From assembly GCA_030145305.1 (NCBI GenBank), contig JAQYVX010000008.1, forward strand, positions 1 to 64,000: a stretch of DNA of 64,000 nt, written 5' to 3'. Position numbers and translations under genes: made by a program. Positions 1 through 64,000 of the stretch are shown in pieces. The notes under the pieces are model-generated. The model saw nothing but the letters and a program-made list of their open reading frames with translations. It was not told the origin of the DNA and did no database searches. The stretch's first letter is position 1, and every line of letters starts with the position of its first letter. This DNA comes from Halarcobacter sp. (GTDB lineage Bacteria; Campylobacterota; Campylobacteria; Campylobacterales; Arcobacteraceae).

Positions 1-1
1 A

Positions 2-694
2 ATAAAACCTAAGTCAGGGGAAACAAGAGAGTTAGGATTAATTGGTTTATGGAGAAAAGCAGATAAAGACCCAACCTCCGCCACAAAAATAGGCTATGCC
101 TACTCAGAAGAACTAAAAGATTATGATAAAGCGATACAATGGTACAAATACTCAAACTCAATGAAACCCTTAGCCCAAAACTCAAACTATATGTGTTATG
201 CCTATCAAATGAAAAAAGAGTATGAAGAAGCTATTAAATGGTGTAAAAATGCTATTGAGCTTGGGAGTGATGAGGCGTTGTTTCAGTTAGCTTATACATA
301 TAGAGAAAACAAAGAATACAAAAAGGCTGAAAAATGGTTTATTAAATCATTTGAAAAAAAAGATAAAGATGCTCCAACTGCATTAGGTTATTTATATACT
401 AATTATTTAAATGATTATAAGAATGCCGAAAAATATTATAAAGAGGGTGTAAAAATAAAAGACCTTGAATCTTTTCATAATCTTTCAAGACTTTATCATC
501 ATAAATTAAAAAATGACCTAAAAGCTTCTGCTTACGCAATAGCTTTAATAGGAAATAAATATACAAAACGTTCAGTTTTAAAATTATTAAAAGAATGGAA
601 AATCCCGAATGAAACAATAAAAAAAGGCTATGAACTACAACTAAACTCTGATGAGTTTCCAATTAAATTTAAAGGTGAGTTAAATTTAGATTAA
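2..694 (+). CDS. TPR/Sel1-like repeat protein (5' end outside window)
   Basis: The reading frame is open from base 2 to the TAA at 692-694, so the N-terminus lies before the window. An internal ATG at 161 is not the real start, because the repeat pattern already runs through the codons before it. The visible ~230 residues contain four or more helical repeats of about 35 residues with the TPR/Sel1 signature (aromatic-x-Y at the first helix, then Y-x-x-A-x-x-W/Y in KDYDKAIQWY, KEYEEAIKWC, KEYKKAEKWF and NDYKNAEKYY). Such arrays act as protein-interaction scaffolds. Nothing here shows the partner or the cellular location. The function is unassigned. Confidence 0.8.
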   Translation: MKPKSGETRELGLIGLWRKADKDPTSATKIGYAYSEELKDYDKAIQWYKYSNSMKPLAQNSNYMCYAYQMKKEYEEAIKWCKNAIELGSDEALFQLAYTYRENKEYKKAEKWFIKSFEKKDKDAPTALGYLYTNYLNDYKNAEKYYKEGVKIKDLESFHNLSRLYHHKLKNDLKASAYAIALIGNKYTKRSVLKLLKEWKIPNETIKKGYELQLNSDEFPIKFKGELNLD

Positions 695-758
695 AAAATA
701 AAATAAATCAACAGCTACTATAATAATAAATATACTTATTTTATTGTAGACTATTTTT

Positions 759-1997
759 ATGAATAGTCTACAATTAATATCTTCAAAAAAAGAACTTCTT
801 TTTGTTTTTATCTTTGTTCTACTTATTTTCCTTTTTAATATAATTCATGAATATTTTAAATACAAAGATTTCACACAAGAAGAGCTTCTTAATGGGGATT
901 TTCAAATTGTAAATATTTATGATAAAAAAGATTATTATGTATTAAAATTAAAAAATGAAAATGTTTCTTTTTTTACCTCAATAAATAAAGAGTTATCTAT
1001 AAAAAAATTGGAATATATAAATATTGCAATAATAACTTCAAAAGTAAATTTTATTTCATATCTAAAAGGTTTTTATGCAAAAGCCATTTACTATGATATT
1101 TTGCCAAATAAAGATTCTTTCAAAAAAAATCTATTTAAAAAAATAAATGAAGAACATCAAGATATACGCTTAAAAGAGCTTTTTAATGCACTATTTCTTG
1201 CTGTTCCTATTTCAAAAGAGTATAGAGAGATTTATACAAATTTTGGCATTTCTCATCTTATAGCTATTTCTGGATTTCACCTTGCTATTTTATCTTCTCT
1301 TGTGTATTGGTTAATTTATTTTCCATATTCATATATACATCAGAGATATTTTCCATATAGAAATAAAAAATTTGATATTTTAGTATTTACTATTTTCACA
1401 CTTCTTTTTTACTTGATTTTAACTGATCTCGTTCCTTCTTTATTAAGAGCTTTTGTGATGTTTTTTATAGGGATATATTTTCTGCGTTCAAATATAAAAA
1501 TACTTAACTTCCAAACTTTATTTATTACTCTTTTTGTGATAATAGCTCTCTATCCAAAATATTTATTTTCAATATCTTTATGGTTTTCTATTATTGGAGT
1601 ATTTTATATATTTTTATATCTACAATATTTTAAAAATATGCCCAAAATTTTTAGCCTTTTTTTATTTAACTTTTGGATATTTTTTGTATTTAATCCTATT
1701 GTTCATTTTTTCTTTTTTAATACAAGTTATGAGCAATTGCTCTCACCTTTTATTACACTTATTTTTACTATTTTTTATCCCTTTGAATTATTCTTGCATT
1801 TTATTGGATATGGAAGTTTTTTAGATGAATATATATTGCAGTTTCTTCTTTACAAAATGAGTATCTATGAAGTAAGTACTCCTTTATATTTTTTTATTCT
1901 TTATGTACTTACTTCACTTTATGCTATTTTTAATAAATCAGCATTTATTTATTTAAATATTTTATTAATAATTTTTAATCTATATTTATATTTTTAA
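759..1997 (+). CDS. comEC: ComEC/Rec2-family DNA uptake channel protein (short form)
   Basis: Predicted inner-membrane channel carrying transforming DNA into the cytoplasm. A hydrophobic N-terminus (residues 13-30) is followed by a soluble stretch. The family core motif GISHLIAISGFH is at about residues 163-174, and then come a long series of membrane segments rich in F, L and I. At 412 aa it is much shorter than the 700+ aa Bacillus ComEC and has no C-terminal metallo-beta-lactamase-like domain. Short forms are, to my knowledge, usual in Campylobacterota. The ATG at 759 begins right after the AT-rich leader. The last 12 bp overlap the end of the convergent small gene at 1986-2318. Confidence 0.85.
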   Translation: MNSLQLISSKKELLFVFIFVLLIFLFNIIHEYFKYKDFTQEELLNGDFQIVNIYDKKDYYVLKLKNENVSFFTSINKELSIKKLEYINIAIITSKVNFISYLKGFYAKAIYYDILPNKDSFKKNLFKKINEEHQDIRLKELFNALFLAVPISKEYREIYTNFGISHLIAISGFHLAILSSLVYWLIYFPYSYIHQRYFPYRNKKFDILVFTIFTLLFYLILTDLVPSLLRAFVMFFIGIYFLRSNIKILNFQTLFITLFVIIALYPKYLFSISLWFSIIGVFYIFLYLQYFKNMPKIFSLFLFNFWIFFVFNPIVHFFFFNTSYEQLLSPFITLIFTIFYPFELFLHFIGYGSFLDEYILQFLLYKMSIYEVSTPLYFFILYVLTSLYAIFNKSAFIYLNILLIIFNLYLYF

Positions 1998-2318
1998 ATA
2001 ATCATGTTTTATACAGTTGTCACACTGTCGTATTTCTTCATAGTAAATTGAGGATAATTCAATCTCTTTAAAAAGATTTTTAATAATATCTATCGCTTCT
2101 TCATCACCAGAATATGCTATTGATTTATTTTCAATATTTCCTACAACAACTTTATTGGTTTTTTCTAATAATTTTTTAATATTGTCATCCCAATATGATA
2201 AGAGTTTTTCATTTTCTGTTAACTCTTCAGATCCATGATCCCAATCTGCACACAAATCAGGAAGTAATCCACATGATTTTACATCGTCAAAATCTAATGA
2301 CACTCCATATAGTTTCAT
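1986..2318 (-). CDS. Hypothetical acidic protein, 110 aa
   Basis: I do not recognise this family. The protein is short and acidic, with no signal peptide or membrane segment, and has five cysteines, including a CDNC pair near the C-terminus (EIRQCDNCIKHDYLKI) and two close to the N-terminus (KSCGLLPDLCADW). A small metal-binding or redox protein is possible but unproven. A good Shine-Dalgarno (AAGGAGC on the minus strand, about 2325-2330) supports the start at 2318. It is convergent with comEC, overlapping its stop by 12 bp. Confidence 0.6.
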   Translation of the reverse strand: MKLYGVSLDFDDVKSCGLLPDLCADWDHGSEELTENEKLLSYWDDNIKKLLEKTNKVVVGNIENKSIAYSGDEEAIDIIKNLFKEIELSSIYYEEIRQCDNCIKHDYLKI

Positions 2319-2468
2319 AATAAGCTCCTTATTTTGAACTATTACAATTTTAGCAAATAAATTAATAGTATGATTTAAGATAAAATAATTAATTATTTAC
2401 GTTAAGATTAAGTATCTGAGTTAAATAATTTTAAAGTATATTTTTTATCTTTTTGATAGAAAAAAGTA

Positions 2469-2867
2469 CTATTCGCTAAAACTAGCAAAAGCACTTTCAA
2501 CACTTGAGATATTTTTATAATTAGTTTTTGTTAGTCTTACCTTTCTAGTTTTAAGATCACATACTGCAATTTTAAAACTAGAACCCATAAATGGTTCTAC
2601 AACACAAATGATTTTATTTTCAATTTGCCTTGTTGTATAAATAGTACCTTGAAGAGATGAAAAAAAATATTTTGGATAGCTTAATGGCGTTATTTCGACT
2701 ATATCTATATCTGAATGATTTTCAAGAGTTTGCATAATATCCATAGCATCTTCATAACTTTCAAATTGAATACACCAGTCATCGAAGATTTTATTAAAAT
2801 GTTCTAAATCCTCATCTAGAAATCCACCAGCTAAAGATTGAAAAGTAAAAATTGACACTAAAAACAC
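2469..2867 (-). CDS. Hypothetical, probably exported protein
   Basis: No family recognised. The first ~14 residues (FLVSIFTFQSLAGG) look like a short secretion signal ending near AGG. The remaining ~115 residues are soluble, with two cysteines. No ATG is available: translation probably begins at GTG 2867, or at the next in-frame GTG three codons later, which has AAGG at better spacing. A truncated upstream signal sequence is also possible. It lies in a run of three minus-strand small genes between comEC and the phosphofructokinase. Confidence 0.5.
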   Translation of the reverse strand: MFLVSIFTFQSLAGGFLDEDLEHFNKIFDDWCIQFESYEDAMDIMQTLENHSDIDIVEITPLSYPKYFFSSLQGTIYTTRQIENKIICVVEPFMGSSFKIAVCDLKTRKVRLTKTNYKNISSVESAFASFSE

Positions 2868-2924
2868 CTTGAAATATATATAATTTTGGAAGGGGATTCT
2901 ACCATATTTAACTTTTCAATTTCT

Positions 2925-3167
2925 TTACCTATTAGTAATATATTGAGTAATAGGAGCTTTTGCTTCTGCTATTTTTTTTAAAATTGGCTTATCATTTTCT
3001 GATCTTTCTTTACTATGAATATCAATTTCAAATGTTACTTCAAAGGTAGCTTGGGGACATGCATAAATACTTTTAACTGCATTTAATCTAGTTTCAATAC
3101 ATCCTTCTTGTGCTTCTGCAAATAACATAGAACTAACAAGAAATGTGAATAATATAACTTTTTTCAT
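2925..3167 (-). CDS. Small secreted protein of unknown function
   Basis: 80 aa with a classical signal peptide: lysines at positions 2-3, a hydrophobic core (VILFTFLVSSMLF) and an AEA cleavage site near residue 19. The mature ~60 residues contain two cysteines (EGCIETR and YACPQAT) that could form one periplasmic disulfide. No family recognised. It is transcribed away from the phosphofructokinase gene; the 130-bp divergent gap holds AT-rich promoter-like sequence. Confidence 0.6.
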   Translation of the reverse strand: MKKVILFTFLVSSMLFAEAQEGCIETRLNAVKSIYACPQATFEVTFEIDIHSKERSENDKPILKKIAEAKAPITQYITNR

Positions 3168-3326
3168 TTTAGGCCTTTAAATAAGATATAAAATTATAGC
3201 AAAAATAGGAAACAATTTTAATGAATAGGGATATCTACTAATAAATAATCTGTTATACTTAAATTATTATGAAATAATTTTGTAAAATATAATTAATATT
3301 TGAGTTGTTTCAAAAAGGAGTGTTTG

Positions 3327-4400
3327 ATGAAAAAAAGAATTGGTATTTTAACTAGTGGTGGTGATTGCCCAGGTCTTAACGCAGCAATAAGAGGGGTGGC
3401 AAAAGCTTCATATGAACTTTTTGACTGTGAATTTGTTGGTATTCATGACGGATATCAAGGCTTAATTGATGGTAATTTCCGTGATCTTACACCAAAGGAT
3501 TTTTCAGGCATTCTTACTCTAGGCGGTACAATGCTAGGAACGAGAAGAACTCCATTTAAAAGAATGCGTAAAATAGAAGATGATGGTGTTGATAAAGTAA
3601 GGAATATGATTAAAAATTATGAGAGCCTTGGCTTAGATTGCCTTATTACTTTAGGTGGTAATGGAACGCATAAAAATGCTAATTTACTTAGAGAAGAAGG
3701 TCTAAATGTAATAGGACTACCTAAAACAATAGATAATGATATTTATGGGACAGATTTAACCTTTGGTTTTCATAGTGCAGTTGATATAGCAACAGAAGTG
3801 ATTGATCGTATCCATACAACAGCTGATTCTCATGACCGAGTTATGTTAATTGAATTAATGGGACATAAAGCAGGGTGGCTACCTTTATATGCTGGCCTTG
3901 CAGGTGGAGCTGATGTGGTACTTATTCCAGAGATTCCTTACTCAATTGAAAAAATTTACGAAGCTCTTGAAGAACGTCAAAGCAAAGGTAAAAATTTCTC
4001 TATTATTGTTGTAGCAGAAGGAGCTATTAGCAAAGAAGAAGCTGTAATGAATAAAAAAGAATTTAGAGAACATCGTATGTCAATGAAACATCAAACTGTA
4101 TCTTATAGATTAGCTGAACAGATTAATAAAAATCTTGGCTTTGAAACAAGAGTTACAATTCCCGGGCATCAACAAAGAGGTGGCTCTCCTTCAGCTTTTG
4201 ATCGTATTTTAGCAACCAAATTTGGTGTTTATGCAGCAAAACTTATCAAAGAAGAACGTTATGGAAATACAGTTTCAATTGTAAATAATAAACTTCAAGC
4301 TACACCTTTAGAATATATGGCTCCAAAATTAAAGCTTGTAACAAAAGAAAATGAAGTCTTGAAAACTGGAGAAATAATGGGCCTTAAATACGGCGATTAA
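3327..4400 (+). CDS. pfkA: 6-phosphofructokinase
   Basis: Phosphorylates fructose-6-phosphate to fructose-1,6-bisphosphate in glycolysis. The glycine-rich donor-binding motif TSGGDCPG is at the N-terminus, followed by GGTMLGTRR, GGNGT, the catalytic PKTIDND loop and MGHKAGW. ATG 3327 is chosen because AAGGAG lies 6 bp upstream; a TTG at 3300 would add nine unlikely residues. GGNGT has Gly where PPi-dependent enzymes carry Asp, favouring ATP, while Lys in PKTIDND is typical of the long PPi/ATP group III clade. The donor is therefore inferred rather than certain. 357 aa is normal for that clade. Monocistronic, with an inverted repeat downstream. Confidence 0.9.
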   Translation: MKKRIGILTSGGDCPGLNAAIRGVAKASYELFDCEFVGIHDGYQGLIDGNFRDLTPKDFSGILTLGGTMLGTRRTPFKRMRKIEDDGVDKVRNMIKNYESLGLDCLITLGGNGTHKNANLLREEGLNVIGLPKTIDNDIYGTDLTFGFHSAVDIATEVIDRIHTTADSHDRVMLIELMGHKAGWLPLYAGLAGGADVVLIPEIPYSIEKIYEALEERQSKGKNFSIIVVAEGAISKEEAVMNKKEFREHRMSMKHQTVSYRLAEQINKNLGFETRVTIPGHQQRGGSPSAFDRILATKFGVYAAKLIKEERYGNTVSIVNNKLQATPLEYMAPKLKLVTKENEVLKTGEIMGLKYGD

Positions 4401-4416
4401 AATTGAAAAACTAAAA

Positions 4417-4449
4417 TAGTTCTAAATTAATTATGGCAATTTAGAACTA
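4417..4449 (+). terminator. Inverted repeat, probable pfkA terminator
   Basis: Twelve-bp perfect stem (TAGTTCTAAATT at 4417-4428, complementary to 4438-4449) with a 9-nt loop, 17 bp after the pfkA stop. There is no strong T-run, so termination efficiency is uncertain. It separates pfkA from the RNase H gene. Confidence 0.5.
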
Positions 4450-4480
4450 ATAATATTTTGATATAATTGCATCAAAAAAC

Positions 4481-5287
4481 ATGGAAAATTATATGAAAAT
4501 TGATGAAAACTACTTAGATTTAATTGTAAATGATTCTATACTAAATAAAGCACAAGCAAAGATATTAGATTTGTCTTTCCCTCTTGAAAATAATTGGGAA
4601 TCGCTTATTTTAGGGAAAGAATTAAACACCAGAGATACAAACTTATTAATTTTATTAAAAGGTAAATTAGCTCTTAAAACACAAGAACAGATTATTAAAA
4701 ACTATGAAAGCCTCTCTAATTTTAGAAATCCTAAAAAGGCTGAACCTGTAAAAGAAAGTGTAGTAGAAAACACAAAGTTACAAAATAGTGGAGAATTAAG
4801 TATTTATTGTGATGGAGCTTGTTCTGGAAATCCAGGAGAAGCTGGAAGTGGACTTGCTGTGTATTCTACAAATAATAAACCCGTTCTTTATTATGGAGCT
4901 TATATAAAAAAAGGTACAAATAATGTAGCAGAATTAAATGCTTTATATAAGGCACTTTTGATTTGCGAATCAAATCAGAATCATCCAAATACTATACTTT
5001 CAGATTCAAAATATAGTATTGATTGCATTTGTACTTGGGCATACGGTTGGAAAGCAAAAAACTGGACTAAAAAAGGTGGCGAGATTAAAAATCTTGAACT
5101 AATTAAATCAGCCCATTTATTATATGAAAAAATAAAAAACAACATAACAATTAAACATGTAAAAGGACATTCTGGAATTGAAGGAAATGAATTAGCTGAT
5201 AGAATGGCAGTACATACTATAAAAGTTAAAAATACAAATTATGAGATATATAATTATGACTCTATTGATTCGGTGTTAAGTTTATAA
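4481..5287 (+). CDS. Ribonuclease H family protein with N-terminal extension
   Basis: Hydrolyses the RNA strand of RNA:DNA hybrids. Residues ~105-250 form an RNase HI fold with all four acidic catalytic residues visible: D111 (YCDGACSGNPG), E151 (NVAELNAL), D175 (LSDSKYS) and D240 (GNELADRMA). The basic-helix region WAYGWKAKNWTKKGG is typical of type 1 enzymes. The first ~100 residues are an extra domain not found in the ~150-aa E. coli RnhA; its role is unknown. The start could be the ATG at 4481 or at 4493; neither has a clear ribosome-binding site. It stands alone between pfkA and a repeat-rich gap. Confidence 0.85.
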   Translation: MENYMKIDENYLDLIVNDSILNKAQAKILDLSFPLENNWESLILGKELNTRDTNLLILLKGKLALKTQEQIIKNYESLSNFRNPKKAEPVKESVVENTKLQNSGELSIYCDGACSGNPGEAGSGLAVYSTNNKPVLYYGAYIKKGTNNVAELNALYKALLICESNQNHPNTILSDSKYSIDCICTWAYGWKAKNWTKKGGEIKNLELIKSAHLLYEKIKNNITIKHVKGHSGIEGNELADRMAVHTIKVKNTNYEIYNYDSIDSVLSL

Positions 5288-5324
5288 TAAGCAGCTAACT
5301 CTTTAAGTGTATTCTAAAAAGTCA

Positions 5325-5353
5325 TATCGTTTTGAGATATTACACTTTGTATA
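5325..5353 (+). repeat. Iteron-like direct repeat, copy 1
   Basis: 29-bp unit starting TATCGTTTTGAGATA and ending TTTGTATA. It matches copy 2 (5500-5528) at 25 of 29 positions by hand alignment. It carries the TTTGAGATA word that also forms the arms of the palindrome at 6035-6066. Confidence 0.6.
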
Positions 5354-5499
5354 GCCCTCAAAATAAGTTCTCTTTGTCTGATTTATAAAAAAATGACTCT
5401 TTCATTTTGATATATCATATTGAACACAAATAGAAAAAAACACGCTGTTATGAAGGATATAACAGCTAAAAATGAAAAACTTTCTTATAAATATCGTTA

Positions 5500-5528
5500 T
5501 ATCATTTTGAAATAATACAATTTGTATA
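5500..5528 (+). repeat. Iteron-like direct repeat, copy 2
   Basis: 29-bp unit starting TATCATTTTGAAATA and ending TTTGTATA. It has the same orientation as copy 1, 175 bp downstream. A truncated third copy (TATCATTTTGAAAAGTACAA) is at 5591-5610. Confidence 0.6.
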
Positions 5529-5673
5529 TACTAAAAATCTACTATATTCCAATTTATATTAAATCAAAAGTCTTATGTTTCATTTTATTATATCATTTTG
5601 AAAAGTACAAAATAAACTTCATTTAGAATATAGAAGTTTATTTGTATATCTTAGTTAGAGCTTGTTTTGTAGC

Positions 5674-5982
5674 TTATTGTGCGAGAATAAAATCTTTGTA
5701 TTGTTTAGCAGTGTTGTAGCTAATAGCAGCTGTTTTTGCAACACTATAAATTGTAATTTCTTTATCTTCAAATCTTAATATATTAACTGCATTTGTTATT
5801 GCATTTCTACTCTTTTTTCTTTTTGCTATATTTGCTTTATTTGTAGCTTTCATTTTCTTTGGTGTACATGATAAAATTGACTTCTTAAATTCTTCATTAA
5901 ATCTATTATATAACGATGTATCATTTTGAACTAAAATTTTTTGGATTGCGCTAAATTCATGGCTAGTTATTGTTATTCTCAT
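5674..5982 (-). CDS. Small helix-turn-helix DNA-binding protein
   Basis: 102 aa, basic. The C-terminal ~30 residues (ITIYSVAKTAAISYNTAKQYKDF) read as a helix-turn-helix of the VAK.A.IS..TAK.YK type, seen in small replication or mobile-element regulators. The middle is very lysine-rich (KKMKATNKANIAKRKKSR). No enzyme domain. The gene is flanked by direct repeats on its 3' side and a perfect palindrome 52 bp before its start, all sharing a TTTGARATA word, so these are its likely binding sites (inference). Its wider role is unknown: an autoregulator, a replication/partition remnant and a repressor are all possible. Confidence 0.6.
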   Translation of the reverse strand: MRITITSHEFSAIQKILVQNDTSLYNRFNEEFKKSILSCTPKKMKATNKANIAKRKKSRNAITNAVNILRFEDKEITIYSVAKTAAISYNTAKQYKDFILAQ

Positions 5983-6034
5983 TTGTCTCCTATATATTTT
6001 TTTGGGTCGGAATTATACAAAAAGAAGCTTAATC

Positions 6035-6066
6035 TTATCTCAAATTGTTATAACAATTTGAGATAA
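6035..6066. promoter_or_regulatory. 32-bp perfect palindrome, candidate operator
   Basis: The left half TTATCTCAAATTGTTA (6035-6050) is followed directly by its exact reverse complement (6051-6066), with no central spacer. It lies 52 bp upstream of the HTH gene start at 5982 and 126 bp upstream of rlmF. The outer arms contain TTTGAGATAA, the same word as in the iteron-like repeats at 5325 and 5500. It is best read as an operator for the dimeric HTH protein. Confidence 0.6.
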
Positions 6067-6192
6067 TTCAAAAGAAAAATCTAAAATCAAAAGTTGATAG
6101 AGTTGAAAAATTCTTAAAAATTGCTTAGATTTACTTATAATTAGAAATATGATTGTACAATACAAAAAAATTTATATATTAAGACAAATATT

Positions 6193-7143
6193 ATGGCACA
6201 TAAACAACACAAAAAAGGTTTACATCCACGTAATCCCCACAACAAAAGATATAACTTTCCTAAGCTTATAAAAAGTTTACCAAAGTTAGGCGATTATGTT
6301 TTTGAAAACAAATATGATGAATTATCAATAGACTTTGCAAACGCAGATGCAGTTTTGATTTTAAATAAAGCGCTTTTATCACATTTTTACAATATTAAAA
6401 ATTGGGCTATTCCTAAAGGATATTTATGTCCTCCTATTCCTGGGCGTGCTGATTATCTTCATTATATAGCAGATTTATTAGCTGAATTTAATGAAGGAGT
6501 TATCCCTCAAGGTCGGAAAATTAAAGGCTTGGATGTAGGTATTGGTTCAAATTGTATTTATCCAATTATTGGAAATAGTGTTTATGGATGGTCTTTTGTA
6601 GGAAGTGATATTGAAAAAGAATCTTTAGAATCTTCTGAAAGTATTGTAAATTCAAATGATTCCTTAAAAGGAAAAGTAGAGTGTCGATTACAATTAAATC
6701 ATGACAGTATTTTCACAGGTATCATAAAAGAAGATGATAGATTTGATTTTACTTTATGTAATCCTCCTTTTCATAAGTCTCAAAAAGATGCAGAAGCTGG
6801 AAGTAAGAGAAAAGTACAAAATCTAACAAAACAAGTAATTGACAAAGCTTCTTTAAATTTTGGTGGAAAGAACAATGAATTATGGTGTAAAGGTGGAGAA
6901 GTAGCTTTTGTAAAAGCTATGATAAGACAGAGTAAAAAATATGCCAAAAATTGTTTGTGGTTTAGTACTATAGTTTCAAAAAAAGACAATCTTCCATATA
7001 TTTATGATGAGATAGAAAAAGTAAAACCAGCAGAATATGACACAATAGAAATGCAACACGGTCAAAAAATTAGTAGAATTGTAATCTGGACATTTCTTAC
7101 AAAAGAAGAACAAAAACAATGGGCTTTAAAATGGAAAGCTTAA
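6193..7143 (+). CDS. rlmF: 23S rRNA (adenine(1618)-N(6))-methyltransferase
   Basis: SAM-dependent methylation of A1618 in 23S rRNA. The family N-terminus HKKGLHPRNPHNKRYNF is present, followed by the SAM-binding motif GLDVGIGSN (112-120) and the N6-adenine catalytic motif NPPF (190-193). At 316 aa it has normal family length. ATG 6193 is the first in-frame start and fits the family start. The gene is followed 44 bp later by a DEDDh exonuclease and then a K+ channel, all on the same strand. Confidence 0.93.
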   Translation: MAHKQHKKGLHPRNPHNKRYNFPKLIKSLPKLGDYVFENKYDELSIDFANADAVLILNKALLSHFYNIKNWAIPKGYLCPPIPGRADYLHYIADLLAEFNEGVIPQGRKIKGLDVGIGSNCIYPIIGNSVYGWSFVGSDIEKESLESSESIVNSNDSLKGKVECRLQLNHDSIFTGIIKEDDRFDFTLCNPPFHKSQKDAEAGSKRKVQNLTKQVIDKASLNFGGKNNELWCKGGEVAFVKAMIRQSKKYAKNCLWFSTIVSKKDNLPYIYDEIEKVKPAEYDTIEMQHGQKISRIVIWTFLTKEEQKQWALKWKA

Positions 7144-7187
7144 GATTATTAAATTTAGATATTAGTAAAATTGCATTATAATAATCT

Positions 7188-7718
7188 ATGATTATATTAG
7201 ATTTTGAAACAAATACAACAAATGAACATGATGTTATAGAGGCCGCTGCTGTAAAAGTAGTTTTTGAAAATGGTAAATATAAAGTTGTTGATAAGTTTCA
7301 TCGCTATTATTTATCAAGATATTCTGTAAATCAATACTCTTATGCAGTGCATAAACTTACCCCTGAAAAAATATTAGCTCATAGAGCAGGTGCTACATAT
7401 AGCTCTTATTTTAGTGAAGATTTAGAATTTGTAGAATTTTGCAAAGATGCAAAAACACTTGTTGCTCATAATATAAGCTTTGAACTACGACATTTATATA
7501 AAATAGCAGAATTTGAAAATCATTTTTGTACTATGAAAGAAAATAAAAATGTAGTAAAAGCTTTAAATGTAAGAGGAAATATAAAAAATCCAAAGCTAGA
7601 TGAAACTTGCTTTTATTATGGGATTGAGTTTGATCCAAATTCATATCATAGTGCTACATATGATGTTAGTAAAACATATGAAATACTAAATCGAATGAGT
7701 AAAAAAGTAGGACAATGA
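7188..7718 (+). CDS. DEDDh 3'-5' exonuclease-family protein
   Basis: 176 aa with the exonuclease motifs of DnaQ-like proteins: ExoI DFETN (D5, E7), ExoII AHNISFE, and ExoIII with HSATYDV near the C-terminus. It is a stand-alone exonuclease domain with no polymerase, so repair or RNA/DNA trimming is more likely than replication proofreading. Its stop overlaps the start of the following K+ channel (ATGA), so the two are translationally coupled. The substrate cannot be read from the sequence. Confidence 0.75.
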   Translation: MIILDFETNTTNEHDVIEAAAVKVVFENGKYKVVDKFHRYYLSRYSVNQYSYAVHKLTPEKILAHRAGATYSSYFSEDLEFVEFCKDAKTLVAHNISFELRHLYKIAEFENHFCTMKENKNVVKALNVRGNIKNPKLDETCFYYGIEFDPNSYHSATYDVSKTYEILNRMSKKVGQ

Positions 7719-8458
7719 AAGAACTAAAAAAACAGTTATATAATATCTTTGAACATCCAACTACTCATACTTATGGAATATTAATACACTCACTAATTTT
7801 TTTGAATATTATTGTTAGTATTATAATTATGTTTTTACAAACAGAAAAAGAGTTATCTGATTATTTTGGAATATTTGATATTATAAATACGATAAATGTA
7901 ACACTTTTTTCACTTGAATATATATTAAGACTTTATTGTATAAATTATCAAAGAAGAAGTCGATTCAAGTTTGCTTTTACTCCTTTTATGCTTATTGATT
8001 TAATTGTTATTCTTCCTTTTTACCTTTCAATATTCAATCTTGATTTAGGTTTCTTACGGGCATTAAGAGTTATAAGAATCTTCAAACTTTTTAGAGTGGT
8101 TAAATATGCAGAGTTTGATAATCTTTTATTTAGCATTTTAAAAGAAAAAAAAGAAGAGTTTATTTTTATTTTTGTAGGTTTATCAGTAGTTGTTTTAACT
8201 CTTACTCCTATTGTATATCATTTTGAAAAAGATGCTCAACCTGAAGTGTTTACAAGTATGCTTACTACTATGTGGTGGGCAGTTATCACTTTTACAACTG
8301 TTGGCTATGGTGATATGTTTCCTGTTACTGCTGTTGGTAGAATCTTAACTGCAATTGTAAGTTTTCTTGGTATTGCTTTATATGCAATACCTGGTAGTAT
8401 TTTCACCTCTGCTTTATTAGAAAAAATGAATGAAAGAAAAAGAAAACGCAAAAAATAA
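7715..8458 (+). CDS. Voltage-gated-type potassium channel
   Basis: 247-aa Kv-like inner-membrane channel with six predicted transmembrane segments. The S4-like helix carries charges every third residue (R115, R118, R121, K124, R127 in LRALRVIRIFKLFRVVK), and the selectivity filter TTVGYGD is at 194-200. The C-terminus is a short basic tail (KMNERKRKRKK) with no RCK domain. It overlaps the upstream exonuclease by 4 bp and converges on mltC, only 3 bp from its stop. Confidence 0.9.
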   Translation: MKELKKQLYNIFEHPTTHTYGILIHSLIFLNIIVSIIIMFLQTEKELSDYFGIFDIINTINVTLFSLEYILRLYCINYQRRSRFKFAFTPFMLIDLIVILPFYLSIFNLDLGFLRALRVIRIFKLFRVVKYAEFDNLLFSILKEKKEEFIFIFVGLSVVVLTLTPIVYHFEKDAQPEVFTSMLTTMWWAVITFTTVGYGDMFPVTAVGRILTAIVSFLGIALYAIPGSIFTSALLEKMNERKRKRKK

Positions 8459-8461
8459 ATT

Positions 8462-9619
8462 TTATAGGTTGACAAACTCTTTTTTATGTTTTATAACTTT
8501 TTGTAAATACCTTCTAGTTTCTGTATAAGGAAGTTTTTTAATAAGAGTGTTATAAACTTCAGAAGGTGTTTTTTTATTTATTAGATTTTTTGCTTTTTTG
8601 CTATTGGATGAAAATGTTTTTAAAACATTTCCACTTCCAGTATTATAAGCACTAATCACACAATACTCTTTAGATATTTTATTATAAATTCCACTTAAAT
8701 ATTTAGAGTTTAATATTTTTATATAAGCACTTCCTAGTTCTATATTATTCTTTGCATCAAAAAGATAAGATCGGGAGGGAGTCCAAACTCTTCCTTTAAT
8801 ATATTTGTATGAATCTTTTCCTGCACTACTTGGAACTATTTGCATTAAGCCTAATGCTCCTGCATTACTTATTGCAAATTGATTAAAATTACTCTCAGTT
8901 TTTATAATTGCATATATTAAGTTTTTACTTACATTGAATTTTTGTGCATATTTATTTACAAGTGGCTGGAATTTTGCAACTCTTATTGAGGCATGATCTT
9001 TAACCATAAGTATATTTACATAAGAAACAGTGAGATTTTTGCCATTTCTTTTAATCGTTTTTTGTTTCAGTTGTTTTTTTATTAATATATCTGCAAATCT
9101 ATTGGCTCGCCATTCATATCTTATATTTTTATTTTCATCATCTTTAATCTCTCCTAATAAATAAGGAGTTGAACCTAGTTTGACTTTATTTGTTCCAAAT
9201 AAATCTGCAGCTCTTGGGTCATCGGGTAAAAGTAGGGCGGTGGTAATTGCATTTTTTAGACTATTTTTAATATTTTTTGTATCAATAGTTTCAACAGTAA
9301 CAATTCCTTTGTCAAAATCAATTAAAGCTCTACTTTTGTAGTTTTGCATATATTTTACATACTCTTTTTTCTTTGGTATTTTTGCATTACCTTCTCCCCA
9401 TACAGAATTGATATCTTTTATAAAAGAGTTTATAAACTTAATATCTTTACTTAATCGTTTAGGATTTCTTGCATAAGATATGGCTTTAGAACGTGCCATA
9501 GATTGAAAAGCAGCGCTTGGGTTTTTATTTATTACAGCTGTTGTTATATTTATAGCATCGTTTATGCCACATCCTGTAAGAGAAAAAATTAATCCAAGAG
9601 TAAGTATTTTTTTCTTCAT
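8462..9619 (-). CDS. mltC: Membrane-bound lytic murein transglycosylase C-like lipoprotein
   Basis: Cleaves peptidoglycan glycan strands to 1,6-anhydro products. A lipoprotein signal with lipobox LTGC (C17) anchors it, probably in the outer membrane. After an N-terminal MltC-type region, the SLT domain (about 215-345) has the catalytic glutamate E242 in KTESNFN followed by AISNAGALGLMQIVP and a tyrosine/arginine-rich tail. 385 aa is close to E. coli MltC. It starts 2 bp after the stop of the DUF2461 gene and is probably co-transcribed with it. Confidence 0.88.
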   Translation of the reverse strand: MKKKILTLGLIFSLTGCGINDAINITTAVINKNPSAAFQSMARSKAISYARNPKRLSKDIKFINSFIKDINSVWGEGNAKIPKKKEYVKYMQNYKSRALIDFDKGIVTVETIDTKNIKNSLKNAITTALLLPDDPRAADLFGTNKVKLGSTPYLLGEIKDDENKNIRYEWRANRFADILIKKQLKQKTIKRNGKNLTVSYVNILMVKDHASIRVAKFQPLVNKYAQKFNVSKNLIYAIIKTESNFNQFAISNAGALGLMQIVPSSAGKDSYKYIKGRVWTPSRSYLFDAKNNIELGSAYIKILNSKYLSGIYNKISKEYCVISAYNTGSGNVLKTFSSNSKKAKNLINKKTPSEVYNTLIKKLPYTETRRYLQKVIKHKKEFVNL

Positions 9620-9621
9620 TA

Positions 9622-10314
9622 TTATTCTTTTATACTTTTAACAAATTCATCTAACCAATTAAAAAGATCTAAAGTAGAGTCATAAAATTTAAAGTTATAA
9701 TTTATTATTCTTTTTGAATGAAAAGTTTTATTAGGCTTAAAAATTTTATAAACTAACATTCCATCATATCTTGCTAAGTATGAGTATTTATCCTCTTTAT
9801 CAAAACCTACTGGTATTCTTTTATAGTGCATTTGAGGAATTTTAATTCCTTTTGCTTTTAAATCTTCAAGTATTTCATGAAGTGCATGGGCATTTTTTTC
9901 AATCTTTATATATTCTCTATAGTTTTTCAAAAGTTCATCTTTAAACTTTCTAATTCCTGTTCCTAATAAAACTTCATGGGATTTATATTGCATATAAAAA
10001 GCAGGGCATTTCATTCTGTGAAGAACTCCTTGCCAAAACATAATTCCTATTTTTGTTTTAATTGGAGTTTTATCATGAGAAAATCTTGTATCTCTATAGA
10101 TTTTAAATAAAGAACCTCCCATTTTAGGTTCAGCTTTTATAAAAGGAGCTAAGGCTATTAAGTGCTCACCCATCTCTTCTACATAGGCTTTATTTGGTTT
10201 TAATATTACTTCTTCCCATCTATGACGGTTTGCTTCAAACCAAGGCTTATTATTATTTTGTTCTATTTCATCTAAGAAGCTCAAAGCTTCTTCTTTGAAT
10301 CCATCAAATTGCAT
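9622..10314 (-). CDS. DUF2461 family protein
   Basis: 230 aa matching the conserved DUF2461/TIGR02453 family by its motifs: NNNKPWFEANR near residue 20, then KAEPKMGGSLFKIYRDTRFSHDKTPIKT and MFWQG. The family has no firmly established activity that I know of. The protein is soluble and basic. It is followed immediately by mltC and is divergent from the metallopeptidase-like gene at 10347 across 32 bp. Confidence 0.85.
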   Translation of the reverse strand: MQFDGFKEEALSFLDEIEQNNNKPWFEANRHRWEEVILKPNKAYVEEMGEHLIALAPFIKAEPKMGGSLFKIYRDTRFSHDKTPIKTKIGIMFWQGVLHRMKCPAFYMQYKSHEVLLGTGIRKFKDELLKNYREYIKIEKNAHALHEILEDLKAKGIKIPQMHYKRIPVGFDKEDKYSYLARYDGMLVYKIFKPNKTFHSKRIINYNFKFYDSTLDLFNWLDEFVKSIKE

Positions 10315-10346
10315 ATTTATTCTTTCTTTTTTTATTCATTTGTTTT

Positions 10347-10898
10347 ATGAATTTTAACAAAAAAAATATAGATTATGATAAAATTCAAAGAATGAAAGCT
10401 TTAAAATACTTAGAACATTATCCCCAAAACATAAAAACACAAATTCATCAATTACTAGCTAGTGAAAAGTTAGATAAATATTTATTAAAAAACTATCCAA
10501 AAGCTCATGATATAAAAAGTGATAAAGCTTTATATTCATATACAATGGATTTTAAAAACTCATATTTAAAAAAATCACTTCCACTTTCAAAAGTAATTTA
10601 TGACGGGAAAATAAATGTTATAAACGACGCCTTAGGTCTACACACTATTATTTCAAGGGTTCAAGGTGGAAAATTAAAAAGTAAAAATGAAATTAGAGTT
10701 GCAACTGTTTTTAAAAATTGTCCAGAAGAATTTTTAAGAATGATTGTAGTTCATGAACTTTCCCATATAAAAGAAAAAAACCATGATAAGGCTTTTTATA
10801 AACTTTGCACTTACATAGAACCTAAATATCATCAGTATGAATTAGACCTTAGAATCTACCTTACTTATCTTGATAAATACGGTAAGCTTTACTTTTAA
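10347..10898 (+). CDS. YgjP/SprT-like zinc metallopeptidase-fold protein
   Basis: 183 aa. A zinc-binding HELSH motif (VVHELSHIKEKNHDKAFY) with a downstream NHDKAFY histidine gives the H-E-x-x-H plus distal His arrangement of the YgjP (M48-related, DUF45) family. The C-terminal LDLRIYLTY motif supports this. It is probably cytosolic, with no signal peptide. The substrate is unknown. Confidence 0.75.
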   Translation: MNFNKKNIDYDKIQRMKALKYLEHYPQNIKTQIHQLLASEKLDKYLLKNYPKAHDIKSDKALYSYTMDFKNSYLKKSLPLSKVIYDGKINVINDALGLHTIISRVQGGKLKSKNEIRVATVFKNCPEEFLRMIVVHELSHIKEKNHDKAFYKLCTYIEPKYHQYELDLRIYLTYLDKYGKLYF

Positions 10899-10951
10899 TC
10901 AAAAACAAGGTATTATCGCGAAATTATATAAAGTTTTAAGGGTTTTGATTA

Positions 10952-11275
10952 ATGGAAATGATATTAAACGAAAATGATATTGTTGTTGGAGTTGAGTTTG
11001 AAAATGGAACTATTCAAGATTATGTAGATGAGGCTAAAACTTACGGTCTTATTAGATTAGAAGATACAACAGCAAATTGGTTTTTATTCAATAAAGAAGA
11101 TTCGCCTGAAGATATTCAAGAGTTATATGCAAAGGTGTTAAAAGAAGAACATCATATAAAAGATGAATATGGAGAAGAGGTAGTTTTATTTAATAAAGAA
11201 GGAAAAAACTCTTTTGAAAAACTAGTTGTAAAAATAGATGCTTACTTAGATGATGAACTAGGAAGTATGATTTAA
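10952..11275 (+). CDS. Hypothetical acidic protein, 107 aa
   Basis: No family recognised. It is strongly acidic and soluble, with no cysteines and no membrane segment. The TAA is immediately followed by the Shine-Dalgarno AAAGGA used by the DEAD-box helicase whose start lies 9 bp further on, so the two are almost certainly one transcript. A housekeeping accessory to RNA metabolism is only a guess from position. Confidence 0.6.
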   Translation: MEMILNENDIVVGVEFENGTIQDYVDEAKTYGLIRLEDTTANWFLFNKEDSPEDIQELYAKVLKEEHHIKDEYGEEVVLFNKEGKNSFEKLVVKIDAYLDDELGSMI

Positions 11276-11284
11276 AGGAATACT

Positions 11285-12589
11285 ATCAAAAAATTTTTAG
11301 AATTTAATTTCAATGCTTCAATTAATAAAGCGATTGAAGATAAAGCTTATGAAAACCCAACAGCGGTACAAAGAAAAGTTATACCTATTGTAAATAAAAA
11401 AATAGATGTAATTGCAGCTTCAAAATCAGGAACAGGTAAAACAGCCTCTTATATACTTCCTATGTTAAATAAAGTAAATAATAATCTTAACTTTAACAAT
11501 AGAGTTTTAAGAGGTTTGATTTTAGTTCCAACTAGAGAATTAGTAGAACAAGTTTCAAAATCACTTTCGGAGTATGGAAAATACTTAAAAGTAAAACACA
11601 CAAAAATAATGGGTGGAACAAGCAAGTCAAAGCAAGCTGAAATTTTAGCTGATGGTATTGATATTGTTGTAGCAACTTCAGGAAGATTGTTAGATTTACA
11701 AAGAAGTGGACTTATTGATTTAGATTCAGTAAACTTTATTGTTATAGATGAAGCGGATACTATGCTTGAAATGGGATTTAAAGAAGAAATTGAAGAAATT
11801 TTTTCATTTTGTTCACCATATAGACAAATAATTATGTGTTCAGCAACTGTTTCACAAAATATTAGAAAACTTGCAAAAGACTATTTACGAGATCCTGTAA
11901 CTGTGCAAATTCATGATAGAAGAGATAGAGTTGATACTATTAAACATGAAGCTTTCAAAGTTGATGTTAAAAAGAAAAAAGAGTTATTAGCTCATATTTT
12001 AAAAACAACAAAACATGAGCAAGCTTTAGTTTTTGTAAATTTAAAAGATGCTGCTGATGCTGCTTTTGAATATTTAAGATCACAAGGAATAAAAGTAGCA
12101 GCCATTCATGGTGATGTTGAGTATAAAAATAGAGTACAAGCAATAAAAGACTTTAAAAGTAAAAAAATAAAAGCCTTAGTAGCAACTGATATAGCTGGAC
12201 GTGGACTTGATATAAAAGACCTACCTTTAGTTATTAATTATACTCTTCCTGAAGGAACTGATGACTTTACACATAGAGTTGGAAGAACAGGACGTGCGGG
12301 AAGTAAAGGAACTGTTATTTCAATGCTAACAGTTGAAGATTATAATCATTTTACAAAAATTGAAAGAAATTTAAGACTAAACGTAAAAAGAGAAATTCAT
12401 GAAGAGTTTCCTTTAAAAGATAGACAACCTAGACAAAAAGCTATGAAAAAGAAAATGTCTTTAAGTGAGAAAAAAGGGCATTATAAAAAGAAACAAGCTC
12501 CAAAAAGTGAAGAAGCTATACCAAGAAAAACTGGTGCAAAATCAAAAAAGACTACAAAAAGAGATGACAGAAAAAACTTTAGAAAATAG
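11285..12589 (+). CDS. DEAD-box ATP-dependent RNA helicase, non-canonical ATC start
   Basis: RNA unwinding/remodelling. Motifs in order are: Q-motif region (YENPTAVQR), Walker A SKSGTGKT, PTRELVEQ, GG, DEAD, SAT, ATDIAGRGLDI and HRVGRTGRAG, then a basic C-terminal tail (KKKMSLSEKKGHYKKK, KKTTKRDDRKNFRK). An internal ATG at 11462 would delete the Q motif and Walker A. The frame is open from the preceding gene's stop, with no ATG, GTG or TTG before 11462. The best start is ATC at 11285 with AAAGGA at 11274-11279 (5-nt spacing), giving 434 aa beginning KKFLEFNF. Either ATC initiation or a start-codon mutation is implied. Confidence 0.85.
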   Translation: MKKFLEFNFNASINKAIEDKAYENPTAVQRKVIPIVNKKIDVIAASKSGTGKTASYILPMLNKVNNNLNFNNRVLRGLILVPTRELVEQVSKSLSEYGKYLKVKHTKIMGGTSKSKQAEILADGIDIVVATSGRLLDLQRSGLIDLDSVNFIVIDEADTMLEMGFKEEIEEIFSFCSPYRQIIMCSATVSQNIRKLAKDYLRDPVTVQIHDRRDRVDTIKHEAFKVDVKKKKELLAHILKTTKHEQALVFVNLKDAADAAFEYLRSQGIKVAAIHGDVEYKNRVQAIKDFKSKKIKALVATDIAGRGLDIKDLPLVINYTLPEGTDDFTHRVGRTGRAGSKGTVISMLTVEDYNHFTKIERNLRLNVKREIHEEFPLKDRQPRQKAMKKKMSLSEKKGHYKKKQAPKSEEAIPRKTGAKSKKTTKRDDRKNFRK

Positions 12590-12606
12590 GTTAAAACCTA
12601 TTTTCT
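12581..12606. terminator. Bidirectional terminator between helicase and NSS transporter
   Basis: Perfect 12-bp stem AGAAAATAGGTT (12581-12592) with its complement at 12595-12606, 2-nt loop, overlapping the helicase stop codon. It sits between convergent genes and is A-rich on one side and T-rich on the other. Confidence 0.7.
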
Positions 12607-12620
12607 AATTCTTAAAATAC

Positions 12621-13958
12621 TTAAATTACTTTTAATAAGTTCAAGAATAAAAGTATAATTGCTATAGGTACTACATATTTTATTAAGAAATACCAAATAT
12701 TAAATATTGTTAAACTTACATGAGATGTAAACTTAGTTTTTAAAATATTTTTATCAACAAAATATCCTAAGAAGATAGCAGTTACAAATCCTGAAATTGG
12801 TAAGGCAATTGATGCTGTTAAATAATCTAACCAATCAAATAAACTTTTTCCAAAAAATGTTAACATTGTTCCATAATCATTACTCATAGATAATAGTCCA
12901 ACAATCCCTAAAATATAAACAAAACCTGCTGTAATTAAGGTAGCTTTTACTCTAGTCATTTTGAATTTTTCGATTAAATACATTACAGATGGTTCTAGTA
13001 AAGAAACAGCTGAAGTAATTCCTGCAAATAATAAAGCACAGAAAAATGATATTGCAATTATTTGACCAAATATTCCCCAACCTCCAAAAATAAGTGGTAA
13101 AGAAATAAATACAAGTCCAGGACCTGCTGCACTTTCTGCTCCTGCTGAGAAAAGGAATGAAAAGATAATAACACCTGCCATTAAAGCAACAAGAGTATCA
13201 ACTATTGCCACATAAATAGATGACCTTACAATGTTCGCATCTTTTGCCATAGAAGCTGAATAAGTAATTATAATACCCATACCAACAGATAAGGTATAAA
13301 AGGCTTGTCCAACAGCTGCTAGGACTGAATCAACATTAAATTTAGACCAATCAGGCATAAACATAAAACTAATTGCTTTTCCAAATGAATCAAGCGTTGT
13401 AGAATAAATTAATAAACCTATTAATATAACTGCTAATAAAGGCATTAATATTAAGTTTGCTTTTTCGATACCTTCTTTTATACCTTTTAATCCAATGTAA
13501 ACTATGATTGCAATTACAATTGTATGAAAAAGTATTTGTGTACCAATCTCATATGTAATAAGATTAGTAAAAGTATCTTGTGCATCTTTTATACTTGAAG
13601 GTAAGCCAGTAAATGAAATTAAAATATAGTTAATAATCCAACCAATAATAAAAGCATAAAATGAAAGTATTACAATACCTGCAAAAATTTGGAATCCAGC
13701 CCATCGCCAGTTTTTATTATTTGTTGCTGATGTTACTTGGTAACTAGCAGCCGCATTTGTTCTTGATTCTTTACCTATATAAGACTCAGCAATAAAAACT
13801 GTTAATCCAATTAAAGCAATTGAAATTAAATATAAAAATACAAAAACTCCTCCTCCGTGTTCTCCTGTAACATATGGAAATCTCCATATATTACCCAATC
13901 CTACAGCAGAACCTGCTGCTGCAAGGACAAATCCGATTCGTGAAAAACCTGTTTTCAT
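12621..13958 (-). CDS. Neurotransmitter:sodium symporter (NSS) family transporter B
   Basis: Na+-coupled uptake of an amino acid or similar solute. The NSS hallmark at the N-terminus (SRIGFVLAAAGSAVGLGNIWRFPY) covers the sodium-binding unwound TM1, followed by about 11 transmembrane segments in 445 aa, the usual size for bacterial NSS. Its start overlaps the upstream paralogue's stop by one base (TAATG on the minus strand), so the two are translationally coupled. The two proteins align end to end by eye. The substrate cannot be predicted. Confidence 0.9.
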   Translation of the reverse strand: MKTGFSRIGFVLAAAGSAVGLGNIWRFPYVTGEHGGGVFVFLYLISIALIGLTVFIAESYIGKESRTNAAASYQVTSATNNKNWRWAGFQIFAGIVILSFYAFIIGWIINYILISFTGLPSSIKDAQDTFTNLITYEIGTQILFHTIVIAIIVYIGLKGIKEGIEKANLILMPLLAVILIGLLIYSTTLDSFGKAISFMFMPDWSKFNVDSVLAAVGQAFYTLSVGMGIIITYSASMAKDANIVRSSIYVAIVDTLVALMAGVIIFSFLFSAGAESAAGPGLVFISLPLIFGGWGIFGQIIAISFFCALLFAGITSAVSLLEPSVMYLIEKFKMTRVKATLITAGFVYILGIVGLLSMSNDYGTMLTFFGKSLFDWLDYLTASIALPISGFVTAIFLGYFVDKNILKTKFTSHVSLTIFNIWYFLIKYVVPIAIILLFLNLLKVI

Positions 13959-15292
13959 TAAATAGCTCCTAATTTATTTAGTAAAAGAATAGTAATTGCA
14001 ATTGGCACAATAAATTTGATTAAAAAATACCAAATATTAAATACTGTCTCATTTGTGTGTGCCAAGAATTTCTCTTTTAAAGTATCTTTTTCAACAAAAT
14101 AAGCTAAGAAAATACAAATTAATATAGCAGCTAATGGCATCATAATAGAAGATGTCATAAAGTCCATAATATCAAATGCATTTTTACCAAAAAATGTAAG
14201 ATGTGCTCCAAAAGATTTTGACATTGATAATAAAGCAATAATCCCTAGGAAATAAAAACTTCCTCCACAAATAAGAGTAGCTTTTTGTCTTGAAATTTTA
14301 TATCTTTCAATAAAAAATCTTAAAGCTGGCTCTATCATAGAAACAGCTGATGTTATTCCTGCAAATACTAAAGCAACAAAAAATGAAACTGCAATAATAT
14401 GTCCTAACATTCCCCAACCAGAGAAAATCACAGGAAGTGAAATAAATACAAGACCAGGTCCAGCTGCACTTTCTGCTCCAGCTGTGAATAGAAAAGTAAA
14501 AATAATAAGACCTGCAACAAGTGCAATTACTGTATCAACTATTGCAACAACAATAGATGATTTAACAAAATTTGCTTTTTTAGGTAATGATGCTGAATAA
14601 GTTAAAATAGTACCAACACCTAATGAAAGAGTGAAAAAAGCTTGTCCTAATGCTGCTAAAAGTGCATGACTATCAATTTTAGAAAAATCTGGCGTAAACA
14701 TAAAAGATACTGCTTGAGAAAAAGAATCTAATGTTAAAGCATAAATTAAAAGACCTGCTAAAATTAGACCTAATAAAGGCATAAGTATCAAATTTATTTT
14801 TTCAATACCATCTTTAATACCTTTTAAAACAATAAAAATTACAGTTCCTGCAATTAGAGTATGATAAACAATTAAAGAACCTACATCTTCTGATATAAGT
14901 CTCTCAAAATTTGCTCCTGCAATACTAGCTTCATTTGGTAATGTTGAAAATGATGTAATTACATAATCTAAAATCCATCCTAAAACAACAGAATAAAATG
15001 ATAATATAATTAATCCTGTAGCTACCATAAATCCAGCAAACTTCCAGTTTTTATTTTTAGAAGTTGACAGTGCTACAAATGAAGTAGAAACATCAGATTG
15101 TCCATTTTGACCAATTACTGCTTCCGCTAAAAACATTGTTAATCCAATAAATAAAATGGCAAGTAAGTAGATAAGAATAAACGCACCACCACCATATTCT
15201 CCTGTAATATATGGGAACCTCCATATATTTCCTAATCCTACAGCTGAGCCAGCCGCTGCAAGAATAAATCCAATTCGTGAAAATTTATTCAC
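13958..15292 (-). CDS. Neurotransmitter:sodium symporter (NSS) family transporter A
   Basis: 444-aa paralogue of the following gene, with the same N-terminal SRIGFILAAAGSAVGLGNIWRFPY signature and the same C-terminal pattern (FNIWYFLIKFIVPIAI). A tandem duplication is the simplest origin. The shared one-base stop/start overlap suggests coupled synthesis; whether the two products work as separate porters or a pair is unknown. Upstream (15293-15382) is AT-rich and carries its promoter. Confidence 0.9.
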   Translation of the reverse strand: MNKFSRIGFILAAAGSAVGLGNIWRFPYITGEYGGGAFILIYLLAILFIGLTMFLAEAVIGQNGQSDVSTSFVALSTSKNKNWKFAGFMVATGLIILSFYSVVLGWILDYVITSFSTLPNEASIAGANFERLISEDVGSLIVYHTLIAGTVIFIVLKGIKDGIEKINLILMPLLGLILAGLLIYALTLDSFSQAVSFMFTPDFSKIDSHALLAALGQAFFTLSLGVGTILTYSASLPKKANFVKSSIVVAIVDTVIALVAGLIIFTFLFTAGAESAAGPGLVFISLPVIFSGWGMLGHIIAVSFFVALVFAGITSAVSMIEPALRFFIERYKISRQKATLICGGSFYFLGIIALLSMSKSFGAHLTFFGKNAFDIMDFMTSSIMMPLAAILICIFLAYFVEKDTLKEKFLAHTNETVFNIWYFLIKFIVPIAITILLLNKLGAI

Positions 15293-15382
15293 AATAATCC
15301 TTCTAAGCTTTTTAAGAAAGATTATAGTGAAATAAGATGAAATTAATATGAATTTTTAATGTAATTTTAATGAAATTTGATT

Positions 15383-16120
15383 TTATCCTAAAACTTTATC
15401 TAAAGTATATTTTAAATCTTCATCTAAGTCCATATTACTTTTCATCCAATTTAAATATCCTGCATCTTCTCGTGCAACTTCACTAATTTCTTTACCTCTA
15501 TATTTACCAAATTTAAATGTCTTAATTAAAACAGGAGTTCTAGTTAAATCAGCTAATTTTTCCATAGGATTATAATCAGGATATATTTCTCTACATTTTG
15601 TCACAAGTTTTGATAAAAATAGTTTCATAACAAGCACGTCACCAATAGCATCATGAGCTTTGATTGTTATATTATGTTTATCTGCCTCTTGTTTCTCTGT
15701 TTTGTATAGTTCTAGGGCATATCTTAGGTATTGTAGTCTATGATAAGGCATATCTGGAAATAAATGCTTTGCACATCTTAATGTATCAATAAGAGTATAA
15801 GAGTTTGAAAAACCTTCTTTTTCAATCATTCCTAAATCAAATGAAATATTATGAGCTATTAAATAGTTAAGAGGACTATTTAACTCTTCAAGTTTTTTAT
15901 AAAATGTTGTTTGTGTAGCTTGTGGTTTTCCTTCAATCATGTCAGGAGTAATATTATGAACTTCCATTGCTTCAATTTTTATTTCAATATCTGTAGAACA
16001 AAATTCATTATAAGCTTCTACTTTTCCTCTTTGGTCAACAATCATTGCACCAAATTGAATGATTTTATCTTCTTCTTTATTTCCTGTAGTTTCTGTATCA
16101 AATAGTAAGTAATATGCCAT
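15383..16120 (-). CDS. DnaQ-like 3'-5' exonuclease with C-terminal DUF3820-like segment
   Basis: 245 aa. DEDDh exonuclease motifs: FDTETTG (D8, E10), IAHNISFDLG, and HDAIGDV around residue 160. The C-terminal ~50 residues (FKFGKYRGKEISEVAREDAGYLNWM) are the small quorum-like domain often fused to such exonucleases. It is not the large DNA polymerase III epsilon arrangement, so a repair or RNA-processing role is more likely. It has the same orientation as tatBC-queA, with a small hairpin between. Confidence 0.8.
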   Translation of the reverse strand: MAYYLLFDTETTGNKEEDKIIQFGAMIVDQRGKVEAYNEFCSTDIEIKIEAMEVHNITPDMIEGKPQATQTTFYKKLEELNSPLNYLIAHNISFDLGMIEKEGFSNSYTLIDTLRCAKHLFPDMPYHRLQYLRYALELYKTEKQEADKHNITIKAHDAIGDVLVMKLFLSKLVTKCREIYPDYNPMEKLADLTRTPVLIKTFKFGKYRGKEISEVAREDAGYLNWMKSNMDLDEDLKYTLDKVLG

Positions 16121-16141
16121 ATTAAATTTCCTTTAAATTAG

Positions 16142-16157
16142 TCCCTAAAATTAGGGA
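16142..16157 (-). terminator. Short hairpin after queA
   Basis: TCCCTAA and TTAGGGA separated by two bases, 28 bp beyond the queA stop and 22 bp before the exonuclease start on the minus strand. No long T-run follows, so it may be a weak terminator or an mRNA-processing hairpin. Confidence 0.4.
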
Positions 16158-16184
16158 GAGTTTTGTTAAATGTTTTTTTTTAGA

Positions 16185-17225
16185 TTAAATAATTAACATT
16201 CCATCACCGTAAGAGTAAAATCTATATTTCTCTTTAATAGCTTCTTCATATATTTCTAATGTTTTTTCTAATCCAACAAATGAAGCAATTAACATAATCA
16301 AAGTTGATTTTGGAAGGTGAAAATTTGTCAATAAATAATCAACTTTTAAGGGCTTGTTATTTGGGTTTAAAAATAAATCACATTCCCCTTGTATCATATT
16401 TGTTCTTGCATAATATTCAACTGTTCTAGTAACCGTAGTTCCAACAGCAAGAGTTTTTTTTGCTTTATCTAGTGCTTTTTTTGCATCAATTCCAATTTCA
16501 AAATATTCACTATGCATTGGATGTTCTAAAATATCTTCAGCATCAACAGGTTTAAATGTTCCTGCTCCAACATGAAGAGTTAAATAGTTTACTGGATATT
16601 TATTATGTATTTTTTCTAAAAGTTCTTCTGTAAAATGTAAAGAAGCTGTTGGTGCTGCAACTGCTCCATAATTTTTAGCAAAAAGTGTTTGATAATCTTG
16701 GTTATCTTTTTCTTCATCTTTTCTATTCATATAAGGAGGAAGAGGTAAGTGTCCAATGTCATTCAAAATTTCAATTAATGATAGAAAATCAAGTTTTTTT
16801 TCATCTTTAAAAAAATGAACAATTCTACTTCCATCTTCATTTAATTCTAAGACTTTTGCAATTAAACCTTTATCAAAAAATACTTCTGTTCCTTTTTTTA
16901 CTCTACCTCTTGTCATAACTAGAAATCTATCCATAAATAATGGTTTATTAAAAAGAATCTCTACTTTTCCACCTGATTCTTTTTGTCCAAAGATTCTAGC
17001 TTTAATTACTTTTGTATCATTTAAAAATATTGAAATATCTTCAGGTAAAAAATCCATTAAATTTTTAAAAGTTGTATGAATTATAGAATCATCTTTTGTA
17101 TTATAAACTAAAAGTTTTGCAGAATCTGCCGGACTTACAGGATGAGTAGCTATGAGCTCTTTTGGTAAAGAATAATCATAGCTAGAAGTCTTAAGAGGAT
17201 CTAAATTTTTGTTAGTATCAACCAC
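16185..17225 (-). CDS. queA: S-adenosylmethionine:tRNA ribosyltransferase-isomerase
   Basis: Converts 7-aminomethyl-7-deazaguanine in tRNA to epoxyqueuosine. The full family pattern is visible: SYDYSLPKELIATHPVSPAD at the N-terminus, KVEILF, the NYGAVAAPTASLHFTEELL stretch, THVGAGTF-like LHVGAGTFKPV, MHSEYFEI, and a C-terminal NFHLPKSTLIMLIASF. 346 aa is the standard length. The start overlaps the tatC stop by one base, so it is the third gene of a tatB-tatC-queA operon. Confidence 0.95.
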   Translation of the reverse strand: MVDTNKNLDPLKTSSYDYSLPKELIATHPVSPADSAKLLVYNTKDDSIIHTTFKNLMDFLPEDISIFLNDTKVIKARIFGQKESGGKVEILFNKPLFMDRFLVMTRGRVKKGTEVFFDKGLIAKVLELNEDGSRIVHFFKDEKKLDFLSLIEILNDIGHLPLPPYMNRKDEEKDNQDYQTLFAKNYGAVAAPTASLHFTEELLEKIHNKYPVNYLTLHVGAGTFKPVDAEDILEHPMHSEYFEIGIDAKKALDKAKKTLAVGTTVTRTVEYYARTNMIQGECDLFLNPNNKPLKVDYLLTNFHLPKSTLIMLIASFVGLEKTLEIYEEAIKEKYRFYSYGDGMLII

Positions 17226-17956
17226 TATTCTTCATCATCCTCAAGAGGTTCAGCAGGGTTAAATTTTTTTGCAATAAAAATTGAAATAATATATAAAAGA
17301 ATTAACGGTCCTGCCATTAAAAACTGTGTTATTACATCAGGAGGTGTTAAAAGTGAAGCAAGTATAAAAATAAGTACAATTGCATATTTAAAGAAGTCTT
17401 TTAACATTCTATCATCAACTAAACCTATTTTTGCAAGGAAAAATGTAATAACAGGTAACTCAAAAGCAATTCCAAAACCAAATAATAGTTTTGTAAAAAA
17501 GCCTACATATTTACCAATACTTGGAAATACTGTTACAACAGTTGAACCAAAGTTAATTAAAAAATCAAAACCATAAGGTACAACTACATAATATGCAAAT
17601 GATGAACCAATTAAGAACATTAATGTTGCAAAAAACACAAAAGGAACTACTAGTTTTTTCTCATGGTCATATAATCCAGGAGCTAAAAACAACCATAATT
17701 GCCAAAAAATCACGGGCAATGAAAGAATAAATCCAGAGAAAAAAGCAACTTTTAATGCTGTAAAGAAAGTTTCTTGAATTTCAATTGCAACCATTGATGA
17801 ACCAGGAGGTAAAATCTCTTTTGCAGGAAGCATCATCCATTCTAATATTGGTTCATAAAAAAAGAAACAGGCAATAAATCCTATAAATAATGCAGCTCCT
17901 GAATATACAAGTCTTTTTCTAAGGTCTGCAATATGGGGTTTTAAATCGTCAAGCAT
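17225..17956 (-). CDS. tatC: Twin-arginine translocase subunit TatC
   Basis: Inner-membrane receptor core for twin-arginine signal peptides. 243 aa with six hydrophobic segments; family motifs include LRKRL near the N-terminus, the FFYEP loop and ALKVAFFSGFILSLPVIFWQLWLFLAPGLY split across TM2. The C-terminus is acidic (EPLEDDEE). It overlaps tatB and queA by one base each. Confidence 0.95.
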   Translation of the reverse strand: MLDDLKPHIADLRKRLVYSGAALFIGFIACFFFYEPILEWMMLPAKEILPPGSSMVAIEIQETFFTALKVAFFSGFILSLPVIFWQLWLFLAPGLYDHEKKLVVPFVFFATLMFLIGSSFAYYVVVPYGFDFLINFGSTVVTVFPSIGKYVGFFTKLLFGFGIAFELPVITFFLAKIGLVDDRMLKDFFKYAIVLIFILASLLTPPDVITQFLMAGPLILLYIISIFIAKKFNPAEPLEDDEE

Positions 17957-18468
17957 TATTTCTCATCCTCTAAATCTTTAAAATCAACTTTAAATTTATT
18001 TATTGCATCAGCGTTATTAACTTCAGGTGCATCTTCTTTTTCTTTTGATTTTTCTTCTTTATTTTTTTTCTTTTTCTTAGATTCTTTTTTAATCTCTTCT
18101 TTTGGTGCTTCACTAGATTCTTCAGTTGATACTTTTTCTTCTAAAGAACTTGTATCTAGCTCACTTTTCTTTGATTTCTCATTTTTTGAGTTATCATCAT
18201 TTATTATATTATTTAAATCAAAGTTATCTTTTAAATTAAGTGTAGACTTAGCGTCTTCAATTTGAGCTTTATATTTAGCAGCTTCAGCTTTCATTTCACT
18301 AATATTTAATTCATTATCGAGTGTAGATTTCGCATCTTCAATACCAGATTTAAATTTTTTAAGAAATTTTGCTATTTCTACCATAGCAGTTGGTAATTTC
18401 TCAGGTCCCAGCGCAATAATTGCAACAACTGCAATTAAAAAAATTTCCATAAAACCCATTCCAAACAT
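17956..18468 (-). CDS. tatB: Sec-independent translocase subunit TatB
   Basis: Single N-terminal transmembrane helix (GFMEIFLIAVVAIIALGPEKLP) with the TatA/B glycine-proline hinge, an amphipathic helix (KFLKKFKSGIEDAK), then a long charged tail rich in K, E and S. The TatB assignment rests on position directly upstream of tatC and on the G-P-E hinge; TatA is not in the window. 170 aa is within the TatB range. Confidence 0.9.
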   Translation of the reverse strand: MFGMGFMEIFLIAVVAIIALGPEKLPTAMVEIAKFLKKFKSGIEDAKSTLDNELNISEMKAEAAKYKAQIEDAKSTLNLKDNFDLNNIINDDNSKNEKSKKSELDTSSLEEKVSTEESSEAPKEEIKKESKKKKKNKEEKSKEKEDAPEVNNADAINKFKVDFKDLEDEK

Positions 18469-18565
18469 ATTCTACTCCATAAACTAATTAAATATAAGGA
18501 AAAGATTTTACCTAAAATTTGATAAAATCTTTCTATTATTTTAAAATAGTGAATAAGGAATTTAA

Positions 18566-19321
18566 ATGAAATTATTGTTTTTACTGATTGTTGGAGTTAT
18601 TTTGTATTTTATTGCAAGAAATTATAAAACAGAAAAATTTGAAAATATTAAATTAAATATAAAAGAAAATTTTGATGGTGATTTAATGAATCACGAAGCA
18701 GGGCTCTTAATTGCCTTGATGGCAAAAGTTGCAAAAGCAGATGGTTCTGTTTGTGAGCTTGAGGCTCAAATGTTAAAACATACGTTTACAGATATTTCAA
18801 GACACTTTGAAAATCAAGAAGAAGTAAGAGAAAAATTAAAGAATATCTATAAAAAAGAAAAAGAGAGTTTTGAAAATACAGTAGATATTTGTGATAAATT
18901 ATATAAAATAACAAAAAACGACTACCAAAAACGTCTCAAAATAATAGAATACCTATTGAATTTAGCATTTATTGATAAAGAATTTTCAAAAACTGAGTTA
19001 ATGATTACAGAAGATATATCAAATGCTCTTAAAATTAAAAAAGAAGATTTCCAAAATCTTATTAATGTATTTAAGAATTTTTATGCGGAACAAAAAAATT
19101 CACAGAATATAAGTATTGAAAAGGCTTATGAGATTTTAGAATCTAATTCTAGTGATGAAAATTCTACTTTAAAGAAAAATTATAGAACACTTGTGAAAAA
19201 ACACCATCCAGATATAATTTCAGGACAAGGTGCAAGTCAAAATATTATTGATGAAGCAACTAGAAAACTTCAAGAGATAAATGAAGCATATGAACTTATA
19301 AAAAAAGAGAGAAAGATATAA
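18566..19321 (+). CDS. djlA: DjlA-like membrane-anchored TerB/J-domain co-chaperone
   Basis: 251 aa. The N-terminal helix (LLFLLIVGVILYFIA) anchors it in the membrane, a TerB-like helical domain follows (about 45-165, MAKVAKADGSVCELE and FIDKEFSKTE motifs), and a C-terminal J domain carries HPD in KKHHPDIISGQG. It stimulates an Hsp70 partner. It is divergent from tatB and first in a tight operon running through lpxK. Confidence 0.88.
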   Translation: MKLLFLLIVGVILYFIARNYKTEKFENIKLNIKENFDGDLMNHEAGLLIALMAKVAKADGSVCELEAQMLKHTFTDISRHFENQEEVREKLKNIYKKEKESFENTVDICDKLYKITKNDYQKRLKIIEYLLNLAFIDKEFSKTELMITEDISNALKIKKEDFQNLINVFKNFYAEQKNSQNISIEKAYEILESNSSDENSTLKKNYRTLVKKHHPDIISGQGASQNIIDEATRKLQEINEAYELIKKERKI

Positions 19322-19322
19322 T

Positions 19323-19577
19323 TTGTTAGAAAATTTTCAAAAAGACTATGAAGTATGTAATTGTAAAAAAGTTACAATTGCAGAGATTGAAAAGGCTATA
19401 AATACAAAAGCCGCTACTAGCTTGCGTGATATTCAAGATATTACAGGTGCAGGAACTGAATGTAGACACTGTATTTTTGTAGAAGGTGACTTTGGAAAAA
19501 TTAAAAAGAAAATTTATTGTAAAGATATCTTGAAAGAGATAAGTGAAATAAAAGATAAAGAGAGTGTACATGGCTAA
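19323..19577 (+). CDS. BFD-like [2Fe-2S] protein 1
   Basis: 84 aa, TTG start one base after the djlA stop. It has the cysteine pattern of bacterioferritin-associated ferredoxin-like domains: CNC near residue 12 and CRHC near residue 50, separated by about 34 residues (VCNCKKVTIAEIEKAI ... TGAGTECRHC). Probably a small iron-sulfur electron carrier or regulator. It is followed by a paralogue that overlaps it by 8 bp or less. Confidence 0.75.
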   Translation: MLENFQKDYEVCNCKKVTIAEIEKAINTKAATSLRDIQDITGAGTECRHCIFVEGDFGKIKKKIYCKDILKEISEIKDKESVHG

Positions 19578-19797
19578 AATTTTCCCAAACTCATATGAAG
19601 TTTGTAAATGTAAACACGTTACTTTGGCAGAAATAACTTATGCAATCAAAGAAAAAGAAGCTAATACTATTGAAAAAATAGGAGAGTTAACTGATGCTGG
19701 AACTTGTTGTAAATGTTGCCAAAGCAGTGAACAAGATTTTGGAACTGAAAAAATGGAACTTTATTTAGAAGAAATATTAAATAAATTTGTAGGGTAA
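19570..19797 (+). CDS. BFD-like [2Fe-2S] protein 2
   Basis: 75 aa from ATG 19570; an in-frame GTG six bases earlier would add two residues. It is a paralogue of the preceding gene, with CKC (VCKCKHVTLAEITYAI) and CKCC (TDAGTCCKCC) plus the shared DFG tail. The extra cysteines in TCCKCC are notable. Its start overlaps the end of the first copy, showing coupled translation. Confidence 0.75.
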   Translation: MAKIFPNSYEVCKCKHVTLAEITYAIKEKEANTIEKIGELTDAGTCCKCCQSSEQDFGTEKMELYLEEILNKFVG

Positions 19798-19798
19798 A

Positions 19799-20047
19799 AT
19801 GGAAGAAAAACAAGAAACGCAAGAAGCAGAATTGACAAAAGAAGAGTTAGTTGAGCAGATAAAAGATTTAATCTCAACAGATAAAAATGAAAGTATAGAT
19901 ATTAATCCAAATTTTTTGGAATATTTTGATTTAGATGAGCTTATTTCAATAAAAGAGACACTACTTATTAAAAAAAGCAAAATAAGAGAAACTACTTTTG
20001 ATTATTTAGATGAACTTTATGAAAAAACAAAGGAAGATTCTATATAA
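19799..20047 (+). CDS. Hypothetical acidic protein, 82 aa
   Basis: Starts one base after the previous stop and lies 23 bp before nadE. Acidic, helical, with no cysteine and no membrane segment. No family recognised; its place in the operon is the only clue. Confidence 0.65.
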   Translation: MEEKQETQEAELTKEELVEQIKDLISTDKNESIDINPNFLEYFDLDELISIKETLLIKKSKIRETTFDYLDELYEKTKEDSI

Positions 20048-20070
20048 TAATTATTATTAAAGGAATAAAA

Positions 20071-20844
20071 TTGATTAACTGGGAAAATATAAAAAAACAA
20101 TTACAAGATTTCTTAAAAATTGAACTTAATAACATAGGTTTAAAAAGAGTTACAGTTGGACTATCAGGTGGACTTGATTCTGCTGTTGTTGCTATTCTTT
20201 GTAAAGAAACATTTGGTGATAATATGAGTGTAGTGCTTATGCCATCACAATTTTCATCACAAGCTAGTATAGATGATTCAATAGAACTTTGTGAGAAGTT
20301 TGATATAAAATATGAAGTAAAATCTATTTCTCCTATGGTAGAAGCTTATATTGAAAATATGGATGGAAATATAGATGAAAATAGACTAAGAATTGGTAAC
20401 TTCTCAGCTAGAATGAGAATGGCAGTTTTATATGATGTATCTTCACGAGATAATTCAATTGTTGTGGGAACTTCAAATAAAAGTGAACTTTTATTAGGTT
20501 ATGGAACTATTTTTGGTGACATCGCTTGTGCTATTAATCCAATTGGGGAAATGTATAAAAGTGATGAATTTGATTTTGCAAGATATTTAGGTGTAACAGA
20601 AGCTATATTAACTAAAAAACCTAGTGCAGATTTATGGGAAGGTCAAAGTGACGAAGAAGAACTTGGCTATACATATGAACAAATGGACAAAGTTTTAAAA
20701 TTGATAGTTGATGAAAATAAAACAAAAAAAGAACTTGTTTCTTTATCTTATGATGAAGAAATGATTAGTAAATTAGAATATAAAATAAAAGCAAATGCAT
20801 TTAAAGGTAAGTTACCTGTAATAGCAAATATTAAATGGAGTTAG
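20071..20844 (+). CDS. nadE: NH3-dependent NAD+ synthetase
   Basis: Amidates nicotinic acid adenine dinucleotide to NAD+ using ammonia. The PP-loop ATP motif SGGLDSA is at ~30, and GNFSARMRMAVLYD and VVGTSNKSELLLGYGT follow. There is no N-terminal glutaminase domain, so it uses free ammonia. TTG start at 20071 with TAAAGGA 7 bp upstream. 257 aa is typical. It is followed one base later by the aminotransferase gene. Confidence 0.95.
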   Translation: MINWENIKKQLQDFLKIELNNIGLKRVTVGLSGGLDSAVVAILCKETFGDNMSVVLMPSQFSSQASIDDSIELCEKFDIKYEVKSISPMVEAYIENMDGNIDENRLRIGNFSARMRMAVLYDVSSRDNSIVVGTSNKSELLLGYGTIFGDIACAINPIGEMYKSDEFDFARYLGVTEAILTKKPSADLWEGQSDEEELGYTYEQMDKVLKLIVDENKTKKELVSLSYDEEMISKLEYKIKANAFKGKLPVIANIKWS

Positions 20845-20845
20845 A

Positions 20846-21982
20846 ATGAGAGAAATACCTTTTTATCAATCGTCAATTAGTGATGATGAATTAAGTCAAT
20901 TAAAGTCTGTATTAGAACTAAACAAAGATGAAAATAAAGTTTTAGAGTTTGAAGAAAATACCGCAAATTTTGTTGGTGCGAAATATGCTATTGCTACTTG
21001 TAATTCAACATCAGCAATTCATTTAGCACTTAGTGCAATTAAATTAAAAAGAGGTGATAAGATTTTAATGTCTGTAAACTCTTTTGTAAATGTTCCTGAG
21101 GTTGTACGTCATTTTGATGCTGAGCCTATCTTTATTGATATTAATATGGAAGATATGAATATTGATGTTAATAAGTTTGAAAAAGCACTTGAAGAAAATA
21201 AAACTAAAAAACTAAGAGGTGCGATTATTACTTTTGTTGCTGGTCAAACTCCTGATTTAGATAGAATTTATGATATTGCTGAAAAATATGGAATTATCTT
21301 AATAGAAGATGCAACTTGCGCTTTAGGTGTTACATATAAAGATGAAACGGTTGGAAGTTTACGAGCGGATATGACAATCTTCTCAACTAACCCTTCAAAT
21401 GGTAAATATTCTGTAAGTAGATCAGGAATGATTGTTACAAATAATGAAGAAATAGCTGAAAGAGCAAAACTTTTAAGAACTCACGCAATTACAACTACTT
21501 ATGATGATTTTGGAAACTTAGATTATATTTATGATGTAGTTGATATTGGACATAAATATGATATTTCAGAATTAGATGCAGCTTTTTCTTTAGCACAATT
21601 ACAAAAAACAAATAAATTTATAAAAAGAAGAAAAGAGATAGCTAAAATTTATAGAGATAGATTAAGTGGTATTAAGCATGTAGTAATACCTACTCATAAA
21701 GATGAACATATCTTTACCCAATTTATAATCAAAATTTCTAGAAATAGAGATGCTTTTGCAAGAGCGTTAAAAGAAAAAGGAATTGCTACAGGACTTAACT
21801 ATATTCCTTTACATCTTTTATCTTATTATAAGAGTAAATATTCAATTAAAATTACAACATTTAGTGCAGCATTAACTTCATATCAACAAATTTTATCAAT
21901 TCCTATGTTCCCAAGTTTAACAGATGATGAAGTTAACTATATTTGTGATCAAATTATTGAAATAGCTTCTACGTGGGTATAA
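20846..21982 (+). CDS. DegT/DnrJ/EryC1/StrS-family PLP enzyme
   Basis: 378 aa fold-type I PLP enzyme of the sugar-aminotransferase family: CNSTSAIHLAL near the N-terminus, the PLP-ring aspartate in EDATCALG (D155), and a probable Schiff-base lysine at K187 in FSTNPSNGKYSVSRSGM. The usual TTGEGG after the lysine is replaced by SVSRSG, so the active site diverges from well-studied members. It sits between nadE and lpxK, suggesting a surface-glycan or lipid A-linked role, but the substrate is not known. Confidence 0.85.
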   Translation: MREIPFYQSSISDDELSQLKSVLELNKDENKVLEFEENTANFVGAKYAIATCNSTSAIHLALSAIKLKRGDKILMSVNSFVNVPEVVRHFDAEPIFIDINMEDMNIDVNKFEKALEENKTKKLRGAIITFVAGQTPDLDRIYDIAEKYGIILIEDATCALGVTYKDETVGSLRADMTIFSTNPSNGKYSVSRSGMIVTNNEEIAERAKLLRTHAITTTYDDFGNLDYIYDVVDIGHKYDISELDAAFSLAQLQKTNKFIKRRKEIAKIYRDRLSGIKHVVIPTHKDEHIFTQFIIKISRNRDAFARALKEKGIATGLNYIPLHLLSYYKSKYSIKITTFSAALTSYQQILSIPMFPSLTDDEVNYICDQIIEIASTWV

Positions 21983-21986
21983 CTAT

Positions 21987-22949
21987 TTGAAGCAAAAGCT
22001 TTTTTTATGGGTAGAAGATTATCTCTTCTTCCCAAACTTTATTCAAAGAATTATTTCATTTTTATTGCTTCCTTTTACTCTTGTTTATATGTTAATTATT
22101 GCTTTCAAAAGAGCAGGGGCAAAACCAGTTGATTTTGGAATTCCTATTATTTCTATTGGAAATATTATTGTAGGAGGAAGTGGAAAAACTCCTTTAACAA
22201 TTAAATTAGCTTCAAAATATGATAATGTCTGCATTATTTTAAGAGGATATGGAAGAGAGTCAAAAGGTCTTTATGTTGTATCAAAAAAAGGTGAAATATT
22301 AGAAGATATTAAAACCTCAGGTGATGAAGCTATGCTTTTAGCAAAAACTTTACCAAATGCTACAATTATAGTAAGTGTTGATAGAAGAAAAGCTATTTTA
22401 AAAGCGAAAGAATTGTCTTGTAAGATAGTTTTTTTAGATGATGGTTTTTCAAAATATGAAATACAAAAATTTGATATTTTAACAAGACCAAAAATAGAAC
22501 CTACAAATATATTTTGTCTACCAAGTGGTGGATATAGAGAGCCTAAAATGGCCTATTCTTTTGCAAACTTAGAACTGCAAGAAGGAAAAGACTTTAAACG
22601 TATAGTTTCATACTCTTTAAATGAAAATAAAATTGATGTATTACCCTTAAAACTTTTACTTTTGACAGCAATTTCAAAACCAAAAAGACTTTTAGAGTTT
22701 TTGCCTGAGCATACTATAATGGAAGCTTTTGAAGACCACCATATTTTTACAAAAAATGAAGTGGATAATATAAAAGATAAGTATAAAGATTACAGTATTA
22801 TTACAACAGCTAAAGATTTAGTAAAATTGCAAGACTTTGATTTAGAGGATATTTATTTAATGGATTTATCTTTGCATATTGAAGATAATGTGAATTTAGA
22901 GTTAATTGATGAATATATAAATAGTTATACTAAATCTTATAAAGACTAA
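21987..22949 (+). CDS. lpxK: Tetraacyldisaccharide 4'-kinase
   Basis: Phosphorylates the lipid A precursor disaccharide-1-phosphate. N-terminal membrane-associating region, then the P-loop NIIVGGSGKTP, RGYGR, a GDEA motif and the C-terminal FEDHHIFTKNEV pattern of LpxK. TTG start at 21987 is used, as the nearby ATG is out of frame. 320 aa is the normal length. Last gene of the djlA-nadE-lpxK operon; a weak hairpin (AAGGAATAAATCCTT) follows. Confidence 0.93.
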   Translation: MKQKLFLWVEDYLFFPNFIQRIISFLLLPFTLVYMLIIAFKRAGAKPVDFGIPIISIGNIIVGGSGKTPLTIKLASKYDNVCIILRGYGRESKGLYVVSKKGEILEDIKTSGDEAMLLAKTLPNATIIVSVDRRKAILKAKELSCKIVFLDDGFSKYEIQKFDILTRPKIEPTNIFCLPSGGYREPKMAYSFANLELQEGKDFKRIVSYSLNENKIDVLPLKLLLLTAISKPKRLLEFLPEHTIMEAFEDHHIFTKNEVDNIKDKYKDYSIITTAKDLVKLQDFDLEDIYLMDLSLHIEDNVNLELIDEYINSYTKSYKD

Positions 22950-22978
22950 GGAATAAATCCTTAATCTATTTTATAAAC

Positions 22979-24157
22979 TTATTTTACTATATGTCCTACA
23001 AACTTAGACATATTATTTAATATTTTATCTCCACGTCTAAATCCTAAGCCACAAGCTTCATAAGCGTAAAAAACTCCTGCTTGATATGTAAGACCATTAG
23101 AATCTGTTGGAAGTTGCGTATACTCTTGGAAAACTGATTTATGACCTTCATATTCGCCAAGTGTTTCCATATCAATTGAACCATCTTCGTTTGTAATTTT
23201 TATATTAGCACCTTCACGTCCAAAACATTTTTTCTCAACTTGTTTTTTCCCAATTAAAGGCTCAAAAGAAGTTTCAAGTAATAAAGGATGATTTGGATAT
23301 AAATCCCAAAGAATTTTCATAAATCCTTTTGATTGAAACATCAAAGTATATGCAGGATTAAAAATAATTGCTTTTTTTTCTTTTATAATTTGAGTTAAAA
23401 GTAGGGCAAGTTCATTTTCATCAATTGCAATATCTTCCCAAGGAATTAGTTTAAACCAAAACTCAAAACTTTGTTCATTTGCAAAGATTCCTTCATCAGC
23501 AAACTCAACTTTATCAATATACTCAAAGTCTGTGTTAAATCCAGCTTCACTTGCAATATGCTGTAAAAGTTTAGTTGTATTAATATCTTCAGATGAACTT
23601 GAAATAGAAGAAAATAAAATCTTCCAACCAAGTTTTTCATAATACTCATCAAATTTTTCAATATCGGAATCTAAAGTAATGATTCTTTTAAAGTTATCTT
23701 TTAAAGCTTCATATAAATTATTAAATTGGCTAGCTTCATCTAATCCATTTGCTTTTAATAAAGCCCATTGAATAACAGCTGTTTCAAATAATGAGGTTGG
23801 AGTATCTGCATTAAATTCAATTAGTTTAATTGGTTTCCCATCTATTCCACCAGCTAAATCAAATCTTGAATATAAATGCCAGTGAACATCATGTTCCCAA
23901 GACTCTTTTATTATCTCTACTAAATTAAAAGGAATATTTATATCATGAAATAATTCATTTTCAATTACATATTCTCCGGCCTCACAAAACATATCATAAA
24001 GCTCATTTGTAGCTTCATAAAAAGCATTTGCTTCATCTTCTGTGATTTCTACTATTTCATCTGCAACATATGAAGAATTGTCTTCATCCGTATGCCAAAC
24101 AAATCCTATTGATTCTAAATACTCATCTGTAAGAGGTTTAAGTTGTTGTAGTTTCAT
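22979..24157 (-). CDS. Glutathionylspermidine synthase-like ATP-grasp protein (YgiC type)
   Basis: 392 aa matching the C-terminal ATP-grasp domain of glutathionylspermidine synthase, without the amidase half. Family signatures include SRFDLAGGID, LIEFNADTPTSLFE, and a C-terminal FQEYTQLPTDSNG with a YEACGLGFRRGD motif. The family forms an amide bond using ATP, but for the stand-alone YgiC/YjfC group the substrate is not established to my knowledge. It is 30 bp downstream of a UPF0323 lipoprotein gene, parallel to the ygiB-ygiC pairing in enterobacteria. Confidence 0.85.
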   Translation of the reverse strand: MKLQQLKPLTDEYLESIGFVWHTDEDNSSYVADEIVEITEDEANAFYEATNELYDMFCEAGEYVIENELFHDINIPFNLVEIIKESWEHDVHWHLYSRFDLAGGIDGKPIKLIEFNADTPTSLFETAVIQWALLKANGLDEASQFNNLYEALKDNFKRIITLDSDIEKFDEYYEKLGWKILFSSISSSSEDINTTKLLQHIASEAGFNTDFEYIDKVEFADEGIFANEQSFEFWFKLIPWEDIAIDENELALLLTQIIKEKKAIIFNPAYTLMFQSKGFMKILWDLYPNHPLLLETSFEPLIGKKQVEKKCFGREGANIKITNEDGSIDMETLGEYEGHKSVFQEYTQLPTDSNGLTYQAGVFYAYEACGLGFRRGDKILNNMSKFVGHIVK

Positions 24158-24187
24158 TTATATTATTTTCTTTCTATTTTTATTTTC

Positions 24188-24820
24188 TCATCCACCAAAA
24201 AATGACCCAGATTTTCCTGAACCAGATTTACTTCCAAAGAAGCCACTTTTTTTACTAGAACTTGTTCTACTTGTAGAACTTTTTGCTTTTGAAAAAGAGC
24301 TTTTTGATCTACTATAAGTTTGTGGTGATTTATATTGTGCTTTTCTTTGATTTTGGTAGTTTTGGTTATTGAATAATTTATTTCCAAGCCATGAACCAAT
24401 CATTGCCCCAGCTATTGAAGACATTAACACTCCACCTAAACCCATACCTCCGTTTGACATTTCAGGATTTGTAAGAGCAGATGTACCATTATCAATTTTA
24501 ACTTCTTCAGCTTTTACTAAAGAATCAATTTCAGACTGAGAAAGAATTCTTTCTGATCCATTTGGACTTCTTAGAACAATAGTTGTTTTAGAAGAAGGAA
24601 ACTCATCTGCAATTCTATATTGACCATCTTTTGATTGCTCAATAATTACAAAAGCACCTTGTTTTTGACTTGCATTTGTAAAAGCATCATTTTGACCTTG
24701 TCTTTGTTGATTGTTAGATTTATCTTCACAAGCTGTTAATCCCACAACTAATAAAGCTCCTAATCCACCAACCATTGCATAATCTGATATTTTTTTTATA
24801 TGTTTTTTTGATTTATTCAA
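24188..24820 (-). CDS. UPF0323 family lipoprotein
   Basis: 210 aa. Lipoprotein signal with a hydrophobic stretch (GGLGALLVVGLTAC) ending at the lipobox cysteine near residue 31. A soluble domain is followed by a glycine-rich segment (GGVLMSSIAGAMIGSWLGNKLF) and a Ser/Lys/Gly-rich low-complexity tail (SKSGSGKSGSFFGG). Matches the Campylobacterota-specific UPF0323 family. Its function is unknown. It forms a likely operon with the ATP-grasp gene. Confidence 0.85.
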   Translation of the reverse strand: MNKSKKHIKKISDYAMVGGLGALLVVGLTACEDKSNNQQRQGQNDAFTNASQKQGAFVIIEQSKDGQYRIADEFPSSKTTIVLRSPNGSERILSQSEIDSLVKAEEVKIDNGTSALTNPEMSNGGMGLGGVLMSSIAGAMIGSWLGNKLFNNQNYQNQRKAQYKSPQTYSRSKSSFSKAKSSTSRTSSSKKSGFFGSKSGSGKSGSFFGG

Positions 24821-24935
24821 TTAATAATCCTTTATAAATTAATTATCTTTATAATATATTTGGTTTATATTACTGAATACTTACTATAAAGAAGATGAAA
24901 CAAAAAATACATTTGATTATAGAAAATCAGATTTT

Positions 24936-25571
24936 TTAAGACCATAATTGTAGTTTTGGTGTATTTGCAACGGCCCTTATAATATCACTTTTTGAAACTA
25001 TACCTACTAAAATATCATCTTGGGTTACAACAGGAATTGCACTTAATTTAAAATCTAACATAACTTTTGAAACTCTTCTTATGTCAGTTATTGGATCAGT
25101 TGTAATAAGTTCATCCAAATATAATTCTTCAAGTTTTTTATTTAATATCAATTCTGTATTTTCAATATCATCAACAATAAGATCTAGAATATATCCTTTA
25201 TCTATTAAAGAAATTACTTTTTGCTCAGAATTTATAATAGGTATTTGATTTATCTTATGTTCTTTTAATTTATCATAAGCATCCATAACTGTTTTATCTA
25301 TATCTATAAAAATACAATTTTTAGTCATAACATCTTTTGCATGAAAAATTTGATTTGAAGTATCAATATTAGCTATTTTTTTATAAGCATTAAGAGCTTC
25401 TTCTTTTATAGGAGCATTTTTTTCTTTTGTTGAACTTAAAAATTCCTGAAATAAAGTATCATCATTTGGTCTCATTTCAACATTATTGGGAGAATCTGTC
25501 TTTTTTATTTTATATAAATTATCAATCGTATTTCTAAAACCAACACTTCCATTTCTGTAAATTGCAAACAT
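24936..25571 (-). CDS. CBS-domain pair protein
   Basis: 211 aa. An N-terminal ~75-residue segment of unknown type precedes two CBS domains, one at about 78-140 (DVMTKNCIFIDIDKTVMDAYDKL) and one at 150-205 (DPITDIRRVSKVMLDFKLSAIPVV, GIVSKSDIIRAV). CBS pairs bind adenine nucleotides and gate other proteins. It stands alone, divergent from the REC-PAS-EAL gene across a 215-bp AT-rich gap with no other feature. Confidence 0.8.
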   Translation of the reverse strand: MFAIYRNGSVGFRNTIDNLYKIKKTDSPNNVEMRPNDDTLFQEFLSSTKEKNAPIKEEALNAYKKIANIDTSNQIFHAKDVMTKNCIFIDIDKTVMDAYDKLKEHKINQIPIINSEQKVISLIDKGYILDLIVDDIENTELILNKKLEELYLDELITTDPITDIRRVSKVMLDFKLSAIPVVTQDDILVGIVSKSDIIRAVANTPKLQLWS

Positions 25572-25786
25572 GATTTTTCCTTTTTTAATTTAAATAAAAT
25601 AAAATCTATTAAAATTATTTATTAGATTTTAACTATAGTTTTCTTAAAAAGTATTATATATATTTTATATTTTATTTTATTTATTAATAATTAGAAATAT
25701 TTTAATCTTCTTAAGCTAAGATAACTATGATTTTTGAGATAATTACAAAAGATTTTTATTATATAAAATTTGTATTAAGGTTATAT

Positions 25787-27763
25787 ATGCTCAATAGAAT
25801 AGAAAAATTAGCGGAATATTCAAAAGATATTAAAGTTTTATATGTAGAAAGTCATCTTATCTTAAGAGAATATACTTCTGATTTTTTGTCAAAAATTTTT
25901 AATAATCTTATTGTTGCAGAAAATGCAGAAGATGGCTTTGAAAAATTCAAAAAAAATGATATAAATTTAATTATTACTGATACTATGATGCCAAAATTAA
26001 GTGGTATTAAAATGATAGAAAAAATAAAAAATCTAAATAAAAATTGTTATACAATAATTCTTTCCCAAGATAATAAATCTAATATATTATTAAAAAGTAT
26101 AAAATTAAATATAGATGCATATATATTAAAACCTATAAATTTTGATGATATGCTTGATTCTATTGAAAAAATTATTGAAAAAATTAAATTAGAAAATGAA
26201 TTAAAAAGTCACCAATTTTATCTTGAACAATATCTCAATCTTATTGATAAAAGTAGCATTATTTCTAAAACAGATACAAATGGGATTATTACTTATGTTA
26301 GTGATAGTTTTTGTGAAATAAGTGGTTATAAAAATGAAGAATTATTAGGTAGCAAACATAATATTACAAGGCATCATGAAAATCCAGATGAGCTTTATCA
26401 AAATCTGTGGCATACCCTAAAAACTAAAGAACAAATATGGGAAGGTGTGATTAAAAATAAATCCAAAGATGGTACATCTTATTATGTTAAAACAATTATT
26501 ACTCCTATTAAAAATATTAAGGGTGAAATTGTTGAGTATATTGCAGTACGAAATAATCTTAATGCAGTCATTGATGATAAAAAGTATTTGTTTAATAAAA
26601 TTGAAGAAAATGAACTTTCAATATTAATTTTATTGCAAATTGATGAATTTGATATACTTGAAAAATTTTACAATATTGTAACAATTGATCAAGTCGAAAA
26701 AAATTTCGCATATAATCTTATGTCTTACCTTCCAAAAGAATATGCTTTTGAAAATGTATGTTCTTTAGGAAATGGCAGATTCGCGTTATTAACTACCTTT
26801 AGTGATTTTGAGAAAACTAAATTAAACATAGAAAAATATTTAAACAACTTTGTAACAAATGTAAAAAAATCAAGTTTAAAATTTGATGATATGGAATTTG
26901 ATTTAAATATTACAGTAAGTTATTCAACTGGAAAACATATGATTTATGAAGATTGCCAAACAGGATTAGAAAGTGCATTAAAAGAGAAAATAAATTTGAA
27001 TTTTTCTAATGATTCTTCCATTGTCTCTTCAAAAGAGGCAGAACAAAATTTGAAAATGATTAGAACAGTAAAAATTGCTTTAGATAATTATAAAATAGTT
27101 TCATATTTTCAACCTATAATTAATAATAAAACAAAAAAGATAGAAAAATATGAATCTTTAGTGAGACTTATAGATGAAGATGGAAATGTTCTTTCTCCTT
27201 TTCATTTCTTAAATATTTCAAAAAAAGGAAATTATTATAGTAAAATAACTCAAAGAGTTTTAGAAAATTCATTTAAAATTTTACATTCAATTAAAACAAA
27301 ACTCTCTATAAATATTTCAGCTTCTGATATAGAAAAAGAAGAAATAAGAACACAAATTTTTGAACTTCTAAAGCAATATCCTGAAGATTGTCACAGGATT
27401 ATATTTGAACTTTTAGAAGATGAAAAAATAAAAGATTTTCAAAAAATAAAGAATTTTATTTTTGATGTAAAAAGTATGGGTGTTAGAATTGCTATTGATG
27501 ATTTTGGTGCAGGATATTCTAATTTTGAGAGAATATATGGATTTGAACCAGATATTATTAAAATTGATGGTTCTTTAATCAAACATATTACAACGGATTT
27601 ATTTAGTAGAAATATAGTTGAAGCAATAGTTGTTTTTGCAAAAAAACAAAATATTGAAACAATAGCAGAGTTTGTTGAAAATGAATCGATTTATAATATT
27701 TTAAATGAAATAGGGGTTGATTATTCCCAAGGTTATTATTTTGGAAAACCAGAATCTTTTTGA
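25787..27763 (+). CDS. REC-PAS-(degenerate GGDEF)-EAL c-di-GMP phosphodiesterase
   Basis: Start ATG 25787 is preferred: TAAGG lies 6 bp upstream, whereas an ATG 60 bp earlier lacks one. About 658 aa: receiver (15-130) with phospho-acceptor aspartate in IITDTMMP and the KP lysine, but the usual acidic pair is ES (YVESHL); PAS (~155-265); a degenerate GGDEF-like domain (LGNGRFALL); and EAL (~415-655) with ESLVR, NISASD, FELLEDE, IDDFGAGYSNF and IKIDGSLIK retained. It is likely an active phosphodiesterase with altered receiver chemistry. Confidence 0.85.
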   Translation: MLNRIEKLAEYSKDIKVLYVESHLILREYTSDFLSKIFNNLIVAENAEDGFEKFKKNDINLIITDTMMPKLSGIKMIEKIKNLNKNCYTIILSQDNKSNILLKSIKLNIDAYILKPINFDDMLDSIEKIIEKIKLENELKSHQFYLEQYLNLIDKSSIISKTDTNGIITYVSDSFCEISGYKNEELLGSKHNITRHHENPDELYQNLWHTLKTKEQIWEGVIKNKSKDGTSYYVKTIITPIKNIKGEIVEYIAVRNNLNAVIDDKKYLFNKIEENELSILILLQIDEFDILEKFYNIVTIDQVEKNFAYNLMSYLPKEYAFENVCSLGNGRFALLTTFSDFEKTKLNIEKYLNNFVTNVKKSSLKFDDMEFDLNITVSYSTGKHMIYEDCQTGLESALKEKINLNFSNDSSIVSSKEAEQNLKMIRTVKIALDNYKIVSYFQPIINNKTKKIEKYESLVRLIDEDGNVLSPFHFLNISKKGNYYSKITQRVLENSFKILHSIKTKLSINISASDIEKEEIRTQIFELLKQYPEDCHRIIFELLEDEKIKDFQKIKNFIFDVKSMGVRIAIDDFGAGYSNFERIYGFEPDIIKIDGSLIKHITTDLFSRNIVEAIVVFAKKQNIETIAEFVENESIYNILNEIGVDYSQGYYFGKPESF

Positions 27764-27805
27764 ATAAATAATAGAATAAGGGGATAAGTGTATAACTTCA
27801 TATAG

Positions 27806-29050
27806 TTATTGCTTAGCTTCAACTCTGTTTCTACCGTTTGCTTTTGCTTTATATAAAGCATTATCAGCACGTGCAATGACTTTATCTATATTTTCATCAC
27901 CATTATAAGTAGATACTCCAAAGCTTGCACTAAAATTCCCAATGATTGGAAAATCATAGTTACTAATTATTTCACGGAGTGATTGGGCTAGTTTGATAGT
28001 CCCTTGAAAATCAGTTTCTGAACATATTATCATAAACTCTTCACCACCCCAGCGCCCTAAAATATCAATTTTACGTATATTTTCTTTAAGTATTTTGGCA
28101 AATTGAATAAGTACTTGGTCACCAACTTGATGACCGTAGGTATCATTGACTCTTTTGAAATAATCAATATCTATAATAATGATACTAAAACTTCTTTTGA
28201 AGCGATTACTACGGTTAAATTCATCCTTGAGTGCTTCATCAAGTTTTAGTCTGTTGAAGAGTCCTGTGAGCTTATCTGTAATGCTAAGGAGCTTGTGTTC
28301 ATTTAAACGCTGAATCATATGGTTATAACTATCTTTTAATATTAACAGTTCATTTGTATCTGTCCAGTGAAGTTTTAAATCAATAGCTTGTGGAGAATGC
28401 ACATCTTGTTTACGTATTTTAGTCGTAAACTCTTCTAAAGGTTGTCCTAGATATTTTTTTATAACATAATAGATAATAAACCAGAGTGCAATTGTTTTGA
28501 TGATGGAATTGACTAAAATAAGAATAAAACCATATTTAACTCGATCAAATACCAATTGATTATTGGAATATAATGTAACTTGGCCTAAAGGTATTTTATG
28601 ATCAAAAGCTGCTCCTTGATATTGCATAGGAAACTCATGTTTAAATAATGTATCAGTACCAAAACCAAACTCTTTTTGCTGGGTTACTTTTCCAGAAGAA
28701 TCATAATAAACAATCTCATTTTTTTCGTTGAGCACTGCTCCAATTTGTACATCCATTTTATGATCAATAGATTCAACTTTAATCCCCACTACAATTGGTA
28801 AATTGTGCATACCTAGTAAAATAGAGTGCAGCAATTCTTTATTGTAAGTCCAAACTGAATCAACAATACCTCGATGAAAAGTAGCTGGCAAAGATTGAAT
28901 CTCTTTATAAAATTTAGCTTTAGTATCTTCATACTCTTTATAAAGTTGAACAACTGTTACTAACACTGTAACTAAAAAATAAAAGCCGAAAATAGTAGTT
29001 AATAGGTGTAATGCAATGCTCTGGCGAAAACGTTTTAATAGAGTAATCAT
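27806..29050 (-). CDS. Membrane diguanylate cyclase with periplasmic sensor
   Basis: 414 aa. TM1 (~14-35), a periplasmic sensory domain of ~130 residues, TM2 (~175-195), a HAMP-like linker, then GGDEF with GGEEF at 335-339. An RxxD inhibitory site (RKID) lies five residues before it, so it should make c-di-GMP and be product-inhibited. The gene starts 18 bp after the stop of a solute-binding protein gene, suggesting the binding protein presents a ligand to this cyclase. Confidence 0.9.
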   Translation of the reverse strand: MITLLKRFRQSIALHLLTTIFGFYFLVTVLVTVVQLYKEYEDTKAKFYKEIQSLPATFHRGIVDSVWTYNKELLHSILLGMHNLPIVVGIKVESIDHKMDVQIGAVLNEKNEIVYYDSSGKVTQQKEFGFGTDTLFKHEFPMQYQGAAFDHKIPLGQVTLYSNNQLVFDRVKYGFILILVNSIIKTIALWFIIYYVIKKYLGQPLEEFTTKIRKQDVHSPQAIDLKLHWTDTNELLILKDSYNHMIQRLNEHKLLSITDKLTGLFNRLKLDEALKDEFNRSNRFKRSFSIIIIDIDYFKRVNDTYGHQVGDQVLIQFAKILKENIRKIDILGRWGGEEFMIICSETDFQGTIKLAQSLREIISNYDFPIIGNFSASFGVSTYNGDENIDKVIARADNALYKAKANGRNRVEAKQ

Positions 29051-29068
29051 ATTTAAATAATCAAACTT

Positions 29069-29857
29069 TTACTTAGCTTGCCAGTCTTTAATTCCATATT
29101 TATCCAAAAGAACCTGTAGACGTCCATCTTCTCGCATTTTTATAGTTTCTTCTGAGAGAATCTTAGCATACTCTTTTGATTTCTTTTTTTTTGGTGAGAA
29201 ACTAGCAAAAACATCAATAATTGAGTCTGTTACTCCAGCAATTTTTACTAAATCTACTTTATCCATTTGAGTGATTTTATATTCTAAAACAATTTTATCT
29301 TCAATAATAGTAGTTATCCTGCCACTAATTAACATTTCTATCAATCTTTCTAATGGCTTTTCACCTTTCATTGCTAAAACATTAGTTGTTTTTTTATTAA
29401 GATACTCCATCACAGTTGGATCAACATAATCATAGCCATCAATTATACCAATCATCTTAGCTTGTTTAAGTGACTTTGTTCCGGTATAACTCCAAGAAGA
29501 GTCTTTAAGGGTAAAAAAGGTGCTGTTACTTTTTCCAAGTGGAAAATCTGGAAAAATAAAATCAGGTGCTTCTTCTCTAAAACAAGCCATAGTACCATCT
29601 AATTTTCCTTCACGAACCAATTCTAAACCACGGGTATAATTAACTTCTACAAACTCAACTTTATGACCTCTTGCTTTCATAGTTTCGACTAATAAATCAC
29701 CTAGATAACCAACTTTTCCATCATTTTGTCCTGCTAAGCAGTCGTAAGGGCACCATTCATCTGTAGCTATTCTTAGCGTATCTGAAAACAAATGTAGTGG
29801 AAAGAGTATGCTTAAGCTAAATACTGCTCTACCTGCTATTTTTTTAAAACTTTCCAT
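29069..29857 (-). CDS. Family 3 periplasmic solute-binding protein (sensor partner)
   Basis: About 262 aa. The start is taken as ATG 29857, with AAGGA 8 bp upstream; a TTG at 29896 would add 13 residues before the signal peptide. Signal peptide (AVFSLSILFPLHLFSDT) followed by the SBP_bac_3 fold: LRIATDEWCPYDC, GYLGDLLVETM, EFVEVNYTRGLELVREGKLDG, DGRLQVLLDKYG. No ABC permease or ATPase is adjacent; the neighbour is a diguanylate cyclase, so it more likely reports a ligand than feeds an importer. Two cysteine pairs may form disulfides. Confidence 0.85.
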   Translation of the reverse strand: MESFKKIAGRAVFSLSILFPLHLFSDTLRIATDEWCPYDCLAGQNDGKVGYLGDLLVETMKARGHKVEFVEVNYTRGLELVREGKLDGTMACFREEAPDFIFPDFPLGKSNSTFFTLKDSSWSYTGTKSLKQAKMIGIIDGYDYVDPTVMEYLNKKTTNVLAMKGEKPLERLIEMLISGRITTIIEDKIVLEYKITQMDKVDLVKIAGVTDSIIDVFASFSPKKKKSKEYAKILSEETIKMREDGRLQVLLDKYGIKDWQAK

Positions 29858-30068
29858 CCATTTTTTCCTTAATAAATTATTTGAATTACTCTTCAATTTT
29901 TAAATTATATTCCATCTTTTTAAGATTAAATATTATGTCTTTTATTTCTTTATCTAAGCTTTAAGTTTAAAGTAGTTTTAAAAAAATATCATTCTTAAAA
30001 AAACTAGTTTACATAATGGATGTCTAGCTCTCTCCAGGTGTTTATTTATTCTTTTAATAATATAAATT

Positions 30069-30725
30069 CTATTTTAAGTAAGTCAAAATCTTTTCATTAA
30101 TATTAAGAGATTTTGGTTTAATATCTTTCATCAAATTTTTAAAATTTAGTAATACTTCATCTTTATTTTCATAAGTCACTTTTTGGTTAGACTTAATTAA
30201 ATAAACAGAAAAATCACTTAGAAATGAATTAATAAAAGACATCCATTGGGCTATTAGTTCTGTAAAAGTTAAAGATTTTATATTTACTTTTGCATCATCG
30301 TTATTGGCAATGATAGTTTGATATTCTTCTAATTTATAATAAGATCTTAAAAAACTTGAAGCTCTGTTTTTAAGTTTATTTTTTAAATCTTTGTTATTTG
30401 AAATCTCCGCTAAAACTAAAAAATAACCCATATGATAAAGAGGAGTTAAAAATGAAACTTGATTTTCAGGGTATTCTTCCCACTCCTTAAATATATTTTC
30501 AATAGAACCTTTAGAGAAGTATAATTCTTTCATTTTGTCAAAATAGGAAATTATATTAAGAGAATTTCCTTTATGAACTATCTCTGGCATATACCTTGTT
30601 GTCCGTGATATAAGTGCAAATTTTTCTGCAGATTCCTTCATTACACTCTCTTTAAATTCAGAAGATTTAAATAAAACACTAGTGTTAATTTCTTGATGAT
30701 TTTTTTTTGAATAAATTGTTTCCAT
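30069..30725 (-). CDS. Hypothetical soluble protein, 218 aa
   Basis: No family recognised. Soluble and mostly helical, with a repeated aromatic/hydrophobic pattern (SFLTPLYHMGYFLVLAEI) and no signal peptide. ATG 30725 has TAAGGAAATATTAAA upstream on the minus strand. It lies at the left margin of the accessory region, in the same orientation as the toxin-antitoxin and cassette genes. Confidence 0.55.
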   Translation of the reverse strand: METIYSKKNHQEINTSVLFKSSEFKESVMKESAEKFALISRTTRYMPEIVHKGNSLNIISYFDKMKELYFSKGSIENIFKEWEEYPENQVSFLTPLYHMGYFLVLAEISNNKDLKNKLKNRASSFLRSYYKLEEYQTIIANNDDAKVNIKSLTFTELIAQWMSFINSFLSDFSVYLIKSNQKVTYENKDEVLLNFKNLMKDIKPKSLNINEKILTYLK

Positions 30726-31133
30726 TTTAATATTTCCTTAGTATTTATATTTGCTAATATATTTTTTGATTTTGTATTGTCACATAAATAGTCTTGATTC
30801 AGTATTTAACTATTTCTTCTTTGATAAAATGTCGCTTCTTTTTATTTTATGTATTATGTCATCTATTTTAAGTTTACTAAGATAATTGTTTGATTCTATA
30901 TGTTCATATGAATTATATTATCCAAAACAAAGGCTCCTGTTCTCTTTTCTTTCTCTCCTTTATTCAATTTGTAATGTTTTAGTTTACTTAGTCTTTTCTT
31001 CTCTTAATAATTAAGTATCCTCGTATCTATATGCTATATTAAATCTAGAGAGTTTTAACTATTTAAAAAATATGTCATTTTGCAATTTTGATTAAACTAG
31101 AAGTGAGAAGTGGAGATTCAACCTCGGGGTGTA
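30726..31133. other. Gene-free stretch at the left margin of the accessory region
   Basis: About 400 bp, AT-rich, with several T/C tracts (CTCTTTTCTTTCTCTCC around 30935-30958). I see no ORF above ~35 codons with a ribosome-binding site, no tRNA and no long inverted repeat. It may be decayed sequence. Confidence 0.4.
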
Positions 31134-31248
31134 GTTTTAACGCCTAAAATAAACTATAAGGTGGCATTAATTCTTGGATATCTGGTCTTTCATCTAAACA
31201 ACTTTAGGAGATAAAAATTGGTATTTTCGTAGTTTAACCTTGTTAGTC
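31134..31248 (-). repeat. Possible degenerate attC-like site downstream of the toxin gene
   Basis: On the minus strand an R''-like GACTAAC (31242-31248) is followed 6 nt later by TTAAACTA. The far end carries TAGTTTATTTTAGGC then GTTAAAA (31135-31141 region). TAAC/GTTA ends and an internal AAACTA/TAGTTT stem are in the same arrangement as the two clearer sites at 32052 and 33471. The R boxes deviate from RYYYAAC/GTTRRRY, and R'' does not match the TA unit's 5' boundary, so this is only a candidate. Confidence 0.3.
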
Positions 31249-31275
31249 TCTTCTGATTTGTTGTATCTGCTATTA

Positions 31276-31557
31276 CTATGACGGTTTATTTTGGTTAAAT
31301 ATTTTTAGTATTTCAATTGTATTTTTATTTAAATTTACTTCATATATTATTGTATAACCTTTATATGTCATATCTCTAATATTATTATCATCAAAATAAA
31401 TTGATGATTTGTATTTAAATGGGAAATTTGGAATATTTAAGATTAATTTTTCAAGTTCTAATGTAAAATTTATACTTGCTGTTGGTTTATCTAATGCAAT
31501 GTAATTAATTATATCAATAACTTCTTTATCAAAAATTGGATTATAAATAATTGTCAT
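31276..31557 (-). CDS. ParE/RelE-superfamily toxin
   Basis: 93 aa with the RelE/ParE fold signature: N-terminal PIFDKEVIDIINYIA helix, central LEKLILNIPNFPFKY, and C-terminal beta strands DMTYKGYTIIYEVN...IEILKIFNQNK. It probably poisons gyrase or cleaves ribosome-bound mRNA; the family cannot separate these here. Its first base overlaps the antitoxin stop by one position, as in coupled type II TA operons. Confidence 0.8.
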   Translation of the reverse strand: MTIIYNPIFDKEVIDIINYIALDKPTASINFTLELEKLILNIPNFPFKYKSSIYFDDNNIRDMTYKGYTIIYEVNLNKNTIEILKIFNQNKPS

Positions 31558-31805
31558 TATCTATTTTCAATAGTTTTTAAATGATTTTTAATATTTCCCC
31601 AAACTTTTTCATGTGATACCATTTCTACTTTTCCATTATCAATATCATTTTTAATTTGATGTAGTTCTTTTTGTCTTTCGTAAAAATATGGGTCCTGTTC
31701 TAAGTTTTTATCTTTTGAAATAGTGATATTTTCACTATGGTTATTAACATAACTCATAAAATTTTGTACATAGCTATCTTTAATTTGTACTGCAATTGTT
31801 TGCAT
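31557..31805 (-). CDS. Type II antitoxin
   Basis: 82 aa from ATG 31805, with GGAG 7 bp upstream; a TTG at 31817 is in frame but lacks a ribosome-binding site. Short N-terminal strand (MQTIAVQIKDSYVQNFMSYV) resembling DNA-binding antitoxin N-termini, then a flexible charged C-terminus that would wrap the toxin. Paired with the ParE/RelE-like toxin and preceded by a 29-bp palindrome that is a likely autoregulatory operator. Confidence 0.7.
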   Translation of the reverse strand: MQTIAVQIKDSYVQNFMSYVNNHSENITISKDKNLEQDPYFYERQKELHQIKNDIDNGKVEMVSHEKVWGNIKNHLKTIENR

Positions 31806-31842
31806 AATAAACTCCAATATTTAATATATACATTATTTTATC

Positions 31843-31871
31843 AAAACTTAAGTGAAATTCACTTAAGTTTT
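31843..31871. promoter_or_regulatory. Palindromic operator upstream of the toxin-antitoxin operon
   Basis: Fourteen-bp perfect arms (AAAACTTAAGTGAA at 31843-31856, complement at 31858-31871) around one central base, 38 bp upstream of the antitoxin ATG and overlapping its presumed promoter. Position and symmetry fit autoregulation by the antitoxin or TA complex. Confidence 0.55.
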
Positions 31872-32051
31872 CTTTTCTAACTATTATCTTCCTAAACTTT
31901 AATTAGCATTATTGGATAAAAATTTTCCAATTTAAGTTCTTTCTTTTCAAACTATTGACATTGAACTTGGTCATCATGAGGAAAGCCAATATTTTTAACT
32001 GTCATTATATAAATAGGCATATTCAAAATTAGAGTTTTTTGCTAATCTTTG

Positions 32052-32119
32052 ATATAACGGTTGAAGATAGCCAATAAATTTCCGCTAGGTAATTTATTGG
32101 CTACTCTGTTTTGTTAGAT
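32052..32119 (-). repeat. attC-like integron recombination site 1 (dgt cassette)
   Basis: Read on the minus strand: R'' box ATCTAAC (32113-32119), spacer, then a 13-bp perfect stem. TAGCCAATAAATT at 32068-32080 pairs with 32091-32103 around a 10-nt loop. Next come an extrahelical A (32067) flanked by further pairing, a spacer, and R' box GTTATAT (32052-32058). R'' fits RYYYAAC exactly. The site is only 2 bp past the dgt stop codon, where a cassette attC belongs. R'' is the exact complement of the GTTAGAT box at the 5' boundary of the same cassette (33471-33477). Confidence 0.6.
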
Positions 32120-32121
32120 GC

Positions 32122-33453
32122 TTAATGCCCCATTCCATTTAATTGATTAGCAACATGTTTTGCATGATTATCTGTCATTCCTACAATGTAATCAACTACT
32201 CTTTGATACATTTTATATAAATTATCTGACTTAATTGGTTTATTATCTTTACCCATTAGCTCTAATGCTCTTTTATCTCTAAAAGATAATTGTGACTCAT
32301 CCGTTTTATATAATTTATATGTTGCTCTTATTAAATTATTCAATAAAGTTTCAATAATATTATATGCACCTAGCTCTAATTCAATTTTTCTTTTATCATT
32401 AAATATTTTATTGTAACCTAACTTTTTTGCTTCTGCTATACCATTTTTCAACTCTTCATTTGTAAATATTGAAATTAAATCTTTTGGTTGCTTATCAGTA
32501 ATTATAGTTTCATAACTTTTTTCAAATATTTCCATTGCATGTACTGCTAGATTATTAATAGAAATTGCAACAAGTTTTGAAACTTTTTGAATATTTGAAT
32601 ATTTTTCATTCTTATATGTTTCTTTTGTTTTAGTTTTTCCACATAAAAAATTAAATATTTTTTTCATATCTTTTAAATTGACAATCTTTAATTCATAGGC
32701 ATCTTGTAAATCAAGAAGACCGTAACAAATATCATCCGAAACTTCCATTAAAAAAGAAAGTGGATGTCTTCTATATGTTCCATCATCATTTATTAAATCT
32801 AATTCCTTGAAAAGTAATTTAAAGAATTTCTTTTCACTTTGAAAATAATTAAATTTTGATTTACCAGTATTCTCACAATTACTTGATGAGTATGGATATT
32901 TTATTAATGTTCCTAATGTTGCCAATGTTAAATTCATTCCACCAGCAAATAAGTTATTTTCAAGTTGGCTAACTATTCTAAAACTTTGTGCATTTCCATC
33001 AATATGATGAAAATCATTCGATTTTTTAGTAGATAAATCTTTTAAAAATTGTTTTGATTTATTTTTTGAGAACCATTCTTTTATTACTTCTTCTCCAGCA
33101 TGACCGAATGGTGGATTTCCAATATCGTGAGCTAAACATGCTGTTTGTATAATATATGCAACATCATAAGGATTAATATCTTTGTCAAATTTCTTTAAAA
33201 ACTCTCCTGCCTTTAAACCCAAACTTCTTCCGACACTTGCTACTTCTAAACTGTGTGTCAATCTATTGTGTACATGGTCATTATTTGATAATGGATGTAC
33301 TTGAGTTTTTTTAGCTAATCGTCTGAAAGAATTAGAAAATATTAACCTATCATAATCTTTATGAAAACTACTTCTGTAATATTCTTGATATTTGTCTTCT
33401 TCTATTTCAGATTTATTGTTATATCTTTTTTTTGATAATAATTTGTTCCACAT
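32122..33453 (-). CDS. dgt: dGTP triphosphohydrolase (dGTPase)
   Basis: Hydrolyses dGTP (or other dNTPs) to nucleoside and triphosphate. 443 aa HD-domain protein: N-terminal [27 protein letters not shown], then metal ligands in RLTHSLEV (H67), the HD pair in [16 protein letters not shown] (H109, D110), and a second aspartate in [17 protein letters not shown]. Start ATG 33453 with AAAAGGAA upstream. It is the sole gene of an integron-like cassette. dNTP depletion by dGTPases is a known phage-defence mechanism, so a defence role is plausible, but nucleotide housekeeping cannot be excluded. Confidence 0.9.
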
Positions 33454-33470
33454 TTTCTATTCCTTTTGTT

Positions 33471-33603
33471 ATCTAACGACTAAATTAAAAAACATGCTAC
33501 CCTTTTGGATATTAGCTTTTAGCTCAAAGTCTGATTTAAAATTGTAACTCTAAATTACTTAAAAGCCAGTGGGTACCTTGTTTTTTTCTATGTTTTGTTA
33601 ACT
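33471..33603 (-). repeat. attC-like integron recombination site 2
   Basis: Minus strand: R'' AGTTAAC (33597-33603), spacer AAAACATAG, left arm AAAAAACAAGGTACCC (33571-33586), ~68-nt loop, right arm (33487-33502) pairing at 14 of 16 positions, spacer, and R' box GTTAGAT (33471-33477), a perfect GTTRRRY. It starts 16 bp after the stop of the 33620-34114 gene. The sequence just inside R'' (TAACAAAACA) is shared with site 1. Confidence 0.6.
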
Positions 33604-33619
33604 GTTTAATTGCTAAGAC

Positions 33620-34114
33620 TTATTGTGTCGAAGCAAAAGATTCATATGCTTTCATTATTTTATTTAGTGCATCATTTTTTGAAGATGAATAAGGCATTAA
33701 ATTAGAGGCAATTACAGCATAAGCTATATTGTCTTTACTTTTAATAGCAGAAGTTACTATTAAATCTAGCATTTCCGCTTTTGAAGATGAATAAGGTGAT
33801 TTTTTTGCTGCAAAAATTGCCATATTAAAATCATTTGATTTTAAAGAAGTTTTTACGACTTTTTTTAATGCATCACTTTTTGTTGAATTATATGGCATTG
33901 ATATAGCTGCGTTATACATAGATAAAAGCCATTTGTCTTTACCAGAATATTTTGGTAATTCTAGACTTAATTTAATATTTTCTTTTTTAATAATTTGTTC
34001 TATGGTTGTATGTTTAGCGATTGTAGATTTACTAGTAGGTGTATCTACAAATTGATAAACAGTAATAATTGCAGCAACTATTGTTGCAAGTGCTGAAAGT
34101 TGGTAAATATTCAA
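33620..34114 (-). CDS. Membrane-anchored protein with 34-residue repeats, cassette gene
   Basis: 164 aa from TTG 34114, with AGGAG 8 bp upstream. An N-terminal transmembrane helix (~4-22, LSALATIVAAIITVYQF) is followed by a cytoplasmic or periplasmic helical domain. This has three copies of a ~34-residue unit beginning PYSSSKxxAL (P74, P107, P141), each with a helix pair. No family recognised. It is an integron-like cassette gene with its own attC-like site; nothing else indicates function. Confidence 0.65.
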   Translation of the reverse strand: MNIYQLSALATIVAAIITVYQFVDTPTSKSTIAKHTTIEQIIKKENIKLSLELPKYSGKDKWLLSMYNAAISMPYNSTKSDALKKVVKTSLKSNDFNMAIFAAKKSPYSSSKAEMLDLIVTSAIKSKDNIAYAVIASNLMPYSSSKNDALNKIMKAYESFASTQ

Positions 34115-34130
34115 TATGACTCCTATACAG

Positions 34131-34144
34131 TTAACTATTTATTA
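34131..34144 (+). repeat. Left 14-bp direct repeat (att core) of the 9.2-kb element
   Basis: TTAACTATTTATTA, identical to 43324-43337. It overlaps the 5' boundary box of the second gene cassette (AGTTAAC at 34129-34135). Confidence 0.6.
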
Positions 34145-34210
34145 TATTTTTGTAGTTATGAATAACTAACTATACCTATAAAATCGTCATTGTAACTTTT
34201 ATTAAAAAAC

Positions 34211-34310
34211 TCTACACTATTTTTTTATTTATTTATAGTCACAGTTTGGGCACATTTAAACATATGAATTTTTTTAATTATATAGCTTAATGCTCAAATT
34301 ATAGTGTAGA
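34211..34310. repeat. Inverted repeat around the left integrase arm sites
   Basis: TCTACACTAT (34211-34220) and its exact complement (34301-34310) enclose the two GnCACA sites at 34236-34254. The spacing of ~80 bp is long for a hairpin in DNA; it could mark paired protein-binding sites at the element end or a remnant folded site. Confidence 0.4.
34236..34254 (+). promoter_or_regulatory. Arm-type integrase sites, left end
   Basis: Two direct copies, TAGTCACA and TGGGCACA, 11 bp apart. The ten-base word TTTGGGCACA recurs exactly at the right end (43256-43265), and TAGnCACA recurs at 43246-43253. Confidence 0.5.
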
Positions 34311-34376
34311 CCTTTCAATTTTGTATTAGAATTTTTATCAATATTATATTTTTTTAATATATCAACGAACTTTTTT

Positions 34377-37300
34377 CTATCTATCAACTATAGGTTTTTC
34401 TAACTTATTAAAGTTACACTTTAACATATGTTTTTTCTTATCTGTAACAGTAGATATATATTTAATCCTTTCAAGTTTTTCTAAAATAGTTAAATTCTCA
34501 GGACTATTTTTTATATTGATATATCTTCTATTATATAAATTGTTAATATTCTTGAAACTATGATTATCAATTACATTTAAAATTTCATATACTTCATCTC
34601 TATTTGCAAATCTATATAATTTGAATAGTTCAGTTTTTTCACTTTTTACAATATTTGATTTCATTATCAATAAATATTTTTCATATTCAATTTTTGATAT
34701 GTTATTTTTAATAGTTTCTACAAGATACTTTATAAAATTATCATCATTTTCTAAATATGTTTCATCAACATAATAATTTATAAGGTCAATAACATAATCA
34801 TTCATTTGTTTAAGTTTTAGTAACTCTTTAATTAATGTAATATCATCTATATCTAAAGTAACACTTATTTCATCTACTACAAGTCCACTTTTTAAAATCT
34901 TTCCTTCATCTTTAAGTTTAATAGAAAAACTATCTAAATACTTTGATAAAAGATTTACTTTTTTAGATAAACTTATATCACTTTGAAATAATGGGATTAA
35001 AGCATCTGTAGATATGTTATATGGATTATCTTTTACAACTTCATATAAATTATCCTCAAAATTATCAATCTCTCCAAAATATAAAGGTTCTACTACTCTA
35101 TTAACAAAATCAATCAAAGTATCATTATCAAAAACATTATCTTTTAAAATTTCATTAATAGTCTTGCCATTAAAAAAATTAAATTTATTTAATATTTCTG
35201 AAATATGCTCAGCAAATTTTTCTTTTTTTTCTTTTTTTGAATATTCTAAGTGCAAGTAGTTTAATAACAGTTCTAATCTTTTATTTAATTCTATATTTTC
35301 ATTTTTAAATATAAGTTTTAATACATCTATATTTGAACCTAAAATATCAACCTTAATTAAACTAACTATAGCTTCTAAAAAGTCATTATCTTCAGGAAAC
35401 TTATCATAGCAATAATTATTCAGTATTTCATATCTATCTTCTTCTTTATACTTTAAATTTTTAACTATTTCATATATACTATCCTTATCTATTTCAAAAT
35501 TTTGTATATTTGAACATATATTTTCACTATCTTGTTCTAATAATGATAAAGCCTGTTCTTTTGTCCCTTCTTCAACTAAATATGAGTAGTTTTCAGAATT
35601 AACCTTCATCTTATTTTCAATTATATAATCTAGTTTTCTTTCTGTAATATCTCCTAAATCTTTATAGTTAAATTCTTCTGAACTATTGTCAATTATTTGC
35701 TTAAATTCTTTAAACTCAATATCTTTAGAGTTAATTAAGAATTCAACCAATTTTGTAAAACTATTTGGATAATTTTTAAAAAATATTTTGTCAAAATTAT
35801 TCTTATCTTTGATGAATTCAATAAAATTTTCTCTTTTAATATAGTCTTTTTCGATAAATAGTTGATTTAAATTACTTATGTTTGGAGATATTCTTTTATT
35901 TTCATTTAACATACTCCAATAATCACAACTTACTTTTGTAAGGTCTGAGATTAATGTAGTATTTGCATGTAGAAATATTTGAACATTTTCCCGTGTTATT
36001 TTTTCATTATCAAGTAGGTCTATTACTGCTTTTTCATCTTCATTAGCATTTTGTATATATGTGTATACATTTTGAATATATTCATTTATATTTTGAAATA
36101 TATAAGTAGATAATACATTAGGTGAACGTTTTTCTATTAATGTATAGTTTTTTTTATAAAACTCATCTTCTGAAGCGTCTAATAGACTTTCAATCCAGAA
36201 CATATTTATTTTGTAAAGACTAAAAATTTCAATAATGTTAAAAGTTCCACTATATTTATTTTTTGAAATATCATTTAACTTGACAAATTTGACATTAAGA
36301 CTTTTTAGCAGTTCATGAAAAGTAGTTATTTCAATTGTTAATCCATCAATAATTCTTGACAGTTCTTCTTTTTCATTAAGATAAGTAGTTAATGAATTAT
36401 CTATATTTAAACTTCTTAATTTTTGAACTTCAATATTATTTATAAGATATATAAAATATTCTTCTTTCTTTTTTTCATCTAAATTATCATTAACTATCTT
36501 CCAAAAAGATGTATTAATATCACATATTTTATTTAAAAAAATTTTTATTAATTTTGTATCTGATTTTTCATTTAGATATTCTATAAATCCATTAATAAAA
36601 TCAAACATTACTTCATCTAGTATAAATTCTAATTTTATAGATAGATACTTTTTTTCTAACTCTATATTTTTAGATAAAAGATTTGCACATAAATCAAAGT
36701 TTAAAATACTTTCTTTTTCAAACTCTTCTTCATTTAAATATTCTATTATTTTTTCAATTTCTTTTAGTTTTAAACTGAATGAAAGTGCAGGTTTATTACT
36801 TTTTATATTTTCAATAAAATTTATATCATTAATGGATTTACCACCTTCATAATAAAAAGAAATATAATTGTGATAAGTTTCATCTAAATGTCCATATCTT
36901 ATAAGGTATGAAAGAACTTTATTCTGATATAACTTCTTTCCTAACACTAACTTTGCATCATAATTTAAAACTAATTTCTGTAAATTATTTTGATTAATAT
37001 TATTTATTTTTTCTTTTAATTCAAGTATTTTTAATTTACATTCTTCAATCTCATTTTTATATTTATTCTTGATAATATCAATTCTTTGGTTATATGTCAG
37101 ATTTGAATTTACTTCGTCTTCTAAATCTTTGAATGATTTTCTAATATCAATATAACTCTGATAATTATTGGAATATCGTATTCTTGATAATTCTTTAAAT
37201 TTATTAAAACTATCATCTTCCAATAATTTATTTAAATAAATTATTTCATTTTCTTCATCATGTATGTATGTTATACCATGATTATTGATATATTTAAAAA

Positions 37301-38825
37301 ATTGCTGAACATAGACTGCTCTTAATTCTTTAATATTTAATCTTATTTCGTTTTTTGAACTTTCTTCATAAGCTTTTTTATCATTTTGGTAATCAGTGAT
37401 TTCTTGTTCAATTTTATCTATAACATCTTTCAAACGTACTTTTAAATCATTTTTATTGAATGCTCTATACACCATTCCTTTGTTTTTATGAAGTTTTGCA
37501 AAATCTGATGGATAGTAGTTTTTATAAATAGACATTGCAAGAAGTTTGTCATAACTTAAATTAATTTTTTTATTTTCATCATTTGAATCACAAAGAAGTC
37601 TTTTATATGTTATAAACTCATTAAAAATATTTTTTAACAGTCTCATATCATGTATAAAGATAGAAATATCTTGTACAAACCTTTTAGATAGATATACCTT
37701 TGATTTATTTTTTATTTTTTCTAATTCTTCATCATTAAATATATTAATACCTGCTTCATTAATTAACTCTTTTATTTTAGTATAAGAATTAGATGAGTTA
37801 ATAACAGGGATAACAGGAATAAATGCATCAAAAAACTTTGTTCTTTCTTCGTCTTTAAATATATTATCCTTAATTGCATAAATAAATTTAATTTCTCTTT
37901 TTTTGTTAATTTGATTACATTTATTGAGTAACTCATTAATCTCTCTTAGCTTGATGAAAATCTCTGGATTTTTAAATCTATCTAAATCTTCAATTACTAC
38001 AATATTATATTTTGTTGATTCAAAAAAGTATATGATTTCATCTAAATGCTTATTCATTATTGATTGTTCAGAGTTTTCATCATTTAAGTCTATTTCTGGT
38101 GATTGCAAACTAAGTTTTTGAAGTTTTATTCTTGGAAATAACCTTATTAATGAAAAAATAAAATATAATATACCCGCAGTAAATATAATTGAACTTAGCT
38201 CATTTAAATAGAATCCATTTTCAAACTTACTTATATCTGTAAAAGAAAAGATTTTTTTAAATTCATCTGATTTGAATAACTTAATAAATGAAAGAAGCCA
38301 TAAAAATATTCCAAATGTTTTTATTTTTATATACTTGATTGTCAATATACGTTTAAATCTTGAGTTTGGGATATTACTATAATCAACTTTATAAAACATT
38401 TGTTGAAGAATACTTTTTTCAATCTCTTTTATATCAATATCTAATAAATTATTTCTAGGTTCTTTTGTAGTATCATTAGTAGGAATTCTTTTGTCAAGAC
38501 CAATGTCTTCTTTATTATTAGATATTTTCTTTTTACTTTTAAATGTAGCGAGTGAAATGTTTAAAAACTTATAGTCATCTCTCCAATTATTCTCTTTCTC
38601 AAAAGATTTTATTATAGTGCTTTTACCTGACCCATAAGTACCCGAGAGAGCAATATTATTTACACCTTTAGTATTTAAAACTTTATCTAAAGATTTAAAA
38701 TATACTTCATTCTTTTCATTATCTCTAGGAATTAAACTAAATATATCTTGTTCTTCATTTTTCTCTTTATTTTCGAGATAGTAAAGAAGTTGTTTTAGTT
38801 TATTAGTTATTATTTTTTTTATCAT
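34377..38825 (-). CDS. YobI-like membrane P-loop NTPase, 1482 aa
   Basis: The N-terminus resembles the YobI-type ATPase family: SLIPRDNEKNEVYFKSLDKVL, Walker A GTYGSGKST (62-70), DYKFLNISLATF, then two hydrophobic segments (~169-186 and 209-230) inserted before Walker B NIVVIEDLDR (274-283), as in KAP/YobI NTPases. About 1100 C-terminal residues are helical, coiled-coil-prone and unlike anything I recognise. It is probably a membrane-tethered ATP switch with a large sensor or effector tail. Divergent from a 366-aa gene, and cargo of an integrative element; a defence role is an inference from family and context. Confidence 0.7.
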   Translation of the reverse strand: MIKKIITNKLKQLLYYLENKEKNEEQDIFSLIPRDNEKNEVYFKSLDKVLNTKGVNNIALSGTYGSGKSTIIKSFEKENNWRDDYKFLNISLATFKSKKKISNNKEDIGLDKRIPTNDTTKEPRNNLLDIDIKEIEKSILQQMFYKVDYSNIPNSRFKRILTIKYIKIKTFGIFLWLLSFIKLFKSDEFKKIFSFTDISKFENGFYLNELSSIIFTAGILYFIFSLIRLFPRIKLQKLSLQSPEIDLNDENSEQSIMNKHLDEIIYFFESTKYNIVVIEDLDRFKNPEIFIKLREINELLNKCNQINKKREIKFIYAIKDNIFKDEERTKFFDAFIPVIPVINSSNSYTKIKELINEAGINIFNDEELEKIKNKSKVYLSKRFVQDISIFIHDMRLLKNIFNEFITYKRLLCDSNDENKKINLSYDKLLAMSIYKNYYPSDFAKLHKNKGMVYRAFNKNDLKVRLKDVIDKIEQEITDYQNDKKAYEESSKNEIRLNIKELRAVYVQQFFKYINNHGITYIHDEENEIIYLNKLLEDDSFNKFKELSRIRYSNNYQSYIDIRKSFKDLEDEVNSNLTYNQRIDIIKNKYKNEIEECKLKILELKEKINNINQNNLQKLVLNYDAKLVLGKKLYQNKVLSYLIRYGHLDETYHNYISFYYEGGKSINDINFIENIKSNKPALSFSLKLKEIEKIIEYLNEEEFEKESILNFDLCANLLSKNIELEKKYLSIKLEFILDEVMFDFINGFIEYLNEKSDTKLIKIFLNKICDINTSFWKIVNDNLDEKKKEEYFIYLINNIEVQKLRSLNIDNSLTTYLNEKEELSRIIDGLTIEITTFHELLKSLNVKFVKLNDISKNKYSGTFNIIEIFSLYKINMFWIESLLDASEDEFYKKNYTLIEKRSPNVLSTYIFQNINEYIQNVYTYIQNANEDEKAVIDLLDNEKITRENVQIFLHANTTLISDLTKVSCDYWSMLNENKRISPNISNLNQLFIEKDYIKRENFIEFIKDKNNFDKIFFKNYPNSFTKLVEFLINSKDIEFKEFKQIIDNSSEEFNYKDLGDITERKLDYIIENKMKVNSENYSYLVEEGTKEQALSLLEQDSENICSNIQNFEIDKDSIYEIVKNLKYKEEDRYEILNNYCYDKFPEDNDFLEAIVSLIKVDILGSNIDVLKLIFKNENIELNKRLELLLNYLHLEYSKKEKKEKFAEHISEILNKFNFFNGKTINEILKDNVFDNDTLIDFVNRVVEPLYFGEIDNFEDNLYEVVKDNPYNISTDALIPLFQSDISLSKKVNLLSKYLDSFSIKLKDEGKILKSGLVVDEISVTLDIDDITLIKELLKLKQMNDYVIDLINYYVDETYLENDDNFIKYLVETIKNNISKIEYEKYLLIMKSNIVKSEKTELFKLYRFANRDEVYEILNVIDNHSFKNINNLYNRRYINIKNSPENLTILEKLERIKYISTVTDKKKHMLKCNFNKLEKPIVDR

Positions 38826-38948
38826 ATTTAAACTTTCATTAAATTTATTTATTACTTTTTAAAGTTTTAATTATAATATATTTGTATATTATTCTATATT
38901 AACCAATACATTACTTTACACCTAATAATTTTTTAATAAAGGACTTTT

Positions 38949-40049
38949 ATGTACGAACTAGATAAAGTAAACCAAAACATACTAAAAAGCTATTTTGAAT
39001 GTATTAAAAAAGAACTTGATAATAAGAATAAAGTTCTTATACTTCTTGCAATTAAACATGCAGTAAAAAAAATGCTTCCTAATGAACTAGATAAACTATT
39101 AGAACCTAAGATTAGACAAGTAGGTAAAACTTTAGATATTGCATTTGAAAGAAAAATAGAAAAGTTTAATTCTGTTGAAGAAGCACAAAACTTATTTAAA
39201 GAACAATTTCAAGAAGCATATAACTATGCATTTGATAATCCTAATGAAACTTTTTCTCAAATGATTATGATGGCATATGATTTATGTAAATATGATACAA
39301 AACTTACTTACAAAGGAAATACTTCATTATTCAATATTTCTTTTATTCTTCGTGCTTACAGGCAACACTATAAAGCAGATAAAAGATGGTTAAGGGAAAG
39401 AAACATTAAACCCAATGAAAGAAATATAAATATATCTCTTAATACTAATAAGGCTTTAAAAGACCAAGTTAAATTTTTAGAAAGCTCCTATGAGTTATAT
39501 AAAGATAATCCATATAGTAAAGATTTAATAAAAGATATTGAACTAGGTATTATTGATGGATATAAAAATGATAAACACATGATGACAAGAAGTATTTATG
39601 AGATAGCTAATATACATCACTCTTTAAAGGATTTACTAAAAGATGAATCAAAGACTATCATTCATGCTTTTAAAAATGTAAAACACTCATTAGATAGTGA
39701 TAAAGTAATTGATAGAACTGATATTATGAATAGTTGGATAACTAATATAGCATTACTATATACTAAAATAAATCCCCAAGGAATTAAGAAAACAGAATTA
39801 TCAGACTTTATTGTTAAAGTTGCAAACTATACTACTATTTATAAAGAAGAAACTACAAAAAAGCTTTTTAGTCCTGAAAAACTTAGAAAAAATGATTATA
39901 GAGAAAAAGCACAATACAAAGGTCTTAGATTAATGGAAATTACAGACAAAAGATATAAGCTTTCACATAATGAACAATCTACCAAAGAAACAGAAGAATA
40001 CTTAACTCATATAATAGAATACCTATCAAAATATCAAAAATCTAAGTAA
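38949..40049 (+). CDS. Unknown 366-aa helical protein, divergent partner of the NTPase
   Basis: No family recognised. Soluble, charged and helical, no signal peptide. Distinct regions: an N-terminal helical bundle (~1-110) and a basic stretch (RAYRQHYKADKRWLRERNIKPNERN, ~138-162). ATG 38949 follows a run of AATTTTTTAATAAAGGACTTTT with AAAGGA 6 bp before it. It shares a 123-bp divergent intergenic region with the 1482-aa NTPase, so the two are likely co-regulated parts of one system. Confidence 0.6.
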   Translation: MYELDKVNQNILKSYFECIKKELDNKNKVLILLAIKHAVKKMLPNELDKLLEPKIRQVGKTLDIAFERKIEKFNSVEEAQNLFKEQFQEAYNYAFDNPNETFSQMIMMAYDLCKYDTKLTYKGNTSLFNISFILRAYRQHYKADKRWLRERNIKPNERNINISLNTNKALKDQVKFLESSYELYKDNPYSKDLIKDIELGIIDGYKNDKHMMTRSIYEIANIHHSLKDLLKDESKTIIHAFKNVKHSLDSDKVIDRTDIMNSWITNIALLYTKINPQGIKKTELSDFIVKVANYTTIYKEETTKKLFSPEKLRKNDYREKAQYKGLRLMEITDKRYKLSHNEQSTKETEEYLTHIIEYLSKYQKSK

Positions 40050-40144
40050 AAATTAAACTATCAAGACTTCCATACTTTACATATTTTTCTACTGACAAAA
40101 GAACTTTAAAAAATATATCATAATATCACGAATTCGATAACTAT

Positions 40145-40173
40145 TAAGAGCTCTTAGTAAATTTAATACTAAG
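40145..40173 (+). promoter_or_regulatory. Overlapping palindrome and hairpin before the 85-aa gene
   Basis: A 12-bp palindrome TAAGAGCTCTTA (40145-40156) overlaps a hairpin CTTAGTA (40153-40159)/TACTAAG (40167-40173) whose distal arm reaches into the AAGGA ribosome-binding site (40171-40175) for the ATG at 40182. It could be an operator, a translational switch, or both. Confidence 0.4.
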
Positions 40174-40181
40174 GATAAACA

Positions 40182-40439
40182 ATGTTAAAACTAAAAGGAT
40201 TACTAATTAATACAATTGGTAAAAGCAAGTATAAAAAAGAGGATGGATTAGAAGTTGAAACAAAAGCAAAGCTTCAAATCTTAGCAGAAGTAGTAAGAGC
40301 AAATGGAACAAAAGTAAAAGAGCTTCATACAATCTCTATTCCTGATTCAAAGATTGAGTTATACAAAGGAAAAGAGAACAAAGAGGTTGAAGTTGATGTA
40401 GGAATCATATCTTCAAAATATAGTTTCTATGGTCTTTAA
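40182..40439 (+). CDS. Small element-borne protein, possible ssDNA-binding
   Basis: 85 aa, beta-strand-rich pattern (LKGLLINTIG, EVETKAKLQILAEVV, KVKELHTISIP, KEVEVDVGIISSKYSFYGL) with spaced basic residues. Position immediately before a Rep_trans-type initiator is where rolling-circle elements and filamentous phages often encode a small single-stranded-DNA-binding protein. The assignment is from context and secondary-structure pattern only. Confidence 0.5.
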   Translation: MLKLKGLLINTIGKSKYKKEDGLEVETKAKLQILAEVVRANGTKVKELHTISIPDSKIELYKGKENKEVEVDVGIISSKYSFYGL

Positions 40440-40447
40440 TCTATGGG

Positions 40448-40542
40448 GACACTCTTTATAAAAAATCTTAATAAACGGAGGTTTATTAAAATTTTTTAAA
40501 GGTGTCGCAACAAAAAAAGTCAGGGGTTATTAGTAATACCCC
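40448..40542 (+). other. Structured DNA before rep, candidate origin of replication/transfer
   Basis: A long imperfect hairpin spans 40448-40506: GACAC pairs with GTGTC, AAAAAAT with ATTTTTT, and TTAATAAAC with GTTTATTAA around a GGAG loop. A second GC-rich hairpin, GGGGTTATT with AATACCCC, spans 40523-40542. It lies between the 85-aa gene and the initiator gene. Such structured sequence next to a Rep_trans gene is a natural double-strand origin or oriT candidate; a terminator function for the upstream gene is the alternative. Confidence 0.45.
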
Positions 40543-40567
40543 TTGCTTAAACACAAGGAGAAAAAAC

Positions 40568-41911
40568 ATGAGTGAAATAAAAAAACTTTATGGCATTGAT
40601 ACTTTATATTTCTTCTTTGAATCTAATGAAAACTATGATGATTTATTTTTAGATATTTTAGACCAAATAGAAGATATAAAAGGAAAGTTTGAAAAAAGAG
40701 AGATTGAGTTTGAAAACAATGATATCTCTATTACTATAGAAGATATACATTTAAACTATTTAGGAAAGAAAGAAGGCTTTTATTGGTTTAAAGATTTAAA
40801 TGAGTTTTTTAGAATTGGATTTAAAGACAAGTATAAAAACAGAGGTTTAAATGATATAAGAGTACAACTACAAGGAAATGGTATTTATACTCTTGGTATT
40901 AGTTCATTAATTACTTTATTAAAAGAGATGCTAAAAGGATATATAAGTGATTATATACCAGTTACAAGAGCAGATATAAACTGTTTTATACAGTATGACT
41001 TATCTTTTATTTCAAAAGATATGTTTAGTACAAGAAAAAGAAAGTATTCAACTATAAATGAAATAGGAGATGCAAACAGTACACAAACTATTTATGTAGG
41101 AAAAGAGCCATTTAAACTAAGAATCTACAATAAAGGTTTAGAGCTAAAAAAGTCAAAGAAGTATGAACTTATGAATGAGTACTTTTTAAATAATGACCTT
41201 AGTTTAGATGAACCACTATTTAATATAGAGTTTCAAATGAATAGAACTCATTTAAGAGCCTATGAGATATTAACAGTAGAAGACTTACTACATAATGCAA
41301 AGAATCTATTTAATCAAGCTATGGAAGATATAAGACTAATAGATACAACCTCTATTACAAATGATACTTTAAAACATAACAAATACAAAGCAAAAACTCA
41401 TAGTCTATGGCAAGAGGTAAAAGATGAGTTTAATATAGTCTCTTTCTTACAATCAAGTATTTGTTTAAAAAGAGTAAAAAGAAAAGTATCTATTTATGAT
41501 GAAAACAAATTTGAGTTTGAATATATAGCTTTACTTAGAAAAGCATTTATAAATAACTTGCTAATAGATAGTGAATACTTATCTAGTTTATTCATAAAAG
41601 CAAAAGATTCACTAAATAAAACAACCTCAAATAAAGAACTAAAGAAAAGATATATAGATATAGAAGTTATCAATCCTGATAACTCAAAACAACACCTTAG
41701 ACAATTAGAAGATAAAACAATAATTGAACCAATTAAAACTATATCGGTATCAACACTAAGTGATTATGATTTACTTAGATACTTAGAAAAGGTTCAACTA
41801 ACCCAACATGAATCAAAAAGGAATAAAGATATTTATGAAGTTGCACTAAAAGAAGCTCTTAAAAGAGATTTAGTTCCTAATGTTTCAACTAAGGAGGTGC
41901 ATTATGATTGA
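40568..41911 (+). CDS. Rep_trans-type replication initiator / relaxase
   Basis: 447 aa from ATG 40568, with AAGGAG 9 bp upstream; an in-frame GTG-type start 66 bp earlier would read through the hairpin and is rejected. Motifs fit the Rep_trans (PF02486) rolling-circle initiator group: VTRADINCFIQYD (~132-144) and TIYVGKEPFKLRIYNKGLE (~174-192). It would nick one strand at the origin to start rolling-circle replication or mobilization, as MobT/RepL-like proteins do. The last ~8 bp overlap the following HTH gene. Confidence 0.75.
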   Translation: MSEIKKLYGIDTLYFFFESNENYDDLFLDILDQIEDIKGKFEKREIEFENNDISITIEDIHLNYLGKKEGFYWFKDLNEFFRIGFKDKYKNRGLNDIRVQLQGNGIYTLGISSLITLLKEMLKGYISDYIPVTRADINCFIQYDLSFISKDMFSTRKRKYSTINEIGDANSTQTIYVGKEPFKLRIYNKGLELKKSKKYELMNEYFLNNDLSLDEPLFNIEFQMNRTHLRAYEILTVEDLLHNAKNLFNQAMEDIRLIDTTSITNDTLKHNKYKAKTHSLWQEVKDEFNIVSFLQSSICLKRVKRKVSIYDENKFEFEYIALLRKAFINNLLIDSEYLSSLFIKAKDSLNKTTSNKELKKRYIDIEVINPDNSKQHLRQLEDKTIIEPIKTISVSTLSDYDLLRYLEKVQLTQHESKRNKDIYEVALKEALKRDLVPNVSTKEVHYD

Positions 41912-42230
41912 GATGGAAAATATAAACCTAATCAAAGATATTGCAAATGATATAGAAACAATTAAAAAATCTTTATCATCAATTCAAACTAAAAGATGGT
42001 TAACTACAAATGAGTTAGCAAAATATCTAGGCTACTCTAAGGATAGAATCTATAAATTAAAAAATATCTCTTTTATTGAGAATTTACATTTTTATAAAAA
42101 AGAGGGTAAAATTTTATTTGATAAAGTTGCAATTGATGATTGGGTAATTTGTAAGGAAAAAACAAATGAAACTAATCAATCGCAAAAACAAATTGTGGAT
42201 AACATTTTATCATCAATCAAAAAGATATAG
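41904..42230 (+). CDS. Helix-turn-helix excisionase-like protein
   Basis: 108 aa from ATG 41904, preceded by a strong AAGGAGGT. A helical N-terminus is followed by a MerR/excisionase-type winged HTH (RWLTTNELAKYLGYSKDRIYKLKN...FYKKEGKILFDKVAIDDW). It overlaps the rep stop by 8 bp and the integrase start by 65 bp, so all three are coupled. Expected to steer the integrase toward excision or to bind the promoter. Confidence 0.75.
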   Translation: MIEMENINLIKDIANDIETIKKSLSSIQTKRWLTTNELAKYLGYSKDRIYKLKNISFIENLHFYKKEGKILFDKVAIDDWVICKEKTNETNQSQKQIVDNILSSIKKI

Positions 42231-43236
42231 AAAATCTTTAGGTCTTGATGATACAAAGGCTAATCGCAAACTAGCAGAAACAAAATTAATTCCAGAGATT
42301 CAATATAAGTTGAATACTGGAGAGTTCTTTAAAGATGACAATGTTAAAAAAGTACCAACAGTAAATGAGTTTTTTAAAGTATCATTTGAGATACATAAAA
42401 ATCATAGAAGAGCTTTAACTCAAAAAAATTATCTATTTGTTTATAAAAATCATATAAAGCCTTATTTAGGCAATAAAAAACTTGATGAGATAAAACCCTC
42501 ACAAATAGCTACTTGGCAAAATAAACTATTAGAAACGCTTTCAACAAAAAGTTTATCTATGGCAAGAGCTGTTTTAAATGTAGTCTTCAATGATGCAATA
42601 GCAGATGAGATAATTGTAAGGAATCCTTTAAAGGTAATTAAGAAACCTCATAATGTACCAACTAGGGAAATTAAACCATTTACAAAAGATGAAATGTTTA
42701 CTTTATTAGATAATGTCAATGAAAAAGTAAGATGTTATTTTGCTATAGGTTTTTTTACAGGAATGAGAACAGGAGAAATTTTAGCTTTAAAATGGTCTGA
42801 TATAGATTATGAAAATATGATTATTAAAGTTAGACGTGCAAGACGTCAAGGAATAGAATCTAAGCCTAAAACAAAATCAAGTATTAGAGATGTAGATATA
42901 CTTGATGTTTTAATTCCTTATTTGAAAAATCATTTAAAGTTTAAAATACCTGAGTGTGATTATCTTTTTACAAGTAATTTTAAAGAACCTTACAATGATA
43001 CAACGGGAGTATTTGCAAGATATTGGAAACCTTTATTTAAAAAGTTAAATATTGAATATAGAAATCCATATCAAATGAGACATACATTTGCAAGTATGAT
43101 GATAAGTAATGGAGAAGATATCTTATGGGTAAGTAATATGTTAGGTCATACAACATCAGCTATGACATTAACTAAATATGCAAAATATGTTGTAAACAAA
43201 GATAAGAAAAGAGGTACTTTTTTAACCGCTTCATAG
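42166..43236 (+). CDS. Phage-type tyrosine integrase
   Basis: 356 aa. Arm-binding AP2-like N-terminus (LWITFYHQSKRYRKSLG), SAM-like core-binding region (~62-160), then the catalytic domain with R201 (TGMRTGEILALKW), a lysine at ~235-237 (KPKTKSS), R305 in PYQMRHTFAS, H328 in MLGHTT and nucleophile Y338 (TLTKYAKY). There is no IntI-specific insertion before the second catalytic Arg, so it is not an integron integrase. The stop is followed at once by three arm-type repeats and, 88 bp on, the right 14-bp repeat. Confidence 0.92.
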   Translation: MKLINRKNKLWITFYHQSKRYRKSLGLDDTKANRKLAETKLIPEIQYKLNTGEFFKDDNVKKVPTVNEFFKVSFEIHKNHRRALTQKNYLFVYKNHIKPYLGNKKLDEIKPSQIATWQNKLLETLSTKSLSMARAVLNVVFNDAIADEIIVRNPLKVIKKPHNVPTREIKPFTKDEMFTLLDNVNEKVRCYFAIGFFTGMRTGEILALKWSDIDYENMIIKVRRARRQGIESKPKTKSSIRDVDILDVLIPYLKNHLKFKIPECDYLFTSNFKEPYNDTTGVFARYWKPLFKKLNIEYRNPYQMRHTFASMMISNGEDILWVSNMLGHTTSAMTLTKYAKYVVNKDKKRGTFLTAS

Positions 43237-43265
43237 TGGCACAAATAGACACAATTTTGGGCACA
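43235..43265 (+). promoter_or_regulatory. Arm-type integrase sites, right end
   Basis: Three direct copies of a GnCACA word (TGGCACA, TAGACACA, TGGGCACA) at 10-12-bp spacing, the first overlapping the integrase stop codon. Matches the pair at 34236-34254 in sequence and orientation. Confidence 0.5.
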
Positions 43266-43282
43266 CTATAAATAATAGATTG

Positions 43283-43312
43283 GTTAAAGCCCTTATATAC
43301 AAGGGTTTTAAC
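43283..43312 (+). terminator. Hairpin after integrase gene
   Basis: Twelve-pair stem (GTTAAAGCCCTT at 43283-43294 with 43301-43312, one G-T pair) and a 6-nt loop, 47 bp after the integrase stop. It is the likely terminator, though no long T-run follows. Confidence 0.55.
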
Positions 43313-43323
43313 TTGGTGTTATA

Positions 43324-43337
43324 TTAACTATTTATTA
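43324..43337 (+). repeat. Right 14-bp direct repeat (att core) of the 9.2-kb element
   Basis: TTAACTATTTATTA, identical to 34131-34144. Beyond it, 43338-43635 holds no recognisable gene; a 12-bp palindrome AATATCGATATT lies at 43521-43532. Confidence 0.6.
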
Positions 43338-43635
43338 GTAGCACATTATATAGAAGATAGCCTAAAAATCGACAAATAACATATACAAAAAATGTCGTAT
43401 ATTGAAACTGCAACAAACACCTCAAATAAGGTAATTGAAGAGAAATTAGTAAAAAACATTGTAATTTGAAATATTTTTTCAAGCAATTTTGATTTTTTAC
43501 TATAGTTTTTATGTATGTTTAATATCGATATTTAGATGATAATAGTACATTGTGTATGTATATTAGGCGATATCGTGATAAACCTGCAAAATGTTAATTT
43601 TATAGAGCTAATAAATATTGAATCAGAAGAAAATA

Positions 43636-44439
43636 TTATTCTCCTTTTAAACCCTTTCTCATTGCTTCAAGTACTTTATTATCAGCTTTAACACCAGTAA
43701 ATAGTTCAAAAGCTAATACACCTTGGTATAAAAGCATATCTTCACCATCTTTTATTTCTAGTCCTTTTTCTTTTGCTAGATTTAAAAAAGGTGTCATTCT
43801 TCCATATACACAATCAAAAGCAAATTTTGCATTTTTTAACACTTCATTTAAAATTTGTTCTGGGCAAGGTAGTAGTTCATCTTTTAATCCAGCGCTTGTT
43901 GAGTTTACGATTAAATCATACTCTTTTATTTCAAACTCTTCCCACGTACTTGCTTTTAGATTATGCTTTTTAAAAAATTCTAATTTTCCTTCGCTTCTAT
44001 TTAAAACAGTAACTTCAATATTACTTTGTTGAAGAGCCAAAGAGATTGCTTTTGCAGTTCCTCCTGCTCCTAAAAGTAGCACAGATTTAACATTACCAAA
44101 ACTTTCAATTGCATGTAAAAATCCAGGAGCATCTGTATTATAAGCTATTGTTTTTCCATTTTTATTTATATAAGTATTAACAGCTTTTATTTCATTTGCT
44201 AAACCTCTTACTTCATCTGCATTTTTATATGCAAACTCTTTGTGTGGAACTGTTATATTAGCACCTTTATAATTGTTCTGTAAAAAAACATCTTTTATTG
44301 TATTTCCATCTTCTAGTAAGTGTTTTTTATAGATGCCGTTATATTTTAGGTTTTCAAATCCTGCATTATGCATTTGAGGGGATTTTGAGTGTTCTACTGG
44401 GTTTCCAAAAATTACAAATTCTTCTTTTTTATTTGACAT
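43636..44439 (-). CDS. aroE: Shikimate dehydrogenase
   Basis: NADPH-dependent reduction of 3-dehydroshikimate to shikimate. Substrate motif HSKSPQMHN near residue 17, catalytic lysine in NITVPHKE, NTYI and NTDAPGF, then the nucleotide-binding LLLGAGGTAKA and NRSEGKLEF. 267 aa is standard. It marks the return to conserved chromosome right of the element; the preceding 300 bp downstream of it are gene-free. Confidence 0.95.
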   Translation of the reverse strand: MSNKKEEFVIFGNPVEHSKSPQMHNAGFENLKYNGIYKKHLLEDGNTIKDVFLQNNYKGANITVPHKEFAYKNADEVRGLANEIKAVNTYINKNGKTIAYNTDAPGFLHAIESFGNVKSVLLLGAGGTAKAISLALQQSNIEVTVLNRSEGKLEFFKKHNLKASTWEEFEIKEYDLIVNSTSAGLKDELLPCPEQILNEVLKNAKFAFDCVYGRMTPFLNLAKEKGLEIKDGEDMLLYQGVLAFELFTGVKADNKVLEAMRKGLKGE

Positions 44440-44565
44440 TTTTATCCTTTAAAGTGGGCAATTTTATCACAAAATTCAATAATAAGAAATAAAAGTTTAA
44501 TTCTTTATGAGTAGAATTACATTACAAATAAATATTAATTGATTAGATAAGAAGAGGAATAGAAG

Positions 44566-45237
44566 ATGAATAATATATTTTATACTTTTACAAACACACA
44601 AGATGGAAACTTAGCTTATCATGTAAATGATGTAGAAAAAAATGTTGATAAAAATAGAGAAAAACTAGCTTTAAAACATGGTTTTGATTTAGATAACTTA
44701 ATATATATGAATCAAGTACATGGAAATAATGTTGAAATAGTGAAAAAAGATAGTCCAAGATTAATTGATAATTGTGATGGAATTATTACAAATGAAAAAA
44801 ATCTAGCACTTATGGTTATGGTTGCTGATTGTATACCAATTATTTTTATTGATAAAATTAATGGAGTAATAGCAGCTGTTCATGCTGGAAGAAACTCTAC
44901 TTTTCTAAAAATTGCACAAGTTACTCTAAATAAGATGATAGAAGAATTTTCTTGTGAAGTGAAAAATATAGAAGTTATTTTAGGTCCTTCTATTCAAGAA
45001 TGTTGTTATGAAGTTAGTTTTGAGTTAGTTGATATTGTAAAAAAATCATTTGGAAAGGAGTTTGTAAATGGAAGATTTATTGACTTACAAGGCATAAATA
45101 AAATGCTTTTAAAAGAGCTAGGAATTACAAATATAACTATATCTAATACTTGTACAAAGTGCTCAAAAGAAGCATATTTTTCTTATAGAGCAGATAAAAA
45201 CTGTGGCAGATTTGTAGGATTAGTATATATAATATAG
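44566..45237 (+). CDS. pgeF: Multicopper/laccase-domain purine nucleoside phosphorylase (PgeF family)
   Basis: 223 aa of the YfiH/PgeF (DUF152) family. The metal/active-site triad is visible: H in QVHGNNVE, C in VADCIPI, H in VHAGRNS. Other motifs are LGPSIQECCYEV and C-terminal SYRADKNCGRFVG. Members act on purine nucleosides and have been linked to peptidoglycan fidelity; the older polyphenol-oxidase label is unreliable. ATG 44566 with GAGGAA upstream. Confidence 0.88.
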   Translation: MNNIFYTFTNTQDGNLAYHVNDVEKNVDKNREKLALKHGFDLDNLIYMNQVHGNNVEIVKKDSPRLIDNCDGIITNEKNLALMVMVADCIPIIFIDKINGVIAAVHAGRNSTFLKIAQVTLNKMIEEFSCEVKNIEVILGPSIQECCYEVSFELVDIVKKSFGKEFVNGRFIDLQGINKMLLKELGITNITISNTCTKCSKEAYFSYRADKNCGRFVGLVYII

Positions 45238-45385
45238 ATATTATGTAAGAGTTATGTAATTATCATACTAAAATCACACTTCTTAAACTTAAATAAAAAT
45301 TTATAAGAAGAAGTTATCATTTTTTCACCTTTTGTAAGTTTCGATTGGTTACAATTTCGAGACAATTATGAAAAAGGAAAAGTGA

Positions 45386-46642
45386 ATGAGTAAACCTGTT
45401 ACAAAAGAAGAAGCATTAAATTATCATGAATTTCCTAGTCCGGGGAAATTAGCTACACAAACAACTACTAACTTAGATACACAAAAAGATTTATCTTTAG
45501 CATATACTCCAGGAGTTGCATTTCCTTGTTTGGAAATTGAAGCAAATCCTGAAGCTGCTTATAAATATACTACAAAAAGAAATCTTGTTGCTGTAATTAC
45601 AAATGGAACTGCTGTTTTAGGTCTTGGGAATATTGGTGCAATGGCGGCTAAACCTGTTATGGAAGGAAAATGTGTATTATTTAAGAAGTTTTCAGCTGTT
45701 GATTCTTTTGATATTGAAATTGATGAAGAAGATGCAGATAAATTTGTTGAAGTAGTAAAAGCAATTTCTCCTACATTTGGTGGAATTAATTTAGAAGATA
45801 TTGGTTCTCCTGCATGTTTTGAAATTGAAAGAAGACTTATTGCTGAATTAGATATTCCTGTTATGCATGATGATCAACATGGTACGGCTATTATTACAAG
45901 TGCTGGATTGATAAATGCGAGTGATATTATAGGAAAGAAATTAGAAGATTTAAAAGTTGTTGTTGTAGGCGCTGGGGCTGCGGCAATTTCATGTTCAAGA
46001 ATGTATAAAGCTATAGGTGTTAAGAATTTGATTATGTGTGACTCTAAAGGTGTTATACATGATGGAAGAGACGATTTAAATAAATATAAAAAAGAATTTT
46101 CAATTAGTGAGAGTATGAGTAAACTTGATGCATTTAGGGATGCTGATGTTGTTTTAGGGCTATCTCGTCCTGGAACTTTTACTCAAGAGCATATTGCTGT
46201 TATGGCTGATGAACCTATTGTATTTTGTTTATCTAATCCAACTCCTGAATTATATCCTGAAGAAGTATTTGCTATTAGAGATAAAGCAATTGTAGGAACA
46301 GGAAGAAGTGATTTCCCTAACCAAGTAAATAATGTAATTGGTTTCCCTTTTATTTTTAGAGGTGCCTTAGATGTTCAAGCTAAAAAAATCAATATGGCAA
46401 TGAAAAAAGCAGCTGCTTATGCTATTGCAGATTTAGCTAAAAAACCAGTTCCTCAAAATGTAAAAGATATTTTTGGAAACTTATCTTACTCAAAAGAGTA
46501 TATTATTCCAACAGTATTTGACAAAAGATTAATAGTTGAAGTTTCAAGTGCTGTTGCACAAGCTGCTATTGATTCTTCTGTTTCAAGAATAAAAGATTTT
46601 GATATAGAAGCTTATAAAGAAAAGTTATCTAAAATGATTTAA
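45386..46642 (+). CDS. maeB: Malic enzyme (malate dehydrogenase, decarboxylating)
   Basis: Oxidative decarboxylation of malate to pyruvate with NAD(P)+. 418 aa, the short bacterial form without a phosphotransacetylase tail. Motifs: AYTPGVAFPC with the catalytic tyrosine, TNGTAVLGLGNIGAMAAKPV, the metal-binding DDQHGTAII, a dinucleotide fold VVVGAGAAAISC, and SNPTPELYPEE. AAGGA lies 8 bp before ATG 45386. Cofactor preference is not decided by sequence alone. Confidence 0.92.
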   Translation: MSKPVTKEEALNYHEFPSPGKLATQTTTNLDTQKDLSLAYTPGVAFPCLEIEANPEAAYKYTTKRNLVAVITNGTAVLGLGNIGAMAAKPVMEGKCVLFKKFSAVDSFDIEIDEEDADKFVEVVKAISPTFGGINLEDIGSPACFEIERRLIAELDIPVMHDDQHGTAIITSAGLINASDIIGKKLEDLKVVVVGAGAAAISCSRMYKAIGVKNLIMCDSKGVIHDGRDDLNKYKKEFSISESMSKLDAFRDADVVLGLSRPGTFTQEHIAVMADEPIVFCLSNPTPELYPEEVFAIRDKAIVGTGRSDFPNQVNNVIGFPFIFRGALDVQAKKINMAMKKAAAYAIADLAKKPVPQNVKDIFGNLSYSKEYIIPTVFDKRLIVEVSSAVAQAAIDSSVSRIKDFDIEAYKEKLSKMI

Positions 46643-46702
46643 ATGTAATTCATGGTATTATCTCATTCTTAAATGAAATAATACCTAGGATTAATAGAAA
46701 AA

Positions 46703-47536
46703 ATGAAAGAATATATACTTCTAATCGATACAATCGATGCAAAAGGGCTTGTTTATAACATCTCAAAAGTCCTTTTTGCAAACAACTTAAATATAGAAAA
46801 AAATGCTGAATACGTAGAAAAAGAATCTAATAAATTTTTTATGAGAACTGTAATCTCTGGAGATGTAAACTATTCAATGCTTCAAAAAGAATTAACTGAA
46901 GTTTTACCAATTAACGCAACTATAAAACTAACCCCAAAAGCAAAAAAAGACATCGTAATACTTGCAACTAAAGAATCACATGTTTTAGGTGATTTATTAA
47001 TTAGATATATTGATGGCGAGTTAAACGCAAATATAAAAGCTGTAATTGCAAATCATGACTATTTAAGAGATTTAGTAGAGAGTTTTAATATTCCTTTCCA
47101 TTGCATTAGTGCAGAAGATATGGAAAGAGAAAGACACGAAGAACTTGTTATTGATCAAATAAAAGAGTACGACCCTGAACTAATTGTTTTAGCAAAATAT
47201 ATGAGAATATTAACCCCAGCTTTTGTGGATACTTTTCCAAAACAAGTATTAAATATTCATCATTCATTTTTACCATCATTTATAGGAGCTAATCCTTATA
47301 AACAAGCTCACCATAGAGGGGTAAAGATTATTGGAGCAACTGCTCATTATGTTACAAGTGATTTAGATGAAGGTCCAATTATTGACCAAGGCGTAGTAAG
47401 AGTTGACCATAGCTTTACTTGGCAAGATATGAGAAGATCAGGAAGAAATGTAGAAAAAGTTGTTTTATCAAATGCTTTACAATTATTACTTGATGATAGA
47501 GTATTTGTATATGATAATAAAACGGTAATTCTATAA
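46703..47536 (+). CDS. purU: Formyltetrahydrofolate deformylase
   Basis: Releases formate from 10-formyl-THF. N-terminal ACT domain (~1-85) followed by a formyltransferase-fold domain with the catalytic Asn-His-Asp set: NIHHSFLPSF and DLDEGPIIDQ. 277 aa is normal. The stop overlaps the trmL start (TAATG), so the two are translationally coupled. Confidence 0.93.
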   Translation: MKEYILLIDTIDAKGLVYNISKVLFANNLNIEKNAEYVEKESNKFFMRTVISGDVNYSMLQKELTEVLPINATIKLTPKAKKDIVILATKESHVLGDLLIRYIDGELNANIKAVIANHDYLRDLVESFNIPFHCISAEDMERERHEELVIDQIKEYDPELIVLAKYMRILTPAFVDTFPKQVLNIHHSFLPSFIGANPYKQAHHRGVKIIGATAHYVTSDLDEGPIIDQGVVRVDHSFTWQDMRRSGRNVEKVVLSNALQLLLDDRVFVYDNKTVIL

Positions 47537-48000
47537 TGTTTAATATAGTTTTATTAGAGCCTAGAATTCCTGGAAATGTAGGAACTATTGGGCGTTTAGC
47601 TTTTGCTTTAGATTGTACTTTACATTTAATCAAACCTTATGGTTTTGGTGAAATAAATGAAAAGCAAGTAAAAAGAGCAGGGCTTGATTATTGGCATGAT
47701 TTAGATGTAAGAGAGTATGAAAATATAGAGGATTTTTGGTCAAAAAATCCATTTAACAAAAGACATTTTTTTGCTACAACTAAAACTAAACAGGTTTACT
47801 TTGAAGCAAAATATGAAGTAGGTGATTATTTTTATTTTGGAAGAGAAGATGCAGGTTTACCAGAAAATTTACTTTCTTTAAATAAAGAGGGCTGTGTTAC
47901 TATTCCCATGACAAATGAAGCAAGAAGTTTAAATATTGCAAACTCAGTATCAATAGTAGCTTACGAAGCTTTGAGGCAAAATTTTAAAGAGTTTAAGTAA
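47536..48000 (+). CDS. trmL: tRNA (cytidine(34)-2'-O)-methyltransferase
   Basis: SPOUT-class 2'-O-methylation of wobble nucleotide 34 in tRNA-Leu. 154 aa with the trefoil-knot motifs: NIVLLEPRIPGNVGTIGR, FGREDAGLPENLL and IPMTNEARSLNIANSVSI. The stop lies inside a strong terminator hairpin at 47986-48010. Confidence 0.93.
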   Translation: MFNIVLLEPRIPGNVGTIGRLAFALDCTLHLIKPYGFGEINEKQVKRAGLDYWHDLDVREYENIEDFWSKNPFNKRHFFATTKTKQVYFEAKYEVGDYFYFGREDAGLPENLLSLNKEGCVTIPMTNEARSLNIANSVSIVAYEALRQNFKEFK

Positions 48001-48010
48001 ACTCTTTTTT
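47986..48010 (+). terminator. Terminator after trmL
   Basis: Perfect 10-bp stem AAAGAGTTTA (47986-47995) with its complement at 47998-48007, 2-nt loop, followed by a T-run to 48010. It also covers the 3' end of the convergent coiled-coil gene at 47993-48226. Confidence 0.75.
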
Positions 48011-48226
48011 TGCTTTTTTTAATAGTTTTTTCACAGCATTTAATTTATCTTCTAGTTCATTTCTTTCTTTATGATTAGAACTATGTTTAATTTCCTTTTT
48101 AATCTTCTCTTGTTTTAATAAGAGTTTTTCTATTAATTCCTCTATTTCTTTGGTTTTCTCTTTTATATTTTTATCGTCCAAGCTTAAAAAACTTTCAAGA
48201 GTTGATACAAATTTAGATAATTTCAT
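47993..48226 (-). CDS. Small coiled-coil protein
   Basis: 77 aa, almost entirely a charged coiled coil (KEIEELIEKLLLKQEKIKKEIK...ELEDKLNAVKKLLKKAKKE). Its start lies inside the last codons of the Na/Pi cotransporter gene (14-bp overlap, same strand), which argues that it is real and coupled. No family recognised. Confidence 0.55.
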   Translation of the reverse strand: MKLSKFVSTLESFLSLDDKNIKEKTKEIEELIEKLLLKQEKIKKEIKHSSNHKERNELEDKLNAVKKLLKKAKKEFT

Positions 48227-49973
48227 TATTTTCTTCTCCTAATGATCTTAATATTTGGTCATCAACAAAAATTATATTTGCAACTTTTAAAAGTTTTTTG
48301 CAAATATATATAACAGAAGATGAGTCATTTATAAGGGATGTTCCCATTTTAGCAGTAATATTGTCACTTCTAATTAATTCGTCAATTTTTTTATTTATTA
48401 GAATATCTAACTCTTCTAAATTGTCTTTATAAGATTGTATTAACGCTGATGCTTCAATATCATCGAGCTCTTTTAATTGATTTACTTTAAATATATATGA
48501 AACTAACTCTTTTTTTAGATTTTGATACTCTATTTTTATATATTCATTTTTACTATTTAAAAAAATATTCATATTTCTTTGAATATCTCTTGTATCTTTT
48601 AGAATCTTTATTATTATATTAGAAGAACTTTTTAATTGTGAGACATAATACATTTGATTTGCATTCATGTTTTTTTGAGCATCTAAAGCATAATCGATAA
48701 TTTGACTATAAAGAGATTTTAAATTATTTTGATAAATTTCATTTATATTTATGTCTATTTTAGAAGGATTTGCCAAAACTTTTTCAATATCTTTTTCTTC
48801 TTTTAAATTTGAGGTATGAATACCTAAAGCATGAAGTATAGATTTTTGAGCATCATCATATAAATGAATTATTTCTTTTTGAATTGACAACATGGCATTA
48901 TAAGGAATTTTCATATTTGATTCATCTAAGTAGATTGGTTTAGAGGCTTTATTTGCTTTTGAAACAATCATTTTTTTTGATAAGTCAACAATTTTTGAAA
49001 TAAAAGGAAAAAGTAAAATTACTCCTATTAGATTAAAAATAGTATGAAATAATGCAAGTTTCATAGCATAGTTATTTTCTGATATTGAAAGAAATGGAGA
49101 TAATATATCTACAAAATCTATTAAGACATTTATTAAAGCAAGAGCAATTAAAGCTGTAATTATATTAAAAATAAAATGGGCAAAAGCTAATCTTTTTCCA
49201 TTTGTATTTGAATTTAAAGCTCCAATAACAGAAGTCACAGTTGTCCCTACATTAGCTCCAATTGCTAAAGCAATAGCATCCACATAAATAATACTTCCTG
49301 ATAGAAGAGCTGTGATTATTATGGCCATTGTAGCCCCACTTGATTGTATTACAACTGTAGCAATTGCACCAATTAATATGTAGACTAAAATCCCCGAAAT
49401 CCCACCAATAGAGTATGAAGCTAAATCAATAGAGTCTTTTAAAGTTTCAAACCCTTCTTTCATATATGAGATTCCTAAAAATATAAAACCAAGTCCTAAT
49501 AAAACATTTCCAAGTCCTATAAAAGTATTGTTTTTTGAAAATCTAAATATTACACCAAATATAATCATAGGCATGGCAAAAAGAGAAATTTTTAAATCAA
49601 GTCCAAAAGAGGAAACTATCCAAGCTGTTGTTGTACTTCCTAGGTTTGCCCCAAAAATAATAGCAACACCTTTTGCTAAAGATATAAGCTCAATACTTAA
49701 AAATGATATGACAATTACAGAAATTAAAGAAGAACTTTGTACCATAGTTGTTGAAATAAAGCCTGTTATTACTGACTTAAAATTTGTCGAAGTTATTTTT
49801 TCTAAAATTTTCTCTAATACTCCATCGGAAAAGAATTTAAACCCACTTTCCATAAAATGCATTCCAATTAGAAAAATAGCAATTCCTGCAAAAATTATCT
49901 TTATATTTTCTACTGAAATTACGTAAAATGCAAAAATTAGAAGTAAAAGAAAGATTAAATAGTTTTTGAACAA
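48213..49973 (-). CDS. Na+/phosphate cotransporter with C-terminal PhoU-like domain
   Basis: 586 aa of the NptA/YjbB family. Two inverted membrane repeats with QSS motifs (TMVQSSSLISVIV and VVIQSSGATMAII) and GANLGSTTTAW/GANVGTTVTSV, eight or so membrane segments, then a ~230-residue helical PhoU-like tail. Likely sodium-driven phosphate export or import in the inner membrane. It is followed by an overlapping small coiled-coil gene. Confidence 0.88.
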   Translation of the reverse strand: MFKNYLIFLLLLIFAFYVISVENIKIIFAGIAIFLIGMHFMESGFKFFSDGVLEKILEKITSTNFKSVITGFISTTMVQSSSLISVIVISFLSIELISLAKGVAIIFGANLGSTTTAWIVSSFGLDLKISLFAMPMIIFGVIFRFSKNNTFIGLGNVLLGLGFIFLGISYMKEGFETLKDSIDLASYSIGGISGILVYILIGAIATVVIQSSGATMAIIITALLSGSIIYVDAIALAIGANVGTTVTSVIGALNSNTNGKRLAFAHFIFNIITALIALALINVLIDFVDILSPFLSISENNYAMKLALFHTIFNLIGVILLFPFISKIVDLSKKMIVSKANKASKPIYLDESNMKIPYNAMLSIQKEIIHLYDDAQKSILHALGIHTSNLKEEKDIEKVLANPSKIDININEIYQNNLKSLYSQIIDYALDAQKNMNANQMYYVSQLKSSSNIIIKILKDTRDIQRNMNIFLNSKNEYIKIEYQNLKKELVSYIFKVNQLKELDDIEASALIQSYKDNLEELDILINKKIDELIRSDNITAKMGTSLINDSSSVIYICKKLLKVANIIFVDDQILRSLGEENNEII

Positions 49974-50063
49974 GTTTTCCCCTTAAATAATCATCAAGTT
50001 TAATTAACATTATTTTAACGATTAGATATTATACTATTATAAAAATTATTATTTGGAGACTTA

Positions 50064-50723
50064 TTGTATAAATTATTGATTTTAGAAGATGATGAGCTTT
50101 TTTTAGAAACATTAGAAGATTTTTTAAGTGATGAAGGTTTTATTATTCAAACAGCTGTTAATGGTGAAGAGGTAATTACCCTTTGTTATGAAAATTCTTA
50201 TGACTTATACCTTTTTGATATAAATGTTCCAAAAATAAATGGAATTGATTTATTGCAAGAATTGCGTAAAAACAATGATACAACTCCAGCTATTTATTTA
50301 ACTTCATATAAAGATAAAGAAATGCTAAGCCAAGGATTTTTAAGTGGTTGTGATGATTATTTAAAAAAACCAGTTGATTTAGATGAATTACTTTTAAGAA
50401 TACAGTCAGTATTAAAAAGAAGTGGAAAATCTTTTGATAAAATACTTTTAACAAAAGAACTCTCTTTTGAACCTAATTCTAGGCGTGTTTTAAAAGATGG
50501 CATTGATTTACCAATGCCTAGTAAAGTTATAGATTTATTAGAACTTTTTTTAGAAAGAAAAAATACAATAATTACAAAAGAAGTGATTATTAAAAAACTT
50601 TGGAATTATGATGAAGATTATAGTGAAGGGTCTATTAGAGTTTATATAAATAATTTAAAACATCTTATTGGAAAAGAAAAAATTAAAAATATAAAAGGTA
50701 TTGGATACAAATTTGAATTATAA
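50064..50723 (+). CDS. OmpR-family response regulator
   Basis: 219 aa, TTG start at 50064 with TTGGAG upstream. Receiver domain (LEDDELFLE acidic pair, phospho-acceptor in LFDINVP, T in YLTSYK, K in LKKPVD), then an OmpR-type winged helix (SRRVLKDGIDLPMPSKVIDLLELF, SIRVYINNLKHLIG, IKGIGYKF). It overlaps the histidine kinase gene by 23 bp. The tandem repeats upstream of the TonB receptor at 51573-51592 are its likely target. Confidence 0.92.
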   Translation: MYKLLILEDDELFLETLEDFLSDEGFIIQTAVNGEEVITLCYENSYDLYLFDINVPKINGIDLLQELRKNNDTTPAIYLTSYKDKEMLSQGFLSGCDDYLKKPVDLDELLLRIQSVLKRSGKSFDKILLTKELSFEPNSRRVLKDGIDLPMPSKVIDLLELFLERKNTIITKEVIIKKLWNYDEDYSEGSIRVYINNLKHLIGKEKIKNIKGIGYKFEL

Positions 50724-51564
50724 AAAAAGAAATTTTATTATTACAAACTCCATAATAATCGCATTTGTATTACTTCTATCTTTGATATTAAACTTCTATT
50801 TATGCACTTTACTTGGCTTTAATCATGACACTTATGTGTTAATAACAGTTACTGTTCTTGTTTTTGGAATAGGTTTATATTTAGTTTTAAGTAAAACTAT
50901 TTTTGAACCACTTTTTAAAAGTGATGAGAATTTGCAAAAAGCTGTAAAAGAGACTTTGCATGAACTTAATATTCCTATTTCCACTATTAAATTAAATACC
51001 CAAATGCTTGAAAAAAAATTGACTGGTCAAAAAGAATTAAAAAGATTAAATCGCATAAAACTAGCTTCAAATAATCTTTTAAAACTTTATGAAGATATGG
51101 AGTATCAAATCAAAAAAGAGCTTGATAAAATAGATATTACAAAGTTTTATTTAGAAGATGTTATTTTAAAAAGTTTAGATAAGTTTGATGACTTGAAAAA
51201 AGATATTGATATTCAAGTTAATATTGAAAATATAGAAATAAAAAGTGATGTTAATGGTTTTGAAAAAATGATTGATAATCTTATCTCAAATGCTTTAAAA
51301 TACAATATTAAAGAAAAAGGACTTATCAAAATAGAGTATAAAAATAAGACTCTTTCAATCTTTAATACGGGAAAAGAAATTGATACAAAAAATCTTTTTA
51401 TAATATTTGAGAAACACTTTCAAGAAGATTCTTCAACCGACGGCTTTGGTTTAGGTTTAAATATAGTAAAAGACTTTTGTGATAAAAATAAAATCACTAT
51501 TAAAATAGTACCAAGTAAAAATGGAAATTCTTTTATTCTAAATTTAAAAAATATAATTATCTGA
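50701..51564 (+). CDS. Sensor histidine kinase
   Basis: 287 aa; the start is either TTG 50701 or TTG 50713, neither perfectly spaced from AAAAGG. Two transmembrane segments (~14-35 and ~39-60) with almost no periplasmic loop, so the signal is probably intramembrane or cytoplasmic. HisKA with H in ETLHELNIPIST, HATPase with NLISNALKYN, DTKNLFIIFEKHF and FGLGLNIV. Partner of the overlapping response regulator, placed directly before a TonB-receptor operon. Confidence 0.88.
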   Translation: MDTNLNYKKRNFIITNSIIIAFVLLLSLILNFYLCTLLGFNHDTYVLITVTVLVFGIGLYLVLSKTIFEPLFKSDENLQKAVKETLHELNIPISTIKLNTQMLEKKLTGQKELKRLNRIKLASNNLLKLYEDMEYQIKKELDKIDITKFYLEDVILKSLDKFDDLKKDIDIQVNIENIEIKSDVNGFEKMIDNLISNALKYNIKEKGLIKIEYKNKTLSIFNTGKEIDTKNLFIIFEKHFQEDSSTDGFGLGLNIVKDFCDKNKITIKIVPSKNGNSFILNLKNIII

Positions 51565-51572
51565 CAAAAACT

Positions 51573-51592
51573 AACTTAACAAAAACTTAACA
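51573..51592 (+). promoter_or_regulatory. Tandem direct repeat, candidate response-regulator site
   Basis: AACTTAACA at 51573-51581 is repeated exactly at 51584-51592, an 11-bp period on one face of the helix, as OmpR/PhoB regulators prefer. It is 56 bp upstream of the receptor ATG. Confidence 0.5.
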
Positions 51593-51647
51593 CTTAATTA
51601 ATTATTAATTAACAAAATTAATCTAAAATTTTAAAAAATTAAGGATT

Positions 51648-53750
51648 ATGATGAAAATTAGATTTTCTATAGTTGCCTCAATGATGGTTTGTTCCATATT
51701 AGGGGCAAATGAATTGATTGAATTAGATAAAATGTCAGTAACAGCTACTAAAATTGAAACAGCTACAAAAGAAGTTACCCAAAGTATTGCTGTTGTCGAT
51801 GAAAATACAATAGATGACAAAAATATATTAAATATTCAACAAGCTATAGAAAACATCCCAGGTGTTATTGCAGAGTCTTCCTCCAATTCCCCTAGTCCAA
51901 GATTAATAATAAGAGGAGCGGGATTAAAAGCTAGATATGGCGTTAGAGAAATCATGATAATAAAAGATGGTGTTCCAATGACTGATCCTGATTCTTTTAC
52001 TCGATTTGATTATATTGATATGCAAGATGTTTCTAGTATTGAAGTACAAAAAGGGCCAGGGTCTATAAATGCTGTAAATGCAACAGGTGGAGTAATTCAG
52101 TTGATTACAAAATCGGTTTTTGATGATAAAAACAATAGAATAAAAATAGGTCTAGGAGATGATAATCAAAAGAATATTAATCTAAAACTATCAAAAGAAC
52201 TTACTTCTAATGATTATCTTTCTTTCACTTTTAGTAAAAGAAAAATAGATAATTCTTGGAGAGACAACAATGAGTTTGACTCTACCCAAGGAAGTTTGAA
52301 ATATGGGCATATATTTAATGATGATTCAATTTTGGAATCTGAATTATCTTATACTGTATCAAATATTAAGCTTCCAACTAGCATGACAGCAGAAGAATTT
52401 AAAATTTTTAAAAATAGCGGGGAACAACATAATACAGAATATCAATGGCAAAATAGTGCTAGGAATTCAAAAATCTTATCATTTAATACAAAATATGAAA
52501 AAGAGTTTGATTATTTTACTTTTAAACCAAGATTGTATTTTAACACTTGGGAACATTTCCATCCTGTAACAGGATTGATAAATGATAGTGATGATAATAG
52601 TGTTTATGGTACAGATTTAGAAATAAATAATATTCATAAACTATTTTCAAATGACGCAAGTTTAGTTGCTGGATTAACTTGGAAAAAAGATGTAACAAAT
52701 GATGCAAAAAAATATAAGTATAAAGATATAAGAACTAAGCCTTCAACATCTTGGCCTTTTGGGAATGTAATAGATAAAACTTTATCAGATAAAAAAGGTG
52801 ATTTAGCAAGCACAGAAGATACGAATACAACTTTATATGGTGTTTATGTAATGGAATCATTTAAACTTTCAAATGATTTATCAATTGATTTAAGTGCTAG
52901 ACTTGATAAATTGGATTTTGATATTAGTGGAAATGAAATTAGCAAATATGATTACTCTTCAAAAAATTATGCAACAGGCTCAGGTTTATATAATATTGAT
53001 AAATCATTTACACTTTTTTCTACAAAATTGGGTACAAGTTATGCTTTAACAGATAGTTCAAATATATATTTTTCTATGGCAAAAGCCAATCAAGCTCCAA
53101 CAACAAGTGAATTAGAGGATAATGAAAGCTTAAATAAAACAAATAGTATAAATTATGAGATTGGATTAAAAACGAGAATGCAAAATCTTTCTTATGATTT
53201 GGCTATTTATCAAAATAATGTTGAAGATGAAATTATTCAGATAAAAGATTCAAATGGAAATTCTATTTATAAAAATGCTGGAGAAACTGAAAAAAGAGGT
53301 TTAGAGTTTAATATAGCATATTATATTAATAATAATTTTCAAGTTGGTGGAGCTTACGCTTATAGTGATTATAAATTTGTAAAATTTAATGAATCTGTAA
53401 GAGGGCGTTTAGAATCTAGAAATGGAAATTATTTACCCTATATTCCAAAAAATCAATACTCTTTATACTTAGCTATGAATTTGGATAATGGATTTAAATC
53501 AAGAATTACAACAAAATCTTATGGAAATTATTTTATGGATAATGCAAATACTCAAAAATATGAAGGCTATAACTTTGTTACAGATTTAATGTTAGGTTAT
53601 GAAAAGAAAAATCACAATATTCAGTTAAATATTAATAATTTATTTGATAAGTACTATGCAATGGATGCTTCAAAAGATGTTTATGGAAATGAGTCTTACA
53701 AAGCAGCAGCTCCTAGAAGCTTTATGCTAACTTATTCATACAAATTCTAA
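51648..53750 (+). CDS. TonB-dependent outer-membrane receptor (metal/siderophore type)
   Basis: 700 aa. Signal peptide (FSIVASMMVCSILGAN), TonB box-like region (LDKMSVTATK), plug domain (QQAIENIPGVIAE, IRGAGLKARYGVREIMIIKDG, VQKGPGSINAVNATGGVIQLIT), then a ~500-residue beta barrel ending in SYKF with a C-terminal aromatic. Followed 11 bp later by a membrane Fe-S protein and then ExbB-ExbD-TonB, forming one uptake module. The substrate (ferric chelate, copper or other) cannot be read from the sequence. Confidence 0.9.
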   Translation: MMKIRFSIVASMMVCSILGANELIELDKMSVTATKIETATKEVTQSIAVVDENTIDDKNILNIQQAIENIPGVIAESSSNSPSPRLIIRGAGLKARYGVREIMIIKDGVPMTDPDSFTRFDYIDMQDVSSIEVQKGPGSINAVNATGGVIQLITKSVFDDKNNRIKIGLGDDNQKNINLKLSKELTSNDYLSFTFSKRKIDNSWRDNNEFDSTQGSLKYGHIFNDDSILESELSYTVSNIKLPTSMTAEEFKIFKNSGEQHNTEYQWQNSARNSKILSFNTKYEKEFDYFTFKPRLYFNTWEHFHPVTGLINDSDDNSVYGTDLEINNIHKLFSNDASLVAGLTWKKDVTNDAKKYKYKDIRTKPSTSWPFGNVIDKTLSDKKGDLASTEDTNTTLYGVYVMESFKLSNDLSIDLSARLDKLDFDISGNEISKYDYSSKNYATGSGLYNIDKSFTLFSTKLGTSYALTDSSNIYFSMAKANQAPTTSELEDNESLNKTNSINYEIGLKTRMQNLSYDLAIYQNNVEDEIIQIKDSNGNSIYKNAGETEKRGLEFNIAYYINNNFQVGGAYAYSDYKFVKFNESVRGRLESRNGNYLPYIPKNQYSLYLAMNLDNGFKSRITTKSYGNYFMDNANTQKYEGYNFVTDLMLGYEKKNHNIQLNINNLFDKYYAMDASKDVYGNESYKAAAPRSFMLTYSYKF

Positions 53751-53761
53751 AGGATAATATA

Positions 53762-55180
53762 ATGGTAGATTTTATTAAAAGAGATAAAAATGATATTTAT
53801 GGCATGCCAATATTAGGATTTATATTTAAAAATGAAAAGTTTTTATTAGTATTAAAAATAGCAATACTTGCACTATTTTTATATGCAACAATTTTTGGTT
53901 TTTTTAATTCTTCAAATGACAATATCTTTACAACAGGCTTATTTTGGGGATTGTTTTGGCCTTTTTTTATGGTCTTAAGTTTATCAACTTTTGGTAGAAT
54001 TTTTTGTGGAATTTGTCCTCATGGTTTTATTGGAAAATATATTACTAAATTTGGATTAAAAAAGAAAATACCTAAATTTTTAGCTAATCCTTTTATTGGA
54101 TTATTATTAGTTTTTCTTGCTTGGTGGTTTATTTATTATATGTTCCCAGGAATTTATAAAACACCAATAGCTACAGCACTTGTTTTTACAGTTTTAACTT
54201 TTGTAGCAATTGTATTTTATTTTGTATATGATGAAATGTCTTATTGTAAATCTATTTGTCCAATTAGTGCCCTTACTAGAGCTTATTCTAAAGTTAGTTT
54301 TACTTATTTAGGAACATATAAAGAAGAATGCAAAGATTGTAAGACTTTTGATTGTGCTAATGCTTGTTCATATAATTTAAAGCCATTTACTTTTGATAAA
54401 AAAAACTCAATGGATGATTGTACTTTATGTATGGATTGTGGTCAAGCTTGTGAAGCCGTTAGTTTTAAGATTAAAAAACCCTCTTTTTCTTTATTTAATA
54501 AATTTAAAGTTCAAAAATCCGAAGTGTGGGCATTTATATTAATCACAGCTGCTATTTCTATTACTATGGGCTTTCATCACGCTTTAGGACGAAGTGCTAT
54601 TGTAGAAGAGTTTATTTGGACGAAAACAGCTAGGTATTTTGAAAGTTTTATAAATTTTGGCCCTGTTGATACTGTTGGGCTTTTTGCTTTTCTTTATTCA
54701 GTTGTTATTGTAATATCTTTATCAGTTTTTGGAATGTTTATTGCTTCAAAAATAATGAATGTGACATATGAAAAAACCATGTATACCTTAGCTTATGCTT
54801 TTGCTCCTTTATTTATAATTGGTGGTTTATCTCATATGGGAGAATTTTTCTTTTATCATTATGCCTCTGATACTATAAATGCCTTTATTCAAGCTTTTGG
54901 CTTAAATTATGAATATATAAAACCTCTTGCAACAAGACGAGATACTTGGGTACATATTTTTAAAGCTTTTAATCATATTGCATATGTTTGGGCATTTATT
55001 ATTATGATTGGAAGATTAAGATTGATTAATAGCTCTATTCTAAGAAAAACAATCGCTTTTCCTTTTGCTTCTGCTTTAATCATATTTTATATGGGATTAA
55101 ACTTTTATACAGGATATGTATTTAAAACATACGGAGCTATGAAAAAAGCACCTCATTCTCATGAAATAAAAAAAGGATAA
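53762..55180 (+). CDS. Membrane polyferredoxin-like 4Fe-4S protein (CcoG/NapH/RdxA-related)
   Basis: 472 aa with about ten membrane segments. Cysteine motifs: CGICPHG (TM-proximal), CKSICPIS, and two ferredoxin sets CKDCKTFDCANAC and CTLCMDCGQAC. The C-terminal half adds histidine-bearing helices (GFHHALGRS, SHMGEFFFYHY, HIAYVWAF) that could bind heme or metal. Location in a TonB-receptor operon suggests a redox step, for example reductive release of a chelated metal at the inner membrane; that is inference. Confidence 0.8.
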   Translation: MVDFIKRDKNDIYGMPILGFIFKNEKFLLVLKIAILALFLYATIFGFFNSSNDNIFTTGLFWGLFWPFFMVLSLSTFGRIFCGICPHGFIGKYITKFGLKKKIPKFLANPFIGLLLVFLAWWFIYYMFPGIYKTPIATALVFTVLTFVAIVFYFVYDEMSYCKSICPISALTRAYSKVSFTYLGTYKEECKDCKTFDCANACSYNLKPFTFDKKNSMDDCTLCMDCGQACEAVSFKIKKPSFSLFNKFKVQKSEVWAFILITAAISITMGFHHALGRSAIVEEFIWTKTARYFESFINFGPVDTVGLFAFLYSVVIVISLSVFGMFIASKIMNVTYEKTMYTLAYAFAPLFIIGGLSHMGEFFFYHYASDTINAFIQAFGLNYEYIKPLATRRDTWVHIFKAFNHIAYVWAFIIMIGRLRLINSSILRKTIAFPFASALIIFYMGLNFYTGYVFKTYGAMKKAPHSHEIKKG

Positions 55181-55184
55181 TATT

Positions 55185-55610
55185 TTGAATACTGAATTAA
55201 TAAAAAATATCGTTGATTATGGAATTATTTCTCTTTTAGTTCTTATGAGCTTTATTGCTGTAATGCTTTTTTTTGAGAGACTATTTTTTTATAGAAAATT
55301 AGATGTTAATAAATACAAGAATAAAAAACAACTAGATATCGCATTAACAAAAAATTTGACATTTATTGGTACCATTGCTTCAAATTCTCCATACATAGGA
55401 CTTCTAGGAACTGTATTAGCAATTATGCTTACTTTTATGACTATGAGCCAAGGTGATATTGTTGCAAGTAAGATTATGAGTTCTTTAGCCCTTGCTTTAA
55501 AAGCAACTGCTGTTGGTCTTGTTGTTGCTATTATATCAATGGTTTTTTATAATATCTTAGTTCGATATACAGAAGTTTTGGAAAGTAAATATGAAAATCA
55601 AGAAATTTGA
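55185..55610 (+). CDS. exbB: ExbB-like proton channel subunit
   Basis: 141 aa, TTG start with AAGGA upstream. MotA/TolQ/ExbB family: three membrane segments, with the IASNSPYIGLLGTVLAIMLTF and ALALKATAVGLVVAIISMVFYN helices that line the channel. Energises the adjacent TonB. Its end overlaps exbD by 20 bp. Confidence 0.92.
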   Translation: MNTELIKNIVDYGIISLLVLMSFIAVMLFFERLFFYRKLDVNKYKNKKQLDIALTKNLTFIGTIASNSPYIGLLGTVLAIMLTFMTMSQGDIVASKIMSSLALALKATAVGLVVAIISMVFYNILVRYTEVLESKYENQEI

Positions 55611-55968
55611 TTCCATAAATATAATTCCATTTATTGATGTTTTATTAGTATTATTAGCAATAGTTTTAATGACATCAACTTTTATAGCAAAAGGAGTTAT
55701 TCCTATATCTTTACCTGAAGCTAGAAGTGCAGAAGATATGAAAGCAAAAAAAGAAGTTTCTATTTTTATAAAAAAAGATGGGACTATTTATTTAAATAAA
55801 ACTTTTGTTTTAAAAGAGGAATTGAAATCTAAGTTAGAGTTGCTTGATAAGGAAAATCCAATTTTAATAAATAGTGATAAAGAGGCAAAGTTTGACACTT
55901 TTGTTACTATTTTTGATTTATTAAAAGAAAATGGATTTAAAAATATTTCTATAGTTACTTTAAAATAA
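55591..55968 (+). CDS. exbD: ExbD-like subunit
   Basis: 125 aa. One N-terminal transmembrane helix with the proton-path aspartate in NIIPFIDVLLVLLAIVLMTS, then a periplasmic domain ending KNISIVTLK. Overlaps exbB by 20 bp and shares one base with tonB (TAATG). Confidence 0.92.
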   Translation: MKIKKFDSINIIPFIDVLLVLLAIVLMTSTFIAKGVIPISLPEARSAEDMKAKKEVSIFIKKDGTIYLNKTFVLKEELKSKLELLDKENPILINSDKEAKFDTFVTIFDLLKENGFKNISIVTLK

Positions 55969-56696
55969 TGAGATATTTTAAAGCTTTTTTTCTGACGATT
56001 TTTATATACATAACAATAGCAGCATCTTTGTTATTAGTGATACCTTTTAATAAAATTGAGATAGAAAAAAAACAAAAGCAGAAAAAAATATCTTTAAATT
56101 ATGTACAAGTTTTAAAATCAAAACCTATTGAAAAAGAAAAAGTTTTAGAACTAGTAGAAGTAAAAAAAAAGATTATAGAAAAAGTAAAGGCTATTAAAAA
56201 AACTCCTAAAAAAGTTATAAAAAAGAAGGCAGAAGTAAAAAAGAAAAAGGTTTTAAAAAAGAAAATAGTTAAAAAAAAGAAAATAGTTAAAAAATCTAAA
56301 AAACCAAAAACCAAAAAACAAACTATTCCTAAAAAAACCAAAAAGAAGATTTCAAAAAAAACTATTGAAGAAAAAAAAGATTTACCTAAAGTACAGCCAC
56401 AAAATATTGTTAATTATAAAGTTGACTTTTTAGCAAAAAATCTTGCTTTAATTAAAAAACATATACAAAGAAATGTAAAATATTCAAGACGTGCTAGAAA
56501 AATGAATATTCAAGGTGAAGTAATAGTAGAATTTTGTTTATTAAAAAATGGTAAAATAAAAGACATTAAAACTTTAAGTGGCCATAGATTATTAAGAAAA
56601 TCAACAATAGAAGCTATAGAAAAAGCAGCTTTATCTTTTCCCAAAGTAAGTAAAAATATAACAATAAAATTACCTATTAACTACAAACTTATTTAA
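55968..56696 (+). CDS. tonB: TonB energy-transducing protein
   Basis: 242 aa. N-terminal membrane anchor (FLTIFIYITIAASLLLVIPF), a lysine-rich periplasmic spacer (KKKVLKKKIVKKKK..., low proline compared with E. coli TonB), and a C-terminal TonB domain (NVKYSRRARKMNIQGEVIVEFCLLKNGKIKDIKTLSGH...STIEAIEKA). Last gene of the receptor module. Confidence 0.9.
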   Translation: MRYFKAFFLTIFIYITIAASLLLVIPFNKIEIEKKQKQKKISLNYVQVLKSKPIEKEKVLELVEVKKKIIEKVKAIKKTPKKVIKKKAEVKKKKVLKKKIVKKKKIVKKSKKPKTKKQTIPKKTKKKISKKTIEEKKDLPKVQPQNIVNYKVDFLAKNLALIKKHIQRNVKYSRRARKMNIQGEVIVEFCLLKNGKIKDIKTLSGHRLLRKSTIEAIEKAALSFPKVSKNITIKLPINYKLI

Positions 56697-56703
56697 AGTA
56701 TGA

Positions 56704-56880
56704 CTAGGATTTGTTTTCTTCTTTTTTTAAAGTAACAATCCAATTTTCATACTTTGGATCATGATTGATTTCATCAATTTGTTTTTGAGTTAAGTGTGGA
56801 TAACTCATTGTTTTACCATTCCAGACAATGCAAGGAAAGCTTTTTTCTTTTTTGAAAATTGATTTAAGTTTTTCAAACAT
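56704..56880 (-). CDS. Small 58-aa protein downstream of gph
   Basis: ATG at 56880, TAG at 56704-56706. 58 aa: amphipathic basic N-terminus (MFEKLKSIFKKEKSFP), then a compact middle with CIVWNGKT and HLTQKQIDEINHDPKYENWIVTLKKEE. It begins 23 bp after the phosphoglycolate-phosphatase-like gene on the same strand. No family recognised; coding character and position support it as real. Confidence 0.55.
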   Translation of the reverse strand: MFEKLKSIFKKEKSFPCIVWNGKTMSYPHLTQKQIDEINHDPKYENWIVTLKKEENKS

Positions 56881-56903
56881 TTTAAATACTCTTATCTCTC
56901 ATG

Positions 56904-57527
56904 TTATTTAAATTTTGCTTGTATTCTTTGTTCTAGTTCTGCAATAGTTTCAATAGCATCTTCACTATGGTCAGAAAATCCCCAATTTACTAAAACTGAA
57001 TCAATTCCTGCATTTTTTGCAGCCATAATATCTTTATGAGAATCGCCTATTAATTGAGCATTTTCTTTTTTTATTTTATGGGTTTCTAAAATTTTATAAA
57101 CCATATCTGGGTGAGGCTTTGATCTTGCTACTGAGTCATATCCTAAAATTGTTTTAAAATGTTGTCCGATTCCCACATGATTTAACATTCTTTTTGCAAA
57201 AACAGAGTTTGCATTTGTTGCAACTGCTAAAGTAAAGTCTGATTTTAAATCATCAATTAGTTTTTGAATACCATCATATAATTCTAAATCTTTTAGACAA
57301 GTATCATGATAATAATCTTCAAAAAGTGTTTTTTGTTCTTCTGTAAACTCTTTAGTTCCATAAAAAAATTCTGAAGGATTTATTTTTGGGTCATTTATTT
57401 TTTCAAGTGCAAAAGTTTTTTCTAAGGGCTCAAACCCAAGGTTAGCTCTCACAAAATTAATTGTATTTGTTATTGAGGTTCCACTATCAATTAAAGTCCC
57501 ATCCATATCAAACATTAATAATCTCAT
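56904..57527 (-). CDS. gph: HAD-superfamily phosphatase, phosphoglycolate phosphatase-like
   Basis: 207 aa. HAD motif I MFDMDGTLIDSG with the nucleophile Asp at residue 7, motif II VATNANS, a lysine in SKPHPDMV, and motif IV IGDSHKDIMAAKNAG. C1 cap helical domain between. Consistent with Gph-type phosphatases that clear 2-phosphoglycolate; other HAD substrates are possible. It forms a small unit with the 58-aa gene. Confidence 0.85.
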   Translation of the reverse strand: MRLLMFDMDGTLIDSGTSITNTINFVRANLGFEPLEKTFALEKINDPKINPSEFFYGTKEFTEEQKTLFEDYYHDTCLKDLELYDGIQKLIDDLKSDFTLAVATNANSVFAKRMLNHVGIGQHFKTILGYDSVARSKPHPDMVYKILETHKIKKENAQLIGDSHKDIMAAKNAGIDSVLVNWGFSDHSEDAIETIAELEQRIQAKFK

Positions 57528-57742
57528 TATTATCCTTATTAATAATTTTTTGAAATTATATGCATATCTTTGATAAAGTCAGGTTAAACGTTTAATTAAT
57601 GTTCTATAAATATTAAAATAAAAGTAATTAACACATATTTAACAATTGTTTACTAACATTACAACAGAAAAAGAAGATTAACTATTTCCTCCTACTACTT
57701 ATAGTTTAGTTTTCTCCTATTAACATAATTGAATATTTTTTT

Positions 57743-57775
57743 AAAAAAGCTTCACTTTTTAAGTGGAGCTTTTTT
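57743..57775. terminator. Strong bidirectional terminator with no evident parent gene
   Basis: Fifteen-pair stem (AAAAAAGCTTCACTT at 57743-57757, pairing with 57761-57775, one G-T) and a TTT loop, with a T-run on both strands. The gene to the left (gph) runs the other way and begins at 57527, and the next + strand gene starts at 57827. The terminator may therefore end an unannotated small RNA from 57540-57740. Confidence 0.7.
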
Positions 57776-57789
57776 TATGCCTTTTTTAG

Positions 57790-57820
57790 TATAATGCAAA
57801 AAATCTTATAAAGGAGAATT
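57790..57820 (+). promoter_or_regulatory. Promoter -10 and ribosome-binding site of the btu operon leader
   Basis: TATAAT at 57790-57795 followed by AAAGGAG at 57810-57815, 12 bp before the ATG at 57827. Campylobacterota sigma-70 promoters rely mainly on an extended -10, which this matches. No B12-box-like sequence was found. Confidence 0.55.
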
Positions 57821-57826
57821 CTAATA

Positions 57827-58012
57827 ATGATGAAAAATAAGAAAAACTATTTCTCATTTTTTGGTATTTTAATTGCTACAGTAAATATAAAAATACATTC
57901 GCAGTTTAGTATTATTACTGCAATTATAAATAAAAATATGCCAAAAATCGCAAAACTGTTACATGCAAAACAGTTAAAACCAATCAAACAATATTCAACA
58001 AATAATATATAA
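57827..58012 (+). CDS. Small 61-aa leader protein before btuB
   Basis: ATG 57827 with a good ribosome-binding site and a TATAAT promoter. Basic, hydrophobic N-terminus (KKNYFSFFGILIATVNIKI) that could span or touch the membrane. Its 3' half encodes two hairpins: GCAGT/ACTGC at 57901-57921, and AACTGTT (57954-57960) with AACAGTT (57969-57975), the latter 61 bp before btuB. It could be a true small protein or a regulatory leader peptide. Confidence 0.45.
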   Translation: MMKNKKNYFSFFGILIATVNIKIHSQFSIITAIINKNMPKIAKLLHAKQLKPIKQYSTNNI

Positions 58013-58035
58013 ATAAAATAGGGAATAAAAAACAC

Positions 58036-59874
58036 ATGGAAAATAAAAAATTAACTACAAGCATCGTTGCAAGCTTACTAATAGCAACAAATCTTTTTTC
58101 GCAAGAACTTTCAACAATAACCGTTACAAGTGCTACAAAATCAGAACAATCAATTAAAGATGTTACTTCAAATGTTGAAGTTATTACAAAAGAAGAAATA
58201 GAAGAGAGACATTTTAATTCAGTTAATGAAGCATTAAATACAATATCAGGTATCTCACTTAATTCAAATGGTGGATTAGGTTCAACTTCTTCAGTGTATT
58301 TAAGAGGTATGGGAAATTCAAGAATTCTAGTTTTAATCGATGGGATTAGATTTCAAGATCCATCAAATACAAGTGGTGCAAATTTATCTCATTTAATGAT
58401 TAATGATATTGAAAGAATAGAAGTTATTAAAGGGGCACAATCTGGTATTTGGGGTGCAGATGCAGCAGCTGGGGTTATAAATATAATCACAACAAAAGCA
58501 AATAAAGGAACAAATGCTAGTATAAATTTAGAAGCAGGAAGTTTTAATACAAAAAAATATGGAGCTACTATTAGTCATGGTACAGAAAATTTTGATGTAA
58601 AATTAAGTGCAAGTAAAATTGATACTGATGGATTTACAAGTCAAGTACCAAAAAAACGGAATCCAAAAGATTTTGAAGATGATGGATATGAAAATACAAC
58701 TTTATCTTTAAATACAAATATTTATATTACAGAAAATAGTAAACTAAGTTTTGATGTAAAAGATATAAATGCAAAAGTTGAATATGATGGTGGTGCTTGG
58801 AATGATTCTGGAGAAAATAAAGCAAATAATGATACTTTCAAAAGTGATGTAGATACAACTATATATAGTGCTTCATATTCACAAAAAATCAAAAGTCATA
58901 ATATTAAATTAAAATATGAATTAAGTAAATTCAAAAGACATGAAATAGGAACTACTTCTGGAGTACTTAAATTTTCAGGAGAAACTCAAAATATTGAAAT
59001 AAATGATGAATTTAAATATTTAGAGAATGATTTTTTAATTTTTGGTGCAGGATTAAATAAAGATGATGTTGATTATATAAAAGTTGATGATACAACAAAT
59101 CAAAGAGAGAGTAAAGGCAAGTATTTTTATTTAACAAATTCTAATAAGTTTAATAAAATATTATTGACTGAAAGTTTAAGATATGACAAATATAATAACT
59201 TTGATAATAAATTAACAGGAAAAGTAGGTATTAAATATAATCATAATGATGATTTGTCTTTTACCTCAAACGTAGGTACTGCTTATAATGTTCCAAGTAT
59301 AATAAAAGAGTTTAATCCTTGGGGACAAGCTAATCCTAATTTAGAACCAGAAGAAACAAAGAGTTTTGATTTTGGTTTAAATTATAAAGATATATCTCTA
59401 ACTTTCTTTAGATCAAAAATTGATAATTTAATTGATTGGTCAGGAAGTGGATATAAAAATGTAGAAGGAGAATCTACATTTAAAGGATATGAGCTTGAAT
59501 ATAATAAGGCAATAAGTGAAAATGTTTTAATTGGATTTAATTATACAAGATTAAGTGCAAAAAATAATAAAAAAGAATTTTTAGCAAAAAGACCTGTACA
59601 AACATTAAAAGCTTCACTTGATTATTATGGTTTTGAAAAAATTCATTTTAATGTAAATGCAGAATATGTTGGTTCAAGATTTAGTAAAAATGACAAGGAT
59701 GGTGAACAAACGGGAAAATATACACTTTGGAACTCAGTGGTTAATTATGAGATTAATAAAAATCTAAAAGTATATGTAAAAATTGATAATATTTTTAATA
59801 AATACTACCAAACAATTGATGGTTATGCAACAGCAGAACGAAGTGCTTATGTTGGGTTAAATTACAAATTCTAA
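58036..59874 (+). CDS. btuB: TonB-dependent cobalamin-type receptor
   Basis: 612 aa. Signal peptide (IVASLLIATNLFSQE), TonB-box-like STITVTSATKSEQS, plug (EALNTISGISLNSNG, LRGMGNSRILVLIDGIRFQDPS, VIKGAQSGIWGADAAAGVINIIT) close to BtuB plugs, then a beta barrel ending YVGLNYKF. The assignment to cobamides rests on plug similarity plus the btuF-btuD-btuC genes that follow with overlapping ends. It shares one base with btuF. Confidence 0.88.
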   Translation: MENKKLTTSIVASLLIATNLFSQELSTITVTSATKSEQSIKDVTSNVEVITKEEIEERHFNSVNEALNTISGISLNSNGGLGSTSSVYLRGMGNSRILVLIDGIRFQDPSNTSGANLSHLMINDIERIEVIKGAQSGIWGADAAAGVINIITTKANKGTNASINLEAGSFNTKKYGATISHGTENFDVKLSASKIDTDGFTSQVPKKRNPKDFEDDGYENTTLSLNTNIYITENSKLSFDVKDINAKVEYDGGAWNDSGENKANNDTFKSDVDTTIYSASYSQKIKSHNIKLKYELSKFKRHEIGTTSGVLKFSGETQNIEINDEFKYLENDFLIFGAGLNKDDVDYIKVDDTTNQRESKGKYFYLTNSNKFNKILLTESLRYDKYNNFDNKLTGKVGIKYNHNDDLSFTSNVGTAYNVPSIIKEFNPWGQANPNLEPEETKSFDFGLNYKDISLTFFRSKIDNLIDWSGSGYKNVEGESTFKGYELEYNKAISENVLIGFNYTRLSAKNNKKEFLAKRPVQTLKASLDYYGFEKIHFNVNAEYVGSRFSKNDKDGEQTGKYTLWNSVVNYEINKNLKVYVKIDNIFNKYYQTIDGYATAERSAYVGLNYKF

Positions 59875-60701
59875 TGAAAAAATTAATTTATTTAATACTT
59901 TTTTTTAGTTTAAATTTATTTGGAGAGCAGAGAATTATAACTCTCTCTCCTTCAATAAATGAAATAGTTTTTGCACTTGGAAGTGGAAAAGATATTGTTG
60001 CAAATACAGAGTATTGTAATTTTCCAGAAGAATCAAAAGCTATACTAAAAGTAGGTGGGTATTCAAGTGTTTCTTTGGAAAAAATTCTTATTGCAAAACC
60101 TAGTATTATTTTGGCTCAAGATTATGATGAGAAACTAATATCAAATATAAAAAAATTAAACTTGAATGTAAAAACATTTAAGACAAATAATTTAAAATCT
60201 ATTAAAACAACCATTACTACTATTGGAAAACTTTTAGATAAAGAGAATAAAGCTAAAGAATTAACGCAAGATATTGATAATAGTTTAAAAAGTATAAAAA
60301 ATATTGTCTTAAATAAGAAGATTCTAATAGTAATTAGTCCAAGAAAAGATTTAAATAAAATTATATATGTAGCAGGAAACAATCTTTATTTCAATGATAT
60401 AATTGAAGCTTCAAACAATAAAAATGCCTATGTTTCGTCTTCTTTATCACAGCCAATTGTAAATGTGGAGAAAATTATTAAAATGAATCCAGATATAATA
60501 ATAATGCTAGCTCCATATATAAATCAAAGAAATATAACTCATGATGATTTAAAGAAAAATTGGTTAGATTTGCCTATAACTGCAGCTAAGAAAAAAATGA
60601 TTTATATTATTGATAAAGAATATGCTGGAATTCCTAGCAATAGAGTGGTTAATTTTATAAAAGATTATAAGGATATATTAATAGATGTTAGAAATAAATA
60701 A
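59874..60701 (+). CDS. btuF: Cobalamin-type periplasmic binding protein
   Basis: 275 aa. Signal peptide (LIYLILFFSLNLFGE), then a TroA/BtuF-like fold: RIITLSPSINEIVFALGSGKDIVANTEYC, KVGGYSSVSLEKILIAKPSIILA, a long backbone helix and a C-terminal lobe (KMNPDIIIMLAP). Delivers the ligand to BtuCD. It overlaps the btuD start by 17 bp. Confidence 0.88.
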   Translation: MKKLIYLILFFSLNLFGEQRIITLSPSINEIVFALGSGKDIVANTEYCNFPEESKAILKVGGYSSVSLEKILIAKPSIILAQDYDEKLISNIKKLNLNVKTFKTNNLKSIKTTITTIGKLLDKENKAKELTQDIDNSLKSIKNIVLNKKILIVISPRKDLNKIIYVAGNNLYFNDIIEASNNKNAYVSSSLSQPIVNVEKIIKMNPDIIIMLAPYINQRNITHDDLKKNWLDLPITAAKKKMIYIIDKEYAGIPSNRVVNFIKDYKDILIDVRNK

Positions 60702-61383
60702 TTTTAGCAATGAAATCTTACAAGATATATCTTTTAAACTAGATATTGATGAAAACCTCATTGTTTTAGGACAAAATGGTGCTGGAAAGTCAACTTTGGC
60801 AAAAGTATTATGTAACTTGCTTTCAAATCCAAATGTAAAACTTTTTGATAAAAACATCTCTTCTTTTGATGAAAATACCAGAACTCATTTAATAAACTAT
60901 ATTCCTCCAAAGCTTGAAATTTTTGATGAATATATTACAGTTTTTGAATACTTAGAAATCTGCGCAATTGGTGAGATTAAAAAAGAAAATATTGAAGAAA
61001 TCATCACTTTATTAAAATTAGAACATGTAAAAAATAGATATTGTGCAACTTTGAGTAGTGGAGAACAACAGCTTCTTCTTCTAGCCTCGGCACTTATCCA
61101 TAATGCAAAAATTACAATATTTGATGAATTAACAGCAAATTTAGATATATCAAGGATAAAAGGGGTATTTGATATATTTAAGTCTTGTAAGTTAGAACAA
61201 AAAATTATAATTACACATAATCTTGACTTAGCATACAATTTAAAATATAAAATTCTTTTTTTAGAAGAGGGAAGAGTGAAATTTTTTGGTTCAAGTGAAG
61301 ACTTTTTTACAAGTAAAAATCTAAGTGAGTTTTATAATGATAGTATTAAATTTGTAGATAATCATTTGGTAATAAATTTATGA
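60685..61383 (+). CDS. btuD: ABC transporter ATPase (BtuD type)
   Basis: 232 aa. Walker A LGQNGAGKST, signature LSSGEQQ, Walker B LLASALIHNAKITIFDE with the D-loop LTANLD, and the switch histidine in ITHNLD. The short N-terminal strand order matches FecCD/BtuCD ATPases. It overlaps btuC by 4 bp (ATGA). Confidence 0.9.
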   Translation: MLEINNFSNEILQDISFKLDIDENLIVLGQNGAGKSTLAKVLCNLLSNPNVKLFDKNISSFDENTRTHLINYIPPKLEIFDEYITVFEYLEICAIGEIKKENIEEIITLLKLEHVKNRYCATLSSGEQQLLLLASALIHNAKITIFDELTANLDISRIKGVFDIFKSCKLEQKIIITHNLDLAYNLKYKILFLEEGRVKFFGSSEDFFTSKNLSEFYNDSIKFVDNHLVINL

Positions 61384-62342
61384 AAAAACTATTATATTTA
61401 TTTGGTTTTTTAATAATAAGTTTATCTCCTTTTTTAGGAGATACTAGTTTAAACTATAAAGAGATATTTGAACCTTCTTCTTCAACATATACTATTTTTT
61501 GGGATTTAAGAGTTCCTAGAATAGTTTTAGGATTTTTTGTAGGAAGTATTTTAAGTCTTAGTGGACTAATTTTTCAAACAATTTTTAAGAATGCTTTAAT
61601 AACTCCTTATACTTTAGGAATTGCTAGTGGAACTACACTTTTCACTGCTATTTCTATAGTCTTTTTTCCAAGTTTAATACTTGCTATTTCTGGGGTTGCT
61701 GGTTCTTTTTTTACTATTATAATTTTATATTTAATTTCTCAAAAGATAAATAGAAGTTCAATTGTTATTTCTACAAATTCCATACTACTTATTGGAATTG
61801 CTTTATCATTTTTCTATTCTTCTGGTTTGATGTTGATATTTTTCATGAGTGATTTACAAGAAAATTATTCAATAGTTAGATTTACTCTTGGAAGTTTAGA
61901 TGTGGTTGGATTTAGTTCATCTTTAATTGTCCTTTGTGTTGCAATGATTTTGTATTTTACAGTTACTTTTTATAAAGATAAAATAAAGCTACTTCTTATA
62001 TCAAATGACACAGCTTTATTAAAAGGTTTAAATGTAAATAGATTAAATTTAACTCTTCTAATTGTAATTTCTCTTGCAGTTGGAATAAGTATTAGTTTTG
62101 TAGGACCGATTGGTTTTATAGGGCTTGTGATTCCTCATATAATAAAAATAATCTATAAACAAAGTGCCCATAAATTAATTTTTCCTGTTTTCTTTTATGG
62201 CGGTGTATTTTTAGTCTTTTCTGATCTTATTGCTAGGAATTTAAATACTGCTTCAAGTTTACCAATTGGAGTTGTAACTTCATTTATAGGAGCTCCATTT
62301 TTTGTATATTTACTTATAAGAAGAAGTTCAAAAGGTAAATAA
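61380..62342 (+). CDS. btuC: ABC transporter permease (BtuC/FecCD family)
   Basis: 320 aa with about ten membrane helices and the FecCD-family core: WDLRVPRIVLGFFVGSILSLSGLIFQTIFKNALITPYTLGIASG, and FVGPIGFIGLVIPHI. It forms the importer with BtuD and BtuF. Its last 29 bp overlap the end of the convergent cbiB gene. Confidence 0.92.
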   Translation: MKKLLYLFGFLIISLSPFLGDTSLNYKEIFEPSSSTYTIFWDLRVPRIVLGFFVGSILSLSGLIFQTIFKNALITPYTLGIASGTTLFTAISIVFFPSLILAISGVAGSFFTIIILYLISQKINRSSIVISTNSILLIGIALSFFYSSGLMLIFFMSDLQENYSIVRFTLGSLDVVGFSSSLIVLCVAMILYFTVTFYKDKIKLLLISNDTALLKGLNVNRLNLTLLIVISLAVGISISFVGPIGFIGLVIPHIIKIIYKQSAHKLIFPVFFYGGVFLVFSDLIARNLNTASSLPIGVVTSFIGAPFFVYLLIRRSSKGK

Positions 62343-63204
62343 TGGCTATAAAAATGATTAGAAAATCAAATCTTGCCTTAAACTTCAAGGCTTCTTTGAC
62401 ATCTTTGATTTCGATATTTTCTTTTCCTATCCCAAAATATGCCTTATCTTTTATTTTCCCAAAATAAGAAGTAGGGCCTCCTAGTTTTACTTTTATAGCT
62501 AAAGCCATAGCTGAAATTGGATGTCCTGCATTTGGGCTATCATGTAATTTTGCAAAGTTATAAAAGTTTTTAAAAGCAAAGCTTGATTTAAATAATATTG
62601 CAATTAAAATAGCTGTAATTCGTGATGGAATATAGTTTACTATATCATCTAATTTTGCTGAGAATTTTCCAAAATTTTCATATTTTTTATTTCTATATCC
62701 CACCATAGAATCTAAAGTATTAATAGCTTTATAAATAAAAGCTCCAATAAGACCAAAAAATAAAAGATAAAAAATAGGGGCAATAACCCCATCACTTAGG
62801 TTCTCAGCATAAGTTTCAATACTTGCTTTATTTATATCACTTTGAGACATTTCTTTTGTATCTCTACTTACAAGCATAGAAATTGCAAATTTTGGGTCTT
62901 TTGCTTCTATTACATTTTTAACGCTATCATATAACATTTTTTGAGAAATTGTAAATGAGGCTAAAAAAGCTTGAAATAAAATATTATCTATCATGGTCAA
63001 AAAATATGTTAAAAAGAATACAAGAATAAGAAGAGTAATAGTAAGTAAAAATCCTATAAAAACAGAATCTTTATAAAATTTCTTTTCAAACCAAGAAATA
63101 TAATTTCCCATTAGTATAATAGGGTGTTTTAAATATTTTATTTGCTGAAATTCTGAAAAAATAGCATCTATTAAATAAGCTAGTAAAAATATCTCAATAT
63201 ACAT
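62314..63204 (-). CDS. cbiB: Adenosylcobinamide-phosphate synthase
   Basis: 296 aa integral membrane protein that attaches aminopropanol phosphate to adenosylcobyric acid. Family motifs: IKYLKHPIILMGNYISWFEKK, SRDTKEMSQSDINKASIETYAENLSDGVIAPIFYLLFFGL, NTLDSMVGYRNKKYENFGKFSAKLDDIVNYIPSR, SPNAGHPISAMA and KLGGPTSYFG. About five membrane helices. It overlaps the following decarboxylase gene by 11 bp and the btuC end by 29 bp. Confidence 0.93.
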   Translation of the reverse strand: MYIEIFLLAYLIDAIFSEFQQIKYLKHPIILMGNYISWFEKKFYKDSVFIGFLLTITLLILVFFLTYFLTMIDNILFQAFLASFTISQKMLYDSVKNVIEAKDPKFAISMLVSRDTKEMSQSDINKASIETYAENLSDGVIAPIFYLLFFGLIGAFIYKAINTLDSMVGYRNKKYENFGKFSAKLDDIVNYIPSRITAILIAILFKSSFAFKNFYNFAKLHDSPNAGHPISAMALAIKVKLGGPTSYFGKIKDKAYFGIGKENIEIKDVKEALKFKARFDFLIIFIAIIYLLNFFL

Positions 63205-64000
63205 TTTTATCTATTTCTTTAAAAGCTTTTTTAAGTATTTTTATAGAGTTTTTGTTTTTCACAGCAATTCTTATAAAAGAACTATTTAAAAAATCAAAAT
63301 TTGAACAATCTCTTATTAGAATTTTATATTTTAAAAGTTTAGTTTGTAACTCTTTTGCATCTATTTTTTTTAATTTTACTAAGAAAAAGTTTGCATCACT
63401 TTTATATATTTTTTCTATAAAAGATTGTTCTGTTAGATATTTGGAAAGTAACTTAAAAAGCAGTCTTTTATTTTTAGAATTTTTATTTGTACTTTCTTGT
63501 TCAAAATTTTTATCTTTCATGGCTTCAATTAAATAATTCATATCAAAACTTGACAATTTCCACATTGCTTCTTTTTTTCTAATATTCTTGATGTTTTCTT
63601 TTGATGAAATTATAGTTCCAATTCTAATTCCTGCACTTGAATAAATTTTTGTCATTGATTTAAGTATATATAATTTATCATATGATTTTAAATATTTTAT
63701 AGCAGATTCTTTTTGAGTAAAATCTAAGAAACTTTCATCAATAAAAATTGTACAATTTTTTGATATCCAAGTTTTCATTAAATGTTCAAGATTATAATAT
63801 CTTCCATCAGGAGTTGAGGGATTTACAAATACAACTAAAGAATTCTCTTTTATCTTTTTCTCTTCATAGATATTTTTAAACCTATTGATTTTTTTTAGTT
63901 TATAAGAAAAAATATCCACAGCTTTTTTGTATTCTAAATAAGCAGGAGAATAAATAAGACAATCTTTTAAATTAAGATGTCTAAAAATTGTAAAAATTGC
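63194..64000 (-). CDS. cobD: CobD-like L-threonine-O-3-phosphate decarboxylase (5' end outside window)
   Basis: PLP-dependent, supplies aminopropanol phosphate for the cobamide nucleotide loop. The frame is open to the last base of the window, so an apparent GTG start at 63919 is internal: the upstream 27 codons continue the fold (LIYSPAYLEYKKAV). Visible motifs: FVNPSTPDGRYYN, the cofactor aspartate region IFIDESFLDF, the Schiff-base lysine in KSMTKIYSSAGIRIG, and the C-terminal arginine segment FIRIAVKN. It pairs with cbiB downstream, completing a nucleotide-loop salvage step next to btuBFCD. Confidence 0.85.
   Translation of the reverse strand, partial: AIFTIFRHLNLKDCLIYSPAYLEYKKAVDIFSYKLKKINRFKNIYEEKKIKENSLVVFVNPSTPDGRYYNLEHLMKTWISKNCTIFIDESFLDFTQKESAIKYLKSYDKLYILKSMTKIYSSAGIRIGTIISSKENIKNIRKKEAMWKLSSFDMNYLIEAMKDKNFEQESTNKNSKNKRLLFKLLSKYLTEQSFIEKIYKSDANFFLVKLKKIDAKELQTKLLKYKILIRDCSNFDFLNSSFIRIAVKNKNSIKILKKAFKEIDKNVY

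Follow-up and report, generated by a model that had tools for sequence, protein, structure and literature searches.

Gene cassettes and attC sites in the window

The window, which is the whole analysed stretch of 64 kb, contains three integron cassettes, all on the minus strand, coding for a protein without family assignment, a dGTPase and a gene pair ending in a ParE-type toxin. Their boundaries, open reading frames and attC sites are listed here with the scores of the covariance models R1 and R2.

33477..34134, minus strand: cassette 1, from the T of its 5' box GTTAACT to the G of GTTAGAT
33620-34114, minus strand: open reading frame of cassette 1, 164 aa, no family match
33471..33603, minus strand: attC of cassette 1 (site 2), long type, 133 nt, R2 52.6 bits
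32058..33476, minus strand: cassette 2, open reading frame 32122-33453, 443 aa, deoxyguanosinetriphosphate triphosphohydrolase
32052..32119, minus strand: attC of cassette 2 (site 1), short type, 68 nt, R1 71.0 bits
31141..32057, minus strand: cassette 3, two open reading frames
31557-31817, minus strand: first open reading frame of cassette 3, 86 aa, no family match, antitoxin by position only
31276-31557, minus strand: second open reading frame of cassette 3, 93 aa, ParE-type toxin (PF05016, 46 bits)
31135..31266, minus strand: attC of cassette 3 (site 3), R2 51.6 bits, last R' box GTTAAAA

A preliminary description of this region had proposed two consecutive minus-strand genes, each followed by an attC-like site. 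The coordinates and boxes agree with that account, as does the spacing: the attC at 32052-32119 starts 2 bp after the end of the gene 32122-33453, and the attC at 33471-33603 starts 16 bp after the end of 33620-34114. Cassette 3 was overlooked at that stage. The dGTPase of cassette 2 matches the family profile NF002205 with 542 bits (cut-off 439) and the PADLOC dGTPase model with 247 bits. Mobility of this gene as a cassette among relatives is not supported, R1 giving no attC match around eight homologues.

The attC models were derived from relatives only. DNA around 20 intI loci was fetched, and training sites were picked by script around the intI genes, some beside complete intI and others beside broken intI. 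R1 was built from 19 short and R2 from 11 long attC sites, with sequence of the host genome excluded from both; RNAalifold assigns 18 pairs to the R1 alignment, 5 of them changed on both sides. A loose R''/R' scan of the window yields many chance candidates, and its stricter form was used solely to choose training sites near the intI genes of relatives.

With filters off, R1 finds site 1 over the 64-kb window with an E-value of 8.5e-13; behind it rank the other strand of the same site, at 22.3 bits (E 0.045), and part of site 3, at 18.2 bits (E 0.36). Sites 2 and 3 are found by R2, the former with an E-value of 6.2e-9 when 12 kb are searched and of 1.6e-6 for the whole genome, the latter with E 2.5e-6 for the whole genome. 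R2 with default filters gives no match in the window, missing both sites, and over 12 other loci loses all but one attC site; the window sites are regained with filters off and in the genome-wide search. Site 2 is also matched by R1, with 32.9 bits under default filters and, with filters off, with 15.6 bits over part of the site. Rfam at gathering thresholds and ARAGORN found nothing in the window. The assignment of the two units to integron-type cassettes is borne out by these models, which match both sites and, in addition, the third at 31135-31266.

Minus-strand folding gives site 1 a stem of 13 pairs with a 10-nt loop and an extrahelical base, and site 2 a stem of 14 pairs, so the hairpins are as first described. 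Relative to shuffled sequences the folding energy is strong for site 1 (z -5.8 and -6.3 for the two strands), modest for site 2 (z -1.1 and -2.8) and no better than shuffles for site 3 (z +1.0 and -0.1). Because site 3 forms no stable hairpin, it may be a decayed attC.

In cassette 1 the R'' box AGTTAAC and the 5' box GTTAACT are exactly complementary, and the same relation holds for ATCTAAC and GTTAGAT of cassette 2, as had been pointed out from the sequence. Its generality was assessed on 100 attC sites, comprising R1 and R2 matches and training sites. Seven sites lacking AAC and GTT in their expected positions were left out, and the remaining 93 provided 59 cassettes with a detected attC upstream. 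Of the 4 variable positions, on average 3.53 agree between the R'' box and the 5' box of the same cassette (42 of 59 perfect) and 2.25 between the R'' box and the adjoining R' box (5 of 59 perfect), while shuffles have a mean of 2.16 and a maximum of 2.59 in 20,000. The mean is again 3.53 when the seven sites are retained (66 cassettes) and does not change when the two cassettes of the window are removed; an 88-site list leaving out 12 weaker or shorter matches (54 cassettes) gives a similar outcome. It follows from the 59-cassette count against the shuffles that box complementarity holds in the family. In the window, cassettes 1 and 2 fit perfectly and cassette 3 fits at 3 of 4 positions.

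Around 30000-30060, behind a 218-aa open reading frame, lies a CACCTGGAGAGAGCTAG stretch that is perhaps a decayed attC, backed by neither R1 nor R2. About 40 nt at 31102-31140 are 83% alike to another stretch of the same genome (L016, 4254-4294) in opposite orientation, and both lie just past the last detected attC of their arrays. A piece of 27-30 nt at 31060-31089, likewise just past the array, resembles the intI promoter region (84-96% identity to several loci); its orientation is opposite to that of the segment at 43325 described below.

An integrative element between attI and cassette 1

Upstream of cassette 1, between its 5' boundary and aroE, the window contains an integrative element and a segment related to attI and the intI promoter.

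34132..34144, minus strand: direct repeat TAATAAATAGTTA, element border next to cassette 1
34145..43324, strand not assigned: integrative element, 9.2 kb, at the junction of attI and cassette 1; ends and integration module common to an element in another genus (G032)
34377..38825, minus strand: cargo gene, YobI-like P-loop NTPase, Tmn-type by profile, 1482 aa (PF20693, 368 bits)
38949..40049, plus strand: element gene, 366 aa, no family match
40502..41911, plus strand: Rep-like protein (replication initiation factor), a weak match (PF02486, 23.4 bits, under the cut-off of 29.6)
41880..42230, plus strand: small helix-turn-helix protein, perhaps an excisionase (PF12728, 30 bits)
42166..43236, plus strand: tyrosine integrase of the element, 356 aa (PF00589, 82 bits; Arm-DNA-bind_2, SAM_3)
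43325..43337, minus strand: direct repeat TAATAAATAGTTA, element border inside attI; similar border in G032
43325..43603, plus strand: putative attI and intI-promoter segment; no intI present, intI would read on the plus strand
43636..44439, minus strand: aroE, chromosomal flank of the segment, homologue in 16 of 16 genomes of the genus

Genomic islands and satellite-like elements typically comprise a tyrosine integrase near one end, a small helix-turn-helix protein, a Rep-like gene, variable cargo and direct repeats. The window element resembles them in its gene set and repeats, with the difference that its attachment site would be the attI core and not, for example, a tRNA gene. Its tyrosine integrase and flanking direct repeats characterize it as a site-specific integrative element. 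The match of the 41880-42230 protein to the excisionase domain model reaches 22.5 bits, under the cut-off of 28.8. The 1482-aa cargo protein is predicted by profile to be a Tmn-type defence protein, matching the PADLOC Tmn model (PDLC02220) with 252 bits over residues 30-1037.

The repeats of the element correspond to the attI core, the border of cassette 1 being identical to 43325-43337 over 13 bp. Removal of the element in silico leaves AATAAATAG followed by TT and then cassette 1. The same reading, AATAAATAG followed by TT, occurs at the attI-cassette junction of four further copies in the host genome (copies A-D) and of the genome G060, a relative with full-length intI.

The nearest relative of the element integrase among 104 genomes, 89% identical, is encoded in G032. 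The element there is about 11 kb long; its integration module has 80% DNA identity over 2.9 kb and its left end 91% over 76 bp. Its cargo is of Qat type, with strong PADLOC matches for QatA, QatC and QatD and a weak one for QatB, so that a defence role is predicted for the cargo of both elements, the one matching Tmn and the other Qat. The G032 element has TAATAAATAGTT at both ends, with the same core as the window element, and lies between an attI-like stretch on one side and a cassette on the other. The 5' box GTTATCC and the R'' box GGATAAC of this cassette are exactly complementary. R2 gives its attC only 27 bits, and R1 detected no attC site on the two fetched stretches with the G032 element. 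Independent copies thus share the same kind of target in two cases only, the window and G032. A remnant of the left end of the element (80% over 118 bp) also abuts a cassette boundary in the array of copy B of the host genome. Since integrases with at most 55% identity lie at other places, many apparently beside tRNA-like sequence, a specificity of the element integrase for attI would draw on these two cases and one remnant. Viral contigs searched with the element integrase and the attI pattern yielded no match.

It could be argued that the element does not target attI, that its ends hold core-like AT-rich sequence by chance and that the nearness of attI is accidental. The AT-rich genome and the other targets of more distant integrases are in keeping with such a coincidence. 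It is improbable, however, given that the window element and its relative in another genus each have an attI core on one side and the 5' boundary of a cassette on the other, and that the 13-bp repeat, expected 0.07 times in the window, has exactly two copies there, only at the ends of the element, though 1 of 100 shuffles also reached two copies.

attI platforms without integrase and the history of the locus

Over 284 bp the segment 43325-43603 shares 80% identity with the G060 sequence that separates full-length intI from the first cassette, and by this homology it is assigned as a putative attI next to the intI promoter. It stops shortly before the expected intI start, and aroE comes next. 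The host genome contains five near-full copies of this attI/promoter platform, the one in the window and copies A-D, to which it is 79-81% identical; two weaker matches occur besides, on contigs C38 and C6.

C4:167916: copy A, beside an intI part (119 residues aligned), next to guaA
C4:157827: copy B, 99% identical to copy A
C4:226778: copy C, near radA
C6:376006: copy D

None of the five copies is accompanied by a complete intI. The full-length IntI that a complete integron requires is absent beside the window array, and no intI pieces were found beside the window platform. In the whole draft assembly of 77 contigs the integron-integrase profile finds solely an N-terminal intI part, on a contig other than that of the window; it covers model positions 2-115 of 315 with 117 bits, compared with a cut-off of 265. 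In addition, a script detected an 18-codon piece matching the end of intI just before radA, about 0.7 kb from copy C (L138, about 8760-8815). The lack of an integron integrase, originally reported for the window, thus extends in the genome to everything but this N-terminal part and the 18-codon tail. The N-terminal part corresponds to a 142-aa open reading frame beside guaA (G000:C4:168225-168569; L016 18145-18573) and heads a divergent cassette array.

The box of the first cassette and the first detected R'' box are perfectly complementary at copies A, B and C, at a lone cassette on contig C2, in the window and in G032; at copy D they misfit, with 1 of 4 positions. The lone cassette (L140, 2990-3440) has a 32-nt attI-like core upstream and a perfect 5' box (GTTAAAT/ATTTAAC), making it a one-cassette array. 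A palindrome, GGGGACTGTCCCC or a near copy, flanks copy B (L016, 8087-8110) and occurs near the lone cassette (L140, about 3660-3690); it is perhaps a mobile repeat.

Platform matches (E <= 1e-6) are present in 13 of the 16 genomes of the genus. In six of these genus genomes intI or a remnant adjoins guaA, and the guaA side is probably the ancestral place of intI. Among the platform matches compared by flanking open reading frames within about 1.1 kb, an intI-less locus is common to G067 and G068 only. Copies C and D and the copies in G054 and G062 have the same truncated form for 114-207 bp past the platform, with flanks that do not match over the roughly 1.1 kb compared; such shared truncated ends at unlike loci favour a spread of an already intI-less platform. 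The 18-codon intI tail before radA favours the loss of intI after arrival of the platform.

A near-full platform at aroE occurs in the host genome only, among the genomes examined. Thirteen aroE regions fetched from relatives contain no attI core and no R1 match; as three of them hold short weak platform matches of 20-49 nt, an older platform was perhaps present at aroE. The 49-nt match, in G056 (L320, 7188-7236), is about 0.8 kb away from aroE; it is 78% like attI, has no core and may be an old platform trace. The distance from aroE to the CBS gene is about 340 bp in G060 versus 18 kb in the host genome. On the other side, the solute-binding gene at 29069, considered as an anchor for an empty site, is present in 3 of 16 genus genomes, the host included, and the copies of the two relatives lie in other contexts.

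The locus is very probably a decayed chromosomal integron at aroE, which lost its intI and was later split at attI by an integrative element that encodes a tyrosine integrase of its own. The array is regarded as the cassette arm of this integron because the attI/promoter segment is located in the same window, split off by the 9.2-kb element. A platform consisting of intI promoter and attI, with cassettes of IntI type, would have arrived beside aroE, with intI present or not. The cassette boundaries suggest that an IntI of the G060 kind placed the cassettes at attI, and the absence of the gene suggests that intI, if present, was lost, leaving 43325-43603 behind. The attI core TAATAAATAG/TT would then have served the element as recombination site, at the G/TT insertion point of IntI or directly beside it, as indicated by the repeats and by the second case in G032. 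Insertion of the element would have duplicated the core and moved the cassettes 9.2 kb from attI, probably ending any expression of the cassettes from a promoter in attI. The attC sites could still serve an IntI acting in trans, a complete IntI being absent from the host genome itself.

The array could alternatively be a true CALIN, its cassettes inserted off-target by an IntI from another locus at an attG-like GTT site and unrelated to the attI-like segment 9 kb off. The label applied in the preliminary description fits formally, the window having no intI and more than the required pair of attC sites (our own models place three within 2.5 kb); the array is not free-standing, however, with the attI/promoter segment at 43325-43603 and the attI core at its border. 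Lone attC sites and several arrays occur in the host genome, and insertion at attG sites has been published (Loot et al., 2024, as cited in the accessible text of PMC12444791). An off-target origin is nevertheless quite unlikely here, as the border of cassette 1 is the attI core itself, in the 13-bp form found at 43325-43337, and the joined flanks recreate the attI-cassette junction of uninterrupted copies. That the sites might instead be plain terminators or repeats behind normal operons can be dismissed almost entirely: site 3 folds no better than shuffles and R2 with default filters missed the window, but this reading is largely contradicted by the R1 window search and the rule upheld in 59 cassettes, as well as by the matches of the cross-genome models and the intI genes beside such arrays in relatives.

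Beyond the decayed integron split at attI, a wider reading may be proposed, to which we give about an even chance. The integrase of a family of defence-carrying integrative elements would have evolved to use the integron attI as bacterial attachment site, and the integrons would have multiplied into several intI-less attI platforms, at which an IntI in trans could dock cassettes and defence elements could land. Because such platforms would serve cassettes and elements alike, the two capture systems would compete for the same G/TT junction, and the arrival of an element would sever the cassettes from attI and any promoter there.

Relation to known systems and to integrons of the family

Integrons, CALINs, decaying intI genes and defence islands are already known kinds. 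The attI-targeting element looks like a new variant, and the occurrence of several attI platforms with no complete intI in one genome looks like a new variant of known integrons and CALINs. A literature search on attI insertion, covering titles and abstract listings, revealed neither an integrative element using attI nor a genome with multiple attI platforms and no complete intI, which for listings of this kind is not proof of absence.

Close parallels are the sedentary chromosomal integrons and CALINs, especially those of Xanthomonas with its ilvD locus, which, according to the available portion of PMC12444791, combine one common place for intI (guaA here, in six genus genomes) with frequent intI decay and attC clusters elsewhere in the genome. 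Unlike those integrons as described there, several intI-less arrays in the present genome keep a recognisable attI and promoter, and an integrative element separates the window array from its attI. In delta-attI-type cassettes of class 1 and 2 integrons, attI pieces of up to 244 nt occur away from intI and are movable by IntI (PMC12901181, in the portion available). The platforms resemble them in being attI pieces away from intI; in the cases presented in that source, however, the piece replaces attC inside a mobile integron, whereas here copies of about 230-280 bp head arrays at separate chromosomal loci.

Integrase genes were counted in the family at E <= 1e-30 or over the curated cut-off, because the profiles NF011946 and TIGR02249 also match other tyrosine recombinases, with 14 of 14 control genomes matching at E <= 0.001. 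With TIGR02249 at E <= 1e-30, intI was found in 25 of 104 family genomes and 12 of 20 genera; 16 of 104 genomes exceed the curated cut-off, and the controls fall to 0 of 14. R1 (E <= 0.001) detects attC in 54 of the 104 genomes and 14 of the 20 genera, the other 50 genomes having no match. Integrons are thus common in this family (Arcobacteraceae), often without a complete integrase, and the initial impression that chromosomal cassette clusters are uncommon in this group did not hold.

Campylobacterota are listed among the phyla with integrons in the accessible text of PMC8618304, and PMC10295459, in the part at hand, records an In0 and a CALIN in Sulfurimonas autotrophica and two CALINs in Sulfurovum. 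Titles and abstract openings retrieved for integrons together with Arcobacter or Arcobacteraceae do not mention chromosomal integrons of the family, and in the available text of PMC6477937 the word integron occurs solely in a reference. The results point to a family of Campylobacterota rich in integrons, often integrase-incomplete, beyond the well-studied gamma-proteobacteria.

At this locus the docking site of an integron seems to have been captured by a second site-specific recombination system, which makes it a natural example open to direct testing with a single integrase and a short DNA target. How integrase-less attC clusters originate, whether by intI loss, off-target insertion or platform dispersal, is a question on which the recurrence of intI-less attI platforms in one chromosome also bears.

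Plasmid integrases are at best 50% identical to the IntI of G060, all being below 60% among the matches listed (at least 5000 records). An array of 13 short attC sites is located in G032 (G032:C1:2032074-2041760, L216), a genome in which no intI match reaches E <= 1e-30. The genome G042 carries three near-full intI copies with in-frame stops (on contigs C2, C15 and C23), together with shorter pieces.
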